From the NCBI RefSeq assembly GCF_008087665.1, contig NZ_CP042912.1, positions 1,798,001-1,862,000 of the forward strand: a DNA stretch of 64,000 nt. Direction: 5' to 3'. Shown here in pieces: positions 1 through 64,000 of the stretch. A program made the translations under genes and the position numbers. Positions within the stretch are counted from its first letter, which is position 1. Every line of letters starts with the position of its first letter. The notes under the pieces are model-generated. The model saw only the letters and a program-made list of their open reading frames with translations, was not told the origin of the DNA and made no database searches. The DNA comes from Mariniblastus fucicola (GTDB lineage: Bacteria > Planctomycetota > Planctomycetia > Pirellulales > Pirellulaceae).

Positions 1-587
1 AGTGCAAAATGCCGGGCGATCACCAGCGAGCCAACGCGGCGCTAGCGATTACGGCTTGCAAAATCCTGGTCGACCAGGGCTGGGAAATTTCAGACGATCA
101 AATTCGCAGCGGGATTGCTTCGGCCATGCTTCCCGGTCGGACCGAGATTCTTTCGCGCGAGCCATTTGTGATGATGGACATGGCTCACAATGGAGCTTCG
201 GCAGACGCATTGATACAAACCTTGATCGCCGAAGTCAGCCCCGAGTCACGCAAACGTTTTTTGGTTGCGACGACACGAGACAAGGACACGGCCGAGATCA
301 TTGAGCCGCTGGTCGCGACGGCGGATGAGCTTATTCTGACTCGGTACCAGGAAAATCCTCGCGGCAAACCGATTGTTGAACTTTCGGCAGCGGTCGAAGA
401 GTCGATCTCGCGTCGCAGGGATCTTGGACAACGGTTTCCTGACGTACAAATCTGCGAAACTCCCCGACTTGCCTGGCAATATTTGCTGGATTCGCTCGAA
501 CAGAAAGATGCGATTTGCGTTGCCGGATCTGCATTTCTGGTGGCTGAATTGCGGCCAGATGTGATGGCCTGGTTGGCGCAGAAATAG
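1..587 (+). CDS. folC: Folylpolyglutamate synthase / dihydrofolate synthase, C-terminal part (5' truncated by window edge)
   Basis: The reading frame is already open at the window edge (codons from base 3), so only about the last 195 residues are present. The piece opens with GDHQRANAALAI, the conserved motif at the junction of the central and C-terminal domains in Mur-ligase-type folate ligases. It continues with PGRTEI and MDMAHNGAS, which match the family's PGR and (L)DGAHN motifs, here with DMAHN in place of DGAHN. FolC adds glutamates to folates in the cytoplasm, using ATP. The end of the gene (VAGSAFLVAELR) matches the usual GSLYLVGEVR-like terminus, so the C-terminus is intact. A CTGTCCCAG hairpin follows six bases after the stop. 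Mur ligases share this fold, but GDHQ plus the GSAFL ending favours FolC. Confidence 0.85.
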   Translation, partial: CKMPGDHQRANAALAITACKILVDQGWEISDDQIRSGIASAMLPGRTEILSREPFVMMDMAHNGASADALIQTLIAEVSPESRKRFLVATTRDKDTAEIIEPLVATADELILTRYQENPRGKPIVELSAAVEESISRRRDLGQRFPDVQICETPRLAWQYLLDSLEQKDAICVAGSAFLVAELRPDVMAWLAQK

Positions 588-592
588 CAAAA

Positions 593-618
593 GTAGGTCA
601 GGCTGTCCCAGACTGACA
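593..618. repeat. Hairpin repeat, CTGTCCCAG family, copy 1
   Basis: GTAG is followed by GTCAGGCTG, TCC, CAGACTGAC, so two 9-base arms (one mismatch) flank a TCC loop. The same GTAG plus CTGTCCCAG architecture recurs at 50872-50897 and 50950-50975 with different but still complementary arms. It begins six bases after the folC stop, so it would lie in the 3' end of the folC transcript. There is no U-run, so a simple intrinsic terminator is unlikely. Confidence 0.6.
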
Positions 619-634
619 CCAATAAAACAACCTA

Positions 635-653
635 CACGGTGGAGACCACCGTG
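635..653. repeat. Perfect short hairpin CACGGTGG-AGA-CCACCGTG
   Basis: An 8-base perfect inverted repeat with a 3-base loop lies between folC and the next gene, 17 bases downstream of the CTGTCCCAG hairpin. No U-run follows it on the plus strand. It could be an mRNA stabilising structure or part of the same dispersed repeat cluster; its role is unknown. Confidence 0.45.
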
Positions 654-709
654 CCACGTATGAAACCACCGTTCGCACATACACCACCCTCTCCCGCCCC
701 TGAAAAATC

Positions 710-1120
710 ATGAACAGAAAAACCATCGAAGCCGGAATCCTCCTGATGTTCGCGTTGGCCATCGTCGGCCTGCTCGGATCGCTGTTCGTGCTCCCGTCCG
801 AAGAAGCCCGACAACTGATCTGGCCGTGCTTGCTCGGCGCCGTGATGGGGCTGGCAACTTTCGCCGGATTCCTCGCGTGGGGACGTGTCGCCAAAGATCC
901 AAACGCTCCTACCGTGGTCGCGTCGCTTCCGGACGAAATGAGCGCCAGTGCGCTGGTCGTCCAGCTGGAAGCTCATGGAATTAAAGCTCGCGCCGTCGGT
1001 GGATTCACTTCCGGCTTTCAAACCGAGATCGCAAGTGACGTTCGCGTCGTGGTGGCAGCGTCGGACTACAAGGCTGCTGTGCAAGTTATCAACAATTCTC
1101 CGGAGCCAAAGCTTGAGTAG
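710..1120 (+). CDS. Membrane protein with DUF2007-like (putative signal-transducing) domain
   Basis: 136 residues. Two predicted membrane segments come first (about 8-28, IEAGILLMFALAIVGLLGSL, and about 37-57, IWPCLLGAVMGLATFAGFLAW). A cytosolic domain of about 65 residues follows, reading VVASLPDEMSASALVVQLEAHGIKARAVGG and ending VRVVVAASDYKAAVQVI. That pattern (address two proteins by LPD..A..L...GI.A.VvGg, then V.V...D...A) is the DUF2007 family, often annotated as putative signal-transducing protein and related in fold to PII-like/ACT-like domains. The function is not known. The stop codon overlaps the TTG start of the next gene, so the two are probably co-translated. A second DUF2007-like protein is at 44175-44894. 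Confidence 0.7.
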   Translation: MNRKTIEAGILLMFALAIVGLLGSLFVLPSEEARQLIWPCLLGAVMGLATFAGFLAWGRVAKDPNAPTVVASLPDEMSASALVVQLEAHGIKARAVGGFTSGFQTEIASDVRVVVAASDYKAAVQVINNSPEPKLE

Positions 1121-2111
1121 AAAGACAAAGCCAAAAGGTCCCGATCCGGGCGCCGAATCGGTCGCGAAGTATCTGAACTATACGTTGTCGCTGCCCGAAC
1201 GAGCCATCCGCAGTACCGCGGCCATCGTCGGCGGGTTCGCGCAACAGTCGGCGGTGCTGTTGGTACCGTCCGCATTTCAGGATTCGAAGACTTACAAGAC
1301 GTTCGTCAAGCAAATGCTCGACATGGTGGCTCACGACATCGGAGGCGCGAAACGGGCCGCGGGAGAAATGGCTCCCGATAGCGACGCTCAAGTCGAAGGC
1401 TACGTCGCCAAAAAAACGGTTAGTACCTTCGTCGACCTCGCGGGTATGGCCACGCTGCACGTTTCGCCGATGACGATTCTGGCCGTCATGAGCGACGTGG
1501 CTTACGGTTCAAACGTCTATTTAAAACAGCTCGCTGATGAACTCAAACGTGAAGGCATCATCGACAAAGACTCAACGATCGACCACGCCGCAGATTTGCT
1601 CGATGCGATCGGTTCCGCGTCCGGGAAAGCAGCCGACCGTTTTGATCAGCCACCACTTAGCCTTGACGGTTTGCGTGAGACGATCGAGGAAGCTCAGGAG
1701 TCCGTCGGAACGCTTGACCCAACGAAGGTGATTCCGCAAGCCGAGATCAAGCGGATGTGGTCCGAGATGCAGCATATGGCGGACGATCAGGATGTCGATC
1801 TGATCGACGTGTCGAGTGCCATGACGATGTACACGCTGAATCAGGTCGCGACGGTCAGCAAAGGAGCACTCACGACGATTCGTGTGACGGGCAAGTTACT
1901 GGACGAACATTTGATCGACCACTACTGGCAGGGTTTGCAGCGGATCAACGACGAAGGCATCTGGCAGATGTTCGCCACCAGCAGCCAGCCTTACATCGAA
2001 GCTGTGTGGGTGAACTTTTCGTCGGACAAGGAAACGATTACCGAGGACGTCGTTTCAGGTCGCTTCCTGTCGCGAACGTGGACCGGTTTTTGTGATTGGC
2101 TGGGCGGGTAG
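1113..2111 (+). CDS. Conserved hypothetical protein, translationally coupled to the DUF2007-like gene
   Basis: I place the start at TTG 1113, which overlaps the upstream stop by 8 bases and has CGGAG at 1101-1105, seven bases upstream. The open frame extends further upstream, but that part reads as a shadow of the preceding gene. The result is 332 residues, mostly helical, with no signal peptide and no clear membrane segment. The N-terminus (YLNYTLSLPERAIRSTAAIVGGFAQQSAVLLVP) is the most distinctive part and resembles helical bacterial proteins of unknown function (EcsC-like at best). No catalytic motif was recognised. The overlap with the membrane-anchored DUF2007 protein suggests a shared job. 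Confidence 0.7.
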   Translation: MSRKTKPKGPDPGAESVAKYLNYTLSLPERAIRSTAAIVGGFAQQSAVLLVPSAFQDSKTYKTFVKQMLDMVAHDIGGAKRAAGEMAPDSDAQVEGYVAKKTVSTFVDLAGMATLHVSPMTILAVMSDVAYGSNVYLKQLADELKREGIIDKDSTIDHAADLLDAIGSASGKAADRFDQPPLSLDGLRETIEEAQESVGTLDPTKVIPQAEIKRMWSEMQHMADDQDVDLIDVSSAMTMYTLNQVATVSKGALTTIRVTGKLLDEHLIDHYWQGLQRINDEGIWQMFATSSQPYIEAVWVNFSSDKETITEDVVSGRFLSRTWTGFCDWLGG

Positions 2112-2674
2112 TGCTTTCTTTTGTGGAACAGGTGGCGACGGGTTTGTTTTCGTCAGCCACGCCATTTCGAATTTTCAATCTGCTTGAATTGAGCGTCCGG
2201 CGTGCTCGCAAGATTTGCGGAAACTCGTTGCTGACAGACCTGTGAAACGCGACCATCGGGTTCGTTGGCTTTGTTGGGTTCCAAGTGCAGTCAGGGTCGG
2301 GAGGGTTGTCCCTGTGCTTCTCATCGCGAGATGGATTCTAAAGCGTTTGGTAGCGGTTTCCCGATCTCTCACGTTGGTGAAAATCCTCGGCCAGCTTGGA
2401 ATGTGAAGGAACAGGAACGTTGTAAGGGCGTTTCAGTGTCCCAATTGCCATTTCAGTGCCGTTCCAGCCGCCGCTATCTCGCATGTAAATACAGATAGTC
2501 CGACGTATTAGGAGCGGTTTCATGACGGCTAGGTTGTTCGCTATTCCTCAGTTAACACAATACGGGGACGTAAATCGACTTTGCCGGTCGTAACGGTTGC
2601 CATCACCACCATTTCATTTGCGGATCGGATGGAGGCCGTTGAGTGCACTTCTATTCTCGAACTTGGTATTCATC
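2112..2674. other. Intergenic region without a supported gene
   Basis: About 560 bases between the coupled pair and the PEP-CTERM gene. Short open frames on both strands (60-77 codons) have no start signals or recognisable composition. It presumably carries the promoter of the PEP-CTERM gene, but I could not identify a convincing -35/-10 pair. Confidence 0.5.
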
Positions 2675-3427
2675 ATGAAACAGTTTTTTCTGACTGCAGT
2701 CGCAGTCGCTTTGGGGCTGGTCGCTCAGACAGCTCAAGCGGACCTGGTTGTCACCGCTGACAACCTGGATCTTCGAGCCACTGTAATTTCTGGCGGGGCT
2801 AATCAAGCGCCCAACTTTGGCTCAATCGACTTTGCGCCAGGATTCACTCCTGCACAGAATAATTCTGAAAGCGAAGACATTGTCCTTCGCTGGTCAGATT
2901 TGGATTTGGTCGGTGGCACTGCTACTGGTTCGGATTTCATTGATTTCACCTTCAACGTCACCGTCTCTTCCGGAGCCGGCAACATCAACTTCAATGGTCA
3001 GGGACTGCGTCCGAACACCTGGCAACCGGGGGAAACGCTGACTCTTTCTTTTGTTTCTGCGACAGCGAGTGCCGCCGGAACGGTTGTTTTTGACGGCTTT
3101 ACTGACGCTGGTTTTGGTACTTCGGGTAACGCAAGTACAGCTGATGGATCGTCGGCGACGGCGACAGTCAATGGCGTTTCGATTACAAACACGATGGACG
3201 GCACAGGCGCTTATCAGTACAAGAATCAGGATGCTGGAGGCTTCGCAGCGTCGAACTCGGTCGTGTGGAATCTGGTTTCCGAAGTGGATGCTGGAGGTGG
3301 GCCAATCGCGGAATCGTGGACTCGCAACGTCGATTTCGGAATGACGTTCACTTCTGTGCCTGAGCCATCGTCATTGGCTTTGATCGGATTGGTCGGAGGA
3401 ATGATTGCCCTGCGTCGTCGCAGATAG
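2675..3427 (+). CDS. PEP-CTERM sorting domain protein, secreted
   Basis: 250 residues from ATG 2675. The start is chosen because it opens a standard signal peptide (MKQFFLTAVAVALGLVAQ, cleavage near AQA-D). An in-frame upstream extension to 2597 would bury it. The mature part is a Gly/Ser/Thr/Asn-rich beta-type domain without recognised catalytic residues. The C-terminus has the PEP-CTERM signal: VPEPSSLALIGLVGG then a hydrophobic stretch and RRRR. This motif is recognised by exosortase, which processes the protein during export to the cell surface or matrix; no exosortase lies in this window. A terminator follows at 3450-3481. A second PEP-CTERM protein is at 46663-47265. Confidence 0.85.
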   Translation: MKQFFLTAVAVALGLVAQTAQADLVVTADNLDLRATVISGGANQAPNFGSIDFAPGFTPAQNNSESEDIVLRWSDLDLVGGTATGSDFIDFTFNVTVSSGAGNINFNGQGLRPNTWQPGETLTLSFVSATASAAGTVVFDGFTDAGFGTSGNASTADGSSATATVNGVSITNTMDGTGAYQYKNQDAGGFAASNSVVWNLVSEVDAGGGPIAESWTRNVDFGMTFTSVPEPSSLALIGLVGGMIALRRRR

Positions 3428-3449
3428 CAGTTTGCACCGCCAAAAACCA

Positions 3450-3481
3450 ACGCGAGTCCAATTTTCGGCTCGCGTTTTTTT
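3450..3481 (+). terminator. Intrinsic terminator after the PEP-CTERM gene
   Basis: ACGCGAG and CTCGCGT form a 7-base perfect stem with a loop of about 12 bases, followed at once by seven T on the plus strand. It lies 22 bases after the stop of the PEP-CTERM gene and ends that transcript before the tRNA gene. Confidence 0.8.
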
Positions 3482-3553
3482 GTGCGCCGATGGCGATCTT
3501 CGTGAACTTTTTCAGTCGTTGCGAGTCAATCATACTCGCGAAATGCTTCATCC

Positions 3554-3582
3554 TTGACATAGCCTGTCGGGATTGATACCTT
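3554..3582 (+). promoter_or_regulatory. Candidate promoter of tRNA-Ala
   Basis: A perfect -35 box TTGACA (3554-3559), a 17-base spacer and a weak -10 TACCTT (3577-3582) place transcription start about ten bases ahead of the tRNA. The -10 matches consensus at three of six positions, so the call rests mainly on the -35 and its position. Confidence 0.5.
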
Positions 3583-3598
3583 TTTCCGAATCGAAACT

Positions 3599-3671
3599 GG
3601 GGCTGTAGCTCAGCTGGGAGAGCGTTTGGCTGGCAGCCAAAAGGTCAGGGGTTCGAGCCCCCTCAGCTCCA
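3599..3671 (+). tRNA. tRNA-Ala (anticodon GGC)
   Basis: A full cloverleaf of 73 bases. The acceptor stem GGGGCTG pairs with CAGCTCC with one G-T pair. The D-arm is GCTC/GAGC with AGCTGGGA. The anticodon stem TTTGG/CCAAA encloses loop CTGGCAG, giving anticodon GGC, which reads GCC alanine codons. The T-arm AGGGG-TTCGAGC-CCCCT is standard. The 3' CCA is not encoded (ACT follows) and must be added after transcription. A terminator at 3680-3710 ends the single-gene transcript. Confidence 0.95.
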
Positions 3672-3679
3672 CTTTCAAA

Positions 3680-3710
3680 GCATTCGGATTCTTGTCCGGA
3701 TGCTTTTTTT
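3680..3710 (+). terminator. Intrinsic terminator after tRNA-Ala
   Basis: GCATTCGGA and TCCGGATGC form a 9-base stem with a single G-T pair and a 6-base loop, followed by seven T. It begins nine bases after the tRNA 3' end. Confidence 0.8.
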
Positions 3711-3748
3711 GTGCCCAAGCAATTCTGCCAGGAATGCGCGGCTTCGGT

Positions 3749-4123
3749 TCAGCTCGACGAAAGCGCGTCTTTCACGACCGCGACCACCGAATCGGAAGTC
3801 AGTGCTGACTTGCCGAACCCCTGGACGGCGCCTTCTTCCATCGCAGCTTTCTGATGATCGTCGAAATTCGTGATCAGCATCGCCGGGATACTTTCAAACT
3901 TTGGATTCGATTTGATCTTTCGGAATACATCCATACCTTCGCTGTGGTCGACGTCCAGCAATCGATTGATCATGATCAGATCAACTTCGTTTTCCTCCAG
4001 CGTTGTCAACGCGTCATCGGCTCCGTGTGCGCGTAAAACATTGGCGTCGAAGTTGGACTTTAGCATTGTCGTGATAAAGAAGTGATCCGCGTTGCAGTTT
4101 CCAATATCCAGTACAGTTGTCAT
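3749..4123 (-). CDS. Stand-alone receiver-fold protein with degenerate active site
   Basis: 124 residues from ATG at 4123; a longer open frame to 4282 adds residues with no receiver similarity and is not used. The order fits the CheY fold: beta-1 TTVLDIGN, VDLIMINRLLD (beta-3), IPAMLITN (beta-4, Thr85) and GFGKSALTSD (Lys105). The residue in the place of the phosphorylated Asp is Asn53. The usual acidic pair after beta-1 is replaced by Gly-Asn. Thr85 and Lys105 are kept. It should therefore not be phosphorylated in the normal way and may act as a phosphorylation-independent (pseudo-receiver) binding protein. No kinase or output domain is next to it. The neighbours are a tRNA and a YXWGXW gene. 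Confidence 0.75.
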   Translation of the reverse strand: MTTVLDIGNCNADHFFITTMLKSNFDANVLRAHGADDALTTLEENEVDLIMINRLLDVDHSEGMDVFRKIKSNPKFESIPAMLITNFDDHQKAAMEEGAVQGFGKSALTSDSVVAVVKDALSSS

Positions 4124-4368
4124 CTGTCGTAAGTTCCTATGGTTATTCCTGCGCGAGCCTCGTGAACCGTCTACGCTGGTTGCGGATTCACAGCATGCGG
4201 CGTCGCAGCCACTTTCGGTGATGAATGAGGGTTTTCTTGAAGTTGAGATTTCAAGGGTTTGACGCACGAGCCTAAGAATCATTACTCGTACAACTGTATT
4301 GTAGCGACATTTTTCTCGAAGCGGAAAATCGTCCGACCTGTCAAACGTTCTTGATGGCTTGGCAAACG

Positions 4369-6633
4369 CTATTTCTTTTTGGACGACCGGTTTCTGAGCC
4401 GACTGGACCTGCTTTCCTGAGGTGGCTTTGGCTTATTCTGCTTCGCTTTTCGAGCGGCATCCTGCTGAGACTTTTGCTGAGCCCGACGAGCTGCGTCGCG
4501 TTGCGATTGCTGTTGTCGAGCACGTTGAGCGGCTTGCTGCCTGGAGCGCTCCTGTTGCGCACGTCTCGCCTGATCTTGCTGCGACTTTCGAGCGGCATCC
4601 TGCTGGGCACGTCGCGCTTTCGCTTGCTGGGCGCGGCGGGCGCTTTCTTGCTGAGCTCTTCGCGCCTGTTCCTGTTGAGCACGTTTTGCCTGTTGCTGTT
4701 GTTGTGCTTTGCGGGCCGAATCTTGCTGAGCCTTTCGAGCCGCCTGTTCACGCTGTTGGACCGACGGGATGTTTTGCATCCGCATCTTCCCGCTGGTGTT
4801 CCGTGTGGTGTTACGCGAATTTTGTTGCTGGGCTCTGCGAAGGCTTTCCTGTTGCTTCCTGCGCAGCTGTTCCTGTTGAGCCCGCTTGGCTTGGTCCTGT
4901 TGAGCCCGTCGCGATTGTTCTTGCTGAGCCCGTCGGGTTTGTTCTTGCTGAGCTTTACGGGCGGAGTCCTGTTGGTTCCGCCGCGTTCGCTCCTGCAGGG
5001 AGCGTCGAGCCTGTTCCTGGAGACGTCGCGCCTGCTCCTGCTGAGCCGTTTTCTTTCCTGGAGAGGGTCGCGTTACCGTTTGCGTCGTACGCGTCTTTCC
5101 TCGACTTTGGGTGTGACGTTCGGGTTGCGAATTGCGACGCTGTGCATTCGACTTCGGTTGACGCGTCTGTCCTTTCGCCTTGCTCAATCGATCCTGTTCA
5201 CGTTCTCTCGTCGACGGAATATTCTGGAGCCGAATCTTGCCGTTGGAATGCTTCGCGACTCGATGCTTCTGCGAAGCATGTTCTTGACGCTTACGTTCAC
5301 GTTGCAACTCGGCACGCTGTTCCATCTTGCGACGATTGTTGCGCAGTTCCTCTTCCGCGACTTTGCGATGTTTCTTTACGCTGTTCTTTTTTGGGCCATT
5401 CTGGTTGTTCGTGACCGATTGCTTTCGGCGTTGTTCGTCATACTTTCGCAGATCCTTGTAAGTTCGAACGTAGCTTGATTTGTGAAGGTAGTCCTTGCCA
5501 TGTCCCCGGCTCCCATGTCGATGTTCAATGTTTCTCGCATGTTTGTGCTGAGCCTTGTAAGTCGGACGGGGCCGGTAATCGCGGTTTTTGATATAGAAGT
5601 TGTGTTGTCGAGCAAGATACTGAACGACGTTGTAACGGCTATCAAACGATGATCGGCGACAACGGTAGTAGGTCAACAACGGATCGTAATTACGATAGTG
5701 ACTGTTGTGCGAAACCCAGGGACGGTAGCTGACGTTGTTGAAGCTCGATCCGTACCAGTCTCCGTAAAAGTAGTGGCCGCAGCGGGGGCGAACGAACATG
5801 TGAGTCAAAAAGTCAATGTTCAGATTGATCGCGTACGACGGACGGTAGCTATAGTTCGCAGTTCGGTAAATTGGCTGAGTGAAATGGACGGGCGCAAAGC
5901 AGGTGCCGCGGTTTTCAAACTCATAATCCCAGTAGCCGGACTGATAGACGCAACCGTTGGGAGTCCAGACATAACGCGCCGGAACCCAGATCCAGTTTTC
6001 GATAACGGGCTGCCAATGTCCGGCCAACCAGCGATAGTTGTTGTTCTGAAATTGCCAGTTGCCTGGAACGTAGAAATATTCTTCGCTTGGCGCAACCGTT
6101 GACGGTCCCTGATCTATCGAAGCCGGCGGCGCTGGCAAGTAGCCAAGTTCCTGCTGGGTTTCTTCAGTCCAAAATCCTGACACCCAACGATATCCGGAAC
6201 CTTCCGAGTCCCAGTAGCCCGGCATCCAACGTCGCGTCGGCGGCACGTCGCGCCAGATTCCGCTGATCCAAATGAAATCGGACTGCGAATCATCCCAAGC
6301 CCAGTATCCAGAAATCCACTGTACGTTGTTTCCTTCTGGCTTGTACTCCGGCGGAACTTCGTCGATCAACTCTGGCGGAGCTTTGAAAACCAGATCGGAG
6401 GATTGCGGGTCTTGCTGATGAGCCGACGCGAACGCTTCGTGAAGCGGCCCTCGAGTCAAAATGCTCAGATCTTCGGGAACTTCAGGAACCTCCGGGATCG
6501 CTGGCGGAACCTCTCCCCATGAATTCGTTCCAATGAGATTTCCCGGTTCTTGCGCAAAAGCAGCGCTGACGAGCAAAACGGAAACCGTCAAAACTGTCGC
6601 GATATTGGGACAAAGTGTCGTCATTTTGATCAT
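4369..6633 (-). CDS. Secreted YXWGXW repeat protein with long Arg/Gln-rich coiled-coil tail
   Basis: 754 residues. An N-terminal signal peptide (hydrophobic TVLTVSVLLVSAAFAQ) is followed by a region of about 250 residues with several Trp/Tyr-rich repeats such as ISGYWAWDDS, MPGYWDSEGSGYRWVSGFW and VPGNWQFQNNNYRWLAGHW. These match the YXWGXW family, which is of unknown function. A Tyr/Arg/His-rich middle follows. The last 300 or so residues are highly charged and repetitive (RRAQQEQA, RKAQQDS), predicted coiled coil. Two copies of a KIRLQNIPS / KMRMQNIPS motif punctuate the tail. The tail's composition suggests binding to an anionic partner such as nucleic acid, exopolysaccharide or cell wall polymer, which is inference. 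ATG 6624 three codons in is an alternative start. Confidence 0.8.
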   Translation of the reverse strand: MIKMTTLCPNIATVLTVSVLLVSAAFAQEPGNLIGTNSWGEVPPAIPEVPEVPEDLSILTRGPLHEAFASAHQQDPQSSDLVFKAPPELIDEVPPEYKPEGNNVQWISGYWAWDDSQSDFIWISGIWRDVPPTRRWMPGYWDSEGSGYRWVSGFWTEETQQELGYLPAPPASIDQGPSTVAPSEEYFYVPGNWQFQNNNYRWLAGHWQPVIENWIWVPARYVWTPNGCVYQSGYWDYEFENRGTCFAPVHFTQPIYRTANYSYRPSYAINLNIDFLTHMFVRPRCGHYFYGDWYGSSFNNVSYRPWVSHNSHYRNYDPLLTYYRCRRSSFDSRYNVVQYLARQHNFYIKNRDYRPRPTYKAQHKHARNIEHRHGSRGHGKDYLHKSSYVRTYKDLRKYDEQRRKQSVTNNQNGPKKNSVKKHRKVAEEELRNNRRKMEQRAELQRERKRQEHASQKHRVAKHSNGKIRLQNIPSTREREQDRLSKAKGQTRQPKSNAQRRNSQPERHTQSRGKTRTTQTVTRPSPGKKTAQQEQARRLQEQARRSLQERTRRNQQDSARKAQQEQTRRAQQEQSRRAQQDQAKRAQQEQLRRKQQESLRRAQQQNSRNTTRNTSGKMRMQNIPSVQQREQAARKAQQDSARKAQQQQQAKRAQQEQARRAQQESARRAQQAKARRAQQDAARKSQQDQARRAQQERSRQQAAQRARQQQSQRDAARRAQQKSQQDAARKAKQNKPKPPQESRSSRLRNRSSKKK

Positions 6634-6748
6634 GGTAAAATCTCGGTGGAGCTCGTTAAAAGCGGGAAACGTTGAATTTCACCCGAATTCATGGGTGTCG
6701 TCGTTCAGCGATTTACTAATAGGGCAACGAGCATGCCAAAGGCGATAA

Positions 6749-7714
6749 TCAGATCGGCGCGGGCAAGTCACGCGTTTTGAAAATGCGGCTGCCAAAGTAG
6801 TAGAGGGCAACTCCGAGAGCAATCAAAAGCAGATTGTTCAGAAGCGGCGCTGGCATGAATTGTCCTTGCGAACCGAACTTGAAAAACGTGAAGCAATCCC
6901 ACACGTTCTTTTGAGCCGTCTCAATTGAGTTAGCCGGTCCGTAGTATCCGAACACCGAAATGAAACGGATCCACGACCAGGACTCTGATGCCATGGCCAA
7001 CACTTTCATGCCGCCTTGCAGAAAATAAAATCCGGCAACGATCCCCAGAGTCCGCCAACGAAATCGATCCATCGACGAACACCACGCCGAAAATCCGCCC
7101 AGAAAGAAGCATAGAGAAAACAGGTTCACGACGCCTGGAAGAAACATCATCGGGTTTACGTGGCTCGACATCTCGACCGTATTCGTCACCGGTTCGGCGA
7201 ACGTCAGCGGAATTTGAGTCACGCCAAAGTTCAGTTCCAGATAGGTCGTTTCTTCGACGCTGGTCGTCCAGATTCCGATCGCCATGAACAGCCACGTGAC
7301 GGCGACCAGTCCAACCATTCCCATGAAAGTCCACAGCGCGTGCGTCCACCAGATTTTCATGCGACTGACGGGCTGAGCCAACAGCATCTCCATCGTGCCA
7401 CGGCCAAGTTCACCGCTGACGACATCCGAACCGCGGACGATGCACCAGCTACAAATCAACATCAGCAGCATCGGTTCATCCAGCGTCAGCGCAGTTCGGC
7501 CAAGATAAGAAACCAGCCAGTCGAAATCGACCGACGAAAATTTCCGCCAGTCCTGCGGCAATAAATCCACGATCTGTTTGAATTGCGACGTGTCGAACTC
7601 GCCGACGACATGGACGCGGACCCAACAAAAGATGGCGATACCGATCGCGATCGACAGCCACAACAGCCACGATTCCGCAAAGTACTTTCGGCGTAGTGCC
7701 TGGTTCACATTCAT
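6749..7714 (-). CDS. ABC-2 type transporter permease
   Basis: 321 residues with about six membrane segments, including LWLSIAIGIAIFCWVRV near the N-terminus, MLLMLICSWCIV, TFMGMVGLVAVTWLFMAIGIW and NNLLLIALGVALYYFG at the C-terminus. The motif VSGELGRGTMEMLLAQPVSRMKIWW after the second segment is typical of ABC-2 exporter permeases (E.erGTle.lLa.PvsR). It forms the membrane channel with the ATPase encoded just upstream; the ATPase stop and this start overlap as ATGA at 7711-7714. The substrate cannot be told from sequence. A large periplasmic loop lies between segments 4 and 5. Confidence 0.85.
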   Translation of the reverse strand: MNVNQALRRKYFAESWLLWLSIAIGIAIFCWVRVHVVGEFDTSQFKQIVDLLPQDWRKFSSVDFDWLVSYLGRTALTLDEPMLLMLICSWCIVRGSDVVSGELGRGTMEMLLAQPVSRMKIWWTHALWTFMGMVGLVAVTWLFMAIGIWTTSVEETTYLELNFGVTQIPLTFAEPVTNTVEMSSHVNPMMFLPGVVNLFSLCFFLGGFSAWCSSMDRFRWRTLGIVAGFYFLQGGMKVLAMASESWSWIRFISVFGYYGPANSIETAQKNVWDCFTFFKFGSQGQFMPAPLLNNLLLIALGVALYYFGSRIFKTRDLPAPI

Positions 7715-8625
7715 GCCGTCGCCTCAGCTTTCCGGTCGGAGGCAACTGTCTTCGCGCTGTGTATTCGGTCGTAAACGCTACGCAAACCGACTGGCTCGAC
7801 GGTCACGTTTCGCAGCGGCATCTCCGCCAGCCATTTGAGAACCGGAGAAAGCTCGCCTTTGGTTTCAATCATCACCCGATCTTCGTTCTGCACGATCGTG
7901 GGACGTTCCTCGGAGTCCAACTTGTGAACATGGTCTGCGACCCGAATGGCTGTCGTCGCGCGAACGCGATGCTGCCACGAAAGATCCTCCATCGACTGCT
8001 CGAACGCCAGCTTTCCCGATTTCAGAATCGCGACGTGATCGCAAACGTCTTCAATTTCGGAAAGCACGTGTGACGAAAAGATCACCGTCTGGCCTCGCGA
8101 TTTTGCTTCCTTGATCAGTTCCAAAACCTGGCCCCGAACGGTTGGGTCAAGGTTGGCAGTCGGTTCGTCGAGGATCAGCAGCGGAGCTTCGACGGACAGG
8201 CAGATTGCCAACGCCAGCTTTTGCCGCATCCCTGTCGACATGAGTCCAACCCAGCGGTTGAGGTCCAGTTCCAGGCGATCGGCGACATCAAACGCGTCCT
8301 TCCACGAGCCACCTTCGCGAAGCCCGGCGAACATCTTCAGCAGACTTCTGGCTCGCATCGTGCGATACATCCGGGCGTCGCCTGGCAAATATGACAGTTT
8401 CGTGTGAACGGAGACTCGGTCCAGATAGCAATCCAGTCCGTCGACCGTCGCGGTCCCGGAACTCGGTTTCAGAAAGCCCAGCAGGCAACGAATTAGCGTC
8501 GATTTGCCGGCACCGTTAGGCCCCAGCAAGCCGAAGACTTCGCCGTCGTCGATTCGCAAGCTGACCTGGTCGAGCGCCAGAAAGTCGCGATACCGCTTGC
8601 TCAATTCATTGGTAATAACGGGCAA
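7711..8625 (-). CDS. ABC transporter ATP-binding protein (ABC-2 exporter type)
   Basis: 304 residues. Start is TTG at 8625 with AGGAG nine bases upstream on the minus strand. Walker A is GPNGAGKST (about residue 35), the signature is MSTGMRQKLALA (Leu-Ser-Gly-Gly replaced by MSTGM, as is common in drug/antibiotic exporter ATPases), Walker B is LLILDEPTANLDP and the switch His is in VIFSSHVL. About 80 residues after the core form a C-terminal domain typical of CcmA/DrrA-like ATPases. It powers the permease at 6749-7714 and is translated with it. Substrate unknown. Confidence 0.9.
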   Translation of the reverse strand: MPVITNELSKRYRDFLALDQVSLRIDDGEVFGLLGPNGAGKSTLIRCLLGFLKPSSGTATVDGLDCYLDRVSVHTKLSYLPGDARMYRTMRARSLLKMFAGLREGGSWKDAFDVADRLELDLNRWVGLMSTGMRQKLALAICLSVEAPLLILDEPTANLDPTVRGQVLELIKEAKSRGQTVIFSSHVLSEIEDVCDHVAILKSGKLAFEQSMEDLSWQHRVRATTAIRVADHVHKLDSEERPTIVQNEDRVMIETKGELSPVLKWLAEMPLRNVTVEPVGLRSVYDRIHSAKTVASDRKAEATA

Positions 8626-8754
8626 GTCGGAATGCTCCTGCTGGTGTTGTAAAACTTTGACATTGTCTCTATCTTCACAGCTTGGCGATGGCCTGACCCG
8701 GCTTTCGCCAGTGTATTTTTACGCCAAAATGATTTGCGCAAAAGGAGTCTGCGT

Positions 8755-9510
8755 GTGTTTGTTGCCGCAACTACGCAATGCTACCCCGACATGCCGCTTT
8801 CCGAGACAATCGAAAAGCTGGCCCACCTCGAATTCTCACACATTGAACTGGGAGTTTACGAGAGCGGTAACCATCTGAAGCCGTCGGATATCAAGAATAA
8901 TTTCGATCAGGCACTCAAGACGTGTCTCAACACGCATCGCCTGGTCGTGACCGGCCTGGATCTGCAGATTGAGGATCCGGGAGAAGAGTATTACGTCACG
9001 TTCACGAAGTGCTGCGAGTTGGCCAAGGCCGCGAAGATTGTTTCGCTGACCGTCCGTGCCAGCGAACACGGCACACCGTTCAACGAGGAAGTCGAACGTT
9101 ACAAACGACTGGTCAAAATCGCTGATGTGCACGGTGTCCGTGTCGGAATGCGAACCGAAGTCGGACGGCTGTCGGCTGATGTGGATACGGTTTCCGTCAT
9201 CTGCGGGCATGTCAAAGGCATGGGCTTGGCGATGGATCCAAGTCATTATCACTTTGGCAATCCGGAACCACCGAATTACGAAAAGCTGATGCCGTACGTG
9301 CACAATGTCTACTTGCGGGACTCAACGCCGGAGCAGCTTCAGGTGCGCGTTGGACAGGGAATCATCGACTACGGTCGGCTGATTAATTTGCTTCGCAAAG
9401 AAGGTTTTCGCAGGACTCTGTGCGTTGATATTCAGCCTCAAGTCGACGTTGATCACGACGGCGAACTCCGGAAGCTCAGGCTGTTGCTTGAAAGCCTGGT
9501 GCTGATTTAG
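8755..9510 (+). CDS. Sugar phosphate isomerase/epimerase family TIM-barrel protein
   Basis: 251 residues from GTG 8755, chosen because AGGAG lies at 8743-8747, seven bases upstream; a TTG at 8734 would extend it by seven residues without such a site. The sequence follows the xylose-isomerase-like/AP-endonuclease-2 barrel: LEFSHIELGVYE (strand 2), VTGLDLQIED, AAKIVSLTVRAS, VRVGMRTEV, GLAMDPSHYHFGN (metal-binding Asp/His region) and YVHNVYLRDS, VGQGIIDYGRLINLLRKEGF, LCVDIQP. These positions usually bind a divalent metal. The exact substrate, a sugar or sugar acid, is not deducible. It is divergent from the ABC operon. Confidence 0.8.
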   Translation: MFVAATTQCYPDMPLSETIEKLAHLEFSHIELGVYESGNHLKPSDIKNNFDQALKTCLNTHRLVVTGLDLQIEDPGEEYYVTFTKCCELAKAAKIVSLTVRASEHGTPFNEEVERYKRLVKIADVHGVRVGMRTEVGRLSADVDTVSVICGHVKGMGLAMDPSHYHFGNPEPPNYEKLMPYVHNVYLRDSTPEQLQVRVGQGIIDYGRLINLLRKEGFRRTLCVDIQPQVDVDHDGELRKLRLLLESLVLI

Positions 9511-9576
9511 CCAAGCCTGACGTTTGTTTGGCGGACCACGTCGAAACGCACGTTGCAATCGTACGGACAAACCGCG

Positions 9577-10572
9577 ATGAATGAGTCAGCTACGGTATCT
9601 GCATCTCAGGCGAACGTTCGCGTTGGCTGGGAGCGGACTCGTTGGCTGATTCGAGCCGGCATGTGGAGCTTGCTGCTGGCCTACCTGTTTTCGTTTTTCG
9701 GACAGCGTTTTTTTGTTGCTGAGTTGCTGGCCAACTTTCGTACCCAGTTTTTGGTACTGCTTGTCGTCGCAGTTCAGCTGACGAAATTTTCCAGGACATC
9801 GTGGCTGCTGCTCATCTGTCTTCTGCTCGCGACCGCGTGGGCGGGATGGGAGACGGGCAGGATCTACTTGCCTGCGAGTCAACCGCCGGCCGGGAAAACG
9901 TCGCTACGGTTGATGTCGTTCAATGTTCTTGCAACCAATACTGAGTTCCAAGCTGCGATCGAAGAAGTTCGCAAGCATGATCCGGATGTTGTGGCTGTTT
10001 TGGAGTACGCCAACAACTGGCATGTTGCCTTCGACCACCTAAACGAAACGTACCCGTACCAGCATCGCGATCCGAGATGGCATGGCTACGGGATCGCAAT
10101 CTTCAGCAAGCTTCCGCTGGAAAACACTGAGTCTGTTCCGTTGACTGAGGAAGAGATCGACAATCCTGCGGCGATTGCGAAGTTTAAATTCGGCGGGCAA
10201 ACTCTGCGATTGGTGGCCGTCCATGTCATGTCACCTATCAATCGCTATCGACTGGATCTTCGAAATCGGCAGTTCGAGCAAATCGCGACTCTCGTTAACG
10301 ACGAAAGCACTCCGACCATCCTGTGTGGTGATATGAATTGCAGCCCGTCGTCAAGGTTTTTGTCAGGCCTGATCGACGAGACGGCGCTTCGCGATAGCCG
10401 CCAAGGCTTCGGTGTTCAGCCTTCGTGGCCGGACTTTGCATTCGGATTCGGAATCCCGATCGATCACGTTTTGGTCTCAGAATCGGTGCACGTCCACGAT
10501 CGCTTCCTCGGTGAATTCGGAGGAAGCGATCATTGCCCCGTGATCGTGGACGTTTCCGTCGAACAACCCTAG
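9577..10572 (+). CDS. Endonuclease/exonuclease/phosphatase (EEP) family protein, membrane-anchored
   Basis: 331 residues from ATG 9577. Two or three N-terminal membrane segments (about residues 27-100: AGMWSLLLAYLFSFFG, FLVLLVVAVQLTKF, SWLLLICLLLATAWAGWE) precede an EEP catalytic domain. The domain shows LRLMSFNVLATN (metal/catalytic Asn), DPDVVAVLEYAN (catalytic Glu), TILCGDMNCSPSS (GDxN motif), IPIDHVLVSE and GGSDHCPVIVDV (SDHxP). Known relatives act on nucleic acids, phosphoinositides or sphingomyelin; the N-terminal anchor with an extracytoplasmic catalytic domain matches the common bacterial membrane form. Its stop overlaps the stop of the convergent lysyl-oxidase-like gene (shared CTAG at 10569-10572). 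Confidence 0.85.
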   Translation: MNESATVSASQANVRVGWERTRWLIRAGMWSLLLAYLFSFFGQRFFVAELLANFRTQFLVLLVVAVQLTKFSRTSWLLLICLLLATAWAGWETGRIYLPASQPPAGKTSLRLMSFNVLATNTEFQAAIEEVRKHDPDVVAVLEYANNWHVAFDHLNETYPYQHRDPRWHGYGIAIFSKLPLENTESVPLTEEEIDNPAAIAKFKFGGQTLRLVAVHVMSPINRYRLDLRNRQFEQIATLVNDESTPTILCGDMNCSPSSRFLSGLIDETALRDSRQGFGVQPSWPDFAFGFGIPIDHVLVSESVHVHDRFLGEFGGSDHCPVIVDVSVEQP

Positions 10573-13500
10573 CCACGAATTGGCGAAAGCTCACGTTTGA
10601 CTTTGACATCGAACGCGTCGAGTTCGGTATCGCTGCCAAAGGCGTTATCGATCGAATCAAAGTCCTGACGGTCAGTACGCTTGATCAAATCAGCACTCGA
10701 ATCGAAGTCGGTTCGATCGCCGGCCAATTTGATCGCACCCGAAAGATCAGCGACGACGGTTGTATTGTCGATCTTTCGCGAGTTGTTGACGTTTTGAACT
10801 TTGATTGGAACGATCTGTCCAGCACGAGAAAACGAAACGAGTTCGGTTTTGGAATCCACGGCCTTGGACTTCACTGGCGTGAAATCGTCGGCGGCAAAGG
10901 GATTGTCAGCAATGATCCGTTTGGTCAACGGTGGAGTCGACTGTGGAACTTCCGCGTAGAAAGCACCGACGCCGAACACGAAATATCCGATCCATTCCGA
11001 GCCGTGATCGGTTTCGGAGTCCGCAGACGTTTCTTCTTGCAGAACCGAATTGAGGTTTCTTGACTTGGTGAATGCCGTCCGTGTTGTGACGGTGTCGCTG
11101 TTATTGAACGTTTGGATGCTGGCAAGAACGTTCTTTCGGCCAAGATATGTGTTCAGAAGTTCAATTTCTCGAACGCCAGAGCTGACTTTTGCGGTCCCAA
11201 CTTCGAAATTCGTGTGTTCCGTCGAACCCGTTCCAAGCTCGATCGCCAACCACTGTCCGGTGTGACTCACACTGCTGCCTTCATTGGTTGACTCTTGCAA
11301 CTGTGAACGCCAGTCGAATCCAGATTCGCTAATTCCGTCGAACCGGGTAGTGACGGCCTCGCCGTCGTTGAGAAGTTGTCCCAATACAATTGGCGTAGTG
11401 TCAAAGGTGTTCCCAAACTCCACGTTGTTCCATGCACCGTTCGAAATTGAGCTCTGCCCGGCGGCAATCACCGTGCCGTCGCGAAGCGTATGCGTTCCTT
11501 CCTCGACAACAAAGTAGCTGACGGATTCGCTTGTATGCTGTCCGTCGCCCAGTGTGTTGATTCTGATTTGGAAGCCACCATTGCTGAAGTCATCCACGAT
11601 ATCAACGGTGACAGGTGCGGAGGATCTCGTCGATGTTACGCTTGCCATAACAACCGGGCTCTCGAAGTTGCCTCCAAGTGGGACCCATTGCCAATCCGGC
11701 GTCGCTTCGATGATGCCGGAATTGGCCACCATGTCAGGGACGTCGATCGTCAAATCGTAAGTGTTGGTGTTTCCATTGGCCCCCAAAACTTCGATGAAGT
11801 AAAGTTCGCCTGCCACGACATCGACACGCAGCGTTTCGTTGTCATTCTCCTTGTCCGCCCGACCAATCTCCTGCTGGTCGGAATCGTAAACAATGAAGTC
11901 CACATTTCCGTCAGCGATTGCGTAAGTAAGGTCAATTTGGGCATGCGTTGAGTCTTGTGCTGTAAAGCGGAAGAAGTCAACGTCCGCATCGTCGTGAATG
12001 GAAAGATCAGCATGTGAGTAATAGCCGATCGTGCCAAGGTCCGTGGCTTGCGGGAAAGCGTCATTTTGCTCCAACACGTCGCCCGGGTTGTTGTCGATTC
12101 CGGTGAACATCAAACCCCATTCGCGAAGCGTTCCGGTGTCGGCCGAGTACCAGTCTGTGATCTCGACCGTCCAGGTTCCCAGTGCGTTTTCGCCATTGAA
12201 AGCCGAAAGCGGATTCGAAATATCGCCAAAGTTCACATTGAACGAACCGGTGTAGGGAGCGTCCGCGTCAGAAATGTTGGTCGGTGCTTGATCATCAAGC
12301 GTCGTGTTCGTGAAGTTGTCTCCGCCGCCGAGCGGTCCTTCGCCGCTTCCCTCGTAGTCGGAGCGGATGATATGAGCCCGTGTTCCTGCTGGCGAAATCA
12401 ATGCAATGCTAAGGTCCGCCATCCACGTATGGTCCAGATCCTGAAACAGCAAGTTCAAATCCGTCAGCGTAATGTCAGGACCTTCGATGGTGCTGGTGAT
12501 CGTATCGCCAGCCTGCCCTGCCCCTTCACCGTCAGGGATGTTTACAGGAATATCCGTGCTTGGAATCGTCGTTGTGATCAAATCTCCCGGGCCGGACATC
12601 TCAAGGCCGTATCCATTGGTCGCTCCGTCGACGCCCAGAACTTGAAGGAAGTAAGCTTGGCCTGGCAGAACGTCGAATTCCAGGATCTCCAGATCGGTTA
12701 AGCTTTCAGCGCTGGTGACCAAATCGAGGTTGCTGTCGTAGACGAATGCATCCAGGTTTCCAAGCTGATGGCTGAAATCGAGTTGAACTGAAAACTCGCC
12801 AGCTTCGGCTGCCGCAAACTGGTAATAATCCACGTCCTGATCGGTGTGAATCGACAGTCCTTCTTCGCTTCGCTGGCTGACGATTCCCATGTTGTAGCCT
12901 GCCGTGAACGAGTTGTTAGGCTCAAGTCGGTCGCCGTTGGCTCCGGGGCCGCCTTCGATCGTAACCGTGATGATCGTTGTGTTGTTGGTCTCGTCGGACT
13001 CCAAAAGTTTGTCTTCTGGATCGGTCACGACTTCAAGGTAATAGTCACCGTCATCGATTCCGGAAATGTTGATCCACTGATCGCTTAGTCCGCTGCCATA
13101 GACATCTGACCAGCCCGCGGAGACGCCCTGAGTCGTGCCGCAACTGCCGTAGTTTGAAGCTCCGGCATCATCGTCGTATCGAGTGATGTCGATCAGGCAA
13201 AAGCTGATCTTTCCGCCCGTCGCCAAAATGTCACCGACTTCGCCAGCAGGTCCGATCTCGCGCAAGTTGTAGATCGCATAACCATCGAAGTGAATGTGGC
13301 CGTGGCCTTCGTGATACGTAAACTCCCCAGCCAGACGATCGCGAAACCCACCTTCGTCATCATAGATCCGCTGAAAGACTTCCTGGTTGCCGTTGTCAGT
13401 GGGCTCGCCGCCGAAGACTTCCAGGTGCCCCGCGCCCTGGTTGGCAAACGCAGTCGAAAATCGGAGCAGCTCTCCTTCGACGTAGTAATCGTGCAAGTAG

Positions 13501-13625
13501 CCCCGTTCTTCGCTCTCCCACGCGAACACGTCCGGTAGAACATCGTTGGCCAACATGTTGCGCCGCTCAAGCTTTCCAAAGTCAAATTGGCTCTTCTTAA
13601 CACGGGTGTTCTTACGAGTAGGCAT
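10569..13625 (-). CDS. Large surface protein with lysyl-oxidase-like domain, PPC and P-domain modules
   Basis: 1,018 residues from ATG 13625; an upstream in-frame start at 13670 adds 15 unlikely residues. The N-terminus has LERRNMLA, the LExRxLLA planctomycete surface motif. Residues about 30-225 match the lysyl oxidase catalytic domain. Copper ligands are in GHGHIHFD (His108, His110, His112). Lys139 in GKISFCLID and Tyr176 in SDVYGSG line up with the two residues that form the lysine tyrosylquinone cofactor in animal LOX, and ESDETNN matches the ESDYTNN end. Then follow a pre-peptidase C-terminal (PPC) domain (about 230-345), a proprotein-convertase P-domain (about 360-500), a second PPC domain (about 515-620) and a C-terminal beta region with DWQWVPLGG-type repeats. 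It probably oxidises amines or lysines at the cell surface. It is divergent from the thioredoxin-like gene. Confidence 0.85.
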   Translation of the reverse strand: MPTRKNTRVKKSQFDFGKLERRNMLANDVLPDVFAWESEERGYLHDYYVEGELLRFSTAFANQGAGHLEVFGGEPTDNGNQEVFQRIYDDEGGFRDRLAGEFTYHEGHGHIHFDGYAIYNLREIGPAGEVGDILATGGKISFCLIDITRYDDDAGASNYGSCGTTQGVSAGWSDVYGSGLSDQWINISGIDDGDYYLEVVTDPEDKLLESDETNNTTIITVTIEGGPGANGDRLEPNNSFTAGYNMGIVSQRSEEGLSIHTDQDVDYYQFAAAEAGEFSVQLDFSHQLGNLDAFVYDSNLDLVTSAESLTDLEILEFDVLPGQAYFLQVLGVDGATNGYGLEMSGPGDLITTTIPSTDIPVNIPDGEGAGQAGDTITSTIEGPDITLTDLNLLFQDLDHTWMADLSIALISPAGTRAHIIRSDYEGSGEGPLGGGDNFTNTTLDDQAPTNISDADAPYTGSFNVNFGDISNPLSAFNGENALGTWTVEITDWYSADTGTLREWGLMFTGIDNNPGDVLEQNDAFPQATDLGTIGYYSHADLSIHDDADVDFFRFTAQDSTHAQIDLTYAIADGNVDFIVYDSDQQEIGRADKENDNETLRVDVVAGELYFIEVLGANGNTNTYDLTIDVPDMVANSGIIEATPDWQWVPLGGNFESPVVMASVTSTRSSAPVTVDIVDDFSNGGFQIRINTLGDGQHTSESVSYFVVEEGTHTLRDGTVIAAGQSSISNGAWNNVEFGNTFDTTPIVLGQLLNDGEAVTTRFDGISESGFDWRSQLQESTNEGSSVSHTGQWLAIELGTGSTEHTNFEVGTAKVSSGVREIELLNTYLGRKNVLASIQTFNNSDTVTTRTAFTKSRNLNSVLQEETSADSETDHGSEWIGYFVFGVGAFYAEVPQSTPPLTKRIIADNPFAADDFTPVKSKAVDSKTELVSFSRAGQIVPIKVQNVNNSRKIDNTTVVADLSGAIKLAGDRTDFDSSADLIKRTDRQDFDSIDNAFGSDTELDAFDVKVKRELSPIRG

Positions 13626-13669
13626 TTCGAGGTCCTGTAAGTTGGAAGTCAGAGGACGGAAGGCGTGCA

Positions 13670-13685
13670 CGTGATGTCAATCACG
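13670..13685. promoter_or_regulatory. Candidate CRP-like operator between the divergent surface-protein genes
   Basis: CGTGATGTCAATCACG is a perfect inverted repeat with arms CGTGAT/ATCACG and contains GTGA-N6-TCAC, the half-site spacing recognised by CRP/FNR-family regulators. It lies about 45-60 bases upstream of the lysyl-oxidase-like start, inside the 247-base region shared with the thioredoxin-like gene. No regulator of this family is visible in the window. Confidence 0.35.
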
Positions 13686-13872
13686 CTTCCATTTGGGGAC
13701 GCCCATCTTACCACGTGTCGGTTGTAACGGTTATATGTCCTGGCAATAACGGCAGCCCAAGTTTCCCGTCTTGGGCGTCTGAAACCTCAAATAATCTGGT
13801 ATTCAGATGGTTCCAACATAAAATGTAGGGATACGGCAAACTGGAACACAAAAGCAGCACTCTGGAAATTTT

Positions 13873-16119
13873 ATGAAACGACGTCGTCGCGCGAAGAACG
13901 GTCACGACTATTCAGTCCTCGAGCCACGCCAGCTACTGGCGACAACAGGTTTGCCGCAGTTCGATGGAGACGCATCCATCGACACCGGTTTGATCGTCAA
14001 TGCAGACTTCGATCAAAACGAAGTCGCAGACGCGACGGCTGAACGCGTTTTGATTTCCGACGTTCCGGGCTGGAGCCAAACCGCCGGAGCAAGCGACACG
14101 ATTAGCCTGGTGGGGTTCAATGACTCTCCGCGCGGAACCGGATTCCATCTGGACGCACAAGCCGATGTGCTCGAGTCCATTTCCCAGGATGTCGCTGTCG
14201 TTGAAGATCAGCTTTACACGTTGGCATTCGATCTGCTTGGCCGTCCCGTTGGCGACACTGCGGACGCAAGCACCAACGACGTTCGGATTTTGTGGGACGG
14301 CGAGCAAGTCGGTATCTTTTCGGGGATCACTGACTTTTGGCAAACGTTTACCGTGACCGTACGCGGCACCGATGCGGAAACGTCCCGCTTGGAGATTCAG
14401 GAAGTCGACGGTGTTGGCAATGATGGTGTCGGCGCGATGTTGGACAACCTGCGACTTGTTCCGGTTTCCAATCAGGCCGTTGAAAATGGAAGCTTTGAAG
14501 ACAACGAGTCTGGCACCGTCAGTCAGGACGACGTTCCCGGTTGGAGTGTCTCAGCCGACGAAGACGAACGCCTGGCTGATATTCAAACCGGAACTGCGAG
14601 CGACGGGTCCCAGTTCGTTAACCTTGATCGCCAATCAGATAACTCAGACATTCTCTTCACAGACATCACGACCGAAAACGGCGGGATATACTTTGTTTCC
14701 TTCGACCTGCGATCCGAAAGCGGCGTCGTCGGCGAAGACGAAGAAGTTCGCGTCCGCTGGAACGACGAATGGGTTGGGACCTATCGTGGCAACTCCGACT
14801 GGCAAAGCTTCGGCTTTACGGTGCGAGCCGACTCCGATTTGACGCGACTGGTCTTCCGCGAGCCCGGTGGTGAGTTCACAGGTGATGGAGATGGTCCGCT
14901 GCTGGACAACGTCACGATCACAAAAGTCGTTCCGTCTCTTTCAGTTTCGGTAGGTGATACGACTGAGTTTGAGTTCACTGAGAACGACGGACAGCTGGAA
15001 CTTGGTTCGGGAATTACGGCGATCAATTCGACGGTTAGCGATGCCATCACAGGATTCACGGTTTCGCTTCCTGCGTCGGCTGATTCCGCAACGGAAATCC
15101 TTCGCGTCGATGGCTTGGACTCATTTGTCGAATCGGAAGACGGAACGCTGACTTTCGAAGCAGATCTGAACTCGGACGAGTTCCTGACCGTGCTGCAGAC
15201 GTTGACTTACGAAAATACATCGGACAATCCTGTTGCTGGCACTCGCTCGATCGCAATTCAGGTCAGCTCAGGAAGCGTCACGTCGCCGAGCGCGAACTTG
15301 ACTGTCAACGTCACGCCCGTAAACGACGTACCGGTCATCACCGACATCGCTGATGGCATGGCTTCCGTCGATCAACTGTTCAATGTCCAGGCAACGGCGA
15401 CTGATGCAGAAGACGAGACCATCACCTGGAGCGTTACTGCGGCTGGTAGTGCGATTCTCGACGGTGATGTTGAGCCAACGATCGATTCAGGCGGAACGAT
15501 CAGCTGGACTCCAGCCCGGGAAGGTGCGGCTGTGTTTACTGTCCGAGCCACCGATGCGACGGGCGATTTTAGTGAAACGCAGTTCTCTGTGACCGCTACG
15601 GAGCAGACTTTTCTGGACACGGGAAATGTAATCGTGAACTCCGGAACGGACTTGCCACTGTTTGATTCGACCGCAGCGACGGATGATGCGATCGGAGAAA
15701 CTCTGGCCGATTTTGAGGCTCAAACGATCACCGGCGAAGCCTTCAACAGCATCGAGCCTGGCGTGGGTCGAATTTACGCAGTGCTTGCGCACTGGTGTCC
15801 GTTCTGCAACGATGAACTTCCGGAAATCGTTGAATGGCTTGGCGACACTGATCTTGGTGACGACGTCGAATTTGTCGCGGCTGCGGTTTCCGTGGATCCG
15901 GATGACGAAACCTATCCACCGTCCCAATGGTTTAGTGATGCTGGATACGATGGGACGATCATCGTCGACAATACGCAAGCAAAACTGATGGACCTTCTTG
16001 GCACGGACCGGTTCCCATTCCTTGTTGGCGTCGATAGCAGCGGCGAAGTCGTTTATCGATCCCAGGGACTGTCAACGCAAGCACAGTTCGATGCGGCACT
16101 TGCTGCGGTTCGATCCTAG
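13873..16119 (+). CDS. Planctomycete surface protein ending in a thioredoxin/redoxin-like domain
   Basis: 748 residues. After a basic leader (MKRRRRAKNG) comes LEPRQLLA, the planctomycete extracellular motif; there is no classical long hydrophobic signal. Two related modules of about 150 residues follow (around 40-200 and 205-350), each starting near VNADF / VENGSFED, passing through PGWS and ending LDNLRLV / LDNVTI, like DUF642/galactose-binding beta domains. Next are a Gly/Ser/Thr-rich region and a cadherin-like segment (VTPVNDVPVITDIAD, 480-580). The last 150 residues are thioredoxin-like: AVLAHWCPFCNDELPEIVEWL with CxxC (CPFC), then VAAAVSVDPDD, and FPFLVGVDSSGEVVYRS containing the cis-Pro. 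The family catalyses thiol-disulfide exchange; here it would sit outside the cell. It is divergent from the lysyl-oxidase-like gene. Confidence 0.85.
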   Translation: MKRRRRAKNGHDYSVLEPRQLLATTGLPQFDGDASIDTGLIVNADFDQNEVADATAERVLISDVPGWSQTAGASDTISLVGFNDSPRGTGFHLDAQADVLESISQDVAVVEDQLYTLAFDLLGRPVGDTADASTNDVRILWDGEQVGIFSGITDFWQTFTVTVRGTDAETSRLEIQEVDGVGNDGVGAMLDNLRLVPVSNQAVENGSFEDNESGTVSQDDVPGWSVSADEDERLADIQTGTASDGSQFVNLDRQSDNSDILFTDITTENGGIYFVSFDLRSESGVVGEDEEVRVRWNDEWVGTYRGNSDWQSFGFTVRADSDLTRLVFREPGGEFTGDGDGPLLDNVTITKVVPSLSVSVGDTTEFEFTENDGQLELGSGITAINSTVSDAITGFTVSLPASADSATEILRVDGLDSFVESEDGTLTFEADLNSDEFLTVLQTLTYENTSDNPVAGTRSIAIQVSSGSVTSPSANLTVNVTPVNDVPVITDIADGMASVDQLFNVQATATDAEDETITWSVTAAGSAILDGDVEPTIDSGGTISWTPAREGAAVFTVRATDATGDFSETQFSVTATEQTFLDTGNVIVNSGTDLPLFDSTAATDDAIGETLADFEAQTITGEAFNSIEPGVGRIYAVLAHWCPFCNDELPEIVEWLGDTDLGDDVEFVAAAVSVDPDDETYPPSQWFSDAGYDGTIIVDNTQAKLMDLLGTDRFPFLVGVDSSGEVVYRSQGLSTQAQFDAALAAVRS

Positions 16120-16359
16120 CGTTCACAAATTCTGCCGCTGGTAACTTTGAAGAAATAAGTTGCGGGCTTCGGAGCCGCCTGAAGGGTGGCTTCGTGTGTG
16201 AATCTTCATCACAATTCTGCAAGCGTGGGCTTGCGGAATTCGGCAACGTGTGCGCGAACGCGCGACTCTGAAACTTCGGGTGGGCAGGGCGGAGAATGTC
16301 TCTATAATGTGCGGTTCGCAAAATTCGAACCAACCATTCTGCCAGGAATACGCCGCCGT

Positions 16360-19300
16360 ATGCCAGCTTCCGATATCGTTGTAAAAGGTGCTCGTGAACA
16401 CAATCTTCAGAATGTTGACCTTGTCCTTCCGCGCAACCAGCTTATTTGCCTGACCGGAGTTTCCGGGAGCGGTAAAAGTTCGTTTGCGTTCGACACCGTT
16501 TTCGCAGAAGGACAGCGTCGGTATGTCGAAAGTCTGTCCAGTTTCGCGCGACAGTTCCTCGGCCAAATGTCGAAGCCGGACGTCGACCTGATCTCGGGTT
16601 TGAGTCCATCGATTTCGATTGCACAGAAAAGCTCCGGCAACAATCCGCGTTCGACCGTCGGAACGATCACCGAAATCTATGACTTTCTCCGAATTCTCTA
16701 CGCACGGGTTGGTCAGGGCTTCTGCCCGAAATGTAACACGCCGATCACAGCGCAGTCCAAGGATCAGATCATCGGGAGCATTTTTACGCTTCCTGAAAAC
16801 ACCAGCTATTCGATTTTGGCTCCCGTCGTACGAGCTCAGAAAGGTGAGCACAAAGACCTGTTCGCCGAATTGCTGCGTCGCGGATACTCTCGTGCCCGCG
16901 TCGACGGCGAAACCGTTTCGCTCTCGAGTGAAATTAACCTCGACCGCTCCCGTCGCCACAATGTCGAAGTCGTCATCGACCGGTTGGTCGCCAGTCCCGC
17001 GATCCGCAGTCGTCTGACCGAGTCCGTCGAAGCTGCGCTCAAGATTGGCAAAGGAACGTTGGTTGTTGAGTTCGCCGACGAGTCTGCGGCACAGTCCGCG
17101 CCCGTGAATCCGGATGCGCCCGAAGCGGAATCGACCGGGAAAACGTCGCGACGTAAAAAGAAGACTCGTAACAAGAGCATCAGCGGTTCCGACAGCGATC
17201 GCGTTTACTCGGCCGACTACGCTTGTCCCGGCTGCGGTTTGGGTTTCTCGCCTCCGACGCCTCAGATGTTTTCCTTCAACAGCCCGCAAGGCATGTGCCT
17301 TGGTTGCGATGGCCTGGGCGATGTGTTCACCTTCGACCGCGATTTGCTGGTTCCCGAACCGCACAAGTCCTTCCAACAGGGCTGTTTCGAATTGCTTGGG
17401 AAATGGAAAGACCTCGGTCGTTGGAAACGCCACATCTATCAGGGTGTCGCGGACACCGTGGAACGCGAGTTGAATCTCGAAGCCGGTACGATGCTGGAAA
17501 CTGCATGGGAAGACCTGACGGAACAGCAGCAGGACATGTGGCTGTACGGTACCGACGACATGCACATCACGTACACCTGGAAAGGTGGCAACTCGCCGAT
17601 GAAGTACGGCGGGCAGTTTCCAGGAATCGTTTCGGAGCTGGATGAAAAGTACCAACAGCTGACCAGCGCTCCCAAGATTCGCAGCCTTGAAGCGTACATG
17701 AACGAGATCAAGTGCGTTGAATGTGGTGGCGCTCGACTCAATCGCCAGTCGCGAAACTTCCGGCTCAAAACGACGCACGAAAGTTTCGCGGACAAACCCG
17801 AACTTTCGCTGCCGGATGTTTGCAACCTGTCGATCGCTGAAGTTCGGGCCTTCTTCTCAGGTTTGGATCTGGACGACGTTCGCAACTACGTGGCCACCGA
17901 ACCGCTCAAGGAGATCCGCAACCGGTTGGGATTCCTGCTCAACGTTGGCCTCGACTATCTGACACTCAATAGGACCGCACCGACGCTTTCTGGTGGCGAA
18001 ACGCAGCGTATTCGACTGGCCGGACAAATCGGTGCCGGCCTGGTCGGCGTGCTTTATATTCTTGACGAGCCATCGATCGGTCTGCACGCCCGTGACAACG
18101 ATCGGCTGATCAGCACGCTGGAACACCTTCGCGATCTTGGCAACACCGTCGTCGTGGTCGAACACGATGAAGACACAATGCGAGCGGCCGATTACTTGAT
18201 CGACTTTGGGCCTGGACCGGGTGTGCGCGGCGGTGAAGTGGTCGTCGAAGGACACCCTTCGGAAATCATCAAGGACAAGAAAAGTCTCACAGCGCAATAT
18301 CTGTCCGGTCGTTTGGAAATCGAAATTCCGGAACAGCGTCGTCTGACCGACCCGGAAAAGAGCTTGCGGATCACGAACTGCAAGCACAACAATCTGTTGG
18401 GCGTCGATGTCGAAATTCCGCTGGGGCGATTTGTCTGCGTCACTGGTGTTTCGGGAAGCGGGAAAAGTTCGTTCGTCAACGGGATTCTGAAAGAAGTTCT
18501 CAAGCAGGAACTTAACGGCGGAATCAGCGAAGCCGGTGAGTTCGGTGAGATCATTGGCCTCGAACATCTCGACAAAATGATCGCGATCGATCAGTCTCCG
18601 ATCGGCCGCACACCACGTTCGAACCCGGGAACTTACGTCAAGCTGTTCGACGAAATTCGCAAGCTCTACACGCAGCTTCCCGAAGCCAAAACTCGCGGCT
18701 ACAAAGCCGGTCGATTCAGCTTCAATGTTCGTGGCGGTCGTTGCGAAGCCTGTGAAGGCAACGGTTCGAACAAACTTGAGATGGATTTTCTGGCCGACGT
18801 TTGGGTCACGTGTCCGATTTGCCAGGGAGCCCGTTTCAATCGCGAAACGCTGCAGGTCCAATACAAAGGCAAGTCCATCGCGGACGTGCTGCAGATGGAG
18901 ATCGAAGAGGCGTTGCACTTTTTCGAATCCATTCCTGCGATTCACAAAAAGTTGCTGACGCTGCAAGCCGTCGGGCTGGAGTATCTCAAAATCGGGCAAC
19001 CGTCGCCAACGCTGTCCGGTGGTGAGGCTCAGCGAATCAAGCTGGCTCGCGAACTTGCCAAACGTTCAACCGGCAAGACGCTGTATTTGCTCGACGAACC
19101 CACCACTGGTTTGCACTTTGCCGACATTCGTTTGTTGCTTCAGGTCCTGCAGGATTTCGTCGAAGCAGGAAACACGGTGTTGGTCGTTGAGCATAATCTT
19201 GACGTGATCAAAACAGCGGACTGGGTCATCGATCTTGGTCCTGAAGGTGGCTCGGGCGGAGGTCAGTTGGTGATCAGTGGAACGCCTGAAGAGGTCGCGG

Positions 19301-22300
19301 CGTGCCCGGAATCGCATACCGGAAAGGCGATCGCCAAGGCACTTGAACCGCGAGCTGAAATTCCGGCTCCTGAGTCCGGCACGAAATCGATGACGCCGAC
19401 GCTGGCGACGGAAATCAAAGTCCGTGGTGCGTCACAGCACAATTTGAAGACGCTTGATCTCGATGTTGAGCGAGACAAGATGACCGTGTTCAGCGGTCCG
19501 TCTGGCAGCGGGAAAAGCTCGATGGCGATGGACACCATCTACGCCGAAGGCCAGCGTCGCTATGTCGAAAGCCTCAGCTCGTACGCTCGCCAGTTCGTCA
19601 ACCAGCTGGAAAAACCTCGCGTCGATCAGATCGAAGGACTCTCGCCAGCGATTGCGATCGAACAGAAAACGCTCGGTTCGACTCCCCGATCCACCGTCGG
19701 AACTGTCACGGAAGTTTATGACTACCTGCGGATCCTGATGGCTCGTTTGGGCACGCCGTATTGCCCGGATTGCGACAAACCGATTGGAACGCAAACTTCG
19801 GACGATATCGTCGACAAAATCCTGGCTTACGACGAAGGAACGCGGCTGTTGCTGATGGCTCCCGTCGCTCCGGAATCGGGACAGAGCTACGAACAGCTGT
19901 GGGATGATATTCGCGCCAACGGCTACCAGCGAGTTCGCATCGACAAAGAAACTCACGAAGTCGATTCGCTGCCCGCGCTCAATCCGCGCGGTTCGCACAA
20001 AGTCGAAATCGTTGTCGATCGCATCGTCGTCAAAAAAGGATCACGCTCGCGAATCGCGGACAGTATCGAGGCTGCGTTGTCGATCGGCGTCGGCGTCTGT
20101 CACGTTGCGGAACCGAACGAAGCCGTTCCGGAAAATTTCTGGAACGTCGTCAAACACTCACAGCATCTGGCCTGCCATTGCTGCGGTCGGTCGTTTGAAA
20201 CGCTGGGTCCACACAACTTCTCCTTCAACAGCCAGCTTGGTTGGTGCACCGATTGCGAAGGTATTGGAACGCAAACTGGAGCCGATCCGAAAGTCATCAT
20301 CGATGATCCGGAACTTTCAATCAAAGCCGGTGCGATTACGATTTGGCCTTCTTTGAAATCAAAAATGTCGGCCGGCATGCTGAAGGCCTGGACGACAGGA
20401 ACCGGGATTCCGGACAACAAACCGTTCAACCAGTTGGACGCACGTCAACGACGGATGGTGTTCTTTGGAACGGGCGATCGTTGGTTTGAAGTCAAAGACA
20501 AAGAGGGCAACGTTCAGTTTTCGTTCCAGTTCAAAGGTCTCTATCCGACGATGGAAGAAGCCTCGCGGCGTTCGGCCACGCTTCGCACGCGTCTGCAGTC
20601 GTTGATCGGAGAAGTCGAATGTGGTGCATGCGGCGGAAGTCGATTGCGAGAAGACGCTGCCGCGGTTCGGTTCCGGGATTTGACGATCGACGGAATCTGC
20701 CGTTTGCCGATGGGCGAAATGGTCAAGACGCTCAAGAAATGGAAACTCGATAAACGCGAGAAGAAAATCGCGGGCGAACTAATTCGAGAAATCTCCAGTC
20801 GCATTTCGTTCCTGATCGACGTCGGATTGAGCTACCTCACGCTGAACCGAACGGCAGGTTCGCTGTCCAACGGCGAAGCCCAGCGAATCCGGCTTGCCAG
20901 CCAGCTGGGAAGCGGGCTGTGCGGCGTGCTGTACGTGCTCGACGAGCCCACGATTGGGTTGCATCCGCGAGACAATACCCGGTTGTTGGCGGCGCTTCAT
21001 CGCCTGCGAGATCTTGGCAATACGCTAATCGTCGTGGAGCACGATCGCGAAGTCATCGAAAGCAGCGACTCGATCTGCGACTTCGGTCCCAAATCCGGTG
21101 TGCACGGCGGCGAGATCGTCGCGCACGGTCCGCCTGCTGAAATCGCCAGGAAAGGCCTGGGAACTACGGGGCCCTACCTCGGTGGCAAAGATGGAATTCC
21201 GATTCCGACCAACCGACGCCCTGCCCTTTCTCTCGACGCACCGCCGGTTGGGAAAAAGAAGAAAGCGACGAAGAAGAAAGCTCCCAAAAAGAAGATGATC
21301 GATGCTTCGTCGGAGGAAAGTCTGGCCATGACGCTGGACGTTGTCGGCGCCCGACACAACAACCTCAAAGACATCGAAGTCAAGTTTCCGCTGGAAGCCC
21401 TGACCGTCGTCACGGGACCATCGGGATGTGGCAAAAGTTCGCTGGTCAATGAGATTCTGTACAAGGCTCTTGCTCGCCGTTTGCACCGGTCGTCGCAAAC
21501 GCCTGGACAGTTCAAAGGCATCCGCGGCCTGGAGGCGATCAATAAAGTTATTCGCGTCGACCAAACGCCGCTTGGCAACTCGCCGTCTTCAAACCCGGCG
21601 ACTTATACCGGAGTGTTTGAGCAAATTCGTGAACTGTTTGCCAACTTGCCTGACTCGAAAGTTCGTGGCTATACGGCGCGTCGATTCAGCTTCAACGTTC
21701 CCGGCGGACGCTGTGAAGAGTGTACCGGCCAGGGAATGTACTGCATCGAAATGCACTTCCTGCCGGACGTCTGGATTCCATGCGAGACCTGTAAAGGGCA
21801 ACGCTACAACGAAGAAACGTTGTCCGTGAAATTCAACGGTAAATCGATCGCGGACGTGCTGAACATGCCTTGCGGCGAAGCACTCCAACTGTTCCGCAAG
21901 ATTCCCAAGATTCGTCGCACGTTGAAAACGCTTTGCGATGTCGGACTTGATTATGTAACCCTCGGCCAGAGCGCGCCAACGCTCTCCGGCGGTGAAGCTC
22001 AACGTGTGAAACTTTCGGCGGAACTCGCGCGTCCCGACACCGGACGAACGTTGTATTTGCTGGATGAGCCCACAACCGGTTTGCACTTTGAGGATCTCAA
22101 GAAACTGATCGAAGTCATCCAACGGTTGGTCGATGTCGGCAACACGGTCGTTGTCATCGAGCACAATCTTGACTTGATTAAGTGCGCTGACTGGGTGATC
22201 GATATGGGCCCTGAAGCCGGTTCCGCAGGCGGCGAAGTCGTCATCGCTGGTACGCCGGAAATGGTCGTCGAGTACGCCGAACAGGCCAAAGCTTTGGCAG

Positions 22301-23442
22301 AAGCCGACGCCAAGCCAAAGCCAGTCAAGAAGAAATCGAAAGCTTCACCAGCGAAGAAGAAAACGACCAAAAAGGCTGCTCCGATGCCACGCAGTTGGAC
22401 CGGAGAAGCACTGGCTCCGACGCTTGCCGAAGGTCCGTTCTTTAAACGCGAAAAATACGATCCGGCGGCAGACGATGAGTGGCTTGAAGGCGATATGGAT
22501 ATCGACGAAGTCGGCGACGCCGTGCAGATGCCGTGGGAAACTGACGGGCGAACCTGGCACACCAGCGGACGGGTCGGTCGCAACGGAGAGATTATCAACT
22601 GGAACGGAAAAATTCTGGACGAGATCGTCGACCGAATCGAAAATTGTGAAGGCTTCAGCGATACCAGTTGGAATGAGCGTGCGACGGTTGAGATTTTCGG
22701 CGAAGTCAAAAAGAACGGCTGGTTCTTCAACGCTCTGACGGGCGACCCGTGGTTCGTGAAGCTCAAGTTCCGCGTTCGTCCGCGAACGTTCAAGCAGGAA
22801 GAGCTTCAGGACCGTATTCCGTTGCCGTCGCCAAACCAGATGGACCACTTGCCGGTTTACGGAAACTCGCCTCGCGTCCAGGTGAACAACACACGCGGCG
22901 GATGGCAAGAAGTCGAAATCAAAGCCCACTCGTGGGAAGAAATCGACATCCCTGAATTCTGGAAGTTTATCGACGAGTGTATCCAGAGTTTCACGGAGAA
23001 AGTTGAAAGTGTCGATACCGATATCAGTGAGCAAACTCCCTGGGCGAAGCTTGGTGAGAAATGGCACTTTATGAAAAAGGGTTTTACTGCCGGTGACATT
23101 AGTTGGGACATGAAAGTTCTGGAGACACTTCGTGATCTGCTACTTGAGGCGGCTCCGGAAGGTGAATTTCAGTGGACCAACGAGCAGGTTGTGCACTTCC
23201 GTTTGCCAGATAGTCAGGAACCATGGGCCAGTATTCAGACCAAGAAAGCAGAAGCCCTTACGTTACAGTTGGCGAATTCGGATGAGAACATGACGTTAGG
23301 GCGAGTCGCCGATCTGGCCGACGATCCGGAAGTCAGCACCGACGGAGACCGCCAGGTGGTTAGGCTTTCGTTCCGGGAAGTCAAGCAACTTAAAAATTCA
23401 AAATTCAGAGAATTTCTTGAGGAACATTTGCAGGGAGCGTGA
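16360..23442 (+). CDS. uvrA: Tandem (double-length) UvrA excinuclease subunit with C-terminal extension
   Basis: 2,360 residues from ATG 16360; an upstream in-frame start at 16186 adds unrelated residues. Ordinary UvrA is about 940-970. Two full UvrA units are fused. Unit 1: Walker A GVSGSGKSS (about 32), signature LSGGETQR (about 542), second Walker A GVSGSGKSS (about 697), second signature LSGGEAQR (about 885), with zinc cysteines (CPGCGLGF, CLGCDGLG, CEACEGNG, CPICQGAR). Unit 2: Walker A GPSGSGKSS (about 1046), signature LSNGEAQR (about 1502), Walker A GPSGCGKSS (about 1686), signature LSGGEAQR (about 1874). Lys-rich linkers lie near 1633-1645 and 1988-2005. About 350 C-terminal residues (from MPRSW) match no domain I recognise. 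UvrA normally works as a dimer that finds bulky DNA lesions for UvrB/UvrC; this chain carries both halves. Confidence 0.9.
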   Translation: MPASDIVVKGAREHNLQNVDLVLPRNQLICLTGVSGSGKSSFAFDTVFAEGQRRYVESLSSFARQFLGQMSKPDVDLISGLSPSISIAQKSSGNNPRSTVGTITEIYDFLRILYARVGQGFCPKCNTPITAQSKDQIIGSIFTLPENTSYSILAPVVRAQKGEHKDLFAELLRRGYSRARVDGETVSLSSEINLDRSRRHNVEVVIDRLVASPAIRSRLTESVEAALKIGKGTLVVEFADESAAQSAPVNPDAPEAESTGKTSRRKKKTRNKSISGSDSDRVYSADYACPGCGLGFSPPTPQMFSFNSPQGMCLGCDGLGDVFTFDRDLLVPEPHKSFQQGCFELLGKWKDLGRWKRHIYQGVADTVERELNLEAGTMLETAWEDLTEQQQDMWLYGTDDMHITYTWKGGNSPMKYGGQFPGIVSELDEKYQQLTSAPKIRSLEAYMNEIKCVECGGARLNRQSRNFRLKTTHESFADKPELSLPDVCNLSIAEVRAFFSGLDLDDVRNYVATEPLKEIRNRLGFLLNVGLDYLTLNRTAPTLSGGETQRIRLAGQIGAGLVGVLYILDEPSIGLHARDNDRLISTLEHLRDLGNTVVVVEHDEDTMRAADYLIDFGPGPGVRGGEVVVEGHPSEIIKDKKSLTAQYLSGRLEIEIPEQRRLTDPEKSLRITNCKHNNLLGVDVEIPLGRFVCVTGVSGSGKSSFVNGILKEVLKQELNGGISEAGEFGEIIGLEHLDKMIAIDQSPIGRTPRSNPGTYVKLFDEIRKLYTQLPEAKTRGYKAGRFSFNVRGGRCEACEGNGSNKLEMDFLADVWVTCPICQGARFNRETLQVQYKGKSIADVLQMEIEEALHFFESIPAIHKKLLTLQAVGLEYLKIGQPSPTLSGGEAQRIKLARELAKRSTGKTLYLLDEPTTGLHFADIRLLLQVLQDFVEAGNTVLVVEHNLDVIKTADWVIDLGPEGGSGGGQLVISGTPEEVAACPESHTGKAIAKALEPRAEIPAPESGTKSMTPTLATEIKVRGASQHNLKTLDLDVERDKMTVFSGPSGSGKSSMAMDTIYAEGQRRYVESLSSYARQFVNQLEKPRVDQIEGLSPAIAIEQKTLGSTPRSTVGTVTEVYDYLRILMARLGTPYCPDCDKPIGTQTSDDIVDKILAYDEGTRLLLMAPVAPESGQSYEQLWDDIRANGYQRVRIDKETHEVDSLPALNPRGSHKVEIVVDRIVVKKGSRSRIADSIEAALSIGVGVCHVAEPNEAVPENFWNVVKHSQHLACHCCGRSFETLGPHNFSFNSQLGWCTDCEGIGTQTGADPKVIIDDPELSIKAGAITIWPSLKSKMSAGMLKAWTTGTGIPDNKPFNQLDARQRRMVFFGTGDRWFEVKDKEGNVQFSFQFKGLYPTMEEASRRSATLRTRLQSLIGEVECGACGGSRLREDAAAVRFRDLTIDGICRLPMGEMVKTLKKWKLDKREKKIAGELIREISSRISFLIDVGLSYLTLNRTAGSLSNGEAQRIRLASQLGSGLCGVLYVLDEPTIGLHPRDNTRLLAALHRLRDLGNTLIVVEHDREVIESSDSICDFGPKSGVHGGEIVAHGPPAEIARKGLGTTGPYLGGKDGIPIPTNRRPALSLDAPPVGKKKKATKKKAPKKKMIDASSEESLAMTLDVVGARHNNLKDIEVKFPLEALTVVTGPSGCGKSSLVNEILYKALARRLHRSSQTPGQFKGIRGLEAINKVIRVDQTPLGNSPSSNPATYTGVFEQIRELFANLPDSKVRGYTARRFSFNVPGGRCEECTGQGMYCIEMHFLPDVWIPCETCKGQRYNEETLSVKFNGKSIADVLNMPCGEALQLFRKIPKIRRTLKTLCDVGLDYVTLGQSAPTLSGGEAQRVKLSAELARPDTGRTLYLLDEPTTGLHFEDLKKLIEVIQRLVDVGNTVVVIEHNLDLIKCADWVIDMGPEAGSAGGEVVIAGTPEMVVEYAEQAKALAEADAKPKPVKKKSKASPAKKKTTKKAAPMPRSWTGEALAPTLAEGPFFKREKYDPAADDEWLEGDMDIDEVGDAVQMPWETDGRTWHTSGRVGRNGEIINWNGKILDEIVDRIENCEGFSDTSWNERATVEIFGEVKKNGWFFNALTGDPWFVKLKFRVRPRTFKQEELQDRIPLPSPNQMDHLPVYGNSPRVQVNNTRGGWQEVEIKAHSWEEIDIPEFWKFIDECIQSFTEKVESVDTDISEQTPWAKLGEKWHFMKKGFTAGDISWDMKVLETLRDLLLEAAPEGEFQWTNEQVVHFRLPDSQEPWASIQTKKAEALTLQLANSDENMTLGRVADLADDPEVSTDGDRQVVRLSFREVKQLKNSKFREFLEEHLQGA

Positions 23443-23486
23443 TCAAGAATCGATGCTGTCTGTCCGATAAGAACACAGGTTAATGT

Positions 23487-23514
23487 TTGCAAACAGGCAA
23501 CGGTAACCTAAAAT
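23487..23514 (+). promoter_or_regulatory. Candidate promoter upstream of the PHP-domain gene
   Basis: TTGCAA (23487-23492, four of six to TTGACA), a 16-base spacer and TAAAAT (23509-23514, five of six to TATAAT). It could drive the PHP-domain gene or a short RNA that ends at the hairpin near 23680. Confidence 0.35.
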
Positions 23515-23652
23515 ATAAACTCATCTGGCAACTACGGCTGAGGGACCAATTTTTGGGTTAACCGGAGTCACCAAAGGCTAGTGCTCAGCACGTCTGACTT
23601 CCGTTTTTCTCCCAGCGACTCCCATCGCTACGACCGCCGGATGAAATTTTTG

Positions 23653-23681
23653 CCGCATCGCAATTGCTTTGCGGTTTTTTT
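23653..23681 (+). terminator. Candidate intrinsic terminator in the uvrA-PHP intergenic region
   Basis: CCGCA and TGCGG flank a 12-base loop and are followed by seven T on the plus strand. The stem is short (5 base pairs) but GC-rich. It could end the uvrA transcript or a small RNA started near 23521. Confidence 0.45.
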
Positions 23682-23808
23682 ATGCGCCGATCCAACGGAA
23701 ACCAGAACCATCGCATCCGCAATTTCAGCAGCGCGTTGTACATTCGCGCGAACCAGGGCTAAATTCATGGCTTGAAACGACCACCATTGAATCGAACCGG
23801 TTTTCGAA

Positions 23809-26199
23809 ATGAAACTCAAACTCGCGTTGCTGTTCTCGCTACTGTCGGGACTGTGTTTTCTGCAACCAGCACCCTGCCACGCGGTGCAACTTGTCGACGG
23901 TGTCGATAAACAACCGCTCGTTGCCGCGACCAAGCGAATGATGGTTGCACTCGAAGCCGCCGGATCGCCGTTGTCAGTAGAAGCAACTGCGGCGCTTGAG
24001 AAAGCGTTCCGTAAACCCGGCGCCGAATCGGTTGCCGGGATCCAGAAAGTACTCGACCCGCTTTGCCTTGCGCACGTCGAAATCAACGCAGAGAGCCGAG
24101 TCAAAGTTCGGGTTGGCGAATGCAAAAAAGAACTGATGCAAAACGGATGGCGGGCCTTTCTGGTCAAAGTCCACAATATGGCCAGGATCAATCCGCTGTT
24201 GGTCGTCGAAAGCCCCAACGCGGCACCGGTTTATCAGCAAGGCAAATGGCCTCGGGAGCGTCCGCGCTCCGATGAAAAACTGGTCGATCAGGATGAAGTT
24301 CTCGATCGATTTTTGACCATTTCGATGCTCGACCGTCCTCCGCTGCAGCGAAAACTTTCCGGGCTGGAGCTCGAGTATCGCGTGCTGTTGCTGTACAGTC
24401 GCGACGCCGGTCAGCGAGAGGCTTCGTTATCGTTTCACATCGGCGCCGGCACAAAAGACATTGGCTTTCGCAGCGCCATGCCGGTTCTGTTTGACTGTCA
24501 GCGAGCCGTAGAAGTCAAACTCAACGTGCGGGATTTCGACAACAAACCAACGACGGCTTCGTTTGTCATCGTCGACGAACAGGGTCGCGTTTATCCGCAC
24601 CAAAGCCGTCGGCTGGCGCCGGACTTCTTCTTTCACCGCCAGGTTTATCGTAGTGACGGCGAATCCGTTTGGCTTCCACCAGGCAAGTATTCATTTACGG
24701 TGTCACGCGGCCCCGAATATTTGCCGCTTGAGTTCAAGGAAACGATTGCCGATGCCAAATCGCATGAGTTGTCGATTCGACTTGAACGCTGGACGCATCT
24801 CGCGAAACGCAATTGGTTTTCTGGCGATCACCATATCCATGCGGCAGGCTGTTCACACTACGACAGCCCGACCGAAGGCGTCGGTCCCGAAGCCATGATG
24901 CGTCACGTGCGTGGAGAAGATCTCAACATTGGCAACGTGCTAAGTTGGGGGCCGTGCTGGTACACCCAGAAACAGTACTTCAATGGCGACGTTTCCAAAC
25001 TGTCGACGCCCGAAAACATTCTGCGCTACGACGTCGAAGTCAGCGGCTTTCCATCGTCGCACTGCGGGCATCTTTGTCTGCTTAAGCTGGCCGAAGACGA
25101 CTATCCCGATGCCGAAAACCTTGAAGACTGGCCAAGCTGGACGTTGCCGGTATTGAAGTGGGGCAAAGAGCAAGGCGGCATTGTCGGATACAGCCACAGC
25201 GGTTGGGGAATCGCGACACCGGATATCATGCCCGACGGATCACGCGGATTTCCGGAGGCACGTTGGGGCGGAGCGCCAGATGATTGGCGAGGCAAGCCAT
25301 CGGAACTGTTGCCGGATTACGCGATGCCGCGTTTCGATGGAATTGGAGCCAACGAATACGTCGTGACCGCCGCGCACAATGTTTGCGATTTCATCTCAGC
25401 CGTCGATACGCCGGCGTTCTGGGAATTGAACATCTGGTATCACACGCTCAACTGTGGCATGACAACTCGCATCAGCGGTGAGACAGACTTTCCCTGCATC
25501 TACGATGACAAAGTTGGGCTCGGTCGCGTGTACGTAAAGTTTCCTGACGACACGCCGCTGAACTACAACACCTGGGTGGAAGGTTTGCGTGACGGGCGGA
25601 GTTACGTGTCCGATGGGCTGAGCCATATCGTTGACTTCAAAATCAATGGGCTTGGCGTTGGCGAGAAAGTCAACGATTCTTCAGCGAACAGTCGGATTGA
25701 CCTGAAAGAACCGTCAACGGTGAAACTCAGCTTCGATGCAACGGCGATGCTTCCCCAATGGACGACGGAAGAAACTGAAGCCATCCGTGAACGGCGGCTT
25801 GATGAGAAACCGTATTGGCACATTGAGCGTTGCCGAATCGGATTGACCCGCACAGTGCCGGTTGAGATTGTCGTCAACGGTGAAGTCGTCAAAACTGAAA
25901 TGCTGGTTGCTGATGGAAAATTCAACACGTTTGAAACGGAACTCAAAATCGAAAAATCATCCTGGGTTGCTGTTCGAATTCTTCCGTCGAGTCACACCAA
26001 TCCGATCTTTGTCCACGTCGATGGGCAACCGATTCGGGCAAATTCAAAAAGTGCCCAATGGTGTATCGACGCTGTTGGCGTTTGTTGGGATGCGAAGAAA
26101 CATCAGATTCGCGAATCCGAGCAGGAGGCTGCAAAGAAGGCTTACGACCAGGCCGCTGACGTGTATCGGAAGATTCTTTCCGAGTGCGTTGGAGACTGA
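23809..26199 (+). CDS. Secreted CehA/McbA-type metallohydrolase with PHP-like domain
   Basis: 796 residues. A signal peptide (MKLKLALLFSLLSGLCFLQPAPCHA) leads a long N-terminal region with beta-sandwich character (NVRDFDNKPTTASFVIVDEQGRVYP, about 240-330). The catalytic region begins at NWFSGDHHIHAAGCSHYDS (about 335), where DHHIH is the first metal-binding motif of PHP hydrolases. Later GIVGYSHSGWG (about 460) and a C-terminal AAHNVCDFIS stretch supply further His/Asp ligands. CehA/McbA proteins hydrolyse esters or carbamates in known cases, but many homologues are uncharacterised, so the substrate is open. It is secreted or periplasmic. It precedes the pseudopilin/glycosyltransferase operon by about 190 bases; co-transcription is not shown. 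Confidence 0.8.
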   Translation: MKLKLALLFSLLSGLCFLQPAPCHAVQLVDGVDKQPLVAATKRMMVALEAAGSPLSVEATAALEKAFRKPGAESVAGIQKVLDPLCLAHVEINAESRVKVRVGECKKELMQNGWRAFLVKVHNMARINPLLVVESPNAAPVYQQGKWPRERPRSDEKLVDQDEVLDRFLTISMLDRPPLQRKLSGLELEYRVLLLYSRDAGQREASLSFHIGAGTKDIGFRSAMPVLFDCQRAVEVKLNVRDFDNKPTTASFVIVDEQGRVYPHQSRRLAPDFFFHRQVYRSDGESVWLPPGKYSFTVSRGPEYLPLEFKETIADAKSHELSIRLERWTHLAKRNWFSGDHHIHAAGCSHYDSPTEGVGPEAMMRHVRGEDLNIGNVLSWGPCWYTQKQYFNGDVSKLSTPENILRYDVEVSGFPSSHCGHLCLLKLAEDDYPDAENLEDWPSWTLPVLKWGKEQGGIVGYSHSGWGIATPDIMPDGSRGFPEARWGGAPDDWRGKPSELLPDYAMPRFDGIGANEYVVTAAHNVCDFISAVDTPAFWELNIWYHTLNCGMTTRISGETDFPCIYDDKVGLGRVYVKFPDDTPLNYNTWVEGLRDGRSYVSDGLSHIVDFKINGLGVGEKVNDSSANSRIDLKEPSTVKLSFDATAMLPQWTTEETEAIRERRLDEKPYWHIERCRIGLTRTVPVEIVVNGEVVKTEMLVADGKFNTFETELKIEKSSWVAVRILPSSHTNPIFVHVDGQPIRANSKSAQWCIDAVGVCWDAKKHQIRESEQEAAKKAYDQAADVYRKILSECVGD

Positions 26200-26387
26200 G
26201 GGGCGGGACTTTAACATTTTTGTAACTGTCCAACTTATGGTCAAAACGGCGCCAGGTTACGCTTTCCTGCACATTTGCGGGTCCAGACGAGTGCTATTTC
26301 TTGTTGACTCTCCATCGCGGAGTTAACCTGTACATGTCCGGAAATACAGATGTCCCCGGAGCCCAAGACACTTTTGACTGCACACGA

Positions 26388-27308
26388 ATGAATCGCAAAC
26401 AGGGATTTACGCTCGTCGAGCTGTTGGTCGTTATCTCGATCATCGGAGTGCTTGTCAGTATGCTGTTGCCGGCTGTGCAAAGTGTGCGCGAAGCGGCTCG
26501 TCGAACCGAATGTCTCAACAACCTCAAGCAGATGGGGTTGGCGATCCATTCTTACGAAGGCGCGCATAAACAGATACCGCCATCGCGGCCGGCTGACGGA
26601 TTTTTGACTTGGCCAACGTTGCTGCTGCCGTTCATGGAGCAGAAGAATCTTTGCAACGAGTTTGATATGCAAGCGCCTTACGCGATGCAGGATCCGAATG
26701 TGGTCAATCGTGGCGCCGCGGTCATGATTTGCCCAAGCCGTCGATCGTCCGTTGAGATCAGCAACTCCGAAAGTCATGACTGGCCTGTCGGCGTCGTTGG
26801 AGACTATGCCGGAAACGCCGGATCCCATGTGCACTTTCTCGATTTCGGATGGACGCTGTTCAGCGGCGATGCGGACGGCGTCTTCAACTCCGGACTGGCC
26901 AAAGACAACCCTGTCGTCGACGGACGGTTGGTCGGACCGATCAAAGGACGCTATACGTTTACTTCTGTTTCGGACGGGTTGTCTAATACGATTTTCGTTG
27001 GCGAAAAACATCTCGATCCAAAACATCTTCGCGAACCTGATGGTTGGGCCGATGGCTGCATTTACAACGGCGACCAGCCGGCGACGTTCACTCGCATTGG
27101 CGGAATCCTATTGCAGATGGCACGCTCTGCGGACGCTGGTTTTCCTCCCGGTGAACAACCTGTTTGGGGTTCGGCTCATCCGGGCACATCAAATTTCGTG
27201 CTCGGCGACGGCAGCGTGCATTCCTATGATGTCGACATGGACGGTGAAGTTCTTTTTCGATTGTGCTCGCGAAATGACGGATTGAGTGTCAATGGCGACC
27301 AGCGCTAG
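26388..27308 (+). CDS. DUF1559 pseudopilin-like protein, first gene of a glycosyltransferase operon
   Basis: 306 residues from ATG 26388, chosen because the leader before the prepilin site is then the usual few residues (MNRKQG). ATG 26334 is an alternative. [27 protein letters not shown] is a type IV prepilin/pseudopilin N-terminal helix with cleavage after Gly and Glu5. [24 protein letters not shown], then a variable domain, and [17 protein letters not shown] near the C-terminus are the hallmarks of DUF1559, a family expanded in planctomycetes. These proteins are processed by prepilin peptidase and sit in the envelope; the role is unknown. Its stop lies inside the next gene (17-base overlap), so it is co-translated with the glycosyltransferases. 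Confidence 0.9.
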
Positions 27309-28647
27309 GGCCGGTAAAGTCGTGCGGCGGACCGTCTACTTCGTTGGCACAGAATCCGAGGTTGCTCATCATGCTGCACCGCTGATGGACGTGGATTCGT
27401 TTGGCACGCAGGTCATCGATCCGGCCGAAGTGGTTGATGCAGCGAACGATGGCGATATCGCAATCTTCTTTTCAGAGCACTTCGATCGTTTTCGCAACGC
27501 CGTTGTTGAACTGAAAGCGAAACGCGTTGCGACGATCTATCTGGTGGACGGGATTCTTGAATGGCGCAATGCTTGGCAAAATCGGGACGACGAACCTGCC
27601 TGTCCCTTCACCATGAGGCCTGTCCTTTGCGATAAAGTCGTCGCGATCGGACCATCGCAGGCTCGCGTGCTTTCCGGTTGGGGCAACGCGGGAAAGATCG
27701 AAGTTGTCGGAATTCCGAGGCTCGACCAAAGGACCAGACAATGGCGAGAATCAACCGGATACCAACCGGCTGTCGACAATTCGCGATTTCGTATCCTCGT
27801 TTCAACCGCGAAAACGCCGGGATTCACGGATGAACAAATCGAGACCACGGTTCGTAGTTTGTCAGACTTGAAACAGTATTTTGAAGCAACGACTTCCGTT
27901 TTCGGTCGCCAGATCGAAGTTGAATGGCGATTGACGGCAGGGTTGGATCAACGAATCGATGTCGCCAATCGACTTTCCAATCTCAACGGTACGGAATTGC
28001 ATGCAGCCATCGAACGCTGCGATGCAGTCGTTACAGCGCCATCGACCTCCATGCTGGAAGCAATGTTGCAGCACAAGCCAACCGCACTTCTGGATTACCA
28101 TCTCTGTCCACAATACGTTCCCGCCGCGTGGAACATTCGTTCGAGCCAATCGATTGGCGTTGTCATTGAACAGCTTGCAAACCCGTCGGCTGCGAGACTT
28201 CAGTTTCAAAACGGAGTTCTTGGCGACGCTCTTCAAGTTTGCGAATCGGCCACCGATCGGCTGGTTCAATTGATACATTCGATGTTCGCCGAAACGGACA
28301 GGCAAAATGATACGACTAAATCGTTTGAATTTACTTCCAGTTTGTTGCCGAACGCTGTTTGGGCGTCAGAGTTAGGCGGAGCGCATTGCAAAATGGATTT
28401 CGCCTCCGTCTTTGCCAACTACAACGAATTCACGGATGATTGTGACGTACCGGAACTTCAAGCTCAGTTGGCTCACGCGAGACGCGAAATCGAGCACTTG
28501 CATCGTATCGAAGACGGGCTCAGAGCGGAACTTGCGGAAGCTCATTCGATCTTCGAGTCGATTCACCAGCACCCAATTGCCGGACCCATCGTAAGGATCC
28601 GGGAACGGTTTATTCAGTTTATGAATCGCAACAGAAAAGCAACCTGA
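27292..28647 (+). CDS. GT-B-like glycosyltransferase-fold protein with C-terminal coiled coil
   Basis: 451 residues from ATG 27292, overlapping the DUF1559 stop by 17 bases; GTG 27286 is an alternative. The first 150 residues form an alpha/beta domain ([27 protein letters not shown]) and [12 protein letters not shown] marks the usual interdomain link. [28 protein letters not shown], near residue 240-265, is the GT-B C-terminal nucleotide-sugar pattern (PST..EAm..gkP) seen in glycosyl- and polyol-phosphate transferases. Residues after 385 ([31 protein letters not shown]) are predicted coiled coil, and the last ones are basic, so it may attach to membrane or partner proteins. Donor and acceptor are unknown. 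Sits in the pseudopilin/GT operon. Confidence 0.65.
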
Positions 28648-28652
28648 TTCAG

Positions 28653-29714
28653 ATGCTTACCATCCATCCAGCCACAACCGATCGGATCGCGAAATCGGCC
28701 TCAACCGCCGACCCAATCGTGTTGTGCGCTGCCGATGAAAACTATGTAAAGCCGTTGACTGTGATGCTGCATTCCGCAGCTGTATCTCTGAAGCCGGGGC
28801 GGCATCTCCATGTCGTGTTGTTCGATGGTGGAATCGAAGAAAGCAGCCTCGCCGCCGTGCGTGAATCGCTGATCGATTATCCAGTCACGATTGATCTGCT
28901 GCGACCTGATTTGTCAAAAGTAAGTGACTTGATGACGTCGCATCACATCACGCACACAGCTTATTTGCGACTGATGGCCGCTCGGCTGTTGCCTGGTTCG
29001 ATCGAAAAAGTCATCTATCTCGATTCCGATGTTCTCGTTCGTGATGACCTGACCGAGATGTGGGAGATGGAACTGGGAGACAACTACTGTCTGGCGGCCA
29101 CCGATATTGCTTGTCCTTTTATCGATGCCCGCGAAGTTTCCGACGCCGATCTGCAGTCGTCCAAGCCTTACCTTGCAGCGATCTCGCCGGTTGCGAATTG
29201 GAAAGATCTTGGAATCGACGGCAGCGCGAATTATTTCAACAGCGGCGTGATGGTGCTGAATCTGAAAAAATGGCGTGAGGAAAATGTTGAGCAGCGGCTG
29301 TTCGATTGCTTGCGCAAGAATTCAAAATTCGTTTGGTGTTGGGACCAGTACGCGCTGAACGTGGTGTTCGCCGGACGGTGGGGAAAACTTCCGCTTCGCT
29401 GGAATCAGGGAGCCCACGTCTACGAGTATCCAGGTTCCGAGCAAAGTCCCGTCGATCACGAAGGGTTCGAGGCGATGCGCGACCGCCCGGCGATTATTCA
29501 CTACACAACCGAGTGGAAGCCTTGGGACTATGAGTCTTCCCATCCTTTAAAAGAGACGTACTACAACGAACTCGATCAAACCGCGTGGAAAGGTTGGCGC
29601 CCGGAAGATCCAGGGTTCAATTTTGGCAAATGGTGGGACCGAAAGGCTGTTGGCGTGATTCGTGCGTGGATCATCAATTGGCGAAAGCTCAAACTGCTTT
29701 TCTCGATGGTGTAG
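28653..29714 (+). CDS. Glycosyltransferase family 8 protein
   Basis: 353 residues, five bases behind the preceding gene. The GT8 order is complete: VLCAADENYVKPLTVMLHS at the N-terminus, KVIYLDSDVLVRDDL with the metal-binding DSD (DxD) near residue 122, NYFNSGVMVLNLKKWR, WDQYALNVVFAGRW and IIHYTTEWKPW at the C-terminus. GT8 enzymes are retaining galactosyl/glucosyl transferases, typically using UDP-sugars in lipopolysaccharide or glycogenin-type synthesis. The acceptor is not known. Expected in the cytoplasm, second of four transferases in the operon. Confidence 0.9.
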   Translation: MLTIHPATTDRIAKSASTADPIVLCAADENYVKPLTVMLHSAAVSLKPGRHLHVVLFDGGIEESSLAAVRESLIDYPVTIDLLRPDLSKVSDLMTSHHITHTAYLRLMAARLLPGSIEKVIYLDSDVLVRDDLTEMWEMELGDNYCLAATDIACPFIDAREVSDADLQSSKPYLAAISPVANWKDLGIDGSANYFNSGVMVLNLKKWREENVEQRLFDCLRKNSKFVWCWDQYALNVVFAGRWGKLPLRWNQGAHVYEYPGSEQSPVDHEGFEAMRDRPAIIHYTTEWKPWDYESSHPLKETYYNELDQTAWKGWRPEDPGFNFGKWWDRKAVGVIRAWIINWRKLKLLFSMV

Positions 29715-29716
29715 TC

Positions 29717-30640
29717 GTGATCGAGAAAACAGCAAACTCAAAATTGAACTCCGAAACGTCGCTACGAGCAGCGCTTTGCCATGCTCCGGTGACGATCTTT
29801 GCGTTGCCCAAGGCATTCGTTGGAGATGCAAATCAGATTCAGAAGAACGCGTTCCGCTCCTGGTCTCAGCTGAGTCCTGCCGTTGATGTTCTGTTGTTCG
29901 GTGACGAAGATGGAATCGCGGAATTTGCCGCAGAACACGAGATTGCTCATGTAGCCCAGATTGAACGCAACGAAAACGGAACGCCGTTGGTCGGATCTGC
30001 ATTCTCGATGGCTCATGCGGTTTCAACGTCGCCCATTCTGGTTTATTGCAATTCAGACGTCATTCTGGATCGCAGTTTTACAGACGCGATGGAAGCGCTT
30101 GCGAATCAGGATCAGTTTGAGCATTGGTTGGCGATCGGGCAACGGTTGGACGTTCCAATTGACCGGGAATTGGATTTTGAGAATGATTCACAGAGGCAGT
30201 GGCTTCGGCGGCGCTGCGATTCGCACGGAACGAAATCGTCGCACGTATGCAAAGAATACTTTGCGTTCCCGCGAAATATGTTCCAGGCTGTTCCGCCATT
30301 CGCAGTCGGTCGCGGCAATTGGGACAACTGGATGGTTGCCAGCGTCAAGCCAGACGGCGCCCCGGTCATCGATCTTTCGCGGCAAGTCAAAGCAGTTCAC
30401 CAAACCCACGACTACACGCACATGAAGGCCAGCCGCATGAAGTGTTACGTTAGCGGTGAAGAAGCCCGCGAGAACGAGCGACTTGCCGGCGGGCGAAACT
30501 TGATCTCTGGTTCTACTTGTACTCATCGCCTCGGACCCGACGGCATCCAGAAAATTGGGCTCCTGCGTGCCGGTTTGGATTTTCTTGGCGACGTTCCGCG
30601 GTTTGCGAAACTGATGACGCAGTTGCTGTTGAGCCGATGA
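29717..30640 (+). CDS. GT-A/GT2-like glycosyltransferase domain protein
   Basis: 307 residues from GTG 29717, two bases after the upstream stop; the open frame upstream overlaps the GT8 gene and is not used. VTIFALPKAFVGDANQIQKNAFRSWSQLSPAVDVLLFGDEDG opens a nucleotide-sugar fold, and SPILVYCNSDVILDRSFTDAM contains SDV in the place of the DxD metal motif. CKEYFAFPRNMFQAVPPFAVGRGNWDNWMV reads like the acceptor-side region of relatives. ILVYCNSDVI with GRGNWDNWM is found in glycosyltransferases that modify surface polysaccharides. Predicted cytoplasmic, no membrane segment. The stop overlaps the next start as ATGA. Confidence 0.65.
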   Translation: MIEKTANSKLNSETSLRAALCHAPVTIFALPKAFVGDANQIQKNAFRSWSQLSPAVDVLLFGDEDGIAEFAAEHEIAHVAQIERNENGTPLVGSAFSMAHAVSTSPILVYCNSDVILDRSFTDAMEALANQDQFEHWLAIGQRLDVPIDRELDFENDSQRQWLRRRCDSHGTKSSHVCKEYFAFPRNMFQAVPPFAVGRGNWDNWMVASVKPDGAPVIDLSRQVKAVHQTHDYTHMKASRMKCYVSGEEARENERLAGGRNLISGSTCTHRLGPDGIQKIGLLRAGLDFLGDVPRFAKLMTQLLLSR

Positions 30641-31875
30641 TTGCCTGTTTTTTCATCACGATCAGTGCTCTGATTCAACTGCTACTGACAGTCTGGTATC
30701 GCAATCAAATGCGACAACGACCGAGGCCAACGCTGCTGCCTGCCGAAGAACAGCACTCAACCTGGATCGTGTTTGGCGTCCGCGGAGCTGATCCGACTTT
30801 GGCTGACGCAGTCCGTTCCCTGTTGAATCAGAACTTTCGCGAATACAAAATCTGTGTTGTCGTCGATAGCCAATTGGATCCTGCGAATTCCATTTTGCAA
30901 AGCGTCGCCAACGAATCACGATTGCTGATTCGACATCTTCAAAACCCGTTGTCGACCTGTACGCTGAAATGTAGTGCGATCGCGGAAGGAGTAGAACGTG
31001 TCTTGGAAGTTGATCCGGACGTGAAATATTTTGTGATGGTGGATGCCGATTCCGATCCGCCACCGAACATGATCGCGACTTTGACCGGAGCCTTGTACTC
31101 GAATCCGCAAGCGGGACTCGCCAGTGGAAATCAATGGTTCGAGCCCAAAGCTCCTTCCTCGGTTGGTTCGATGGTTCGAAGTATGTGGTACGCGGGAGCC
31201 CTTTTCTTCTCAATGCTTTTTCAAAACCCATGGGCCGGTGCGTACGCAATGCGAGCCTCTGACATTCGCGAGACCGGGTTGATCAGCGTTTGGCGAAAGT
31301 CGGCCGTTGACGATGGGCCGCTCAAACAACTCTTGGCGAAACAGAACCTGAGCTGTTTGTCGCTGCCTTCGATGGTGATGGTGAATCGCGAATCCTGCAC
31401 ATTAGGTTTTGTGACGCGATGGATGTCGAGGATACTAACCTGGTCCAGAATTCACGAACCCGGGTTCTGGCTCACAGCAATACAAATGACGTTTGCGTCG
31501 TCATTGATCGTCGCAATCTTCTCAACGTTGGGCTGGGCGATCTGGGCCGGCGACGTTTCGATGGTGCTATGGACAACGCTTTCGATCGTCGCCAGCGGAA
31601 TCATGTCCGTCCTGGCCTGGACCACGATTCGGCGCAGCGTGATCGAGACTTCAGATTCTGCGATTGGGCTCGAACCAATCGGAGTTCCACGATTCGTGGG
31701 AGCTCTGTTGGTGGTCGCAGTGGCACAAGCGGTTTACGCGATCGCTTGCATTCGGGCGATCGTTGCGAGGAAAATTACGTGGCGCGGCGTCACCTATTTG
31801 ATTCAGGGTCGCAGTCTTCGTTTGGACCAGTACGTGCCATTCGAAGGCGAAGGCGAGTCCAAGCATTCGATCTAG
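30637..31875 (+). CDS. Membrane-bound family 2 glycosyltransferase
   Basis: 412 residues from ATG 30637, overlapping the previous stop. One N-terminal membrane segment (CFFITISALIQLLLTVWY) is followed by a cytosolic GT-A domain: AVRSLLNQNFREYKICVVVD, YFVMVDADSDPPPNMIATL with DAD, ASGNQWFEPKAPSSVG, WAGAYAMRASDIRETGLISVWRKSAVDDGPL with the acid pair of the acceptor region. Three membrane segments then end the protein (WLTAIQMTFASSLIVAIFSTLGW and VGALLVVAVAQAVYAIACI). That layout is that of processive or single-addition GT2 enzymes of exopolysaccharide pathways, but the C-terminal half is short. Last gene of the operon; a perfect 14-base-arm palindrome begins directly after the stop. Confidence 0.85.
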   Translation: MIACFFITISALIQLLLTVWYRNQMRQRPRPTLLPAEEQHSTWIVFGVRGADPTLADAVRSLLNQNFREYKICVVVDSQLDPANSILQSVANESRLLIRHLQNPLSTCTLKCSAIAEGVERVLEVDPDVKYFVMVDADSDPPPNMIATLTGALYSNPQAGLASGNQWFEPKAPSSVGSMVRSMWYAGALFFSMLFQNPWAGAYAMRASDIRETGLISVWRKSAVDDGPLKQLLAKQNLSCLSLPSMVMVNRESCTLGFVTRWMSRILTWSRIHEPGFWLTAIQMTFASSLIVAIFSTLGWAIWAGDVSMVLWTTLSIVASGIMSVLAWTTIRRSVIETSDSAIGLEPIGVPRFVGALLVVAVAQAVYAIACIRAIVARKITWRGVTYLIQGRSLRLDQYVPFEGEGESKHSI

Positions 31876-31933
31876 CCAGGCACTGTTTGGCCGCGTTGAC
31901 GACATGAAAATCAACCTGTCAAACAGTGCCTGG
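31876..31933. repeat. Dispersed palindromic element, copy A
   Basis: CCAGGCACTGTTTG (31876-31889) and CAAACAGTGCCTGG (31920-31933) are a perfect 14-base inverted repeat around a 30-base loop, starting directly behind the stop of the GT2 gene. A 47-base internal block (31884-31930, through the loop into the right arm) recurs at 59555-59601 with four mismatches. It could act as an mRNA 3' stabiliser, a REP-like element or the remnant of a small non-autonomous mobile element. Confidence 0.7.
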
Positions 31934-32055
31934 TTGATCAGCAAAATCAGAGGCGTTCGCAAAGTATCGACATGAGTGCGAAACGCGAGCGAATAAACTT
32001 TGTCATTCACTCGCCCACAGTTTCGTTCGATAAACTCCAGAACGATCGAACCGAT

Positions 32056-35000
32056 TTAGTCCTCTGAGTTCGCTTCCTCCGAATTCTCTTCTGAAGATTC
32101 GACTTCGGGTTCGAGCAACTCCAACCCGAATTCTTTTCCCTTCTTGACGGCTGGAACTCCGAACGCCATCCATTCAGGCTCAGGGGCATCCATCAGATGG
32201 TGATCGAAGAACTGCTGCATTCGGATCGCGAAATCGCGACGGTTTTTGTCGCCCATTACCCAGTGCGGGTTGCCGTTGTAGTTCAGCATCCAAGCCGGTT
32301 TTTCCAAACGACGCAATGCAACGAAAAGCTCAATTCCTTGATACCACGGAACAGCTCCGTCCTGATCATTGTGCAGAATCAATAGCGGTGTATTAATTTT
32401 ATCCGCGTAGAAAACGGGAGAGTTTCGAATGTACTTTTCGCGTGCCGACCAAAGGTCTTCACCAATTCGGCTTTGCGTTCGCTCGTATTGGAACATCCGG
32501 CTCATGCCGCTGCTCCAGCGAATGCCACCGTACGCGCTGGTCATATTGGAAACCGGAGCTCCCGATTCGGCACAGGCGAACATGTCGGTTTGCGTAACCA
32601 GATAGGCCGTTTGATAGCCGCCCCAACTGTGTCCTTGCATGCCGACTTTCGATTCATCGACAAAGCCTTGCTCGATCAAATGTTCGACGCCAGGCAGGAT
32701 CGCATTGGCTGCGCTTTGGCCTGGCTCGCCGGTCGTGTATGGAATATCCGGAATGAAAACCACATATCCGCGGCTGGTGTAGAAGCTGAAGTTAATGATC
32801 GAACGTCCTGCCGCCGGTGAGTAGTAGCGATGCAGGTTGTCCGAATTCCGCTCGTAAAAGTAAACCATCAGCGGATATTTCTTTGCCGGATCAAAACCGT
32901 CTGGCTTGTAGAGTATCCCATCCAGTTCGTCGCCATCGGCGCTATCCCATTTGACCAGCTCAGCCGTTCCCCATGAATAGTCTTCCTGTTGCGGATTCAT
33001 ATCACTAAGGCGATGAATCTTTTTGAAACTCATATCGCTGTGCCACAAATCAGGGCTCATGCGGAAGGTGCTGCGAGTGAAAATGACTCGATCGGCATCT
33101 TTCGCTTTGCTCAATCCACTGACATTCTCTTCCAGCATGATCAACTTTGTCAGCGGTGAAGACTCTTGTTCGTCTTCTTCATCAATTTCCAGTTTCAATT
33201 GAGAATAGCCACTGGCTTTGGTTTCGGTGTTGAACGAACTGAGCATCATCGGCTGTTCAGGATCGATGAAACGCTGCTCGCGATCGAGTCTCACATAGCG
33301 GTAGCGGATTTCATTCTTCCGACCTTCCCCGTCGGTGATGCATACGGGCTTTTCTTCGCCAGTCGGATCGAGTTTCCAGATATCGTAGCGATCGTAGACA
33401 AGTAGACCTTCGTCATCGTTCAGCCAACCTGCCGATCCGTACGATCGAGCGAGGCTTGGCGTGTCGTGAAGTTCATCAAACAGTGGATACTTTATGCCTT
33501 TACTGATTTGAGTCGGTTTGCCGTCGAGGTCCGATGTCGATTTCGCAAACCAAGCCTGTTCTTCGCCGTCAAACCAGGTGATGTACTTCCCCGTTGGTGA
33601 CATGGAAGCGAACCATTTGACTTTCTGAAGAATTTGATCGTGCTCGCCGGTGTCGAGATTGACCAGGTAGGCGTCGCTGAATCCTGGTACATCCCAAGAC
33701 ATCATTTTTTGGTAAGGCAGATTTGTATTTGCTAACGCGAGTTTGGATTTGCTTCTGACGTCGATCGAAATGTTGGGGATTTCCAGAGTCGCCAACTGCA
33801 CGATTTTTTTCGACTTCAGAATCCACGCGGCCCGATAGTCTCTTCTGCGTTCTCGATCTGCCTGAAGAATTTGCTGCGGTTGAAGCTGTGGATCCTGCCA
33901 ATGCCAGACATCCAATTTCACGGTATCTTCGTCTTCTTCTTTCTTGTCCGTTTTTCGCTCCTTCAAGACTTGGTCGGGAATCGGAGCTGTGTCGAAATAG
34001 AGACGCTTTCCGTCTTCCGAGAATTGCTGAGACGAACCCGAAGCAACCCACCATCCATCCGGAATGCCTGATTCGCCTTCATGAGCAATTTTTTTCGCGA
34101 CTTTCGATCGCGATTTCCAATGGTAGAGCGACCAGGAAGGTGTTTCTGATTCGTAGTCGTCTTTGTCTGAGAGAAACGCGAGTTGCGAACCGTCTTCGTT
34201 GAAAGCAAATCTCTTGTAGTTCCCGAGTCCTTCAGCGATCTTTGTTTTCTTCAGCGTATCGAGTTCAATCAAGTAAACGCCGTCGAGTTCGTCTGGGTTT
34301 GCTTCGACTTCTGAATCTGATTCCTTCTCGCCTTTGCTGGATTTTTCATTCTTGTTCGAGGCTGATTTTTCTTTCTTCTTGCCAGTTTCAGCCGAAGTTG
34401 CGAACGCGAACGAATCGCCAAACTTGCTAAATCTGAACGACGTCACATTGGGAAACGTGCGTTGGACTCCCGTAGACAGGTTCACAAGTGCGAGTTGCGT
34501 CCCCAGTTTCTTGTCTTTCTTTTCTGTCGCATCTGTTTTGGACTTGGAGCCTTCCTTGGAAGTTTCTTTTTCGCCTTTCCCAGAACTCTTGTTCTTCGAT
34601 TCCTTGGATGACTTTTTCTTCGACTTTGTTTCTTCTTGTTTTTCCGTCGATGGATTTGAAGGACGCTTCTTCAGTTTCCATGGTTTTGCGGGACGTTTAA
34701 GTCCTTTCTCGGTTACCTCGTAGGTTTCTTTGACAGACGCCTTTTGCGTTTTCAATTGATCGCGGGCATCAGGTTTCTCCAGCAGGCAGGCGACCCAGTC
34801 GCCATTTTCTTCAGGTGTTTGAAAAGATTTTACATTCTCAATCGTCGTCAGATCGCCCGACTCGAGGTTCAGGACTTGAAAGACCGCTTTGGGGAGTTCA
34901 GAAGGCTTGGCTTTTTCTTTGCGAAGCTTCTTCAGCTGCTTTTTCGAAGGCGTGATTCGGTAAAGAGCGAACTTGCTATCTGGCGTAAACCTGGCACCGG

Positions 35001-35265
35001 ATCCGCGCTCGACGACATATTGCTTGTCCGAAACCAGGCTGCGGAATGTAATCGTTGCTTCGCCGTCGCTCGCACCGTTTTGGACTCCGAACATCGCCCA
35101 ATTGCCATCGTGGGAAACGGTCGATCGCGACATCGTACTCCAACGGTCGTAGTCAGTATGCTCTAGCTGTTTTTTGGATAGGTCTTGCTGGGCATTGAGC
35201 TGCATCGCGAACAAAAGAGACAATATGCCAACGTAAAAAGCGATCGATTTGAATTTTTGAATCAT
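32056..35265 (-). CDS. S9 prolyl-oligopeptidase family serine peptidase, secreted
   Basis: 1,069 residues. A signal peptide (AFYVGILSLLFAMQLNAQ) leads a long propeller region. Within it, residues of about 195-330 are very rich in Lys, Ser and Glu (KKKSSKESKNKSSGKGEKE and similar), unusual for this family. The C-terminal 300 residues form the alpha/beta hydrolase domain: PLMVYFYERNSDN, SKVGMQGHSWGGYQTAYL with the nucleophilic Ser in GHSWGG, TPLLILHNDQDGAVPWYQG with the catalytic Asp, and NYNGNPHWVMGDKNRRDFAIRM with the catalytic His. Known family members cut after proline or release di- and tripeptides. It stands alone on the minus strand. Confidence 0.9.
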   Translation of the reverse strand: MIQKFKSIAFYVGILSLLFAMQLNAQQDLSKKQLEHTDYDRWSTMSRSTVSHDGNWAMFGVQNGASDGEATITFRSLVSDKQYVVERGSGARFTPDSKFALYRITPSKKQLKKLRKEKAKPSELPKAVFQVLNLESGDLTTIENVKSFQTPEENGDWVACLLEKPDARDQLKTQKASVKETYEVTEKGLKRPAKPWKLKKRPSNPSTEKQEETKSKKKSSKESKNKSSGKGEKETSKEGSKSKTDATEKKDKKLGTQLALVNLSTGVQRTFPNVTSFRFSKFGDSFAFATSAETGKKKEKSASNKNEKSSKGEKESDSEVEANPDELDGVYLIELDTLKKTKIAEGLGNYKRFAFNEDGSQLAFLSDKDDYESETPSWSLYHWKSRSKVAKKIAHEGESGIPDGWWVASGSSQQFSEDGKRLYFDTAPIPDQVLKERKTDKKEEDEDTVKLDVWHWQDPQLQPQQILQADRERRRDYRAAWILKSKKIVQLATLEIPNISIDVRSKSKLALANTNLPYQKMMSWDVPGFSDAYLVNLDTGEHDQILQKVKWFASMSPTGKYITWFDGEEQAWFAKSTSDLDGKPTQISKGIKYPLFDELHDTPSLARSYGSAGWLNDDEGLLVYDRYDIWKLDPTGEEKPVCITDGEGRKNEIRYRYVRLDREQRFIDPEQPMMLSSFNTETKASGYSQLKLEIDEEDEQESSPLTKLIMLEENVSGLSKAKDADRVIFTRSTFRMSPDLWHSDMSFKKIHRLSDMNPQQEDYSWGTAELVKWDSADGDELDGILYKPDGFDPAKKYPLMVYFYERNSDNLHRYYSPAAGRSIINFSFYTSRGYVVFIPDIPYTTGEPGQSAANAILPGVEHLIEQGFVDESKVGMQGHSWGGYQTAYLVTQTDMFACAESGAPVSNMTSAYGGIRWSSGMSRMFQYERTQSRIGEDLWSAREKYIRNSPVFYADKINTPLLILHNDQDGAVPWYQGIELFVALRRLEKPAWMLNYNGNPHWVMGDKNRRDFAIRMQQFFDHHLMDAPEPEWMAFGVPAVKKGKEFGLELLEPEVESSEENSEEANSED

Positions 35266-35516
35266 TCGGAGCCAGAGAATAGGAACTGGAATAAGTACTA
35301 CCTACAGGATAGTTCCTGAAGCTGCCTTGGTGAACGCTCCAGACTCAGACAGCGCACGAATTCAGATTTATCTCCGCAACCGTCATCATTCGACGACTTG
35401 AACCGTTTCAAATCCTACAAAGCAGATATCCAATCCAATGTTGCGTGCGGAAAAGTTCAGTTCCCGCATGTGTGCAACGTATGTTTTGAGAACTCCATTC
35501 TGCCAAGTCGGATGCC

Positions 35517-36305
35517 ATGAAACGAATTCGCTCAAAAATTGAGAAGGCTCGATCCCAAGGATTGTTTCGAACGCTGGAAGTTCAATTCAATCGATTCGTG
35601 CCTCCGTGGATCTTTCGATACTCGAAAGGCGATATCTACGATCTGAGTATTCAGAAACTGAAATCATTGGGCGCGAAAACTCGACCCGACGACAGACTAA
35701 TCGTGAGGTGCCTCGGCCCGGACTCCGATGAAAACGCGAGGACCGCGTTGCGAAAATTCACATGGAACTCGGTTCCGATTAAAACAACTTGCAACGACAT
35801 TGGCTATGCCGTCTATGACGCAGATGATCCAGGTAAGTTGTTGGCAGGACTTTGGGCGGCTCCCGAAAGTTTTTTGGAGAACAATCTGGGAGTCAGGTTC
35901 GAGTTCACAAAGGAACAGGCTTGGCTGTATTGCGCTTTCGTTCACGCGGATGCACGGGGCCGCGGTGTATACAAGCGATTAATCTCTTTTGCTGCGGCCG
36001 ATTTGGAGGGGCGTGGATTTTCCCAGTTGTTGGGTATCGTTCAGCCTTGGAATCGAATTTCTAGAATGATGCACGAAAAGCAAAGCCGCGGAATAGTTGG
36101 GCGGATGGCGGCGGTGCGAATTGGATCACTGATTTGGGTTTCGAGTATTGGAAACGTAATCGTTGACCGGAGCTTGATTACCAACCCAGAAGATCGACCG
36201 GCAACAGTAAGAGTGGGACGGGATTGTTGGCGTGAGGTTGGGGCAAAGCCGGGGAATATTTTGGGGGATTGGATTGGTAGAGCGCGGGTCGCGAAACCTT
36301 TTTGA
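35517..36305 (+). CDS. GNAT-like acetyltransferase domain protein
   Basis: 262 residues. The last 150 residues hold what looks like a GNAT fold: EQAWLYCAFVHADARGRGVYKRLISFAAADLEGRGFSQLLGIVQPWNRISRMMHEK, where the ARGRGVY segment takes the place of motif A (R/Q-x-x-G-x-G/A) and NRISRMMHEK of motif B. The N-terminal 80 residues are basic (MKRIRSKIEKARSQ) with no recognised domain. Such enzymes move an acetyl group from acetyl-CoA to amines; relatives also occur in polysaccharide gene sets. The substrate is unknown. It faces the 16S rRNA gene tail to tail, with a terminator between. Confidence 0.6.
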   Translation: MKRIRSKIEKARSQGLFRTLEVQFNRFVPPWIFRYSKGDIYDLSIQKLKSLGAKTRPDDRLIVRCLGPDSDENARTALRKFTWNSVPIKTTCNDIGYAVYDADDPGKLLAGLWAAPESFLENNLGVRFEFTKEQAWLYCAFVHADARGRGVYKRLISFAAADLEGRGFSQLLGIVQPWNRISRMMHEKQSRGIVGRMAAVRIGSLIWVSSIGNVIVDRSLITNPEDRPATVRVGRDCWREVGAKPGNILGDWIGRARVAKPF

Positions 36306-36384
36306 TCAAGTGTTTCGGGATTCGAGTACCAAGCAGCCAATACGTTGAAATTTGCAAAGCCTGCTGAAAAGGTACCGCGCATGC

Positions 36385-36424
36385 AAAAACCCGCTGTCGG
36401 ATCTGGCTAGACCAACAGCGGGTT
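36385..36424 (-). terminator. Intrinsic terminator of the 16S rRNA transcript
   Basis: Read on the minus strand, AACCCGCTGT (36424-36415) and ACAGCGGGTT (36397-36388) form a 10-base perfect stem with a loop of 17 bases, followed by a run of T (five T's with the last stem bases). It lies about 155 bases downstream of the 16S 3' end, and no 23S, 5S or tRNA intervenes. Confidence 0.8.
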
Positions 36425-36571
36425 ATGCTATCAATATGGTAGTCACTGATTTAACAGTTAGACCTCACGAGTCAATGATTCACTCAGCAAGCTGTGCGTA
36501 TCCGACTTAAGCAACAAGATCATGCCCACGGATATGTCGTTATGCCATTCGAAACGAATGACCGACAAAAT

Positions 36572-38102
<1,531 letters not shown>

Positions 38103-38341
38103 TATGCTTGCTACAAAACACTTCCGAAGAAGGTTTGTAGACGACTAACAATGTTAGTTCGAACAACAGTGGCAAGCCAAAGTTGCTCTAGCCAAATTGA
38201 GTCAGTTCAGAAACCGAAGTTCCTGCTGACGCACCTCATCGGTGCTCTGTTTGACCGGGCCTGGTAGCTGGAATAAATTGCTACCAAGCTTGGTTCACAT
38301 GATCTTGTGCTTATTAATAACTCAGAGCTTTCGCTCTGGAA

Positions 38342-38370
38342 TTTACAAGAGGTCTCTACCAAATTGTCAA
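38342..38370 (-). promoter_or_regulatory. Candidate 16S promoter, proximal
   Basis: On the minus strand, TTGACA (38370-38365) is followed by a 17-base spacer and TGTAAA (38347-38342, four of six to consensus). It would start about 235 bases ahead of the mature 16S. Confidence 0.45.
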
Positions 38371-38452
38371 AGAACAAAGTGTTACCAGAAGGCAACACAA
38401 ACGACTCTCAGAAGAAAGTCGCCCTTGATGGTTTCCCATCAAGTGGACCGCA

Positions 38453-38480
38453 ATTCTATGGCTGGGTCTTCAACTGTCAA
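38453..38480 (-). promoter_or_regulatory. Candidate 16S promoter, distal
   Basis: On the minus strand, perfect TTGACA (38480-38475), a 16-base spacer and TAGAAT (38458-38453, five of six). This is the best -35/-10 pair in the region and would produce a leader of about 345 bases. Two promoters in tandem would be normal for rRNA. Confidence 0.6.
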
Positions 38481-38843
38481 CGGCAAAATTTAGTAAACTG
38501 TGAAGTTTTCTAAACTGCCTCGACAAGAGCAATTGATCGACTCGCCCGAAGGCAAACTTGACTCGATCTGAGCACTTTTTGAAGACCGCCATGTCGCGGT
38601 GACTCTCGCCATCGCTCATTGCAGGGGCGTGAATATAGAAGACTTCGGATCGACGTCAAGGTTCACCGTCGATGTTTCTGAATAAAAAACGAAATAAGGC
38701 TCCGGTCCGGTTTTTCAAAGCCTTTTACTGAGCCAGTATCCGTCAGAGTCGGCGCCCTCTGGATATTTTTACAGACTTGAATTGCGTCGATGCGAAGGCT
38801 GGTCGTCGCTGGTATCGAATTTGAAACGGGTTGAAGTTCCAAT

Positions 38844-41800
38844 TCAATTTTCTTCAATGGCACTTGATGGACCTGCCGTTGTAAACCTTTTCTTCCAGAT
38901 GCGGTTCGCAAGATTGCCGACTTCGAACAGGTGGTTCTCGTCAGCGAGGATCCTGTTGGTCGCGGAGACGAAGTCGTTTTGGGGTATTCGAGGGTCACGC
39001 TGCGTGAGCCGGTGGAGTACTTCAAAAACATTCGCCGATTCCGACAACGTGTGCGTCGCGGAGAGATTCCAGATTCGGGCAACGCCGTCCTGAGAAACGG
39101 AACCTATTTGTTGGCCGGTCGGACTGAAATATGCGAACAGGACGTTGTCTGGGTGAACCATCGCCGGAGCGAGCAGTCGGTCTTCGTCTAGCTGCCAGAG
39201 CAATAGAAACCCGCGCTTTCCACTTTCCTTCCCGGCGCAGACTGCGACTCGTTGTAGTGTTGTATCGATATCGAAGTAGTTGTGATCGGTCGCTATCGGA
39301 TGAACGAGTTGGTTCGTTTTAACGAACGAGTCGGAGCGTTTTTCCCACAGGATTGTCCGGCCTGAAAAGTCACTGGTGACGATTTTTGATTCTGTGGGGA
39401 ATTCTACGTGAGCGGCATCCGAGTTAATGTCGAGCAACTGGAGTTTCTCCCCCGTTTGAACATTCCACACGCAAACGCTCCCATTCTGGTGGCTGGAGAC
39501 AAGCCGTTCTCCGTTCGGGCTAAACGAGTAGTCGAGTACGATTCCGGGCTGTTTGAAGGGGCCATACTTCGCGACGCCGGATTCGGCATCCCAGCATCGG
39601 ATTGATCCGTCTGGACTGGGCCTCGCAGGGTTCGATCCAGCTTCCAATCCGTCATGGCTGGAACTGGCGATGAACTTGCCAGAGGGATCGAACCTGACGG
39701 TTCCAACATTGCTTTCGTGCGATATCGTGAAAACTGGCTTGGGGACTTGCTGTAGGTTTGCCGAGATTTTCCAGCAGTAGATCGTGCCGTCTCCGCAACC
39801 TGTGATAAGCCGTTTATTGTCAGGGCTGAAGGCAAGGCATGTGACGGCGGCCGGGTGCGGCAGAGATTTACCAAATGGAATACCTGACTCCGCATCCCAA
39901 ACCATGGCTTGGTTGTCGAGGCTTGCCGTCGCGAAAAGTTGTCCGTCAGAGCTGATTGCGCAGCGTCTGATCGAGTCCTCTTGCTTCATTTCTGCCCCAA
40001 TGCGCTCACCGGTTCGGCAGTCCCAGATCATCGCAAGGCCGTTGTCTCCGGCGGTGTAAAAGCGTTTTCCGTCGGGTGAGAATCGAATCTCGGAGACCCG
40101 CTCTTCGTGGGGAATTTCAATATATTCAGGAACGCCTGCCGCCAGATTCCAGATTTGCACGACGCCGTTGCCTTCAATCGCGATGCGATTTCCGGCTATG
40201 TCGAAAACCATCCGAGGCGAGACGTCGTGGTTGGGGACGCGGGATACGACCTCGGTCAGGTCGATGCGATCAAGAAACCGAATGGATCCGTCGTTCTCTG
40301 CAACCGCGAGCACTTTCCCGTTACGGCTGTGGGCAACCTTTTTTGAGTCAAAATCGAACTTCCGCGGCACGCCGACCTGTTCTGCTTTCAAATAATCCCA
40401 CGTCTGAACCGTATCGCTGTCGACGATGAGAGTAACCTGAGCGTCGTCGGCTTGGATGCATTGAGTCACGGAAGCAACTGGAGGCTCAATCGTTTTGCCA
40501 ATTTGCTCGCCCGAAACCGTGTCCCGGATACTAACCCTTTTTGCCTGGCTGACCGACACAATCCGTTTTCCGGAGGCCGTGAGGCTCAGTTTGGCTGGGA
40601 AGGGAAGCTCTTGGGACCATGCGACAGCGCCCGATTCGATATTCGTTGAGCTAAGTTCGCAGACGCTGCGGTTCGTCGTCGGTTCGAAGAAATCTCCCTG
40701 AGTTTGAACAATCAGGGTTTTCGCATCGTCGATGAAAATGGCGTCTTTGATTGCCTCCCACTGGTCAAATTCGCGAACGAGGCTTGCGTCCTGAACATTC
40801 CAGATTTGCGCCACGCCGTCTCCACCGGTAAACAGAAATTTACCTTCTGAGTCAGTGACTAGCACCGGAGCCGGGTCCTGATGAGTGATTTCTTTGACCA
40901 GCCGATTGTTCTCCACGTCCCAGATTTGCACGGTGCTGCGGGAGGTGCGAAAAGCAATCGAGCTGCCTGACAGCAGGAATTTTATGTCGAAAACCGGATA
41001 GGGTTCGTCCATTTTTTGCCTGAAGACGACTTCTCGAGTCGCGAGGTTGACGACTTGGACTTCTCCCTCGACCGTCCCAATGGCCAGCAACCTGTCATCT
41101 TTCTCGAACACGATCGCGCTCACTTTTGAGTCGGCCGGAAAGGCACCCTGTAACGCCGGAATCCGGTCAAAAAGCATTCGGACTCGCTCACGATCGCTTT
41201 CACGATCCACGATTTCCAGCGATTTTGAGTACCAGTGTCCTGCCTCGATCAATCGGTTTTCGTCAAACGCCTGGTGAGCTTTCTGCTGATAGATCTGGTG
41301 CAGCCGCGCTTCACTTTGCTTTTTTTGTTCGATTGCTTCGCCCGCGTTCGCATCGGCAATTGATCGCAGCGACGCTTCGCGGATCGCTTTATACTGGGCG
41401 TATAGGAAACCAGTCATCAAAAGTCCCGCGACGGAAACACAAAGCGTCGCCACCACAGGGTTCCTTCGGCACCATTTCCACAGCTTTGCGGCAGCACTGA
41501 CGGGACGTGAACGGATGGGCTGGTCCGAAGACCATCTTCGCAGCTCATCCGACAGCTCTTTGGCAGACTGGAATCTGGCCTCTGGCGACTTGGAGATCGC
41601 TTTGAGCGTGATCGTTTCGAGATCGCGAGGAATGTTGTCGTTGAGTTTTCGCGGGCCGCGAGGTTCTTCGTGGATAACCTGATGCAACAGCATCCGCCGC
41701 GTTCCGGAAAACGGAAGCTCTCTCGTGATCAGCTTGTACAGCACTACACCTAACGCATAGATATCGCTTCTGGCGTCGACTTTATCGTGCATACCGGCCG

Positions 41801-42836
41801 CCTGTTCGGGAGGCATATAAGCGGGCGTTCCAAGGATCATCCCGTCAACGGTCATGGTAATTTCTGCGTCGTCGCGCCGGGCCAACCCAAAATCAGCAAC
41901 AAACGCCTGTTTCTGGTGGTCAACAAGCAAGTTGCCAGGTTTGAGATCTCTGTGGATGACGCCATTTTCGTGCGCGTAGTTCACCGCGTCACAGATCTGA
42001 ATCATGAGATTCGCGATTTCTTTGAACGTCAGCAGCCCGTTGCTCGCGAGGTCGCCAAGTGTAATGCCGTCGATGAACTTGCTGACGATGAACGGATTCT
42101 TGGCGTCTTGGGAAACTTCGTAGACCGGGACAATGTTCGGGTGGTGAAGTTTGGCCGCGCTCTGGGCCTCGCGAAGGAATCGCTGTTCTTCGCCAGCGGT
42201 CTGAAAATAGCCCACTCGCGGCGCTTTGATCGCGACTTCACGCCGAAGTTGAGGGTCGTGCGCGAGAAATACCGCTCCGAAAGATCCTTCTCCAAGCAGC
42301 CTTATGACTTGGAACCGTCCGATCAAGGCCGGAATGTTCTGCAAATCGGTAGCCGTGGCCTCGTTGTCGACCGTCACGTTGCTGCCGCAACTGTTGCAAG
42401 TGACCTCCGCCTTGGCACCCTCTACCAATTGCACGACGTTGCCGCAGTGCGGGCAGCCGATTCGTTTCGCTTTCTGGCGATAGACGATTCGTTCGTGCGG
42501 ATTCAGAAACGTGCTTTGCTCTGAATCGTCAGCAAGTCGACCGTCCTCTGCGTCGCCCGACGTAGCTTGTGAGCCAGATCCATTCGCAGATTCGGATCCG
42601 TTCTTGGGGTCGGATCCGTTCTTGGAGTCGGAAGTCGCAATTCGAAAAACCGCCTCAATGATTTTAAGGCGACTTTCCAGTTGCGGTGCGAGTTCAGGAT
42701 GTGAGTCGACGAGATTCTGATATCCCTCCGCTTCACCAGTCTTGAGTTGAACCAGAAACGCGTCACAAATCTCTTCGATTTGCGCGAATGATTCCTCGGA
42801 CAAGTCCTCGTTCTCGTTAGGTTCGTCAGCACTCAT
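38844..42836 (-). CDS. Ser/Thr protein kinase with zinc ribbon, membrane segment and WD40 repeats
   Basis: 1,330 residues from ATG 42836; an in-frame ATG at 42848 would add four residues. Residues about 125-160 are a zinc ribbon (GCPHCGN, TCNSCGS). The kinase domain (about 175-440) has FQVIRLLGEGSFGAVFLAHD, VAIKAPRV (Lys), VIHRDLKPGNLLVD and VADFGLA, then GTPAYMPPEQ. A membrane segment (NPVVATLCVSVAGLLMTGFLYAQY, about 470-495) is followed by a linker coil and about 800 residues of WD40 repeats such as ISEIRFSPDGKRFYTAGDNGLAMIWD and VTCLAFSPDNKRLITGCGDG. It probably senses a signal outside the cytoplasm or in the membrane and phosphorylates Ser/Thr targets, which are unknown. The upstream operon encodes an ECF sigma factor and an orphan protein. 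Confidence 0.95.
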   Translation of the reverse strand: MSADEPNENEDLSEESFAQIEEICDAFLVQLKTGEAEGYQNLVDSHPELAPQLESRLKIIEAVFRIATSDSKNGSDPKNGSESANGSGSQATSGDAEDGRLADDSEQSTFLNPHERIVYRQKAKRIGCPHCGNVVQLVEGAKAEVTCNSCGSNVTVDNEATATDLQNIPALIGRFQVIRLLGEGSFGAVFLAHDPQLRREVAIKAPRVGYFQTAGEEQRFLREAQSAAKLHHPNIVPVYEVSQDAKNPFIVSKFIDGITLGDLASNGLLTFKEIANLMIQICDAVNYAHENGVIHRDLKPGNLLVDHQKQAFVADFGLARRDDAEITMTVDGMILGTPAYMPPEQAAGMHDKVDARSDIYALGVVLYKLITRELPFSGTRRMLLHQVIHEEPRGPRKLNDNIPRDLETITLKAISKSPEARFQSAKELSDELRRWSSDQPIRSRPVSAAAKLWKWCRRNPVVATLCVSVAGLLMTGFLYAQYKAIREASLRSIADANAGEAIEQKKQSEARLHQIYQQKAHQAFDENRLIEAGHWYSKSLEIVDRESDRERVRMLFDRIPALQGAFPADSKVSAIVFEKDDRLLAIGTVEGEVQVVNLATREVVFRQKMDEPYPVFDIKFLLSGSSIAFRTSRSTVQIWDVENNRLVKEITHQDPAPVLVTDSEGKFLFTGGDGVAQIWNVQDASLVREFDQWEAIKDAIFIDDAKTLIVQTQGDFFEPTTNRSVCELSSTNIESGAVAWSQELPFPAKLSLTASGKRIVSVSQAKRVSIRDTVSGEQIGKTIEPPVASVTQCIQADDAQVTLIVDSDTVQTWDYLKAEQVGVPRKFDFDSKKVAHSRNGKVLAVAENDGSIRFLDRIDLTEVVSRVPNHDVSPRMVFDIAGNRIAIEGNGVVQIWNLAAGVPEYIEIPHEERVSEIRFSPDGKRFYTAGDNGLAMIWDCRTGERIGAEMKQEDSIRRCAISSDGQLFATASLDNQAMVWDAESGIPFGKSLPHPAAVTCLAFSPDNKRLITGCGDGTIYCWKISANLQQVPKPVFTISHESNVGTVRFDPSGKFIASSSHDGLEAGSNPARPSPDGSIRCWDAESGVAKYGPFKQPGIVLDYSFSPNGERLVSSHQNGSVCVWNVQTGEKLQLLDINSDAAHVEFPTESKIVTSDFSGRTILWEKRSDSFVKTNQLVHPIATDHNYFDIDTTLQRVAVCAGKESGKRGFLLLWQLDEDRLLAPAMVHPDNVLFAYFSPTGQQIGSVSQDGVARIWNLSATHTLSESANVFEVLHRLTQRDPRIPQNDFVSATNRILADENHLFEVGNLANRIWKKRFTTAGPSSAIEEN

Positions 42837-42898
42837 GACGCCTGCCAAAGTTCGTTGTCTTGAACAAACTGCTCAGCAAGTTTCCAATCAATCGCCAT
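42833..42898 (-). CDS. Possible 21-residue mini-ORF coupling the orphan gene to the kinase
   Basis: ATG 42898 gives MAIDWKLAEQFVQDNELWQAS and stop. Its start overlaps the end of the upstream orphan gene (42888) and its TGA overlaps the kinase ATG at 42836 (ATGA). Such double overlap can pass ribosomes from one gene to the next. The peptide has no recognised homology. It may equally be a chance frame within overlapping ends. Confidence 0.3.
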   Translation of the reverse strand: MAIDWKLAEQFVQDNELWQAS

Positions 42899-43355
42899 TG
42901 GGGTCAACCTTGTGGATGGGTTTGCAAACTGCAGTTCCTTCATCGCAAAAAGCATATTCACCGCTATCGCACGAGATTTGGACGAAATTTCCGGACTTGG
43001 TCGGGCACTCGATGAACCAAACACTCTTTCTGTTCAGGTGGTTGTCTTTGGCTTCATCCGAAATCACGAGGTCCAGGCGGTCCTGATCGCTATACAAAGT
43101 GTTGCAGTGAAAAACTTCATAGTTGAAAAAGAACTGCGGCGACCTGTGCTCATTAAAATGTTTGAACACCGTAATCGTTGCGTAAGCATTCGCAGGCAGC
43201 CAAAACGCAACCGATGTATCACCGGCTATCGATAACGCGAACTCAACGATCGAAGCAATATTGTCACTAAATTCAAACGCGTCGGGATAGCCGTGGTCCG
43301 CGATAACAACGCCGCGAGGTTTGTCTTTGACAGGAATCGAGATAGTAAAGGACAT
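42888..43355 (-). CDS. Hypothetical protein between ECF sigma factor and kinase
   Basis: 155 residues from ATG 43355 with GGAG nine bases upstream on the minus strand. No signal peptide, membrane segment or known motif. The sequence is mixed alpha/beta (MSFTISIPVKDKPRGVVIADHGYPD, VAFWLPANAYATITVFKHF, LDLVISDEAKDNHLN) and cysteine-containing near the end (FIECPTK, ISCDSGEYAFCDEG). Its place, 22 bases after the sigma factor stop and directly before the kinase, suggests a signalling role such as a sigma modulator or kinase substrate, but this is context only. Confidence 0.6.
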   Translation of the reverse strand: MSFTISIPVKDKPRGVVIADHGYPDAFEFSDNIASIVEFALSIAGDTSVAFWLPANAYATITVFKHFNEHRSPQFFFNYEVFHCNTLYSDQDRLDLVISDEAKDNHLNRKSVWFIECPTKSGNFVQISCDSGEYAFCDEGTAVCKPIHKVDPNGD

Positions 43356-43377
43356 TCAGTTTTCTCCATGGTGGGAC

Positions 43378-43974
43378 TCACCTGTCCAAATGTTTTTGGA
43401 GCTCGGCAAGCGATTGGTCGTAGGAATACCGGACCTGGTCGTAACTCAACGACATGCAGATCGCGATCTGCTTCAATGTGAGTCCTTCGACGACGCGAAG
43501 GAGTAGTACCTCTTTTCCCCGCTTGTCAATTCGGGAGTTCATGGCTCTCTTTAGCCGTACGTGTTTTTCATCGTTCTCGAAAATCGAACTGGCCGTTTTC
43601 GACGTGCCCCGAAATTCGTTAGGTGGCGTACCTGCGCCGTCATTCTTTCGAAATCCGTTTGCCGGAAAGCGTTTCCTCGCGTTCCGATGCCGCTCAAGAT
43701 TGCTCAACCGGTTCCTCGTGGTAACACGAACCCATTGCTCAAACGCAGCACGAGGTTCAGAGGCTTCGGCCTGGCTGAAATGATTGATCTGTCTCAACAC
43801 GTGAACCAACGTTTCCTGATACAGGTCAGCGTGGCTCAGTTCCGGATGTTGCCTCAGCCCGTATCTTGAACACTCTCGCTGAATCAAATCCGAAAACTCA
43901 GCTACAATTAACTCGACTGCTGAACTTTCACCTTTTTGAGCATTGACGATCGTGCTTCGAAAGGAGTCAGGCAT
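43378..43974 (-). CDS. ECF-type RNA polymerase sigma factor (planctomycete class)
   Basis: 198 residues from ATG 43974, which has AGGAAG about 9 bases upstream; GTG 44007 is an alternative without such a site. Region 2 is visible in SAVELIVAEFSDLIQRECSRYGL, ELSHADLYQETLVHVLRQINHF and AAFEQWVRVTTRNRLSNLERHRNARKR. Region 4 is ALTLKQIAICMSLSYDQVRYSYDQSLAELQKHL-like, with the helix-turn-helix VEGLTLKQIAICMSLSYDQVRYSYD. The enzyme-core contact and -10/-35 recognition elements are therefore both there. No anti-sigma factor is adjacent. The WD40 kinase in the same operon may regulate it, as in other planctomycete sigma/kinase pairs. Confidence 0.9.
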   Translation of the reverse strand: MPDSFRSTIVNAQKGESSAVELIVAEFSDLIQRECSRYGLRQHPELSHADLYQETLVHVLRQINHFSQAEASEPRAAFEQWVRVTTRNRLSNLERHRNARKRFPANGFRKNDGAGTPPNEFRGTSKTASSIFENDEKHVRLKRAMNSRIDKRGKEVLLLRVVEGLTLKQIAICMSLSYDQVRYSYDQSLAELQKHLDR

Positions 43975-44174
43975 CGATTCTTCTTCCTTGCTATTACTTA
44001 AAGACACCGAACGGTGCTGAGGCGGGGAATGTTAATCATAAAATAAGTGCATCCTTATCACAAAGATAATCCCGGCGCATATCCTCCCTTCGAATTGGCC
44101 GATATGGCCATGCGAGCTGCGTTTGGTGGGAAGTTTGTTTGGTTGTTATCCAGAAAGTTTTGAGAGTGCGTGAT

Positions 44175-44894
44175 ATGGAAGATCCAGCCAAACCCGTTTC
44201 GGTGGCCGTGTGTGCGACGGTCGTTGAGGCTGACGTGCTTAGGAATGCGTTGGAGGAGCAGGGCGTTTTCGCGACTCTGGATGGAGCCGCGCTCAATACG
44301 ACGTTTGGCTTCGCCGCGGGACCTGTAATTAGTGGCGTGAAAATTCTGGTGCGTCAGGAAGATGCCGATGACGCTGCAGCGATCATTCAGGCGACCCGGG
44401 ACTCGTTTACGGCACCAACGAAAGATCCCTGGTTCTGCGGCAAGTGTTTGGAGGAAGTCGAAGGCGGCTTTGATGTCTGTTGGTCATGTGGGCTGGCTCG
44501 GGCGGAAGTCCAGGCGCCGTTTCCCGCAACCGCCGACGCTGTCGAGATTCTGGCATTGCCGAGGGTGGATTCGGATCGACTTGGCCGACAAAGCGACAAT
44601 CCGTACGAGTCACCTCGAGCGATTGGATTGGCGGAACGCGATGAGGAGGAAGTCGACCCGGATGTTGTTAGTGCTGAGTCGCAGATGATTTTGGGAATGC
44701 TGTTCGCGATCGGTTGCTTGCTGATTCCCGTCCTGCCGGGGTTGGCCGCGATCTTCGTTTTTCACGGGGTATTCAGGAAGCGTTTGCCACTATCGTGGAA
44801 ATCAAAGTTTACTTTTTGGTTCAGTGTGTTCATCCTGGTCACGACACACCTCGCGTGGTTGTGGGTATGGCAAGTAAGCGGATTGCGGCGATGA
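44175..44894 (+). CDS. Membrane protein with DUF2007-like domain and zinc ribbon
   Basis: 239 residues from ATG 44175 (the TTG 44139 would add 12 unlikely residues). Residues 1-75 (KPVSVAVCATVVEADVLRNALEEQGVFATLDGAALNTTFGFAAGPVISGVKILVRQEDADDAAAII) are DUF2007-like. A zinc ribbon follows (WFCGKCLEEVEGGFDVCWSCG, four cysteines), then a spacer. Two membrane segments end the protein (ILGMLFAIGCLLIPVLPGLAAIFVFHGVF and FTFWFSVFILVTTHLAWLWVW). The ATGA overlap with the following gene implies translational coupling to the cyanophycinase-like protein. The job is unknown; the first gene pair in this window (710-2111) has the same DUF2007 fold. Confidence 0.75.
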   Translation: MEDPAKPVSVAVCATVVEADVLRNALEEQGVFATLDGAALNTTFGFAAGPVISGVKILVRQEDADDAAAIIQATRDSFTAPTKDPWFCGKCLEEVEGGFDVCWSCGLARAEVQAPFPATADAVEILALPRVDSDRLGRQSDNPYESPRAIGLAERDEEEVDPDVVSAESQMILGMLFAIGCLLIPVLPGLAAIFVFHGVFRKRLPLSWKSKFTFWFSVFILVTTHLAWLWVWQVSGLRR

Positions 44895-46522
44895 AGAATC
44901 AGATATTCAGTTTTCCCATTGCCGTTCCTGCGATCGTTGCTCTTGTGCTGCTCGTGTCGACCAATATCTCGGTCGGCCAGTTGGGCCACCAGGGAAAGCT
45001 CTTCTTGCACGGTGGTGGAGGCGTCGATGGCACGATCTCGTCATTCGTCGAATCGGCCGGCGGAGCGGAGGCTCGGTTGGTCGTGATCCCAACGGCCACT
45101 TCCGATGACAATCTACCGACGGAAGCCGAGCTGAAATCCAGGTGGCGGAAGCGAGGCATCGAAAATGTCGAGCTCTTGCACACTCACGATCGCCAGACCG
45201 CGGACTCTCTCGAATTTGTGTCGCCGATCGAGAAAGCGACCGCAGTGTTTATCAGCGGCGGGGTTCAGCAGCGACTTGGTGATACTTACGTCGGAACTGA
45301 AACCGAGGCGGCGATGAAACGGCTGCTCCTTCGCGGCGGTGCGATCGGTGGCTCATCGGCGGGTGCGGCAATCATGTCCAAAGCGATGATCGCGAGCGGC
45401 GGAACGGTGCCGAAGATGAGCACGGGCTTCGATCTCCTTCCAAAGGGAATCGTTGATCAGCATTTCCTGAACCGTTCGCGGCTCAATCGTCTAATGAACG
45501 CGGTTCGAGAGTCCAACGGTAGAACGGGCGTCGGAATCGACGAACGAACCTGCCTGGAAATTTCTGGCGATCTGGCAACGGTTCGCGGCAGGGGCTTTGT
45601 GACGTTGGTGCGTCTTGTCGACGACCAGGTTTCCGTCGAGACGTTTCATGACGGCGACAGTTTTAAGCCAGGCGACTTCGGTATCGTCGATTCTTCGCGT
45701 GATGGTGTGCTGAACCTTGATGTTCGGGGAATCCGAGAGCTTTCAGCCAGTGGACGTCCACTCGAAAAGTTGGTCTCTGAATCGATTGCGAAATCATTGA
45801 AGCTTCGCGATTCGTTTCTGCAACAGACCGATTCGGAAAGTCGCGCCGCGGTCCTTGAAAGACTTGCACTTCGTTTCGCGGATCAATACCGGCAGCATCA
45901 CCGTGGAGAATCTCCGGACCTTTTCGATTTTTCCAGCGTAGATTTCGAGTCCGCCATTCGTGGAACGTCCGAATGTCCGACAGCCACGGAGGTTTTCGGG
46001 CCGTTCGAGGGCAAATGGTACGGACGATGGGCTGACTTCGACGTCGATCATCATTGGAGCCGTGTTTTCGAGCCGGACCAGCATTCCCTGGCTGCTGACT
46101 TGTCCGCGTTTCAAGTCGGCTGGCAGTATGCGTGGATTGGAGACGGCTACGGAGTCAATCATTGTCTCGGCTTCGACGAATCGGGCCGCAGTCTTCGGTT
46201 TCTGCTTGGTTATACCGAGCATCTGCAGGACGGCGATTTCTCGAAAATCGTCTCCCGTCGCCCCCACGTTGGAATCTACGCCGGGCCAGGCAGGCTTATA
46301 TGGATCACGGCTGGCGAGGTGTTTTTTGAAGAAGCGTTGGCTAACAAGGACGGCCGATTTGAATCGTATTCCATCATTGGATTCAACTACGATTCCGATG
46401 AAACGGGTTTAACGGTCCAAGATGGGTTCGTGACTGTTTATTCTTCGTCCGAGAGTCGCCGCGTTCCGTTTCGCGGCTATAAATTTGCCAGCCCGATCAC
46501 TGAGCCCGCGACCAGTCGATAG
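44891..46522 (+). CDS. Secreted cyanophycinase-like S51 serine peptidase
   Basis: 543 residues from ATG 44891 (ATG 44867 in frame adds eight). The signal peptide is MKNQIFSFPIAVPAIVALVLLVSTNISVG. The peptidase S51 core starts GKLFLHGGGGVDGTISSFVESAGG and contains FISGGVQQRL and GGAIGGSSAGAAIMSKAMI, where the Ser of GSSAG is the catalytic nucleophile, and then a GKGIVDQHFLNRSRLNRL-like motif (LPKGIVDQHFLNRSRLNRL), as in cyanophycinases, which cleave multi-L-arginyl-poly-aspartate. Usual length is about 270-320; here about 200 extra C-terminal residues (from about 345 on) form a domain of unknown kind. No cyanophycin synthetase is in the window, so the substrate may be another isoaspartyl-type peptide. 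Confidence 0.85.
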   Translation: MKNQIFSFPIAVPAIVALVLLVSTNISVGQLGHQGKLFLHGGGGVDGTISSFVESAGGAEARLVVIPTATSDDNLPTEAELKSRWRKRGIENVELLHTHDRQTADSLEFVSPIEKATAVFISGGVQQRLGDTYVGTETEAAMKRLLLRGGAIGGSSAGAAIMSKAMIASGGTVPKMSTGFDLLPKGIVDQHFLNRSRLNRLMNAVRESNGRTGVGIDERTCLEISGDLATVRGRGFVTLVRLVDDQVSVETFHDGDSFKPGDFGIVDSSRDGVLNLDVRGIRELSASGRPLEKLVSESIAKSLKLRDSFLQQTDSESRAAVLERLALRFADQYRQHHRGESPDLFDFSSVDFESAIRGTSECPTATEVFGPFEGKWYGRWADFDVDHHWSRVFEPDQHSLAADLSAFQVGWQYAWIGDGYGVNHCLGFDESGRSLRFLLGYTEHLQDGDFSKIVSRRPHVGIYAGPGRLIWITAGEVFFEEALANKDGRFESYSIIGFNYDSDETGLTVQDGFVTVYSSSESRRVPFRGYKFASPITEPATSR

Positions 46523-46588
46523 GTTCACGGCCATGTGGCCTGCTTTCGATGCATTGTTCATGCATCTTTGCCAACGCAAAGCGCATAG

Positions 46589-46615
46589 AAAAAGCCGGAC
46601 TTCGAAAAATCCGGC
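46589..46615 (-). terminator. Intrinsic terminator of the second PEP-CTERM gene
   Basis: On the minus strand, GCCGGA and TCCGGC form a six-base stem with a 10-base loop, ending in five T. It lies about 50 bases beyond the stop of the PEP-CTERM gene and also faces the end of the cyanophycinase-like gene. Confidence 0.7.
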
Positions 46616-46662
46616 CTTCAAGTATCTAGCGCAAAGCTGAGCTTAATTCGAAAAGCTGAGCT

Positions 46663-47265
46663 CTAGCGACGACGGCGAAGGAATCCTGCACCAAGGACAA
46701 GTCCCAGGACAGAAAGTGCTCCAGGCTCAGGCACTGCAGTGATCACAGTGTATGTTCCAAGTGGAGTCAGCCCGGCGATGTCGTCAGATGTGTCGGCTGG
46801 ATAATAAAGATCTCCAGAAGAGGACCCATTTACCATGTCGTCATAGTCGACGCTGTCCAGAGTCCAGGTTGCCGTACCGGTGAAAGCAACTGAACCAGTA
46901 GTGAATGTGCTGGTTGCGTCATTCGTCCAAGACCAGAAGTTCAATCCAGTGTCGGTTCCTCCGCCACCGCGGAATAGCTCAGGAGAGCCATCGGAAGTCG
47001 TGCCAGCACTTACGAGATCACCAGAAACAAGTGTGGCCGTGAGCGCATCACCGGCAACGCCGTAAAAGTTGTCGAAATAGATTCCAGTCACGTCTGTGTC
47101 TGAAGCGTCGATATCCGAAAGACCAGCAGTCGCAGTGACGGTGACTTCATTGTCGACGGTCAAGTCAACGATGAGTAGCGTGTCCGCATTGCTCAAAGAC
47201 GGGGCTAGAGCGAATGCAGTCAAGGCAGCACAAAAGCAAATTAGCTTCTGAATTCTTCCCTTCAT
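46663..47265 (-). CDS. PEP-CTERM sorting domain protein, secreted
   Basis: 200 residues from ATG 47265, which opens the signal peptide MKGRIQKLICFCAALTAFALAPSLSNA (cleavage near SNA-D); an in-frame start at 47331 adds 22 residues before it. The mature part is acidic and Thr/Ser/Gly-rich, with no known enzyme motif. The C-terminal signal is VPEPGALSVLGLVLGAGFLRRRR. It would be exported by Sec, then processed by exosortase elsewhere in the genome. It is smaller than but of the same type as the protein at 2675-3427. Confidence 0.85.
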   Translation of the reverse strand: MKGRIQKLICFCAALTAFALAPSLSNADTLLIVDLTVDNEVTVTATAGLSDIDASDTDVTGIYFDNFYGVAGDALTATLVSGDLVSAGTTSDGSPELFRGGGGTDTGLNFWSWTNDATSTFTTGSVAFTGTATWTLDSVDYDDMVNGSSSGDLYYPADTSDDIAGLTPLGTYTVITAVPEPGALSVLGLVLGAGFLRRRR

Positions 47266-48041
47266 GATGTAGTTCCTTGTAAAAGACGAGGTTGAATAAA
47301 TTGACTGAGCCAATAGTGGAAGTGCCCCCAATATATGCGGGACGTGCGGCCTTTACCGATTCTTCATGTTATTTTTCATGTAAAATCGTCAAAAAATGAA
47401 AAAAGTCAGTTGATCATCTGAGATTCACAGTCACAGACAATCACGCCTTTAATCAAGATTTATGCGTAGCGATTCGGCGATGTTCATTCTTAGACACCGC
47501 TGAGCCCGAATGTCGTGTGTTAATAGCACCTTGGGTGCGAACAGATTCACAGAATTGACTGTGGAATTCTCGAAAGTGTCCCGGTTGAGATGGCTATGCT
47601 GCGTTTCGACGGCCAATTAGGGAAAACATCAGCTGTATCCTCCAAAATTGCGCGGATGAATTCGAACTGTACTTCTTGAATCGGTGGCAAGAAATGTGAG
47701 GGCGTACTGTACGGATCGCGTCGCCGGCTCGGTGCGGACGCGTGCTATGACAGGCAATACTTACGGCTTCTTCTCGACGCCGGTGTATCGATAAAGATGA
47801 AGCGGATAAGGTGTCAAACCGTCAATTTGCCGAGCTGCGCAAATATGCCGCGGAAGCTGATTTCGATCCGCTGGAGGTTCGATTTCGCACGATTCGCGTG
47901 CCTTTTGGCGGGAGATTCACGTCGGTTGCCGGTTTTGCCCGAATTTGCCGAACCCAAAAACAAAAGATCGTTACGTTGACGATAGAGTGTGTAATAATGG
48001 ATAGCGAAACTTTGTCCCCGCTTGAATTTAGAGCCAAAGTG
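47266..48041. other. Intergenic region upstream of the DUF1559/lipoprotein pair
   Basis: About 780 bases, rather AT-rich close to the PEP-CTERM gene (47340-47480). A frame open from 47811 runs into the DUF1559 gene, but its extra N-terminal residues resemble no leader. No RNA gene, terminator or repeat was recognised. Confidence 0.4.
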
Positions 48042-49040
48042 ATGGAAATGAAACAACAGAGACTGCGTGGTTTCACGCTTGTTGAGCTGCTGGTGGTGAT
48101 TGCGATCATCGGAATTCTGATCGGGATGCTTTTGCCCGCCGTTCAAAGCGTTCGTGAAGCGGCTCGCCGAACGGAATGCATGAACAATCTTCGTCAAATT
48201 GGTTTGGCGACGATTTTGTTCCACGACGCTCACGATTGTTTTCCGCCTGCCAGGACCGCGAACTCCAATCAGGTGTTGCCGCTGTTCTCAAGAAACGGTC
48301 CGGATTCGTGGTACGTCAGAATTTTGCCATTCGTTGAGCAAGGTAATCTCTACTCGCAATGGGATCTTACGTCAAAGTATTCTGCTCAACCGGAAGTCGC
48401 TGTTTCAACGCCAATTGGTACTTTCCTTTGCCCTTCACGTCACTCCATTGACGACGCCAATGCTCCTGACTCACTCGTGATCAGTGGTGGAATCGGAGGT
48501 TGCGGATGTGGTACTTCGATCGACACCGTTTCTGGCGGTGCTGTTGGAGACTATGCCGGAAACCATGGTGATCCTTCGCCGGGTTCCAGTGGAGCCGCGT
48601 CTGATTTTTACAATCCAGGAAAAGGCACCGGAGTGATTGTCACTGGCAAGCCTTTGCTCAATGAGGACACCACCATCACGGGTCGTTGGGCAGACAAAGT
48701 CGGTTACGTTCACGTGATTGACGGAAGTAGCAACACGTTCCTTGCGGGCGAAATGCACATTCCGAAGGGCCAATTGAACAAGACGCCTTACAACGGGCCG
48801 CTGTTCAACGGGAATGAGCTTGACGGCCATTCGCGGCTTGGTGGGCCTGGTGTTCCGATTTTGACTCGCGACGATCCACCGGGCGGCACGTTGCTTGGTT
48901 TCGGAAGCGATCACCCTGGGACGTGCAACTTTGTGCGTGCCGACGGCAGCACGGGTGCGGTTAGCAATGATCTGGATTCGATCGTTCTTGCCAACCTTTG
49001 TCATCGTGGAGACGGGGAAGTCGTCGGTGAAGTTGAGTAG
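48042..49040 (+). CDS. DUF1559 pseudopilin-like protein
   Basis: 332 residues from ATG 48042 (MEMKQQRLRGF). Starts at 47997 and 48048 are also possible. The short leader before the prepilin site is what the family has. [26 protein letters not shown] is the prepilin helix, followed by [21 protein letters not shown] variable Gly/Ser-rich middle contains a CGCG motif (IGGCGCGTSID), and DHPGTCNFVRADGSTGAVSND is the DUF1559 C-terminal pattern. The protein is expected to be processed by a prepilin peptidase and to reside in the envelope. It overlaps the lipoprotein gene by 14 bases, a common neighbour in planctomycetes. Function unknown. Confidence 0.9.
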   Translation: MEMKQQRLRGFTLVELLVVIAIIGILIGMLLPAVQSVREAARRTECMNNLRQIGLATILFHDAHDCFPPARTANSNQVLPLFSRNGPDSWYVRILPFVEQGNLYSQWDLTSKYSAQPEVAVSTPIGTFLCPSRHSIDDANAPDSLVISGGIGGCGCGTSIDTVSGGAVGDYAGNHGDPSPGSSGAASDFYNPGKGTGVIVTGKPLLNEDTTITGRWADKVGYVHVIDGSSNTFLAGEMHIPKGQLNKTPYNGPLFNGNELDGHSRLGGPGVPILTRDDPPGGTLLGFGSDHPGTCNFVRADGSTGAVSNDLDSIVLANLCHRGDGEVVGEVE

Positions 49041-49485
49041 AGTTAACAACTGGCCAATTCGTTTTGCAATTGGTTTTGCGATCCTCGTGATCTGCACAGT
49101 CGTGATTGGCGGCTGTGGTGATGGTGGACGACCGTATCACGCGGTTCGCGGGGTTGTAAAATTCAACAAGGACGACTCGACGGCCCGCTTTGGTATGATC
49201 GAGTTTCGATCCGAGTCGGAACCGATCGTGACAGCCAGATCGACGATCAATAAAGACGGCACTTTTTCGCTCAGGACCGGCGACCGGGAAGGCGCTGTGG
49301 CAGGGTGGCATACCGTCGTCATCATGCAGTCCGTGCAGAATCTTCACGGCAAAGTCAAACACGATCATGGGCTTGAGGCTGCAAGCAAGTACCTTGATCA
49401 TCGCAAGACGGATCTTCGAGTCGAAGTTACAGAAGCTACTGCTGAAGAAGATCTCATCCTGAAGATCGACCATTTGCCGAAATAG
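49027..49485 (+). CDS. Small lipoprotein, coupled to the DUF1559 gene
   Basis: 152 residues from GTG 49027, inside the end of the DUF1559 gene (14-base overlap). The N-terminal hydrophobic segment RFAIGFAILVICTVVIGGCGDGG ends in a lipobox (VIGGC), so the protein should be lipid-anchored after cleavage at Cys. The mature part, about 120 residues, is a beta-type domain: YHAVRGVVKFNKDD, FGMIEFRSE, NKDGTFSLRTGDREGAVAGWHTVVI, which resembles the carboxypeptidase-regulatory-like domains seen beside DUF1559 genes. No catalytic residues. The pair probably acts together at the envelope. Confidence 0.75.
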   Translation: MKLSRVNNWPIRFAIGFAILVICTVVIGGCGDGGRPYHAVRGVVKFNKDDSTARFGMIEFRSESEPIVTARSTINKDGTFSLRTGDREGAVAGWHTVVIMQSVQNLHGKVKHDHGLEAASKYLDHRKTDLRVEVTEATAEEDLILKIDHLPK

Positions 49486-49589
49486 TGTCCGCTCGATTTT
49501 TGGTTCAATCCTGAACCCGCATGGGCGAGTATTGCTCATCGAGTTATATTGCTTCGCTCAAAGCCCGCAATTTTCAACTCGACAAATCG

Positions 49590-50870
49590 ATGACCGACAT
49601 TTTCGCTGAACTTCAGTGGCGTGGACTGATCCACCAAACCACCGCCGACGATGCACTCCCAAAATGGCTCAACGAGGCCCCAAGGACGCTCTACGCCGGG
49701 TTCGATCCAACGGCGGAAAGTCTGCACGTTGGCAGCCTGTTGCCGCTGATGATGTTGCGTCGATTCCAGAAAGCGGGGCATCGTCCGATCGCCCTGGTCG
49801 GTGGCGCGACTGGAATGATTGGAGACCCGAGCGGCAAGAGTGCTGAACGGAACCTGTTGGACGTTGATCAGCTCGCGGCAAACATCGCGGGGATCGAAGT
49901 TCAGATGCGGCACTTGCTGGATTTCGATTCCGGAGATTGCGCGGCCGTGCTGGTCAACAATAACGATTGGATGAAAGGGTTTTCGTACACGGACTTCTTG
50001 CGAGACGTTGGCAAGAATTTCCCGGTCAACGTGATGCTCGGGAAAGATAGCGTCAAGAGTCGACTGACGAGCGATGCAGGGCTCAGCTACACCGAGTTCA
50101 GCTACATGTTGCTCCAGGCCTATGACTTTGTTCGCCTCAATCAGGACCACAATTGCGAGTTGCAAATCGGTGGTAGCGATCAGTGGGGGAACGTAACTGC
50201 GGGCATCGATCTTGGCCGTCGCATGCTTTCAAAACAGTTTTACGGCGTGACTTGTCCGCTGCTCACGAAGTCTGACGGAGCCAAAATGGGCAAGACGGAA
50301 TCAGGAGCAATCTGGCTGTCGGCCGAACGAACGTCACCGTACCAGTTCTTTCAGTACTGGCGCAACGTTGACGACGCGGACGTGGACAAGTGCCTCAAAT
50401 TTCTCACGGAGTTGTCGGAAGAAGAGATCACGGCGTTGGCAGAATCGCGAGAGGCTGATGCTGCGAAGCGCGAGAGCCAAATTCGTCTGGCGGAAGAAGT
50501 TACGACGCTGATTCATGGCGAAGACGGGCTTAGACGAGCTCGTTTGGCTTCGGAAGTTCTGTTCGGTGCGGAGATTAGCGACCTGTCGGACACGGACCTG
50601 AACGAGATCTTTAGCGACGTTCCGAGCGCCGAGTTTTCGGCTGCAACGCTTGAAGCAGAGGGGTTGGGGCTGATTGATGCACTGGTTTTGGCGGGACTTT
50701 GCAAAAGCAAGGGCGAGGCTCGCCGCGCGATCAAAGAAGGCGGTGTATATGTCAATAACGTCCGCCGGGACGACATCGAAACGAAGTTGACTTCGGCGGA
50801 TAAAGCCAGCGAATCCATTATCGTGTTGCGCCGCGGCAAGAAGAAGTTCGCGTTGATTAAACTTGTTTAA
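49590..50870 (+). CDS. tyrS: Tyrosyl-tRNA synthetase
   Basis: 426 residues from ATG 49590; an in-frame start at 49521 would add 23 unrelated residues. The class I motifs are LYAGFDPTAESLHVGSLLPL with the HIGH equivalent HVGS (here HVGS), IALVGGATGMIGDPSGKSAER, ELQIGGSDQWGNVTAGIDLGRR (tyrosine and tRNA contacts), and KMGKT as the KMSKS equivalent. The C-terminal S4 RNA-binding domain (GLIDALVLAGLCKSKGEARRAIKEGGVYVNN) is intact. It charges tRNA-Tyr in the cytoplasm with ATP. A hairpin of the CTGTCCCAG family follows one base after the stop. Confidence 0.97.
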   Translation: MTDIFAELQWRGLIHQTTADDALPKWLNEAPRTLYAGFDPTAESLHVGSLLPLMMLRRFQKAGHRPIALVGGATGMIGDPSGKSAERNLLDVDQLAANIAGIEVQMRHLLDFDSGDCAAVLVNNNDWMKGFSYTDFLRDVGKNFPVNVMLGKDSVKSRLTSDAGLSYTEFSYMLLQAYDFVRLNQDHNCELQIGGSDQWGNVTAGIDLGRRMLSKQFYGVTCPLLTKSDGAKMGKTESGAIWLSAERTSPYQFFQYWRNVDDADVDKCLKFLTELSEEEITALAESREADAAKRESQIRLAEEVTTLIHGEDGLRRARLASEVLFGAEISDLSDTDLNEIFSDVPSAEFSAATLEAEGLGLIDALVLAGLCKSKGEARRAIKEGGVYVNNVRRDDIETKLTSADKASESIIVLRRGKKKFALIKLV

Positions 50871-50871
50871 A

Positions 50872-50897
50872 GTAGCTCGATCTGTCCCAGATCGACC
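50872..50897. repeat. Hairpin repeat, CTGTCCCAG family, copy 2
   Basis: GTAG, then TCGATCTG-TCC-CAGATCGA, a perfect 8-base stem with a 3-base loop, starting one base after the tyrS stop. Arms differ from copies 1 and 4 but remain complementary, while GTAG and CTGTCCCAG are identical. Confidence 0.65.
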
Positions 50898-50908
50898 GTA
50901 TGTCCCCA

Positions 50909-50934
50909 GTAAGTTGCTCTGACCCAGATTGAAC
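50909..50934. repeat. Hairpin repeat, CTGTCCCAG family, degenerate copy 3
   Basis: GTAAGTTGCTCTGACCCAGATTGAAC keeps the spacing of the other copies, but GTAG has become GTAA, the loop is ACC instead of TCC and the arms are only partly complementary. It sits between copies 2 and 4. Confidence 0.4.
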
Positions 50935-50949
50935 GCATGGTCCGAAGCA

Positions 50950-50975
50950 GTAGGGCGGTCTGTCCCAGACCGACG
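50950..50975. repeat. Hairpin repeat, CTGTCCCAG family, copy 4
   Basis: GTAG, then CGGTCTG-TCC-CAGACCG (7-base perfect stem). Together with copies 2 and 3 it forms a small cluster of about 105 bases between tyrS and the convergent polyprenyl synthase gene. Confidence 0.65.
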
Positions 50976-51030
50976 AATCGGCTCCAAGTGCCTTGGTGAG
51001 CAAACGCCGACTTACAGCAGCTGCGGGACA

Positions 51031-52080
51031 CTAAAAAGTCCGTTTGAGCATCATCTGGCCGATCGCGCCCAGCGACTTGGACGCATCACTTTCAGGCAAC
51101 GCCGCAGCGAAACCAACCGCACGCTCTGCGATCGACTTGGCGACGCCGCGAGCGTAATCGATCGAGCCCGTTTCCTTTAGAGCCGAAACGACCTCCGCCA
51201 CCGAAACCGTTTCCGCATTCAGCATCGTCAACAGCGAATCGCGACCCTTGCCTTCGCGTGTGGCGAGAGCGTGAATCACCGGCAGCGTGACCTTTCGGTT
51301 CTGCAAATCAGTCCCCAAAGTTTTGCCGACGGTTTCCGCATCGCCCACCAGGTCCAGAACGTCATCGATGATCTGAAACGCGACGCCAAGGTCACGACCG
51401 AAAGACTTGAAACTCTCAATCGTTCCAATGTCAGCCCCGGAAAGAACCGCTCCGATGCCGCACCCGGCCGCGCACAGCTCGCCGGTTTTTTCAGAAACCA
51501 TCTGCAAATAAGCTGGCTCGTCGATCGAAAAATCTGACTGCCAGGCGTTCTGCTTGATCTCGCCTTCGCAAACCAGATTGCTGGCCTGAGCCAACATTTT
51601 GATTGCTTCGATAGAGTTCGCTTTGCTGCCAACCGAGAACGAATGCGTGAACAGATAGTCACCCAGCAAAACGCCTGGCCGAGTCCCAAATTTTGCGTGA
51701 GCGGTTTCCTGGTGCCGTCGGGTCTTGGCGTCGTCAAGCACGTCATCATGGATCAGTGTCGCCAGATGAATCATTTCCAGAGCCGCCGCCGCGAAAATGT
51801 GACTTTCGGAGACCGTCCCGACTGCTTTTCCGGTCAGCAGCAACAGCGCCGGACGCAAACGCTTGCCACCAAGGCTTCGGCTGTGGCTAAGCAACAATTC
51901 AACTTCCGCGGACGAGTTCTGCAGCTCGCTCGAAATCGTGGCTTCTACATGCGAAAGCTCGTTCGCGATCACGCCGTAAACATTGAAAAGCGAACTTTCG
52001 GTGCCCGCGCGGCCGTTACCAGAAAGGGCCACACCGACTTCGGGTTCGTTTGAAACTGATTGTCCGATTACGTTCGACAC
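51031..52080 (-). CDS. Polyprenyl diphosphate synthase
   Basis: 349 residues from GTG 52080, chosen because AAGGA lies six bases upstream on the minus strand (inside the end of moaC); a GTG at 52122 would add 14 residues without such a site. The first Asp-rich motif is LIHDDVLDDAKTRRH, followed by NAKFGTRPGVLLGDYLFTHSF-like HAKFGTRPGVLLGDYL. The second Asp-rich motif is AFQIIDDVLDLVGD. GGKRLRPALLLL before the first motif is the IPP-binding region. These trans-prenyltransferases add isopentenyl units and make the side chain of menaquinone/ubiquinone or similar; chain length is not predictable here. It follows moaC by 10 bases and may share its transcript. Confidence 0.92.
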   Translation of the reverse strand: MSNVIGQSVSNEPEVGVALSGNGRAGTESSLFNVYGVIANELSHVEATISSELQNSSAEVELLLSHSRSLGGKRLRPALLLLTGKAVGTVSESHIFAAAALEMIHLATLIHDDVLDDAKTRRHQETAHAKFGTRPGVLLGDYLFTHSFSVGSKANSIEAIKMLAQASNLVCEGEIKQNAWQSDFSIDEPAYLQMVSEKTGELCAAGCGIGAVLSGADIGTIESFKSFGRDLGVAFQIIDDVLDLVGDAETVGKTLGTDLQNRKVTLPVIHALATREGKGRDSLLTMLNAETVSVAEVVSALKETGSIDYARGVAKSIAERAVGFAAALPESDASKSLGAIGQMMLKRTF

Positions 52081-52090
52081 GCTGATTCCT

Positions 52091-52567
52091 TCAACTGCGG
52101 ACAAAGTCGCCTGACTTGCCACCGGTTTTGCTGACCAACCCGATCTCCCGGATCGTCATATTCTTGTCGGCACTTTTGCACATATCGTAAACCGTCAGTG
52201 CCGAGACCGAAACGCATGTCAGCGCCTCCATTTCGACGCCCGTCCGATCGGTCGCTCCAACGGTCGCCGTGATCGTCAGTTCATTTTCACTCGTGAACTC
52301 AAATTCGATGTCCACCGAATCGACGTGGATGCTGTGACACATCGGAATCAGATTCGGAGTCTGTTTCACGGCCATGATCCCGGCTACCCGAGCCACGCCG
52401 ATGACATCGCCTTTGGAAAGTTCGCGATTCTGAATCAGAGCCGCCGTCTCGTTTTTCATCCGCACTGATCCCCGCGCCACAGCGACTCTTCGCGAGTCAT
52501 CTTTGTGGCTGACGTCGACCATTCGGCTGGAGCCTTGGTCGTCGAAATGGGTCAGCGGCTGAGTCAA
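52091..52567 (-). CDS. moaC: Cyclic pyranopterin monophosphate synthase
   Basis: 158 residues. MoaC features are complete: FDDQGSSRMVDVSHKD, RVAVARGSVRM, AGIMAVKQTPNLIPMCHSIHVDSVDIEF with the PMCH active-site Cys/His, TDRTGVEMEALTCVSVSALTVYDMCKSADKNM with the GVEMEALT motif, and IREIGLVSKTGGKSGDF with the catalytic Lys residues. MoaC converts the MoaA product, 3',8-cyclo-GTP, to cyclic pyranopterin monophosphate in molybdenum cofactor synthesis. No other moa gene is adjacent. A perfect palindrome is at 52590-52601, just upstream of the start. Confidence 0.97.
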   Translation of the reverse strand: MTQPLTHFDDQGSSRMVDVSHKDDSRRVAVARGSVRMKNETAALIQNRELSKGDVIGVARVAGIMAVKQTPNLIPMCHSIHVDSVDIEFEFTSENELTITATVGATDRTGVEMEALTCVSVSALTVYDMCKSADKNMTIREIGLVSKTGGKSGDFVRS

Positions 52568-52589
52568 AACAAAACATCTTTCTGGTGGT

Positions 52590-52601
52590 TTAACCGGTTA
52601 A
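52590..52601. promoter_or_regulatory. Palindrome upstream of moaC, candidate operator
   Basis: TTAACCGGTTAA is a perfect 12-base palindrome located 22 bases upstream of the moaC start. It is well placed to overlap a promoter and be bound by a dimeric repressor. A ligand or regulator cannot be named. Confidence 0.35.
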
Positions 52602-52750
52602 CAGTCGCACAGAATAACTCAATGATGCCTCACGCTGTAGCCGGATTGTCGCACTCAAGAAAAATGGGCCCGCGAACGCACCGTTTTTTAGCGAAAAAGT
52701 GCCCGAGAAGCGTCGCTGGAATGCAGTGCGACATTTTGGCCGCAGAAAGT

Positions 52751-55186
52751 TCACTTGAGATACTTGTCATTGCATTGCTGGCGCACTCGTTCAACGTGCT
52801 GCAAAAAGTCTTCTGGGATCTGCCTGTCGATCGCCGCGACGGACTCAATTTCAACGCCGGGAACGGCGAGTCTAACCGTTTCGTCCAGTTGTTCCACGCT
52901 CGGGCCACCAAGCTGTATCGCTGAAATCAACGTAATCTTTTCAAGACCTTCGTGAGCCGCCAGATCCACGAGCAACTGGTCTTTCGGCGGTTCCAGTAGG
53001 GGAATGATGATATGCTTCAATTTCGGGAAATTCGCAGCGTTGAAGCCAACGGTGCTCGAATTAATTTGCAGCGTCTCAAGTTGCTTGAGCTGACTTAGCC
53101 CCGCCATGTCCCAGCTGGCAATCCACGGAGGAAGGTAGAGTTCGCGAAGATCCGTTAGCTGGTTCAGCTGTGAAAAGTCGATTCGCCCATCGGGTCGCTC
53201 AAAATTGTAGTTGACTTTCGACCAGGAGTTGTCCAATGAAAGCGTTTGAAGTTTTCGGTGCACCGAAATGTTTTCCAATATCTCCGCGTCAAACAGGGGC
53301 AGGAAAAGTTTCGTGATCGGATCGCCTCGACGGCTGTCGTCATAAACGAAGTGGCGATCGCGGAGGCTGTCGTCATCGAGGTCGACAGGAACACGCGGAG
53401 TAACCTGTTTGTCGTTGACCCACGATACTTGCATGGCCGCTTTGCCGCCCACATATAAATCCCAGAACAGTTCTTCACTAGCCAGCATCACGCCCGCGTT
53501 GACATTACTGTTGAACAGAAGGTTTAACTTCGGTGCCGCCACTTTTTTGGAGTCGGGACTCATGGGGAGATCGGCCGAGTCGAAATCAATTGAGCCAAGT
53601 TGAACTTTCGACAGTTCGCTGGATCCGCCCAGTTCTCTGACGAGAGCGAGGTTGGCTTGCCAGCAGGCCAGCGAAATTTTTCCCGGGCGGGCGTTAATCG
53701 CGTTCGCAATCGCCTTCGCATCCTCGCTGCCGTTGCCGAATTCGCTCATCAGGATCTCTACTGCCGCCAAGTCTTTGATCGCGTCGAAAAAGTTGACGCA
53801 TTCTCCGTTGGGAACGGAACTCAAATAGTAGCGAGGGACGATCGAAGCCGGCCACGTGTGTTGCTCCGGTACGAAATGGCAGTTTTCGAAATAGATGTAC
53901 TGTAGCCCCGTGTTCTTTTGGGCAATGGTCAGGCTCGCGAGCTGACTGGTAGAGATTTGGCTGTCTTTGATTTTGATTGCCATCAGCGTTAACGGTTCGA
54001 GCTCCGACAAGTCCACCGAATCCGGCATGCCGGAGATCGTAAGGATCATCGGAATGTCAGGAAGCGGGTTGGTCGTGAAAAAATCATCGACGTCAGCTCC
54101 GTTCTCAAAAACGACTTCGCAACTTGACCGGCGTGCATACTGAGACTGCATTCTGACGCGAACCGATGGATGCGAGTCCAGATTTTTCACCTTTTTGGCG
54201 ATCCCGAAATCGAACCGATCGAGACTGAACAACAACGAGCCAGTGTCATAGTTGCTGTGAACCCAAATTGAAGTTCCCAACAGGCCCATCGCAATCAGAA
54301 CCAACCATCCAGGACGCCAGTCAGCTTTTTCTTTCGTGTGACCGACAAGAATCCAGACCGTCATGAAGGTGGCAAAAACGCCAACCCAAAGAGTCGCCGC
54401 CATGGTCGGATCGACTTCGGCTTTCAACTCAACAGCCACCCACTGGATGCCCGCGAATACAATCGCGATCGTAAATGCGAGCATCACGCCCGCGCTTTTC
54501 AACGTCGAGAAACGACAGGCAACCGCGAAAGCGGCTATCGAAAAGATCGCTGCCGCAAACAGTTCGACTTTGCCGCCCAGTAGCTGGCTGGCAAAACGTG
54601 AGCCGACGCCGTTGATCGAAATCTGCACAACAAACAAGCACGCCGCCAGAATCGCCATGGCTCTGAACTGACCTTTGGGCTTCTTGCCGATTTCGGATTT
54701 CGTTTCAGATTCAGCTTCGGTTCCATCTTCAATTTCGGCCAAGGGCTGCGATCGAGAGGCGACTTTTCCAATTAACCGATCAAACACAAAAGAAAGCGCG
54801 AACGAAATCACAAACATGGCGGCGGCCGAAGCAGAAAGCGCTATCGCCGCGTCCACGAACTCGCCGTGGTAGAGCTCCCTCATCTCTCCGCTGGCTCGGT
54901 AGACCCTGCGGTCGGTCAGCCCCGTGAGGTCGTAGGAATCCGATACCCACCACGCAATTGCGATCGCCAGCAAAGGCGAAACGCCAGTCAGAATCTGTCG
55001 CTTGGTCCCGGCGATGGTCGCGGTAAGGATGATAAGCGATGCGAACACTGCCAGGAACGCGTTGGCCGTCGCGGCACCGCCCCACCCGAACATTTCGATC
55101 CATGCACTGGGGACAAAGATTGCCATGGAGTACAAAATCGCCAGCAGCAAAATCGTACGATCTGGTTGCGTTGGAATGAGTTTCAT
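52751..55186 (-). CDS. Large membrane protein of unknown function with LRR-like C-terminal part
   Basis: 811 residues from ATG 55186. About nine or ten membrane segments make up the first 315 residues (TILLLAILYSMAIFVPSAWI, ATANAFLAVFASLIILTATIAG, AIALSASAAAMFVISFALSFVFD, AIFSIAAFAVACRF and others). A soluble part of about 490 residues follows, where leucine-rich stretches occur (ELEPLTLMAIKIKDSQISTSQLASL, LNQLTDLRELYLPPWIASWDMAGLSQLKQLETLQINS). These look like irregular leucine-rich repeats and suggest a protein-binding surface. No enzyme motif is present. The gene is divergent from the epimerase gene at 55284. Function unknown. Confidence 0.75.
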   Translation of the reverse strand: MKLIPTQPDRTILLLAILYSMAIFVPSAWIEMFGWGGAATANAFLAVFASLIILTATIAGTKRQILTGVSPLLAIAIAWWVSDSYDLTGLTDRRVYRASGEMRELYHGEFVDAAIALSASAAAMFVISFALSFVFDRLIGKVASRSQPLAEIEDGTEAESETKSEIGKKPKGQFRAMAILAACLFVVQISINGVGSRFASQLLGGKVELFAAAIFSIAAFAVACRFSTLKSAGVMLAFTIAIVFAGIQWVAVELKAEVDPTMAATLWVGVFATFMTVWILVGHTKEKADWRPGWLVLIAMGLLGTSIWVHSNYDTGSLLFSLDRFDFGIAKKVKNLDSHPSVRVRMQSQYARRSSCEVVFENGADVDDFFTTNPLPDIPMILTISGMPDSVDLSELEPLTLMAIKIKDSQISTSQLASLTIAQKNTGLQYIYFENCHFVPEQHTWPASIVPRYYLSSVPNGECVNFFDAIKDLAAVEILMSEFGNGSEDAKAIANAINARPGKISLACWQANLALVRELGGSSELSKVQLGSIDFDSADLPMSPDSKKVAAPKLNLLFNSNVNAGVMLASEELFWDLYVGGKAAMQVSWVNDKQVTPRVPVDLDDDSLRDRHFVYDDSRRGDPITKLFLPLFDAEILENISVHRKLQTLSLDNSWSKVNYNFERPDGRIDFSQLNQLTDLRELYLPPWIASWDMAGLSQLKQLETLQINSSTVGFNAANFPKLKHIIIPLLEPPKDQLLVDLAAHEGLEKITLISAIQLGGPSVEQLDETVRLAVPGVEIESVAAIDRQIPEDFLQHVERVRQQCNDKYLK

Positions 55187-55283
55187 TGCCGCGATTCTAG
55201 CGTATCGACGCCGTCGCGTTTTAAAGTTCGACCGCTCGTACGCCTTCGGTTAAAATCTGTTTCCACCAACCCGAAAGGCCACC

Positions 55284-56609
55284 ATGTATCACGTTGCGAT
55301 TCCGCGATCCTCACTCGCAATTTTTCTATTGATTGCCGTTCTGACGACATCGGGCAGAGCTCAGGATACCGCCAATGGCGACCTGACTGCCCTCGCGGAT
55401 CAATGCGATGCTCATCTTCGAAAGTCGATCGTTGACTTTTATCTGCCGCATTGCGTTGACGAAAAAAACGGCGGCTATTTGGAGACGATTGACGCAGAAG
55501 GAAAGTTTTGCGAATCGGAGTACAAGTTTCTGACGCTGCAGACACGGCAGATGTGGTTCTTCTGTCAACTTGTCAAAAACGACATCGAAAAAGAGAAAGC
55601 GTTGGCCGCCGCGAAGTCTGGCTTTGACTTTTTGCAAACGCATTTTCTGGACAAAGAAAACGGCGGCTATTTCAGTCGCGTCACGATGGACGGTGGAGAG
55701 TTTGATACGCGAAAGCACATCTATTTGAATGCGTTTGCGATGTACGGACTTGCTGCCTACTACAACGCGACCGGCGACGGCGAGGCGCTGGCTGCGGCGT
55801 TGAATCTGTTTGAGAAATTCGAGCAGAAAGCCTACGACAAACAGAATGGCGGCTATCGTGAATTCTTTTACGCGGACTGGACGGAGATCACGGATCCGAA
55901 CGAGCCCAAATTTGTCGGAGAGGTCGGGACGAAAACTTACAACTCACACTTGCACATTCTTGAGGCCTTCACCGAACTGTTTCGGGCCGCGCCGAGCGAT
56001 CGGCTGAAGGAGCGTATCGCGGAACTGATCGTGATCAACACGTCGACCGTTCGCCACCCGCAACATCCTTGCAACATCGATCGGTGGACCAACGATTGGC
56101 AGATGGTCAAGGAGGACTTTAACTTGCGAGCCAGCTATGGGCATGACGTCGAATGTGCGTGGCTGGTGTTCGACGCGGCCAGAGAAATCGGTTGGTCGAT
56201 CAAGCCGCTACAGAACTGGGCCGTGGCGACGGTTGATCACAGTATCAAATTCGGATTCGATGCTGAGCACGGTGGATTTTACTATTCCGGGCCTCTGGGT
56301 GAAGCCTCGGACGACACCAAAAAGGAATGGTGGACGCAGGCAGAAGCTTTGGTTTCGATGCTGGAAATGTACAGACTGACCGGTGACGAAAAGTACATGG
56401 ACGTGTTTCACAAAACGTTTGCTTTTGTCGAGCAATATCAAATCGCTTCGGCTGAAAACGGTGGTGGCTGGTGGGCGAGTCGACACGCGGACGGAAGCAC
56501 GCATGCAAATACTTCGCGAACGTCCACCTGGCACGGCGCCTATCATAACGGTCGCGCTATGATTCTGTGTGGCGAATTGCTGCGTGAAATGGCTGTGAAA
56601 CAGGAATGA
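55284..56609 (+). CDS. Secreted AGE-family (N-acylglucosamine 2-epimerase type) epimerase/isomerase
   Basis: 441 residues with a signal peptide (PRSSLAIFLLIAVLTTSGRAQ). The mature chain follows the alpha/alpha-barrel of AGE enzymes: VDEKNGGYLETIDAEGKF, KFLTLQTRQMWFFCQLVKND (RQMW at the active site), FLDKENGGYFSRVTMDGGEFDTRKHIYLNAFAMYGLAAYY, VGTKTYNSHLHILEAFTELF, RASYGHDVECAWLVFDA (H-E region) and KKEWWTQAEALVSMLEMY, and finally TWHGAYHNGRAMI. AGE enzymes invert C2 of sugars or isomerise mannose/fructose and cellobiose. Export suggests action on an extracellular glycan fragment. Coupled by ATGA overlap to the membrane protein downstream. Confidence 0.88.
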   Translation: MYHVAIPRSSLAIFLLIAVLTTSGRAQDTANGDLTALADQCDAHLRKSIVDFYLPHCVDEKNGGYLETIDAEGKFCESEYKFLTLQTRQMWFFCQLVKNDIEKEKALAAAKSGFDFLQTHFLDKENGGYFSRVTMDGGEFDTRKHIYLNAFAMYGLAAYYNATGDGEALAAALNLFEKFEQKAYDKQNGGYREFFYADWTEITDPNEPKFVGEVGTKTYNSHLHILEAFTELFRAAPSDRLKERIAELIVINTSTVRHPQHPCNIDRWTNDWQMVKEDFNLRASYGHDVECAWLVFDAAREIGWSIKPLQNWAVATVDHSIKFGFDAEHGGFYYSGPLGEASDDTKKEWWTQAEALVSMLEMYRLTGDEKYMDVFHKTFAFVEQYQIASAENGGGWWASRHADGSTHANTSRTSTWHGAYHNGRAMILCGELLREMAVKQE

Positions 56610-58003
56610 GAAAGGCGAGCGACCAGTTGTCAGGAGATGATCCATCCTTTCGGATGAAGGTATTCGCGATCGCGTTCGCGGCAACGTTTAGCGTTTTAAT
56701 GATTTGGACAGCGAGTCGCGGCGGTGAGCAGGCGGATCCGCCTGCGCCCTGGAATGTTGATGGAATTTTCTACGACAACATTGCCTTCAATATCAACCGC
56801 GGCAAAGGCTTTGCAGTCGACCTCGATGTCGAGCCCTGGCGCGATTCGTACTTGCAGTCTTCGCCCCCTGAGAGTGATCGCGTGGATCTGGACTACGGTT
56901 GGCTGCGTCCCGTCAAAGGCACAGGCCCGACAACGCTTCGTTCGCCAATGTACCCCTATGCGTTGTCGTTGATTTATCGCACCTTCGGTCATCGCTACAA
57001 CGTTGCCCGGATATTCGGATGCATTTTTGTAGGCCTTGGCCTTGCGCTGCTGCTGACGTTTTCTGCGTCGCGCTGGGGTTACTTTGCAGCACTTACGTCC
57101 GGGACAACATTGGCTTTCGACTACTCGGTGATGAATTCAGCAGGAACATTGGCGACAGAGTCTCTGGCGATACTCGTTTTTGCGACAACGTTCGTGCTGG
57201 TTGTAAATGCATACGAACGTGCATCCGTTTTGCTGTGGGCGATTGCAGGCGTCAGCTTTGCGGCGTTGATGCTGACCCGAGGAATCTGGAGCCTCGGGTA
57301 TTTGGTTTTGGTCGTTTCGTTGATTGGGTTTTGGGTTCCTGCTATTCGAACTCGGCTGAATTTGTTTGAGCAAAAGCACCTCTTCGCGTTTCTTGCCGCG
57401 GCAACCGTGTTCGCTATGCCTTGGTGGATTCGAAATTGTCAAACGACTGGCCATTTCACTCCGTTCGGCACCGCAGGCTCCTGCGGGTTCGTCGCCGCGT
57501 ATTGTGATGAGTCACTTGAGAACTTTGGACATTGGCAAGAAAAAGTTTTCAACCAGAACCAGATCGAAGTTCAAAAAGACGTCGATATGGAAACGATCAA
57601 GCTTGCCGATCTTGAATACATAACCGGCCAGGAAAGTATGCGAAAAACAAAGGCCTGGTGTTTAGCGAACTGGAACTTGATTCCGCAATTGATGGGGTAT
57701 CGCGGATTTAGCCATTGGGGTTTCTCCAACACATCAGTTTCACTTCCATTGCAACTTGCCAACATTTGGTTAGTCGTCATTGGTCTGATTGGTTGTACGT
57801 TTTTCACCGGTAGGTTGCGAGGCGTTTTCATCGTCGTTCTGTTGCTCGATAGCCTATTGGTCATGCTTACTTGGGAGCATTTAGGACGCTATGCGATACC
57901 GATTCGACCCGTGGTGCACCTTGGCTACGGGTTGGCTATCTCAGCGATAGCGAGCAAGTTCATGGTTCGATTCGATCGGAGGACCGCAGCAGACAAGGCG
58001 TGA
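56606..58003 (+). CDS. GT-C-like membrane glycosyltransferase (ArnT/PMT type)
   Basis: 465 residues from ATG 56606, overlapping the epimerase stop; ATG 56654 is an alternative. About ten membrane segments are seen. The first extracytoplasmic loop begins WNVDGIFYDNIAFNINRGKGFAVDLD and contains an acidic Asp in the position of the GT-C catalytic Asp. Further on, TLRSPMYPYALSLIYRTFGHRYNVARIFG is typical of the GT-C family, followed by hydrophobic segments such as LTFSASRWGYFAALTSGTTLAF and VLLWAIAGVSFAALML. These enzymes take a sugar from a polyprenyl-phosphate donor at the outer face of the membrane. The donor and acceptor are unknown. The pair with AGE suggests surface glycan work. Confidence 0.65.
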   Translation: MRKASDQLSGDDPSFRMKVFAIAFAATFSVLMIWTASRGGEQADPPAPWNVDGIFYDNIAFNINRGKGFAVDLDVEPWRDSYLQSSPPESDRVDLDYGWLRPVKGTGPTTLRSPMYPYALSLIYRTFGHRYNVARIFGCIFVGLGLALLLTFSASRWGYFAALTSGTTLAFDYSVMNSAGTLATESLAILVFATTFVLVVNAYERASVLLWAIAGVSFAALMLTRGIWSLGYLVLVVSLIGFWVPAIRTRLNLFEQKHLFAFLAAATVFAMPWWIRNCQTTGHFTPFGTAGSCGFVAAYCDESLENFGHWQEKVFNQNQIEVQKDVDMETIKLADLEYITGQESMRKTKAWCLANWNLIPQLMGYRGFSHWGFSNTSVSLPLQLANIWLVVIGLIGCTFFTGRLRGVFIVVLLLDSLLVMLTWEHLGRYAIPIRPVVHLGYGLAISAIASKFMVRFDRRTAADKA

Positions 58004-58017
58004 ATTGAAGTCCGGGA

Positions 58018-59418
58018 TCAGTAAGTCTGTCCGTCGATCGGGTCTGCATGAATTCTTCTGCCGTCTTCTTTTGCTTTACTCCTGAAAATGGCATTGAGTC
58101 GAATGACAAGATTGGAAAACAAAGTAGATTGCTTCGCCTCAGTTATTTTGTCTGTTGATTTGACTAGCCGGACCAACCGATATCCGGCAAAAACCCATAG
58201 CAACAAAACAGCAGCCAGCACTGAACGATAGGCAACGGGTGTTCCCAGAAATATGACACTAGCGGCAGCGACTTCCGCCAGCGGCTTGATCAACCCGCTG
58301 TTCAGCGAAATCGCAAATCGCCGCTGACCACGTCGGATCCTTGTGTAGAGAAAGTTAAGTGTCGTATCGTGTACGCTTCGCCTCCACGCGTCCAAGGACT
58401 TTCCTATTGTGGCGAAAACAAGCACAATGACGACGGACGGGCTCAGGAAGATAGACACCGACACGAATAACAACATCGCCGGCATCAAGATGACAGGAAC
58501 CGTCAATCGTTTTCCCGACAGAAACCGATCTGTCAAAAGCAGCTGAAGTACGATCGTCGCGAAACCAACGACGCCGTAGTAAATCCCAAAAAACTGAACC
58601 AGGCTCGTTGTCTGCCCCTCAAAAACGGTATTCGCCGCAGACTTCCACTCGAACGCAAGAATCGTGAGCACGATGACTTTGGCCGCAATCAGAATGCCGA
58701 TCCATTTGCGAAACTTGTCTGAGCAAACGTAGGTCTTGGCTTTCGAGCATAAAGGCGAATGATAATCCGGGATTTTGAAAGCGGTGGGCTTCGTCGTGGA
58801 AGATGCTTGATCGCTACCAACGGCAAGAACAGCTTTTATGTTGGCTTGATACTTCAGCCCGAACCCGATCGCCATCGCAACGACGTCAAGGCACATTCCA
58901 ACGATCAACCAGGTTTGAATGCTTAGGACCGCTGACTCCAAAGCCAAAGCTCCGCCGGCCAATACTGCGGCAATCGGAGCAGCCAGTCCGACCACAGTCC
59001 AGGCAGATTTGCTGGCTTCACGACCTAGCTTCGTGTTGAGGGCTAAGACTATGTTGATTGCGTTAATGCAGCCTTTGATGTCCGCCATCAAATAGATTGC
59101 AGCAAGAAGCCAGAAGGAATGATGATACTTCGGCAGCAAGACAAAAGCGGTCAGCGTAAAGGCTGCGAAGCAGAAGCTTGAAACCTGAATCGTCGTGGCG
59201 ACACTGTACTTTTTGGTTAACAGATACCAGGCTGATGCAACGATCGCAGTAAAGATTCCCGAAAGCACGAAAACCAATGACAAATGCTCGTTGCCGATGC
59301 GGGAGAGAAACAGACTGTCGCCAATCGTTCGCGCGACAATGTAAGACGTCGCAATCACCAACGAGAAAGCAAACAACAGCAAGACAGTGCTTCTTTCATA
59401 AGTCGGTATCTTGAACAT
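58018..59418 (-). CDS. Multi-pass membrane transporter-like protein (MFS or NTP/NDP exchanger-like)
   Basis: 466 residues with 10-12 predicted membrane segments. The N-terminal part reads LLFAFSLVIATSYIVARTIGDSLFLSRIGNEHLSLVFVLSGIFTAIVASAWYLLTKKYS, with the order of the first helices of ATP/ADP-translocase-like and MFS carriers. Later GCINAINIVLALNTKLGREASKSAWTVVGLAAPIAAVLAGG and ITKAETVVGF-like IYYGVVGFATIVLQLLL follow the same scheme. The C-terminal 40 residues are basic and soluble. Nothing shows the substrate. It converges with the GT-C-like gene (15 bases between stops) and could transport a precursor for surface glycan, but that is guesswork. Confidence 0.6.
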   Translation of the reverse strand: MFKIPTYERSTVLLLFAFSLVIATSYIVARTIGDSLFLSRIGNEHLSLVFVLSGIFTAIVASAWYLLTKKYSVATTIQVSSFCFAAFTLTAFVLLPKYHHSFWLLAAIYLMADIKGCINAINIVLALNTKLGREASKSAWTVVGLAAPIAAVLAGGALALESAVLSIQTWLIVGMCLDVVAMAIGFGLKYQANIKAVLAVGSDQASSTTKPTAFKIPDYHSPLCSKAKTYVCSDKFRKWIGILIAAKVIVLTILAFEWKSAANTVFEGQTTSLVQFFGIYYGVVGFATIVLQLLLTDRFLSGKRLTVPVILMPAMLLFVSVSIFLSPSVVIVLVFATIGKSLDAWRRSVHDTTLNFLYTRIRRGQRRFAISLNSGLIKPLAEVAAASVIFLGTPVAYRSVLAAVLLLWVFAGYRLVRLVKSTDKITEAKQSTLFSNLVIRLNAIFRSKAKEDGRRIHADPIDGQTY

Positions 59419-60158
59419 TTAATATTCAGCAAGAGACGGTCTTAGTTCTATGCAACCACCAAAGAAACCGCGATCTATCCGCAACAGTCAACTCTCGGAG
59501 CAAATCTGAATTCTGCTTGGCACTGTTTGATAAATGTGAGTGCCTTGCCGCTCGTGTTTGGCCGCGTTGACGCCATGAAAATCAATTTGTCAAACAGCGC
59601 CGGGGCTGGCATCGCGTTTCGCTATTCTTCGGCAAGCAAAAGTAACCGCAAGTTCACCGGAGTGATTTATCGGGTTGGAGGACTGGTGTCACATTTTTCA
59701 ATGCAATATCGCGTTTCGTTTTAGTCACAACAATATATACGGCGCCAATCCAGGAAGGCGCCAAATGATTTATCGTAGTTGGTTCGAAGGTAAAATGAGC
59801 GAATTCAAATGGCAGTTTTTTTGTTTCATTGCGAACAAAAACCGGCTGGCCAAGTCAGAGTTATTCGAGTGGCGAAATCGTCCATTTCAAGTGAGCGTTA
59901 GACGGCTTCTTTGTTTGAAACCGCGTCCATTCAGGTCGTGCTTAGCTGTTGTTGCTTCGGTTCTCAGGCGTTTTGTTTTGAACTTAAAAACCAACATATC
60001 TATCGGAACCATTTGTCGTCCCATCCGTAGGCGTCTATAGCAGCGGACCGCTATCAACTCGGGCCACTGCCACCACGAAAATCCGTGGATTCGGCCAGAC
60101 GGAAGCGTATTCCGCTGCTGAACACACTCGTCAACTTTTTTGCACCGGAGAGTACTTG
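59419..60158. other. Intergenic region with a dispersed-element copy and no supported gene
   Basis: About 740 bases. Frames at 59527-59724 and 59675-60040 lack a start signal and show no plausible protein composition. The 47-base dispersed element copy B (59555-59601) lies inside. The remaining part presumably holds the promoter of the HPF-like/phosphatase pair, which I could not pin down. Confidence 0.5.
59519..59601. repeat. Dispersed palindromic element, copy B
   Basis: A 47-base block at 59555-59601 matches the internal block of copy A (31884-31930) at 43 of 47 positions, in the same orientation. The left arm GGCACTGTTTG at 59519-59529 pairs with CAAACAGCGCC at the block's right end with one mismatch (G-T in RNA). 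About 25 bases inserted between left arm and block make the loop longer than in copy A. Confidence 0.6.
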
Positions 60159-60512
60159 ATGAACATTACTTTCAACAACAAGCAGGGAAAGCTGGGGAAA
60201 ACTGCCGTCGCGAATGTAGCCGACAAAATTGGCGCCGTGTTTTCCAAATTCGAGGCCGATATCGTCTCAGTAGAAGTCTGTGTAAAAGACGTAAATGGTC
60301 CCAGGGGAGGAGTCGACAAACGGTGCCGACTGCTCATTCGATTGCGAAGAATGAAAGACGTCGTGGCGTCGGTGCAGGAAGATTCTGTTTCCAGAGCTAT
60401 TTCTCGCGCCGTAAGAAGGGCTGAACGGGCTATCAAGAGAAAAGTACAGCGTCGGGGTATGCGGAATCTTGGCCGAAAACCGGCTTTGGGATTTGCTGTT
60501 TATTCTGACTGA
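60159..60512 (+). CDS. HPF/RaiA-family ribosome-associated protein, short form
   Basis: 117 residues from ATG 60159, with GGAG at 60147-60150, eight bases upstream. The N-terminal half has the beta-alpha-beta pattern of hibernation factors (NITFNNKQGKLGKTAVANVADKIGAVFSKFEADIVSVEVCVKDVNGPRGGVDKRCRLLIRL), and DSVSRAISRAVRRAERAIKRKVQ gives the C-terminal helix rich in Arg/Lys. The long-form C-terminal dimerisation domain is missing. Relatives bind the decoding centre of the 30S subunit and silence ribosomes in stress. It lies 50 bases ahead of a SpoIIE-type phosphatase gene. Confidence 0.8.
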   Translation: MNITFNNKQGKLGKTAVANVADKIGAVFSKFEADIVSVEVCVKDVNGPRGGVDKRCRLLIRLRRMKDVVASVQEDSVSRAISRAVRRAERAIKRKVQRRGMRNLGRKPALGFAVYSD

Positions 60513-60562
60513 GACTTTGCGGTCAAAGCCAGACACCACTTCCATAAAACAGTATCATTCCA

Positions 60563-61345
60563 ATGAAACTTGAATCGAACCAGATGCGCTGCACCGAGAT
60601 CGTGGGGAGCAACCTTGCGACTAGCAAGGCTTATCGAACCCACGGTCTCGATATTTACGTTGACAGCTCACCATTTCACAACAGTCGGATTGGAGGCGGT
60701 GATGTCTACTACGTCACCAGTTGTCATTCCGATGATTCTGGGAGAGTGACTCGCTTGATGCTGGCAGATATCAGCGGTCATGGTGAGGAGGCTGCGGGGA
60801 GGGCTATTTCTTTGCGAGGGTCGCTTCGTAAGAATGTCAATCAGAAGAGTCAGTCCAATTTCGTTCAGCGAATGAACGAAGAGTTCATTGAATCATCCCC
60901 CAGGGATCAAATCGCAACAGCGGTCGCGGCCAGTTATTTCGTTGACCAGCGACGATTATCTCTTGGGATTGCAGGGCATCCGAATCCGCTTTTGTTTCGG
61001 CAGTCAGCAATGCAGTGGTACAAAATTGACGAACAGGCTTTGAGGAACGAAACCTCACTTGCCAATGTTCCGTTCGGGATTTGTGCCTCGACATCTTTCC
61101 CGACGAGAAATATCGCTGTTGAAGACGGAGACATGTTTCTTCTGTACAGCGATGCCTTGACCGAATCGCTCGATTCCAACCACGACCTTCTTGGCATAGA
61201 CGGCGTGTTACAAGTTCTTAACGAGTCGCCTGAGAAGAAAGGTCCATGTCTCATTTCAAATTTGCGACAGCGAATCCGTTCGATCAATCCTCAGAATTTG
61301 ATGGGCGATGATGCCACGTTGATTTTAGGGCAGTTTGCAAAATGA
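60563..61345 (+). CDS. SpoIIE/PP2C-type serine phosphatase, stand-alone domain
   Basis: 260 residues and hardly more than the catalytic domain. The motifs are RIGGGDVYYV (first metal-binding Asp), RLMLADISGHGEEAAG (Asp and GHG), GIAGHPNPLLF, GDMFLLYSDALTESLD and MGDDATLILG (last Asp). All four conserved metal positions of PPM phosphatases seem present. Such enzymes remove phosphate from Ser/Thr residues of STAS-type or other partners. No sensor domain is attached, so input must come from a partner. Probably in one transcript with the HPF-like gene (50-base gap). Confidence 0.85.
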   Translation: MKLESNQMRCTEIVGSNLATSKAYRTHGLDIYVDSSPFHNSRIGGGDVYYVTSCHSDDSGRVTRLMLADISGHGEEAAGRAISLRGSLRKNVNQKSQSNFVQRMNEEFIESSPRDQIATAVAASYFVDQRRLSLGIAGHPNPLLFRQSAMQWYKIDEQALRNETSLANVPFGICASTSFPTRNIAVEDGDMFLLYSDALTESLDSNHDLLGIDGVLQVLNESPEKKGPCLISNLRQRIRSINPQNLMGDDATLILGQFAK

Positions 61346-61376
61346 ATTTCGGACGAAAGTCCTTCGGGCTGGTCTG

Positions 61377-64000
61377 CTATTGATCGTCAATGTTTTGTTT
61401 GATCAACGCATCGTCGACTTGATTGTTCGCACAGCCATCTTCCGGAACTTCGACATTCGCAGTCCATAGAATTGCATTGAGCACTATCTTGCGGAAGTTG
61501 TCGTCTTGCCAGCTTTCGTGATTGTGACCGCCGGTGAATCCAAAGCCACGACCGCCACCAGGGCGTTGGTATGCCCAGGCGACGTGTTGCGTTTCGCCAT
61601 TGGCGACCGCTCTTCGAACAGCAGTATTTCCACTGCGTTCACCGTCTGGGCGACGAAGGGTATGGGCCGGTGGTACGTCAGTGAGGATGGGAGTGATACC
61701 CTTCATGCCTTCAACGAATCGCATGTGATAGTACCATTCGTCATCGACGCTGAACGGTTCGACTCCACGGCAGATCGCATGATCAGGCAAAGCGTTGAAG
61801 TTTGGTTTCCAATGGGGGTTCACCGACCAGTCCAAATCACAGAAGCCTCCCATCCAATTTAGAAACAGGTCTCCCATCTTTCCTTTTTCAGCTTCGGTCG
61901 ACCAGTGGAGCATGACCACGCCAGTCCCGCCGTTCATCAACGCATCAAATTCATCAAGCTTCTTTTTCAGCACGTGTCCCGAATGGCCGGTGCTAAAGAT
62001 CACTATTGTTGCAGCATCTTTCAGGATCGATTCGTCTTGCGGATACCCGTAGTGCGGAACGAGTTCGGCATCAATGTTCAGCCCCGAGTCATTCAGAGCG
62101 TTGGCAAGAATCATATTGCCGGCGCGATGTTCGTGTTTCATGCGGCCATGACTCGGATGCCCAGAAATGAAGACGACTTTGGTTTTCTTCTTCGCGTCTC
62201 CAACTTCTTGTTCAGTGTCAACCGAAACACGATTCCAATACGCCCATTCGTTTTGCCAATCGTTAGCTTTGTTCTCGATCGTTAGTTTGACGGTTTGGCC
62301 AGCGAAGTTTGAAAGGTCAACCGACACATCGAGCCATTCGTCGTTGGCGACAGTTTTGCTGCCGACGATTTGATCCGCCAGAAGTTCTCCGTTGGCTAAA
62401 ACGCGCAATTGCCAATCGCCATGAGGGTGGTGACTGACTCGCATATTCAACTTCGTTCTGCCAATTTCTGGAATTTTCAGCTGTCGGCGTAGAGTGCTTG
62501 GTGTTTCTCGATCCAATGGGTGTGTCTGGACTGCGGTTGCGTTCCGAAAAACAGAATGGTCGACCACACCGCCTTCACCTACGTCGTGTACTTTAAATCC
62601 CGGAGCAGACTTTTGGATGATTCGTTGCCAAACTCGCTTTTCGTTCTTTTGCGGCTTTCGCGGTCGATTCACTTGCGATGCGACGTCTCCTGTCGTCAAA
62701 CGCCTTGCAACGAATTCAGCAAGCTGCGGCATCTTTCCGTTGATTGCCAGAGCCAACGCTTTTTCAGGATGATGTGGAACCATCGGCTCAAGCCCAAACC
62801 AAATCATTCGCGGCAAATTATTGTCGGCTGCATCTTCGCTGTGGCTTGCCAGCGCATCAAGGATTGGCCAGCGATCGGCAAACGGCATTCGTTGCACGGC
62901 TGAACTCAAAAATCTTCGCACGACAGCAGAGGAATCATCTCGTGCCATTGCGGTAAACTTTTCCAGTACGTCAGGGCCAACAATTGAATCTTGCAACTTG
63001 CTCGTGTCCTGAAACGCATTCAATGGACTTTCGTCACAAAGGAATCGGATTGCCCAGCCGCGAATGTGTTCGTCAGAATGATCGAGTAGAGTTGTGAGTC
63101 CTGCTTCGTCGAAGGCGTTTGTGACGTACAGAGCCCACATCGCTCGTAGCTTCTTACGAGTTTCAACGTCGGAGTTTAAAATTGAAGTCAGAGTTTCTTG
63201 CGCTTCTGCGATGTCTCCGTTGGCTCGGTCTTGCAACAGCGTCCTGGATTGCCGCACGTACCAGTCATTGTCATGCGTTTGCAATTGAGCCAATTCAACG
63301 CTCGACATTGCCCTCAAGTTCGGCGGCGTGATCGGTGTCGCCTTCTTGGGCATGATGCGATACACACGACCGCTGTTGGGGAAGTTAATCGCGTTACCGC
63401 AGATGTCTGTGTCATGCCAGTCGAGAACATAAACGCCGCCCTCGGGTCCAATTTCTATGCTGAACCCAACCCACGCCAAATCATTCGTGGGCATAAAGTC
63501 ATCACCATGCTTGCCAATAAAGCTGGAGCCATTGGGTTGCATGAAGTCTGTCAGGACCGCATGTTCATGGATGTTGCACATGAAAAGATAATTGCGTTCG
63601 TTGTACGGTTTAGGGAATGCGTCCGCCAGGTAAAATCGCGCGCCACCATGAGCCGACAGGTGCGTATGGTCACGAATCGTTTTGATGTCGTCGTAAATGT
63701 GAGGATTCACATGCGGCAAACTTTGTTTGTGATAAACGCCGCCTTGCACGATGTGAAACAGGTGCGGAATGACGCAGCAGGTCGCGAACCCTTGACCGTG
63801 ATCGTCAAAGTCGAAACCCCATGGATTCGATAAACCTCTCGCATGGATTTCGAATTTGTTTCGCGTTGGATGGTAGCGCCAGATGCCTCCGTCAATAAAT
63901 TGGCGATCCTCTTTCGCGCAGTTAGGCTTGCCGACTTCCGAGCGCGTAAACACTCCGTGGCATCCATAGAGCCAACCGTCCGGTCCCCAGATGAAACTGT
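61377..64000 (-). CDS. PVC-type dehydrogenase / HEAT repeat / ThuA domain protein, 5' part outside window
   Basis: About 874 residues are visible; the N-terminus lies beyond the right edge (the frame is open there, reading SFIWGPDGWLYGCHGVF). The N-terminal part (GLSNPWGFDFDDHGQGFATCCVIPHLFHI, VYVLDWHDTDICGN) is the beta-propeller of the planctomycete membrane-bound dehydrogenase family. Residues roughly 215-400 of the visible chain form HEAT-like helical repeats (RAMWALYVTNAFDEAGLTTLLDHSDEHIRGWAIRFLCDE). A beta domain (LNMRVSHHPHGDWQLRVLANG) follows. The C-terminal 240 residues are ThuA-like (VVFISGHPSHGRMKHEHRAGNMILANAL, HWSTEAEKG, GFGFTGGHNHESW), a class-I glutamine-amidotransferase fold connected with sugar use. 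No cytochrome c motif is visible in the part seen. Confidence 0.85.
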   Translation of the reverse strand, partial: SFIWGPDGWLYGCHGVFTRSEVGKPNCAKEDRQFIDGGIWRYHPTRNKFEIHARGLSNPWGFDFDDHGQGFATCCVIPHLFHIVQGGVYHKQSLPHVNPHIYDDIKTIRDHTHLSAHGGARFYLADAFPKPYNERNYLFMCNIHEHAVLTDFMQPNGSSFIGKHGDDFMPTNDLAWVGFSIEIGPEGGVYVLDWHDTDICGNAINFPNSGRVYRIMPKKATPITPPNLRAMSSVELAQLQTHDNDWYVRQSRTLLQDRANGDIAEAQETLTSILNSDVETRKKLRAMWALYVTNAFDEAGLTTLLDHSDEHIRGWAIRFLCDESPLNAFQDTSKLQDSIVGPDVLEKFTAMARDDSSAVVRRFLSSAVQRMPFADRWPILDALASHSEDAADNNLPRMIWFGLEPMVPHHPEKALALAINGKMPQLAEFVARRLTTGDVASQVNRPRKPQKNEKRVWQRIIQKSAPGFKVHDVGEGGVVDHSVFRNATAVQTHPLDRETPSTLRRQLKIPEIGRTKLNMRVSHHPHGDWQLRVLANGELLADQIVGSKTVANDEWLDVSVDLSNFAGQTVKLTIENKANDWQNEWAYWNRVSVDTEQEVGDAKKKTKVVFISGHPSHGRMKHEHRAGNMILANALNDSGLNIDAELVPHYGYPQDESILKDAATIVIFSTGHSGHVLKKKLDEFDALMNGGTGVVMLHWSTEAEKGKMGDLFLNWMGGFCDLDWSVNPHWKPNFNALPDHAICRGVEPFSVDDEWYYHMRFVEGMKGITPILTDVPPAHTLRRPDGERSGNTAVRRAVANGETQHVAWAYQRPGGGRGFGFTGGHNHESWQDDNFRKIVLNAILWTANVEVPEDGCANNQVDDALIKQNIDDQ

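Follow-up and report, generated by a model that had tools for sequence, protein, structure and literature searches.

Bacterial and archaeal lysyl oxidases (LOX) that carry the copper-ligand histidines and the cofactor Lys and Tyr were described in 2015 (Grau-Bove et al. 2015, PMC4448552), and an archaeal member, HTU-LOX, is an active amine oxidase whose substrates include lysine polymers as well as many small amines (PMC6452851). Beyond these two studies, a search of the open-licence literature found, by title, no further study of bacterial LOX; it found no paper on lysyl oxidase in Planctomycetes, and the combination of lysyl oxidase and pseudoenzyme gave a title match on hypoxic cancer cells only. 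The accessible text of PMC6452851 names no planctomycetes, and its group 'all other eubacterial LOXes' might include some. The protein described here, large and probably surface-exposed, is encoded in a 64,000 nt stretch (the window) of the genome of the planctomycete Mariniblastus fucicola; its LOX domain belongs to the copper-and-quinone type with which the human body cross-links collagen. It has in common with the prokaryotic PF01186 lysyl oxidases a LOX domain, the HxHxH motif, the Lys and Tyr, and a patchy distribution; it is not exceptional and belongs to a known kind of LOX. In the available part of PMC4448552, Planctomycetota is not among the five bacterial clades listed, and prokaryotic LOX are single-domain except three, whereas the window protein is planctomycete and modular. 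The same part gives the first copper-site His as absent from bacterial sequences, whereas it is found in the window protein and in 32 of the 38 other domains with an HxHxH triad. LOX domains are thereby described for Planctomycetota, often in modular proteins, and a histidine reported absent from bacteria proves common in the bacterial domains compared.

The open reading frame starts with ATG at 13625 and its stop ends at 10569; an alternative upstream GTG at 13670 is possible. Its features, all on the minus strand, are as follows.

10569..13625, minus strand: LOX-domain protein, 1018 aa, pI 4.1, 20 Lys, 2 Cys
13548..13571, minus strand: N-terminal LExR motif LERRNMLA, residues 19-26, seen in the sequence, with a putative role in export
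12957..13538, minus strand: LOX catalytic domain, residues about 30-223
13290..13313, minus strand: copper-ligand cluster His105, His108, His110 and His112 (HGHIH is 108-112, with His105 before it)
13209..13211, minus strand: Lys139 in GKISFC, equivalent to LOXL2 Lys653 (LOX Lys320)
13098..13100, minus strand: Tyr176 in WSDVYG, equivalent to LOXL2 Tyr689 (LOX Tyr355)
12981..13001, minus strand: ESDETNN, residues 209-215, predicted part of a calcium site, in a stretch common to CARDB
12639..12836, minus strand: PPC domain 1, residues 264-329, protein score just under the Pfam cut-off
12105..12440, minus strand: proprotein convertase P-domain, residues 396-507, E=1.6e-11, above cut-off
11787..11990, minus strand: PPC domain 2, residues about 546-613, approximate bounds by offset from 558-625 of the nearest relative, L005
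10911..11708, minus strand: C-terminal region weakly similar to H-type lectins, residues about 640-905 as judged by eye

The initial annotation had proposed a LOX domain with its copper histidines, Lys139 and Tyr176 in the LOX register, and this is borne out by a PF01186 match over residues 101-223 (E=9.5e-16, 58.5 bits against a cut-off of 20.4) and by the alignment to human LOXL2 (5ze3; phmmer E=3.6e-10). PF01186 matched this reading frame only in the genome (6.57 Mb, 95% complete). The alignment, on which the register was counted with LOXL2 residue numbers taken from the accessible text of PMC9659206 and PMC9694262, pairs H105, H108, H110 and H112 with LOXL2 H623, H626, H628 and H630, and K139, Phe142 and Y176 with K653, Phe656 and Y689, so that His108, His110 and His112 would form the HxHxH copper-ligand motif. 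The predicted structure has the LOX catalytic fold, in two models that share one input of 11 sequences (one without His) and are not independent. With the domain, its fold and the residue register established, the claim that the cofactor set is 'complete' holds for the His, Lys and Tyr and fails elsewhere. LOXL2 His652, immediately before the Lys, is Gly138 in the window protein; its H652Q mutant is reported to retain less than 50% of the lysine tyrosylquinone (LTQ) cofactor (PMC9694262), and a His directly before the LTQ Lys occurs in four of the 39 triad-bearing domains compared below. The LOXL2 catalytic domain is given five disulfides (PMC9659206), whereas Cys143 and Cys162 are the sole cysteines of the whole window protein and allow at most one disulfide pair. 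The window LOX domain is N-terminal, unlike that of animal LOX and LOXL2, and a Pfam scan found no SRCR domain, unlike animal LOXL2. The distance between Lys139 and Tyr176 is not decisive for the cofactor, because the pair is 16.6 A apart in the LOXL2 precursor crystal (PMC9659206).

ESDETNN had also been offered as evidence for the LOX cofactor, a role that it loses here. Glu209 and Asp211 align with LOXL2 Glu722 and Asp724, two of three acidic calcium-site residues according to PMC9659206, and the stretch at the domain end that includes ESDETNN is common to the CARDB domain (PF07705; 3idu), so by its alignment the motif reads as a calcium corner and is no evidence for a LOX cofactor. The CARDB score of the window protein (23.2 bits against a cut-off of 22.7) comes from residues 191-216 only, which cover model positions 73-98 of 101 and do not amount to a whole-domain match. 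In one search, seven of 16 loci (L014-L020) matched through the CARDB-like end only, six of them assigned by match range and L019 by profile. When the class was searched with a profile, 23 of 397 genomes gave matches, 13 with the full domain and 10 with the CARDB-like end only; among the 30 matches listed, 15 full domains had E<=2.7e-62 and the other 15, all of the CARDB-like end only, had 1.4e-7 or weaker. No intermediate between full domain and CARDB-like end was found in this search, in which up to seven candidates were scored per genome.

The modules behind the LOX domain had been named as PPC and P-domain. The P-domain stands; PPC similarity extends over two stretches and falls just under its cut-off (E=1.5e-4, 23.0 bits against 25.9), passing it in three close relatives (L005, L054 and L055); in L054 and L055 the strongest PPC stretch falls in the region that corresponds to PPC domain 1. 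H_lectin is below its cut-off in the window protein (E=0.2) and above it in L054 (E=1.4e-8), and the single NCBIfam hit of the window protein (E=0.17) did not reach its cut-off. The module order is established, and it recurs in three relatives. L005 is 81% identical in the LOX domain and 58% over 936 residues, while L054 and L055 are 48% and 47% identical over 897 and 860 residues. L052 and L037, from two further genomes of the family, have the LOX domain C-terminal on a different module chain, which in L052 comprises DUF4347, Calx-beta and CBM60 by Pfam (the L037 chain was seen without Pfam), and a Pfam scan of 20 relatives (E<=0.01) found PPC in 10 and the P-domain in five. The scaffold around the LOX domain is not fixed.

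A surface motif of the LExRxLLA type had been noted in front of the LOX domain, correctly, and LExR-based sorting of the window protein may be envisaged from this motif. Of 49 relatives, 17 have a looser LExR form ahead of the LOX domain, a count made with a pattern looser than LExRxLLA and without its own chance control, on loci of which several end short of the N-terminus. PEP-CTERM-like motifs occur in 8/49 relatives (L030, L032, L033 and L056-L060), although in L057 and L058 the Pfam match is internal to the frame (348-372), not terminal. Six of these eight belong to LOX proteins whose His triad is broken, and 16 of the 17 LExR motifs to proteins in which it is intact.

For the comparison of residues, 50 domains were aligned, that of the window and those of 49 bacterial relatives, found through PF01186, through patterns from the window protein (EFTYHEGH and ESDETNNT among them) or by way of an alignment holding the Lys and Tyr. 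L001 (the window), L004 (taken to be the L005 protein) and L014-L020 were removed before counting, and duplicate copies were counted once. Intact cofactor residues had been thought unusual for such a protein; the HxHxH triad is in fact the norm, being kept in 39 of the 50 domains, and PMC4448552 calls LOX residues 'widely conserved'. All four copper-cluster His are present in 33 of these 39, and the first His is also present in one broken domain (L043). Of the 11 domains placed on the other side of this triad-based split, L043, L048 and L032 keep two triad His and the other eight at most one. The equivalents of Lys139 and Tyr176 are present in 50/50 domains, including 11/11 with broken copper His, a count biased by the route of finding, through which a domain without Lys or Tyr could be missed. 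Counts at gappy sites vary by alignment (Asp32, 41/43 against 50/50), and those for Lys139 and Tyr176 are unchanged. Thirteen further well-conserved positions also persist in the 11 broken-His relatives. Phe142, Cys143 and Cys162 follow the triad: they are kept in 37-38 of the 39 triad domains and in only one, two and two of the 11 broken domains, respectively. The window domain has the triad and all three.

Since Lys and Tyr are present in domains that lack the copper His, their being in register is a weak sign of a quinone or an active site, and it is the copper His, taken together with Phe142 and the two Cys, that would discriminate; for annotators, Lys and Tyr alone do not identify an active LOX. 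According to PMC9694262, LOXL2 needs each of the three His to form LTQ, and relatives without them should therefore not form LTQ by the usual route. Because the window protein has the His, the Phe and the Cys pair, it is judged to be probably an active amine oxidase. We consider it likely to be an exported, modular copper/LTQ amine oxidase of the lysyl-oxidase type, held on a surface scaffold. The LOX domain would bind copper through His108, His110 and His112, aided by His105; copper and oxygen would turn Tyr176 into a quinone, and attack by Lys139 would give LTQ. The mature site would convert primary amines, either protein lysines or small amines, to aldehydes with release of hydrogen peroxide, while the PPC, P-domain and lectin-like modules may anchor the enzyme at the cell surface or in the extracellular matrix. 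That surface had been described as belonging to a bacterium 'without a normal wall', a view that is dated: PMC5814848 recounts that in 2015 several planctomycetes were reported to contain a peptidoglycan-like substance. Collagen was rejected as a substrate, the 10 matches to PF01391 in the protein's own genome (best E=0.0024) all falling short of the cut-off.

A narrower form of this reading, tentative yet deserving some weight, is that the enzyme oxidises small amines, for nutrition, signalling or peroxide production, and does not cross-link proteins. Among the small amines that HTU-LOX oxidises are histamine, cadaverine, glycine and taurine, although it also accepts lysine-containing polypeptides and polymers (PMC6452851). 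The lack of a collagen domain over cut-off in the genome and of a neighbour gene common to the loci of eight relatives would fit small substrates, whereas being joined to large modules of surface type points to an enzyme fixed in place. Set against the main reading, PMC6452851 found the full-length archaeal LOX inactive when recombinant and calls its native role cryptic.

The broken domains raise a further idea. The tree requires at least three separate changes of copper-His state, in planctomycetes and a verrucomicrobial relative (L035, a long branch, was excluded from a second tree). The tree itself has no power to separate gain from loss, and loss is preferred on the ground that the His occur in animal LOX and in most of the domains compared. 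It could be speculated that the Lys-Tyr pair, kept through these losses, has a function independent of the copper site, either a link formed by other chemistry (with another metal or an external oxidant) or a role in structure that predates the quinone; we hold this to be rather doubtful. If it were true, the LTQ cofactor would have been built onto a pre-existing Lys-Tyr pair of a beta-sandwich surface domain. The copper-less relatives with Lys and Tyr offer natural controls for LTQ formation, the biogenesis of which is termed still elusive (PMC9694262), and for the role of each part of the site. It is unlikely that the window LOX domain serves a structural or binding purpose, as a CARDB-like beta sandwich that retains Lys139 and Tyr176 for folding while its copper site is vestigial or rarely filled: the CARDB similarity, the persistence of the pair and of 13 other positions in the broken-His relatives and the LOX fold modelled for the His-less L008 would suit it, but Phe142, Cys143 and Cys162 track the triad as expected for a working site, and the window domain keeps the whole set.

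The LOX gene is patchily distributed. Counting its own, PF01186 was found in four genomes in a search of 60 relatives, in 2/28 of the genus, 17/396 drawn from the order and 14/392 drawn from the phylum, sets that overlap with one another and with the class set. As only two of the 28 genus genomes carry the gene, a core envelope function is not supported. By composition, a recent, though not an old, foreign origin was rejected (gene GC 0.533, window 0.529, ordinary). A conserved operon was rejected as well: of six window genes, only the LOX gene has a match in the loci of eight relatives (L005, L052, L053, L054, L055, L051, L006 and L010), which at 6.5-14.7 kb each cover near neighbours only. 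In L011, a Phycisphaerales MAG, two LOX genes lie adjacent (3848-6451 and 6455-8968, plus strand), both with intact His triads.

Other genes of the window were noted in passing. The divergent neighbour at 13873-16119 (plus strand) has a LEPRQLL start and carries a DUF642, a He_PIG-like region and, at its C-terminus, a redoxin-like domain containing WCPFC; it was rejected as a partner of the LOX gene for want of synteny in the same eight loci. At 4369-6633 (minus strand) lies a 754-aa reading frame with a repeat-rich tail of Gln, Arg, Ala and Lys and no Pfam match at E<=0.01. A 2418-aa reading frame at 16186-23442 (plus strand) appears by eye to consist of two UvrA-like excinuclease halves fused in tandem.
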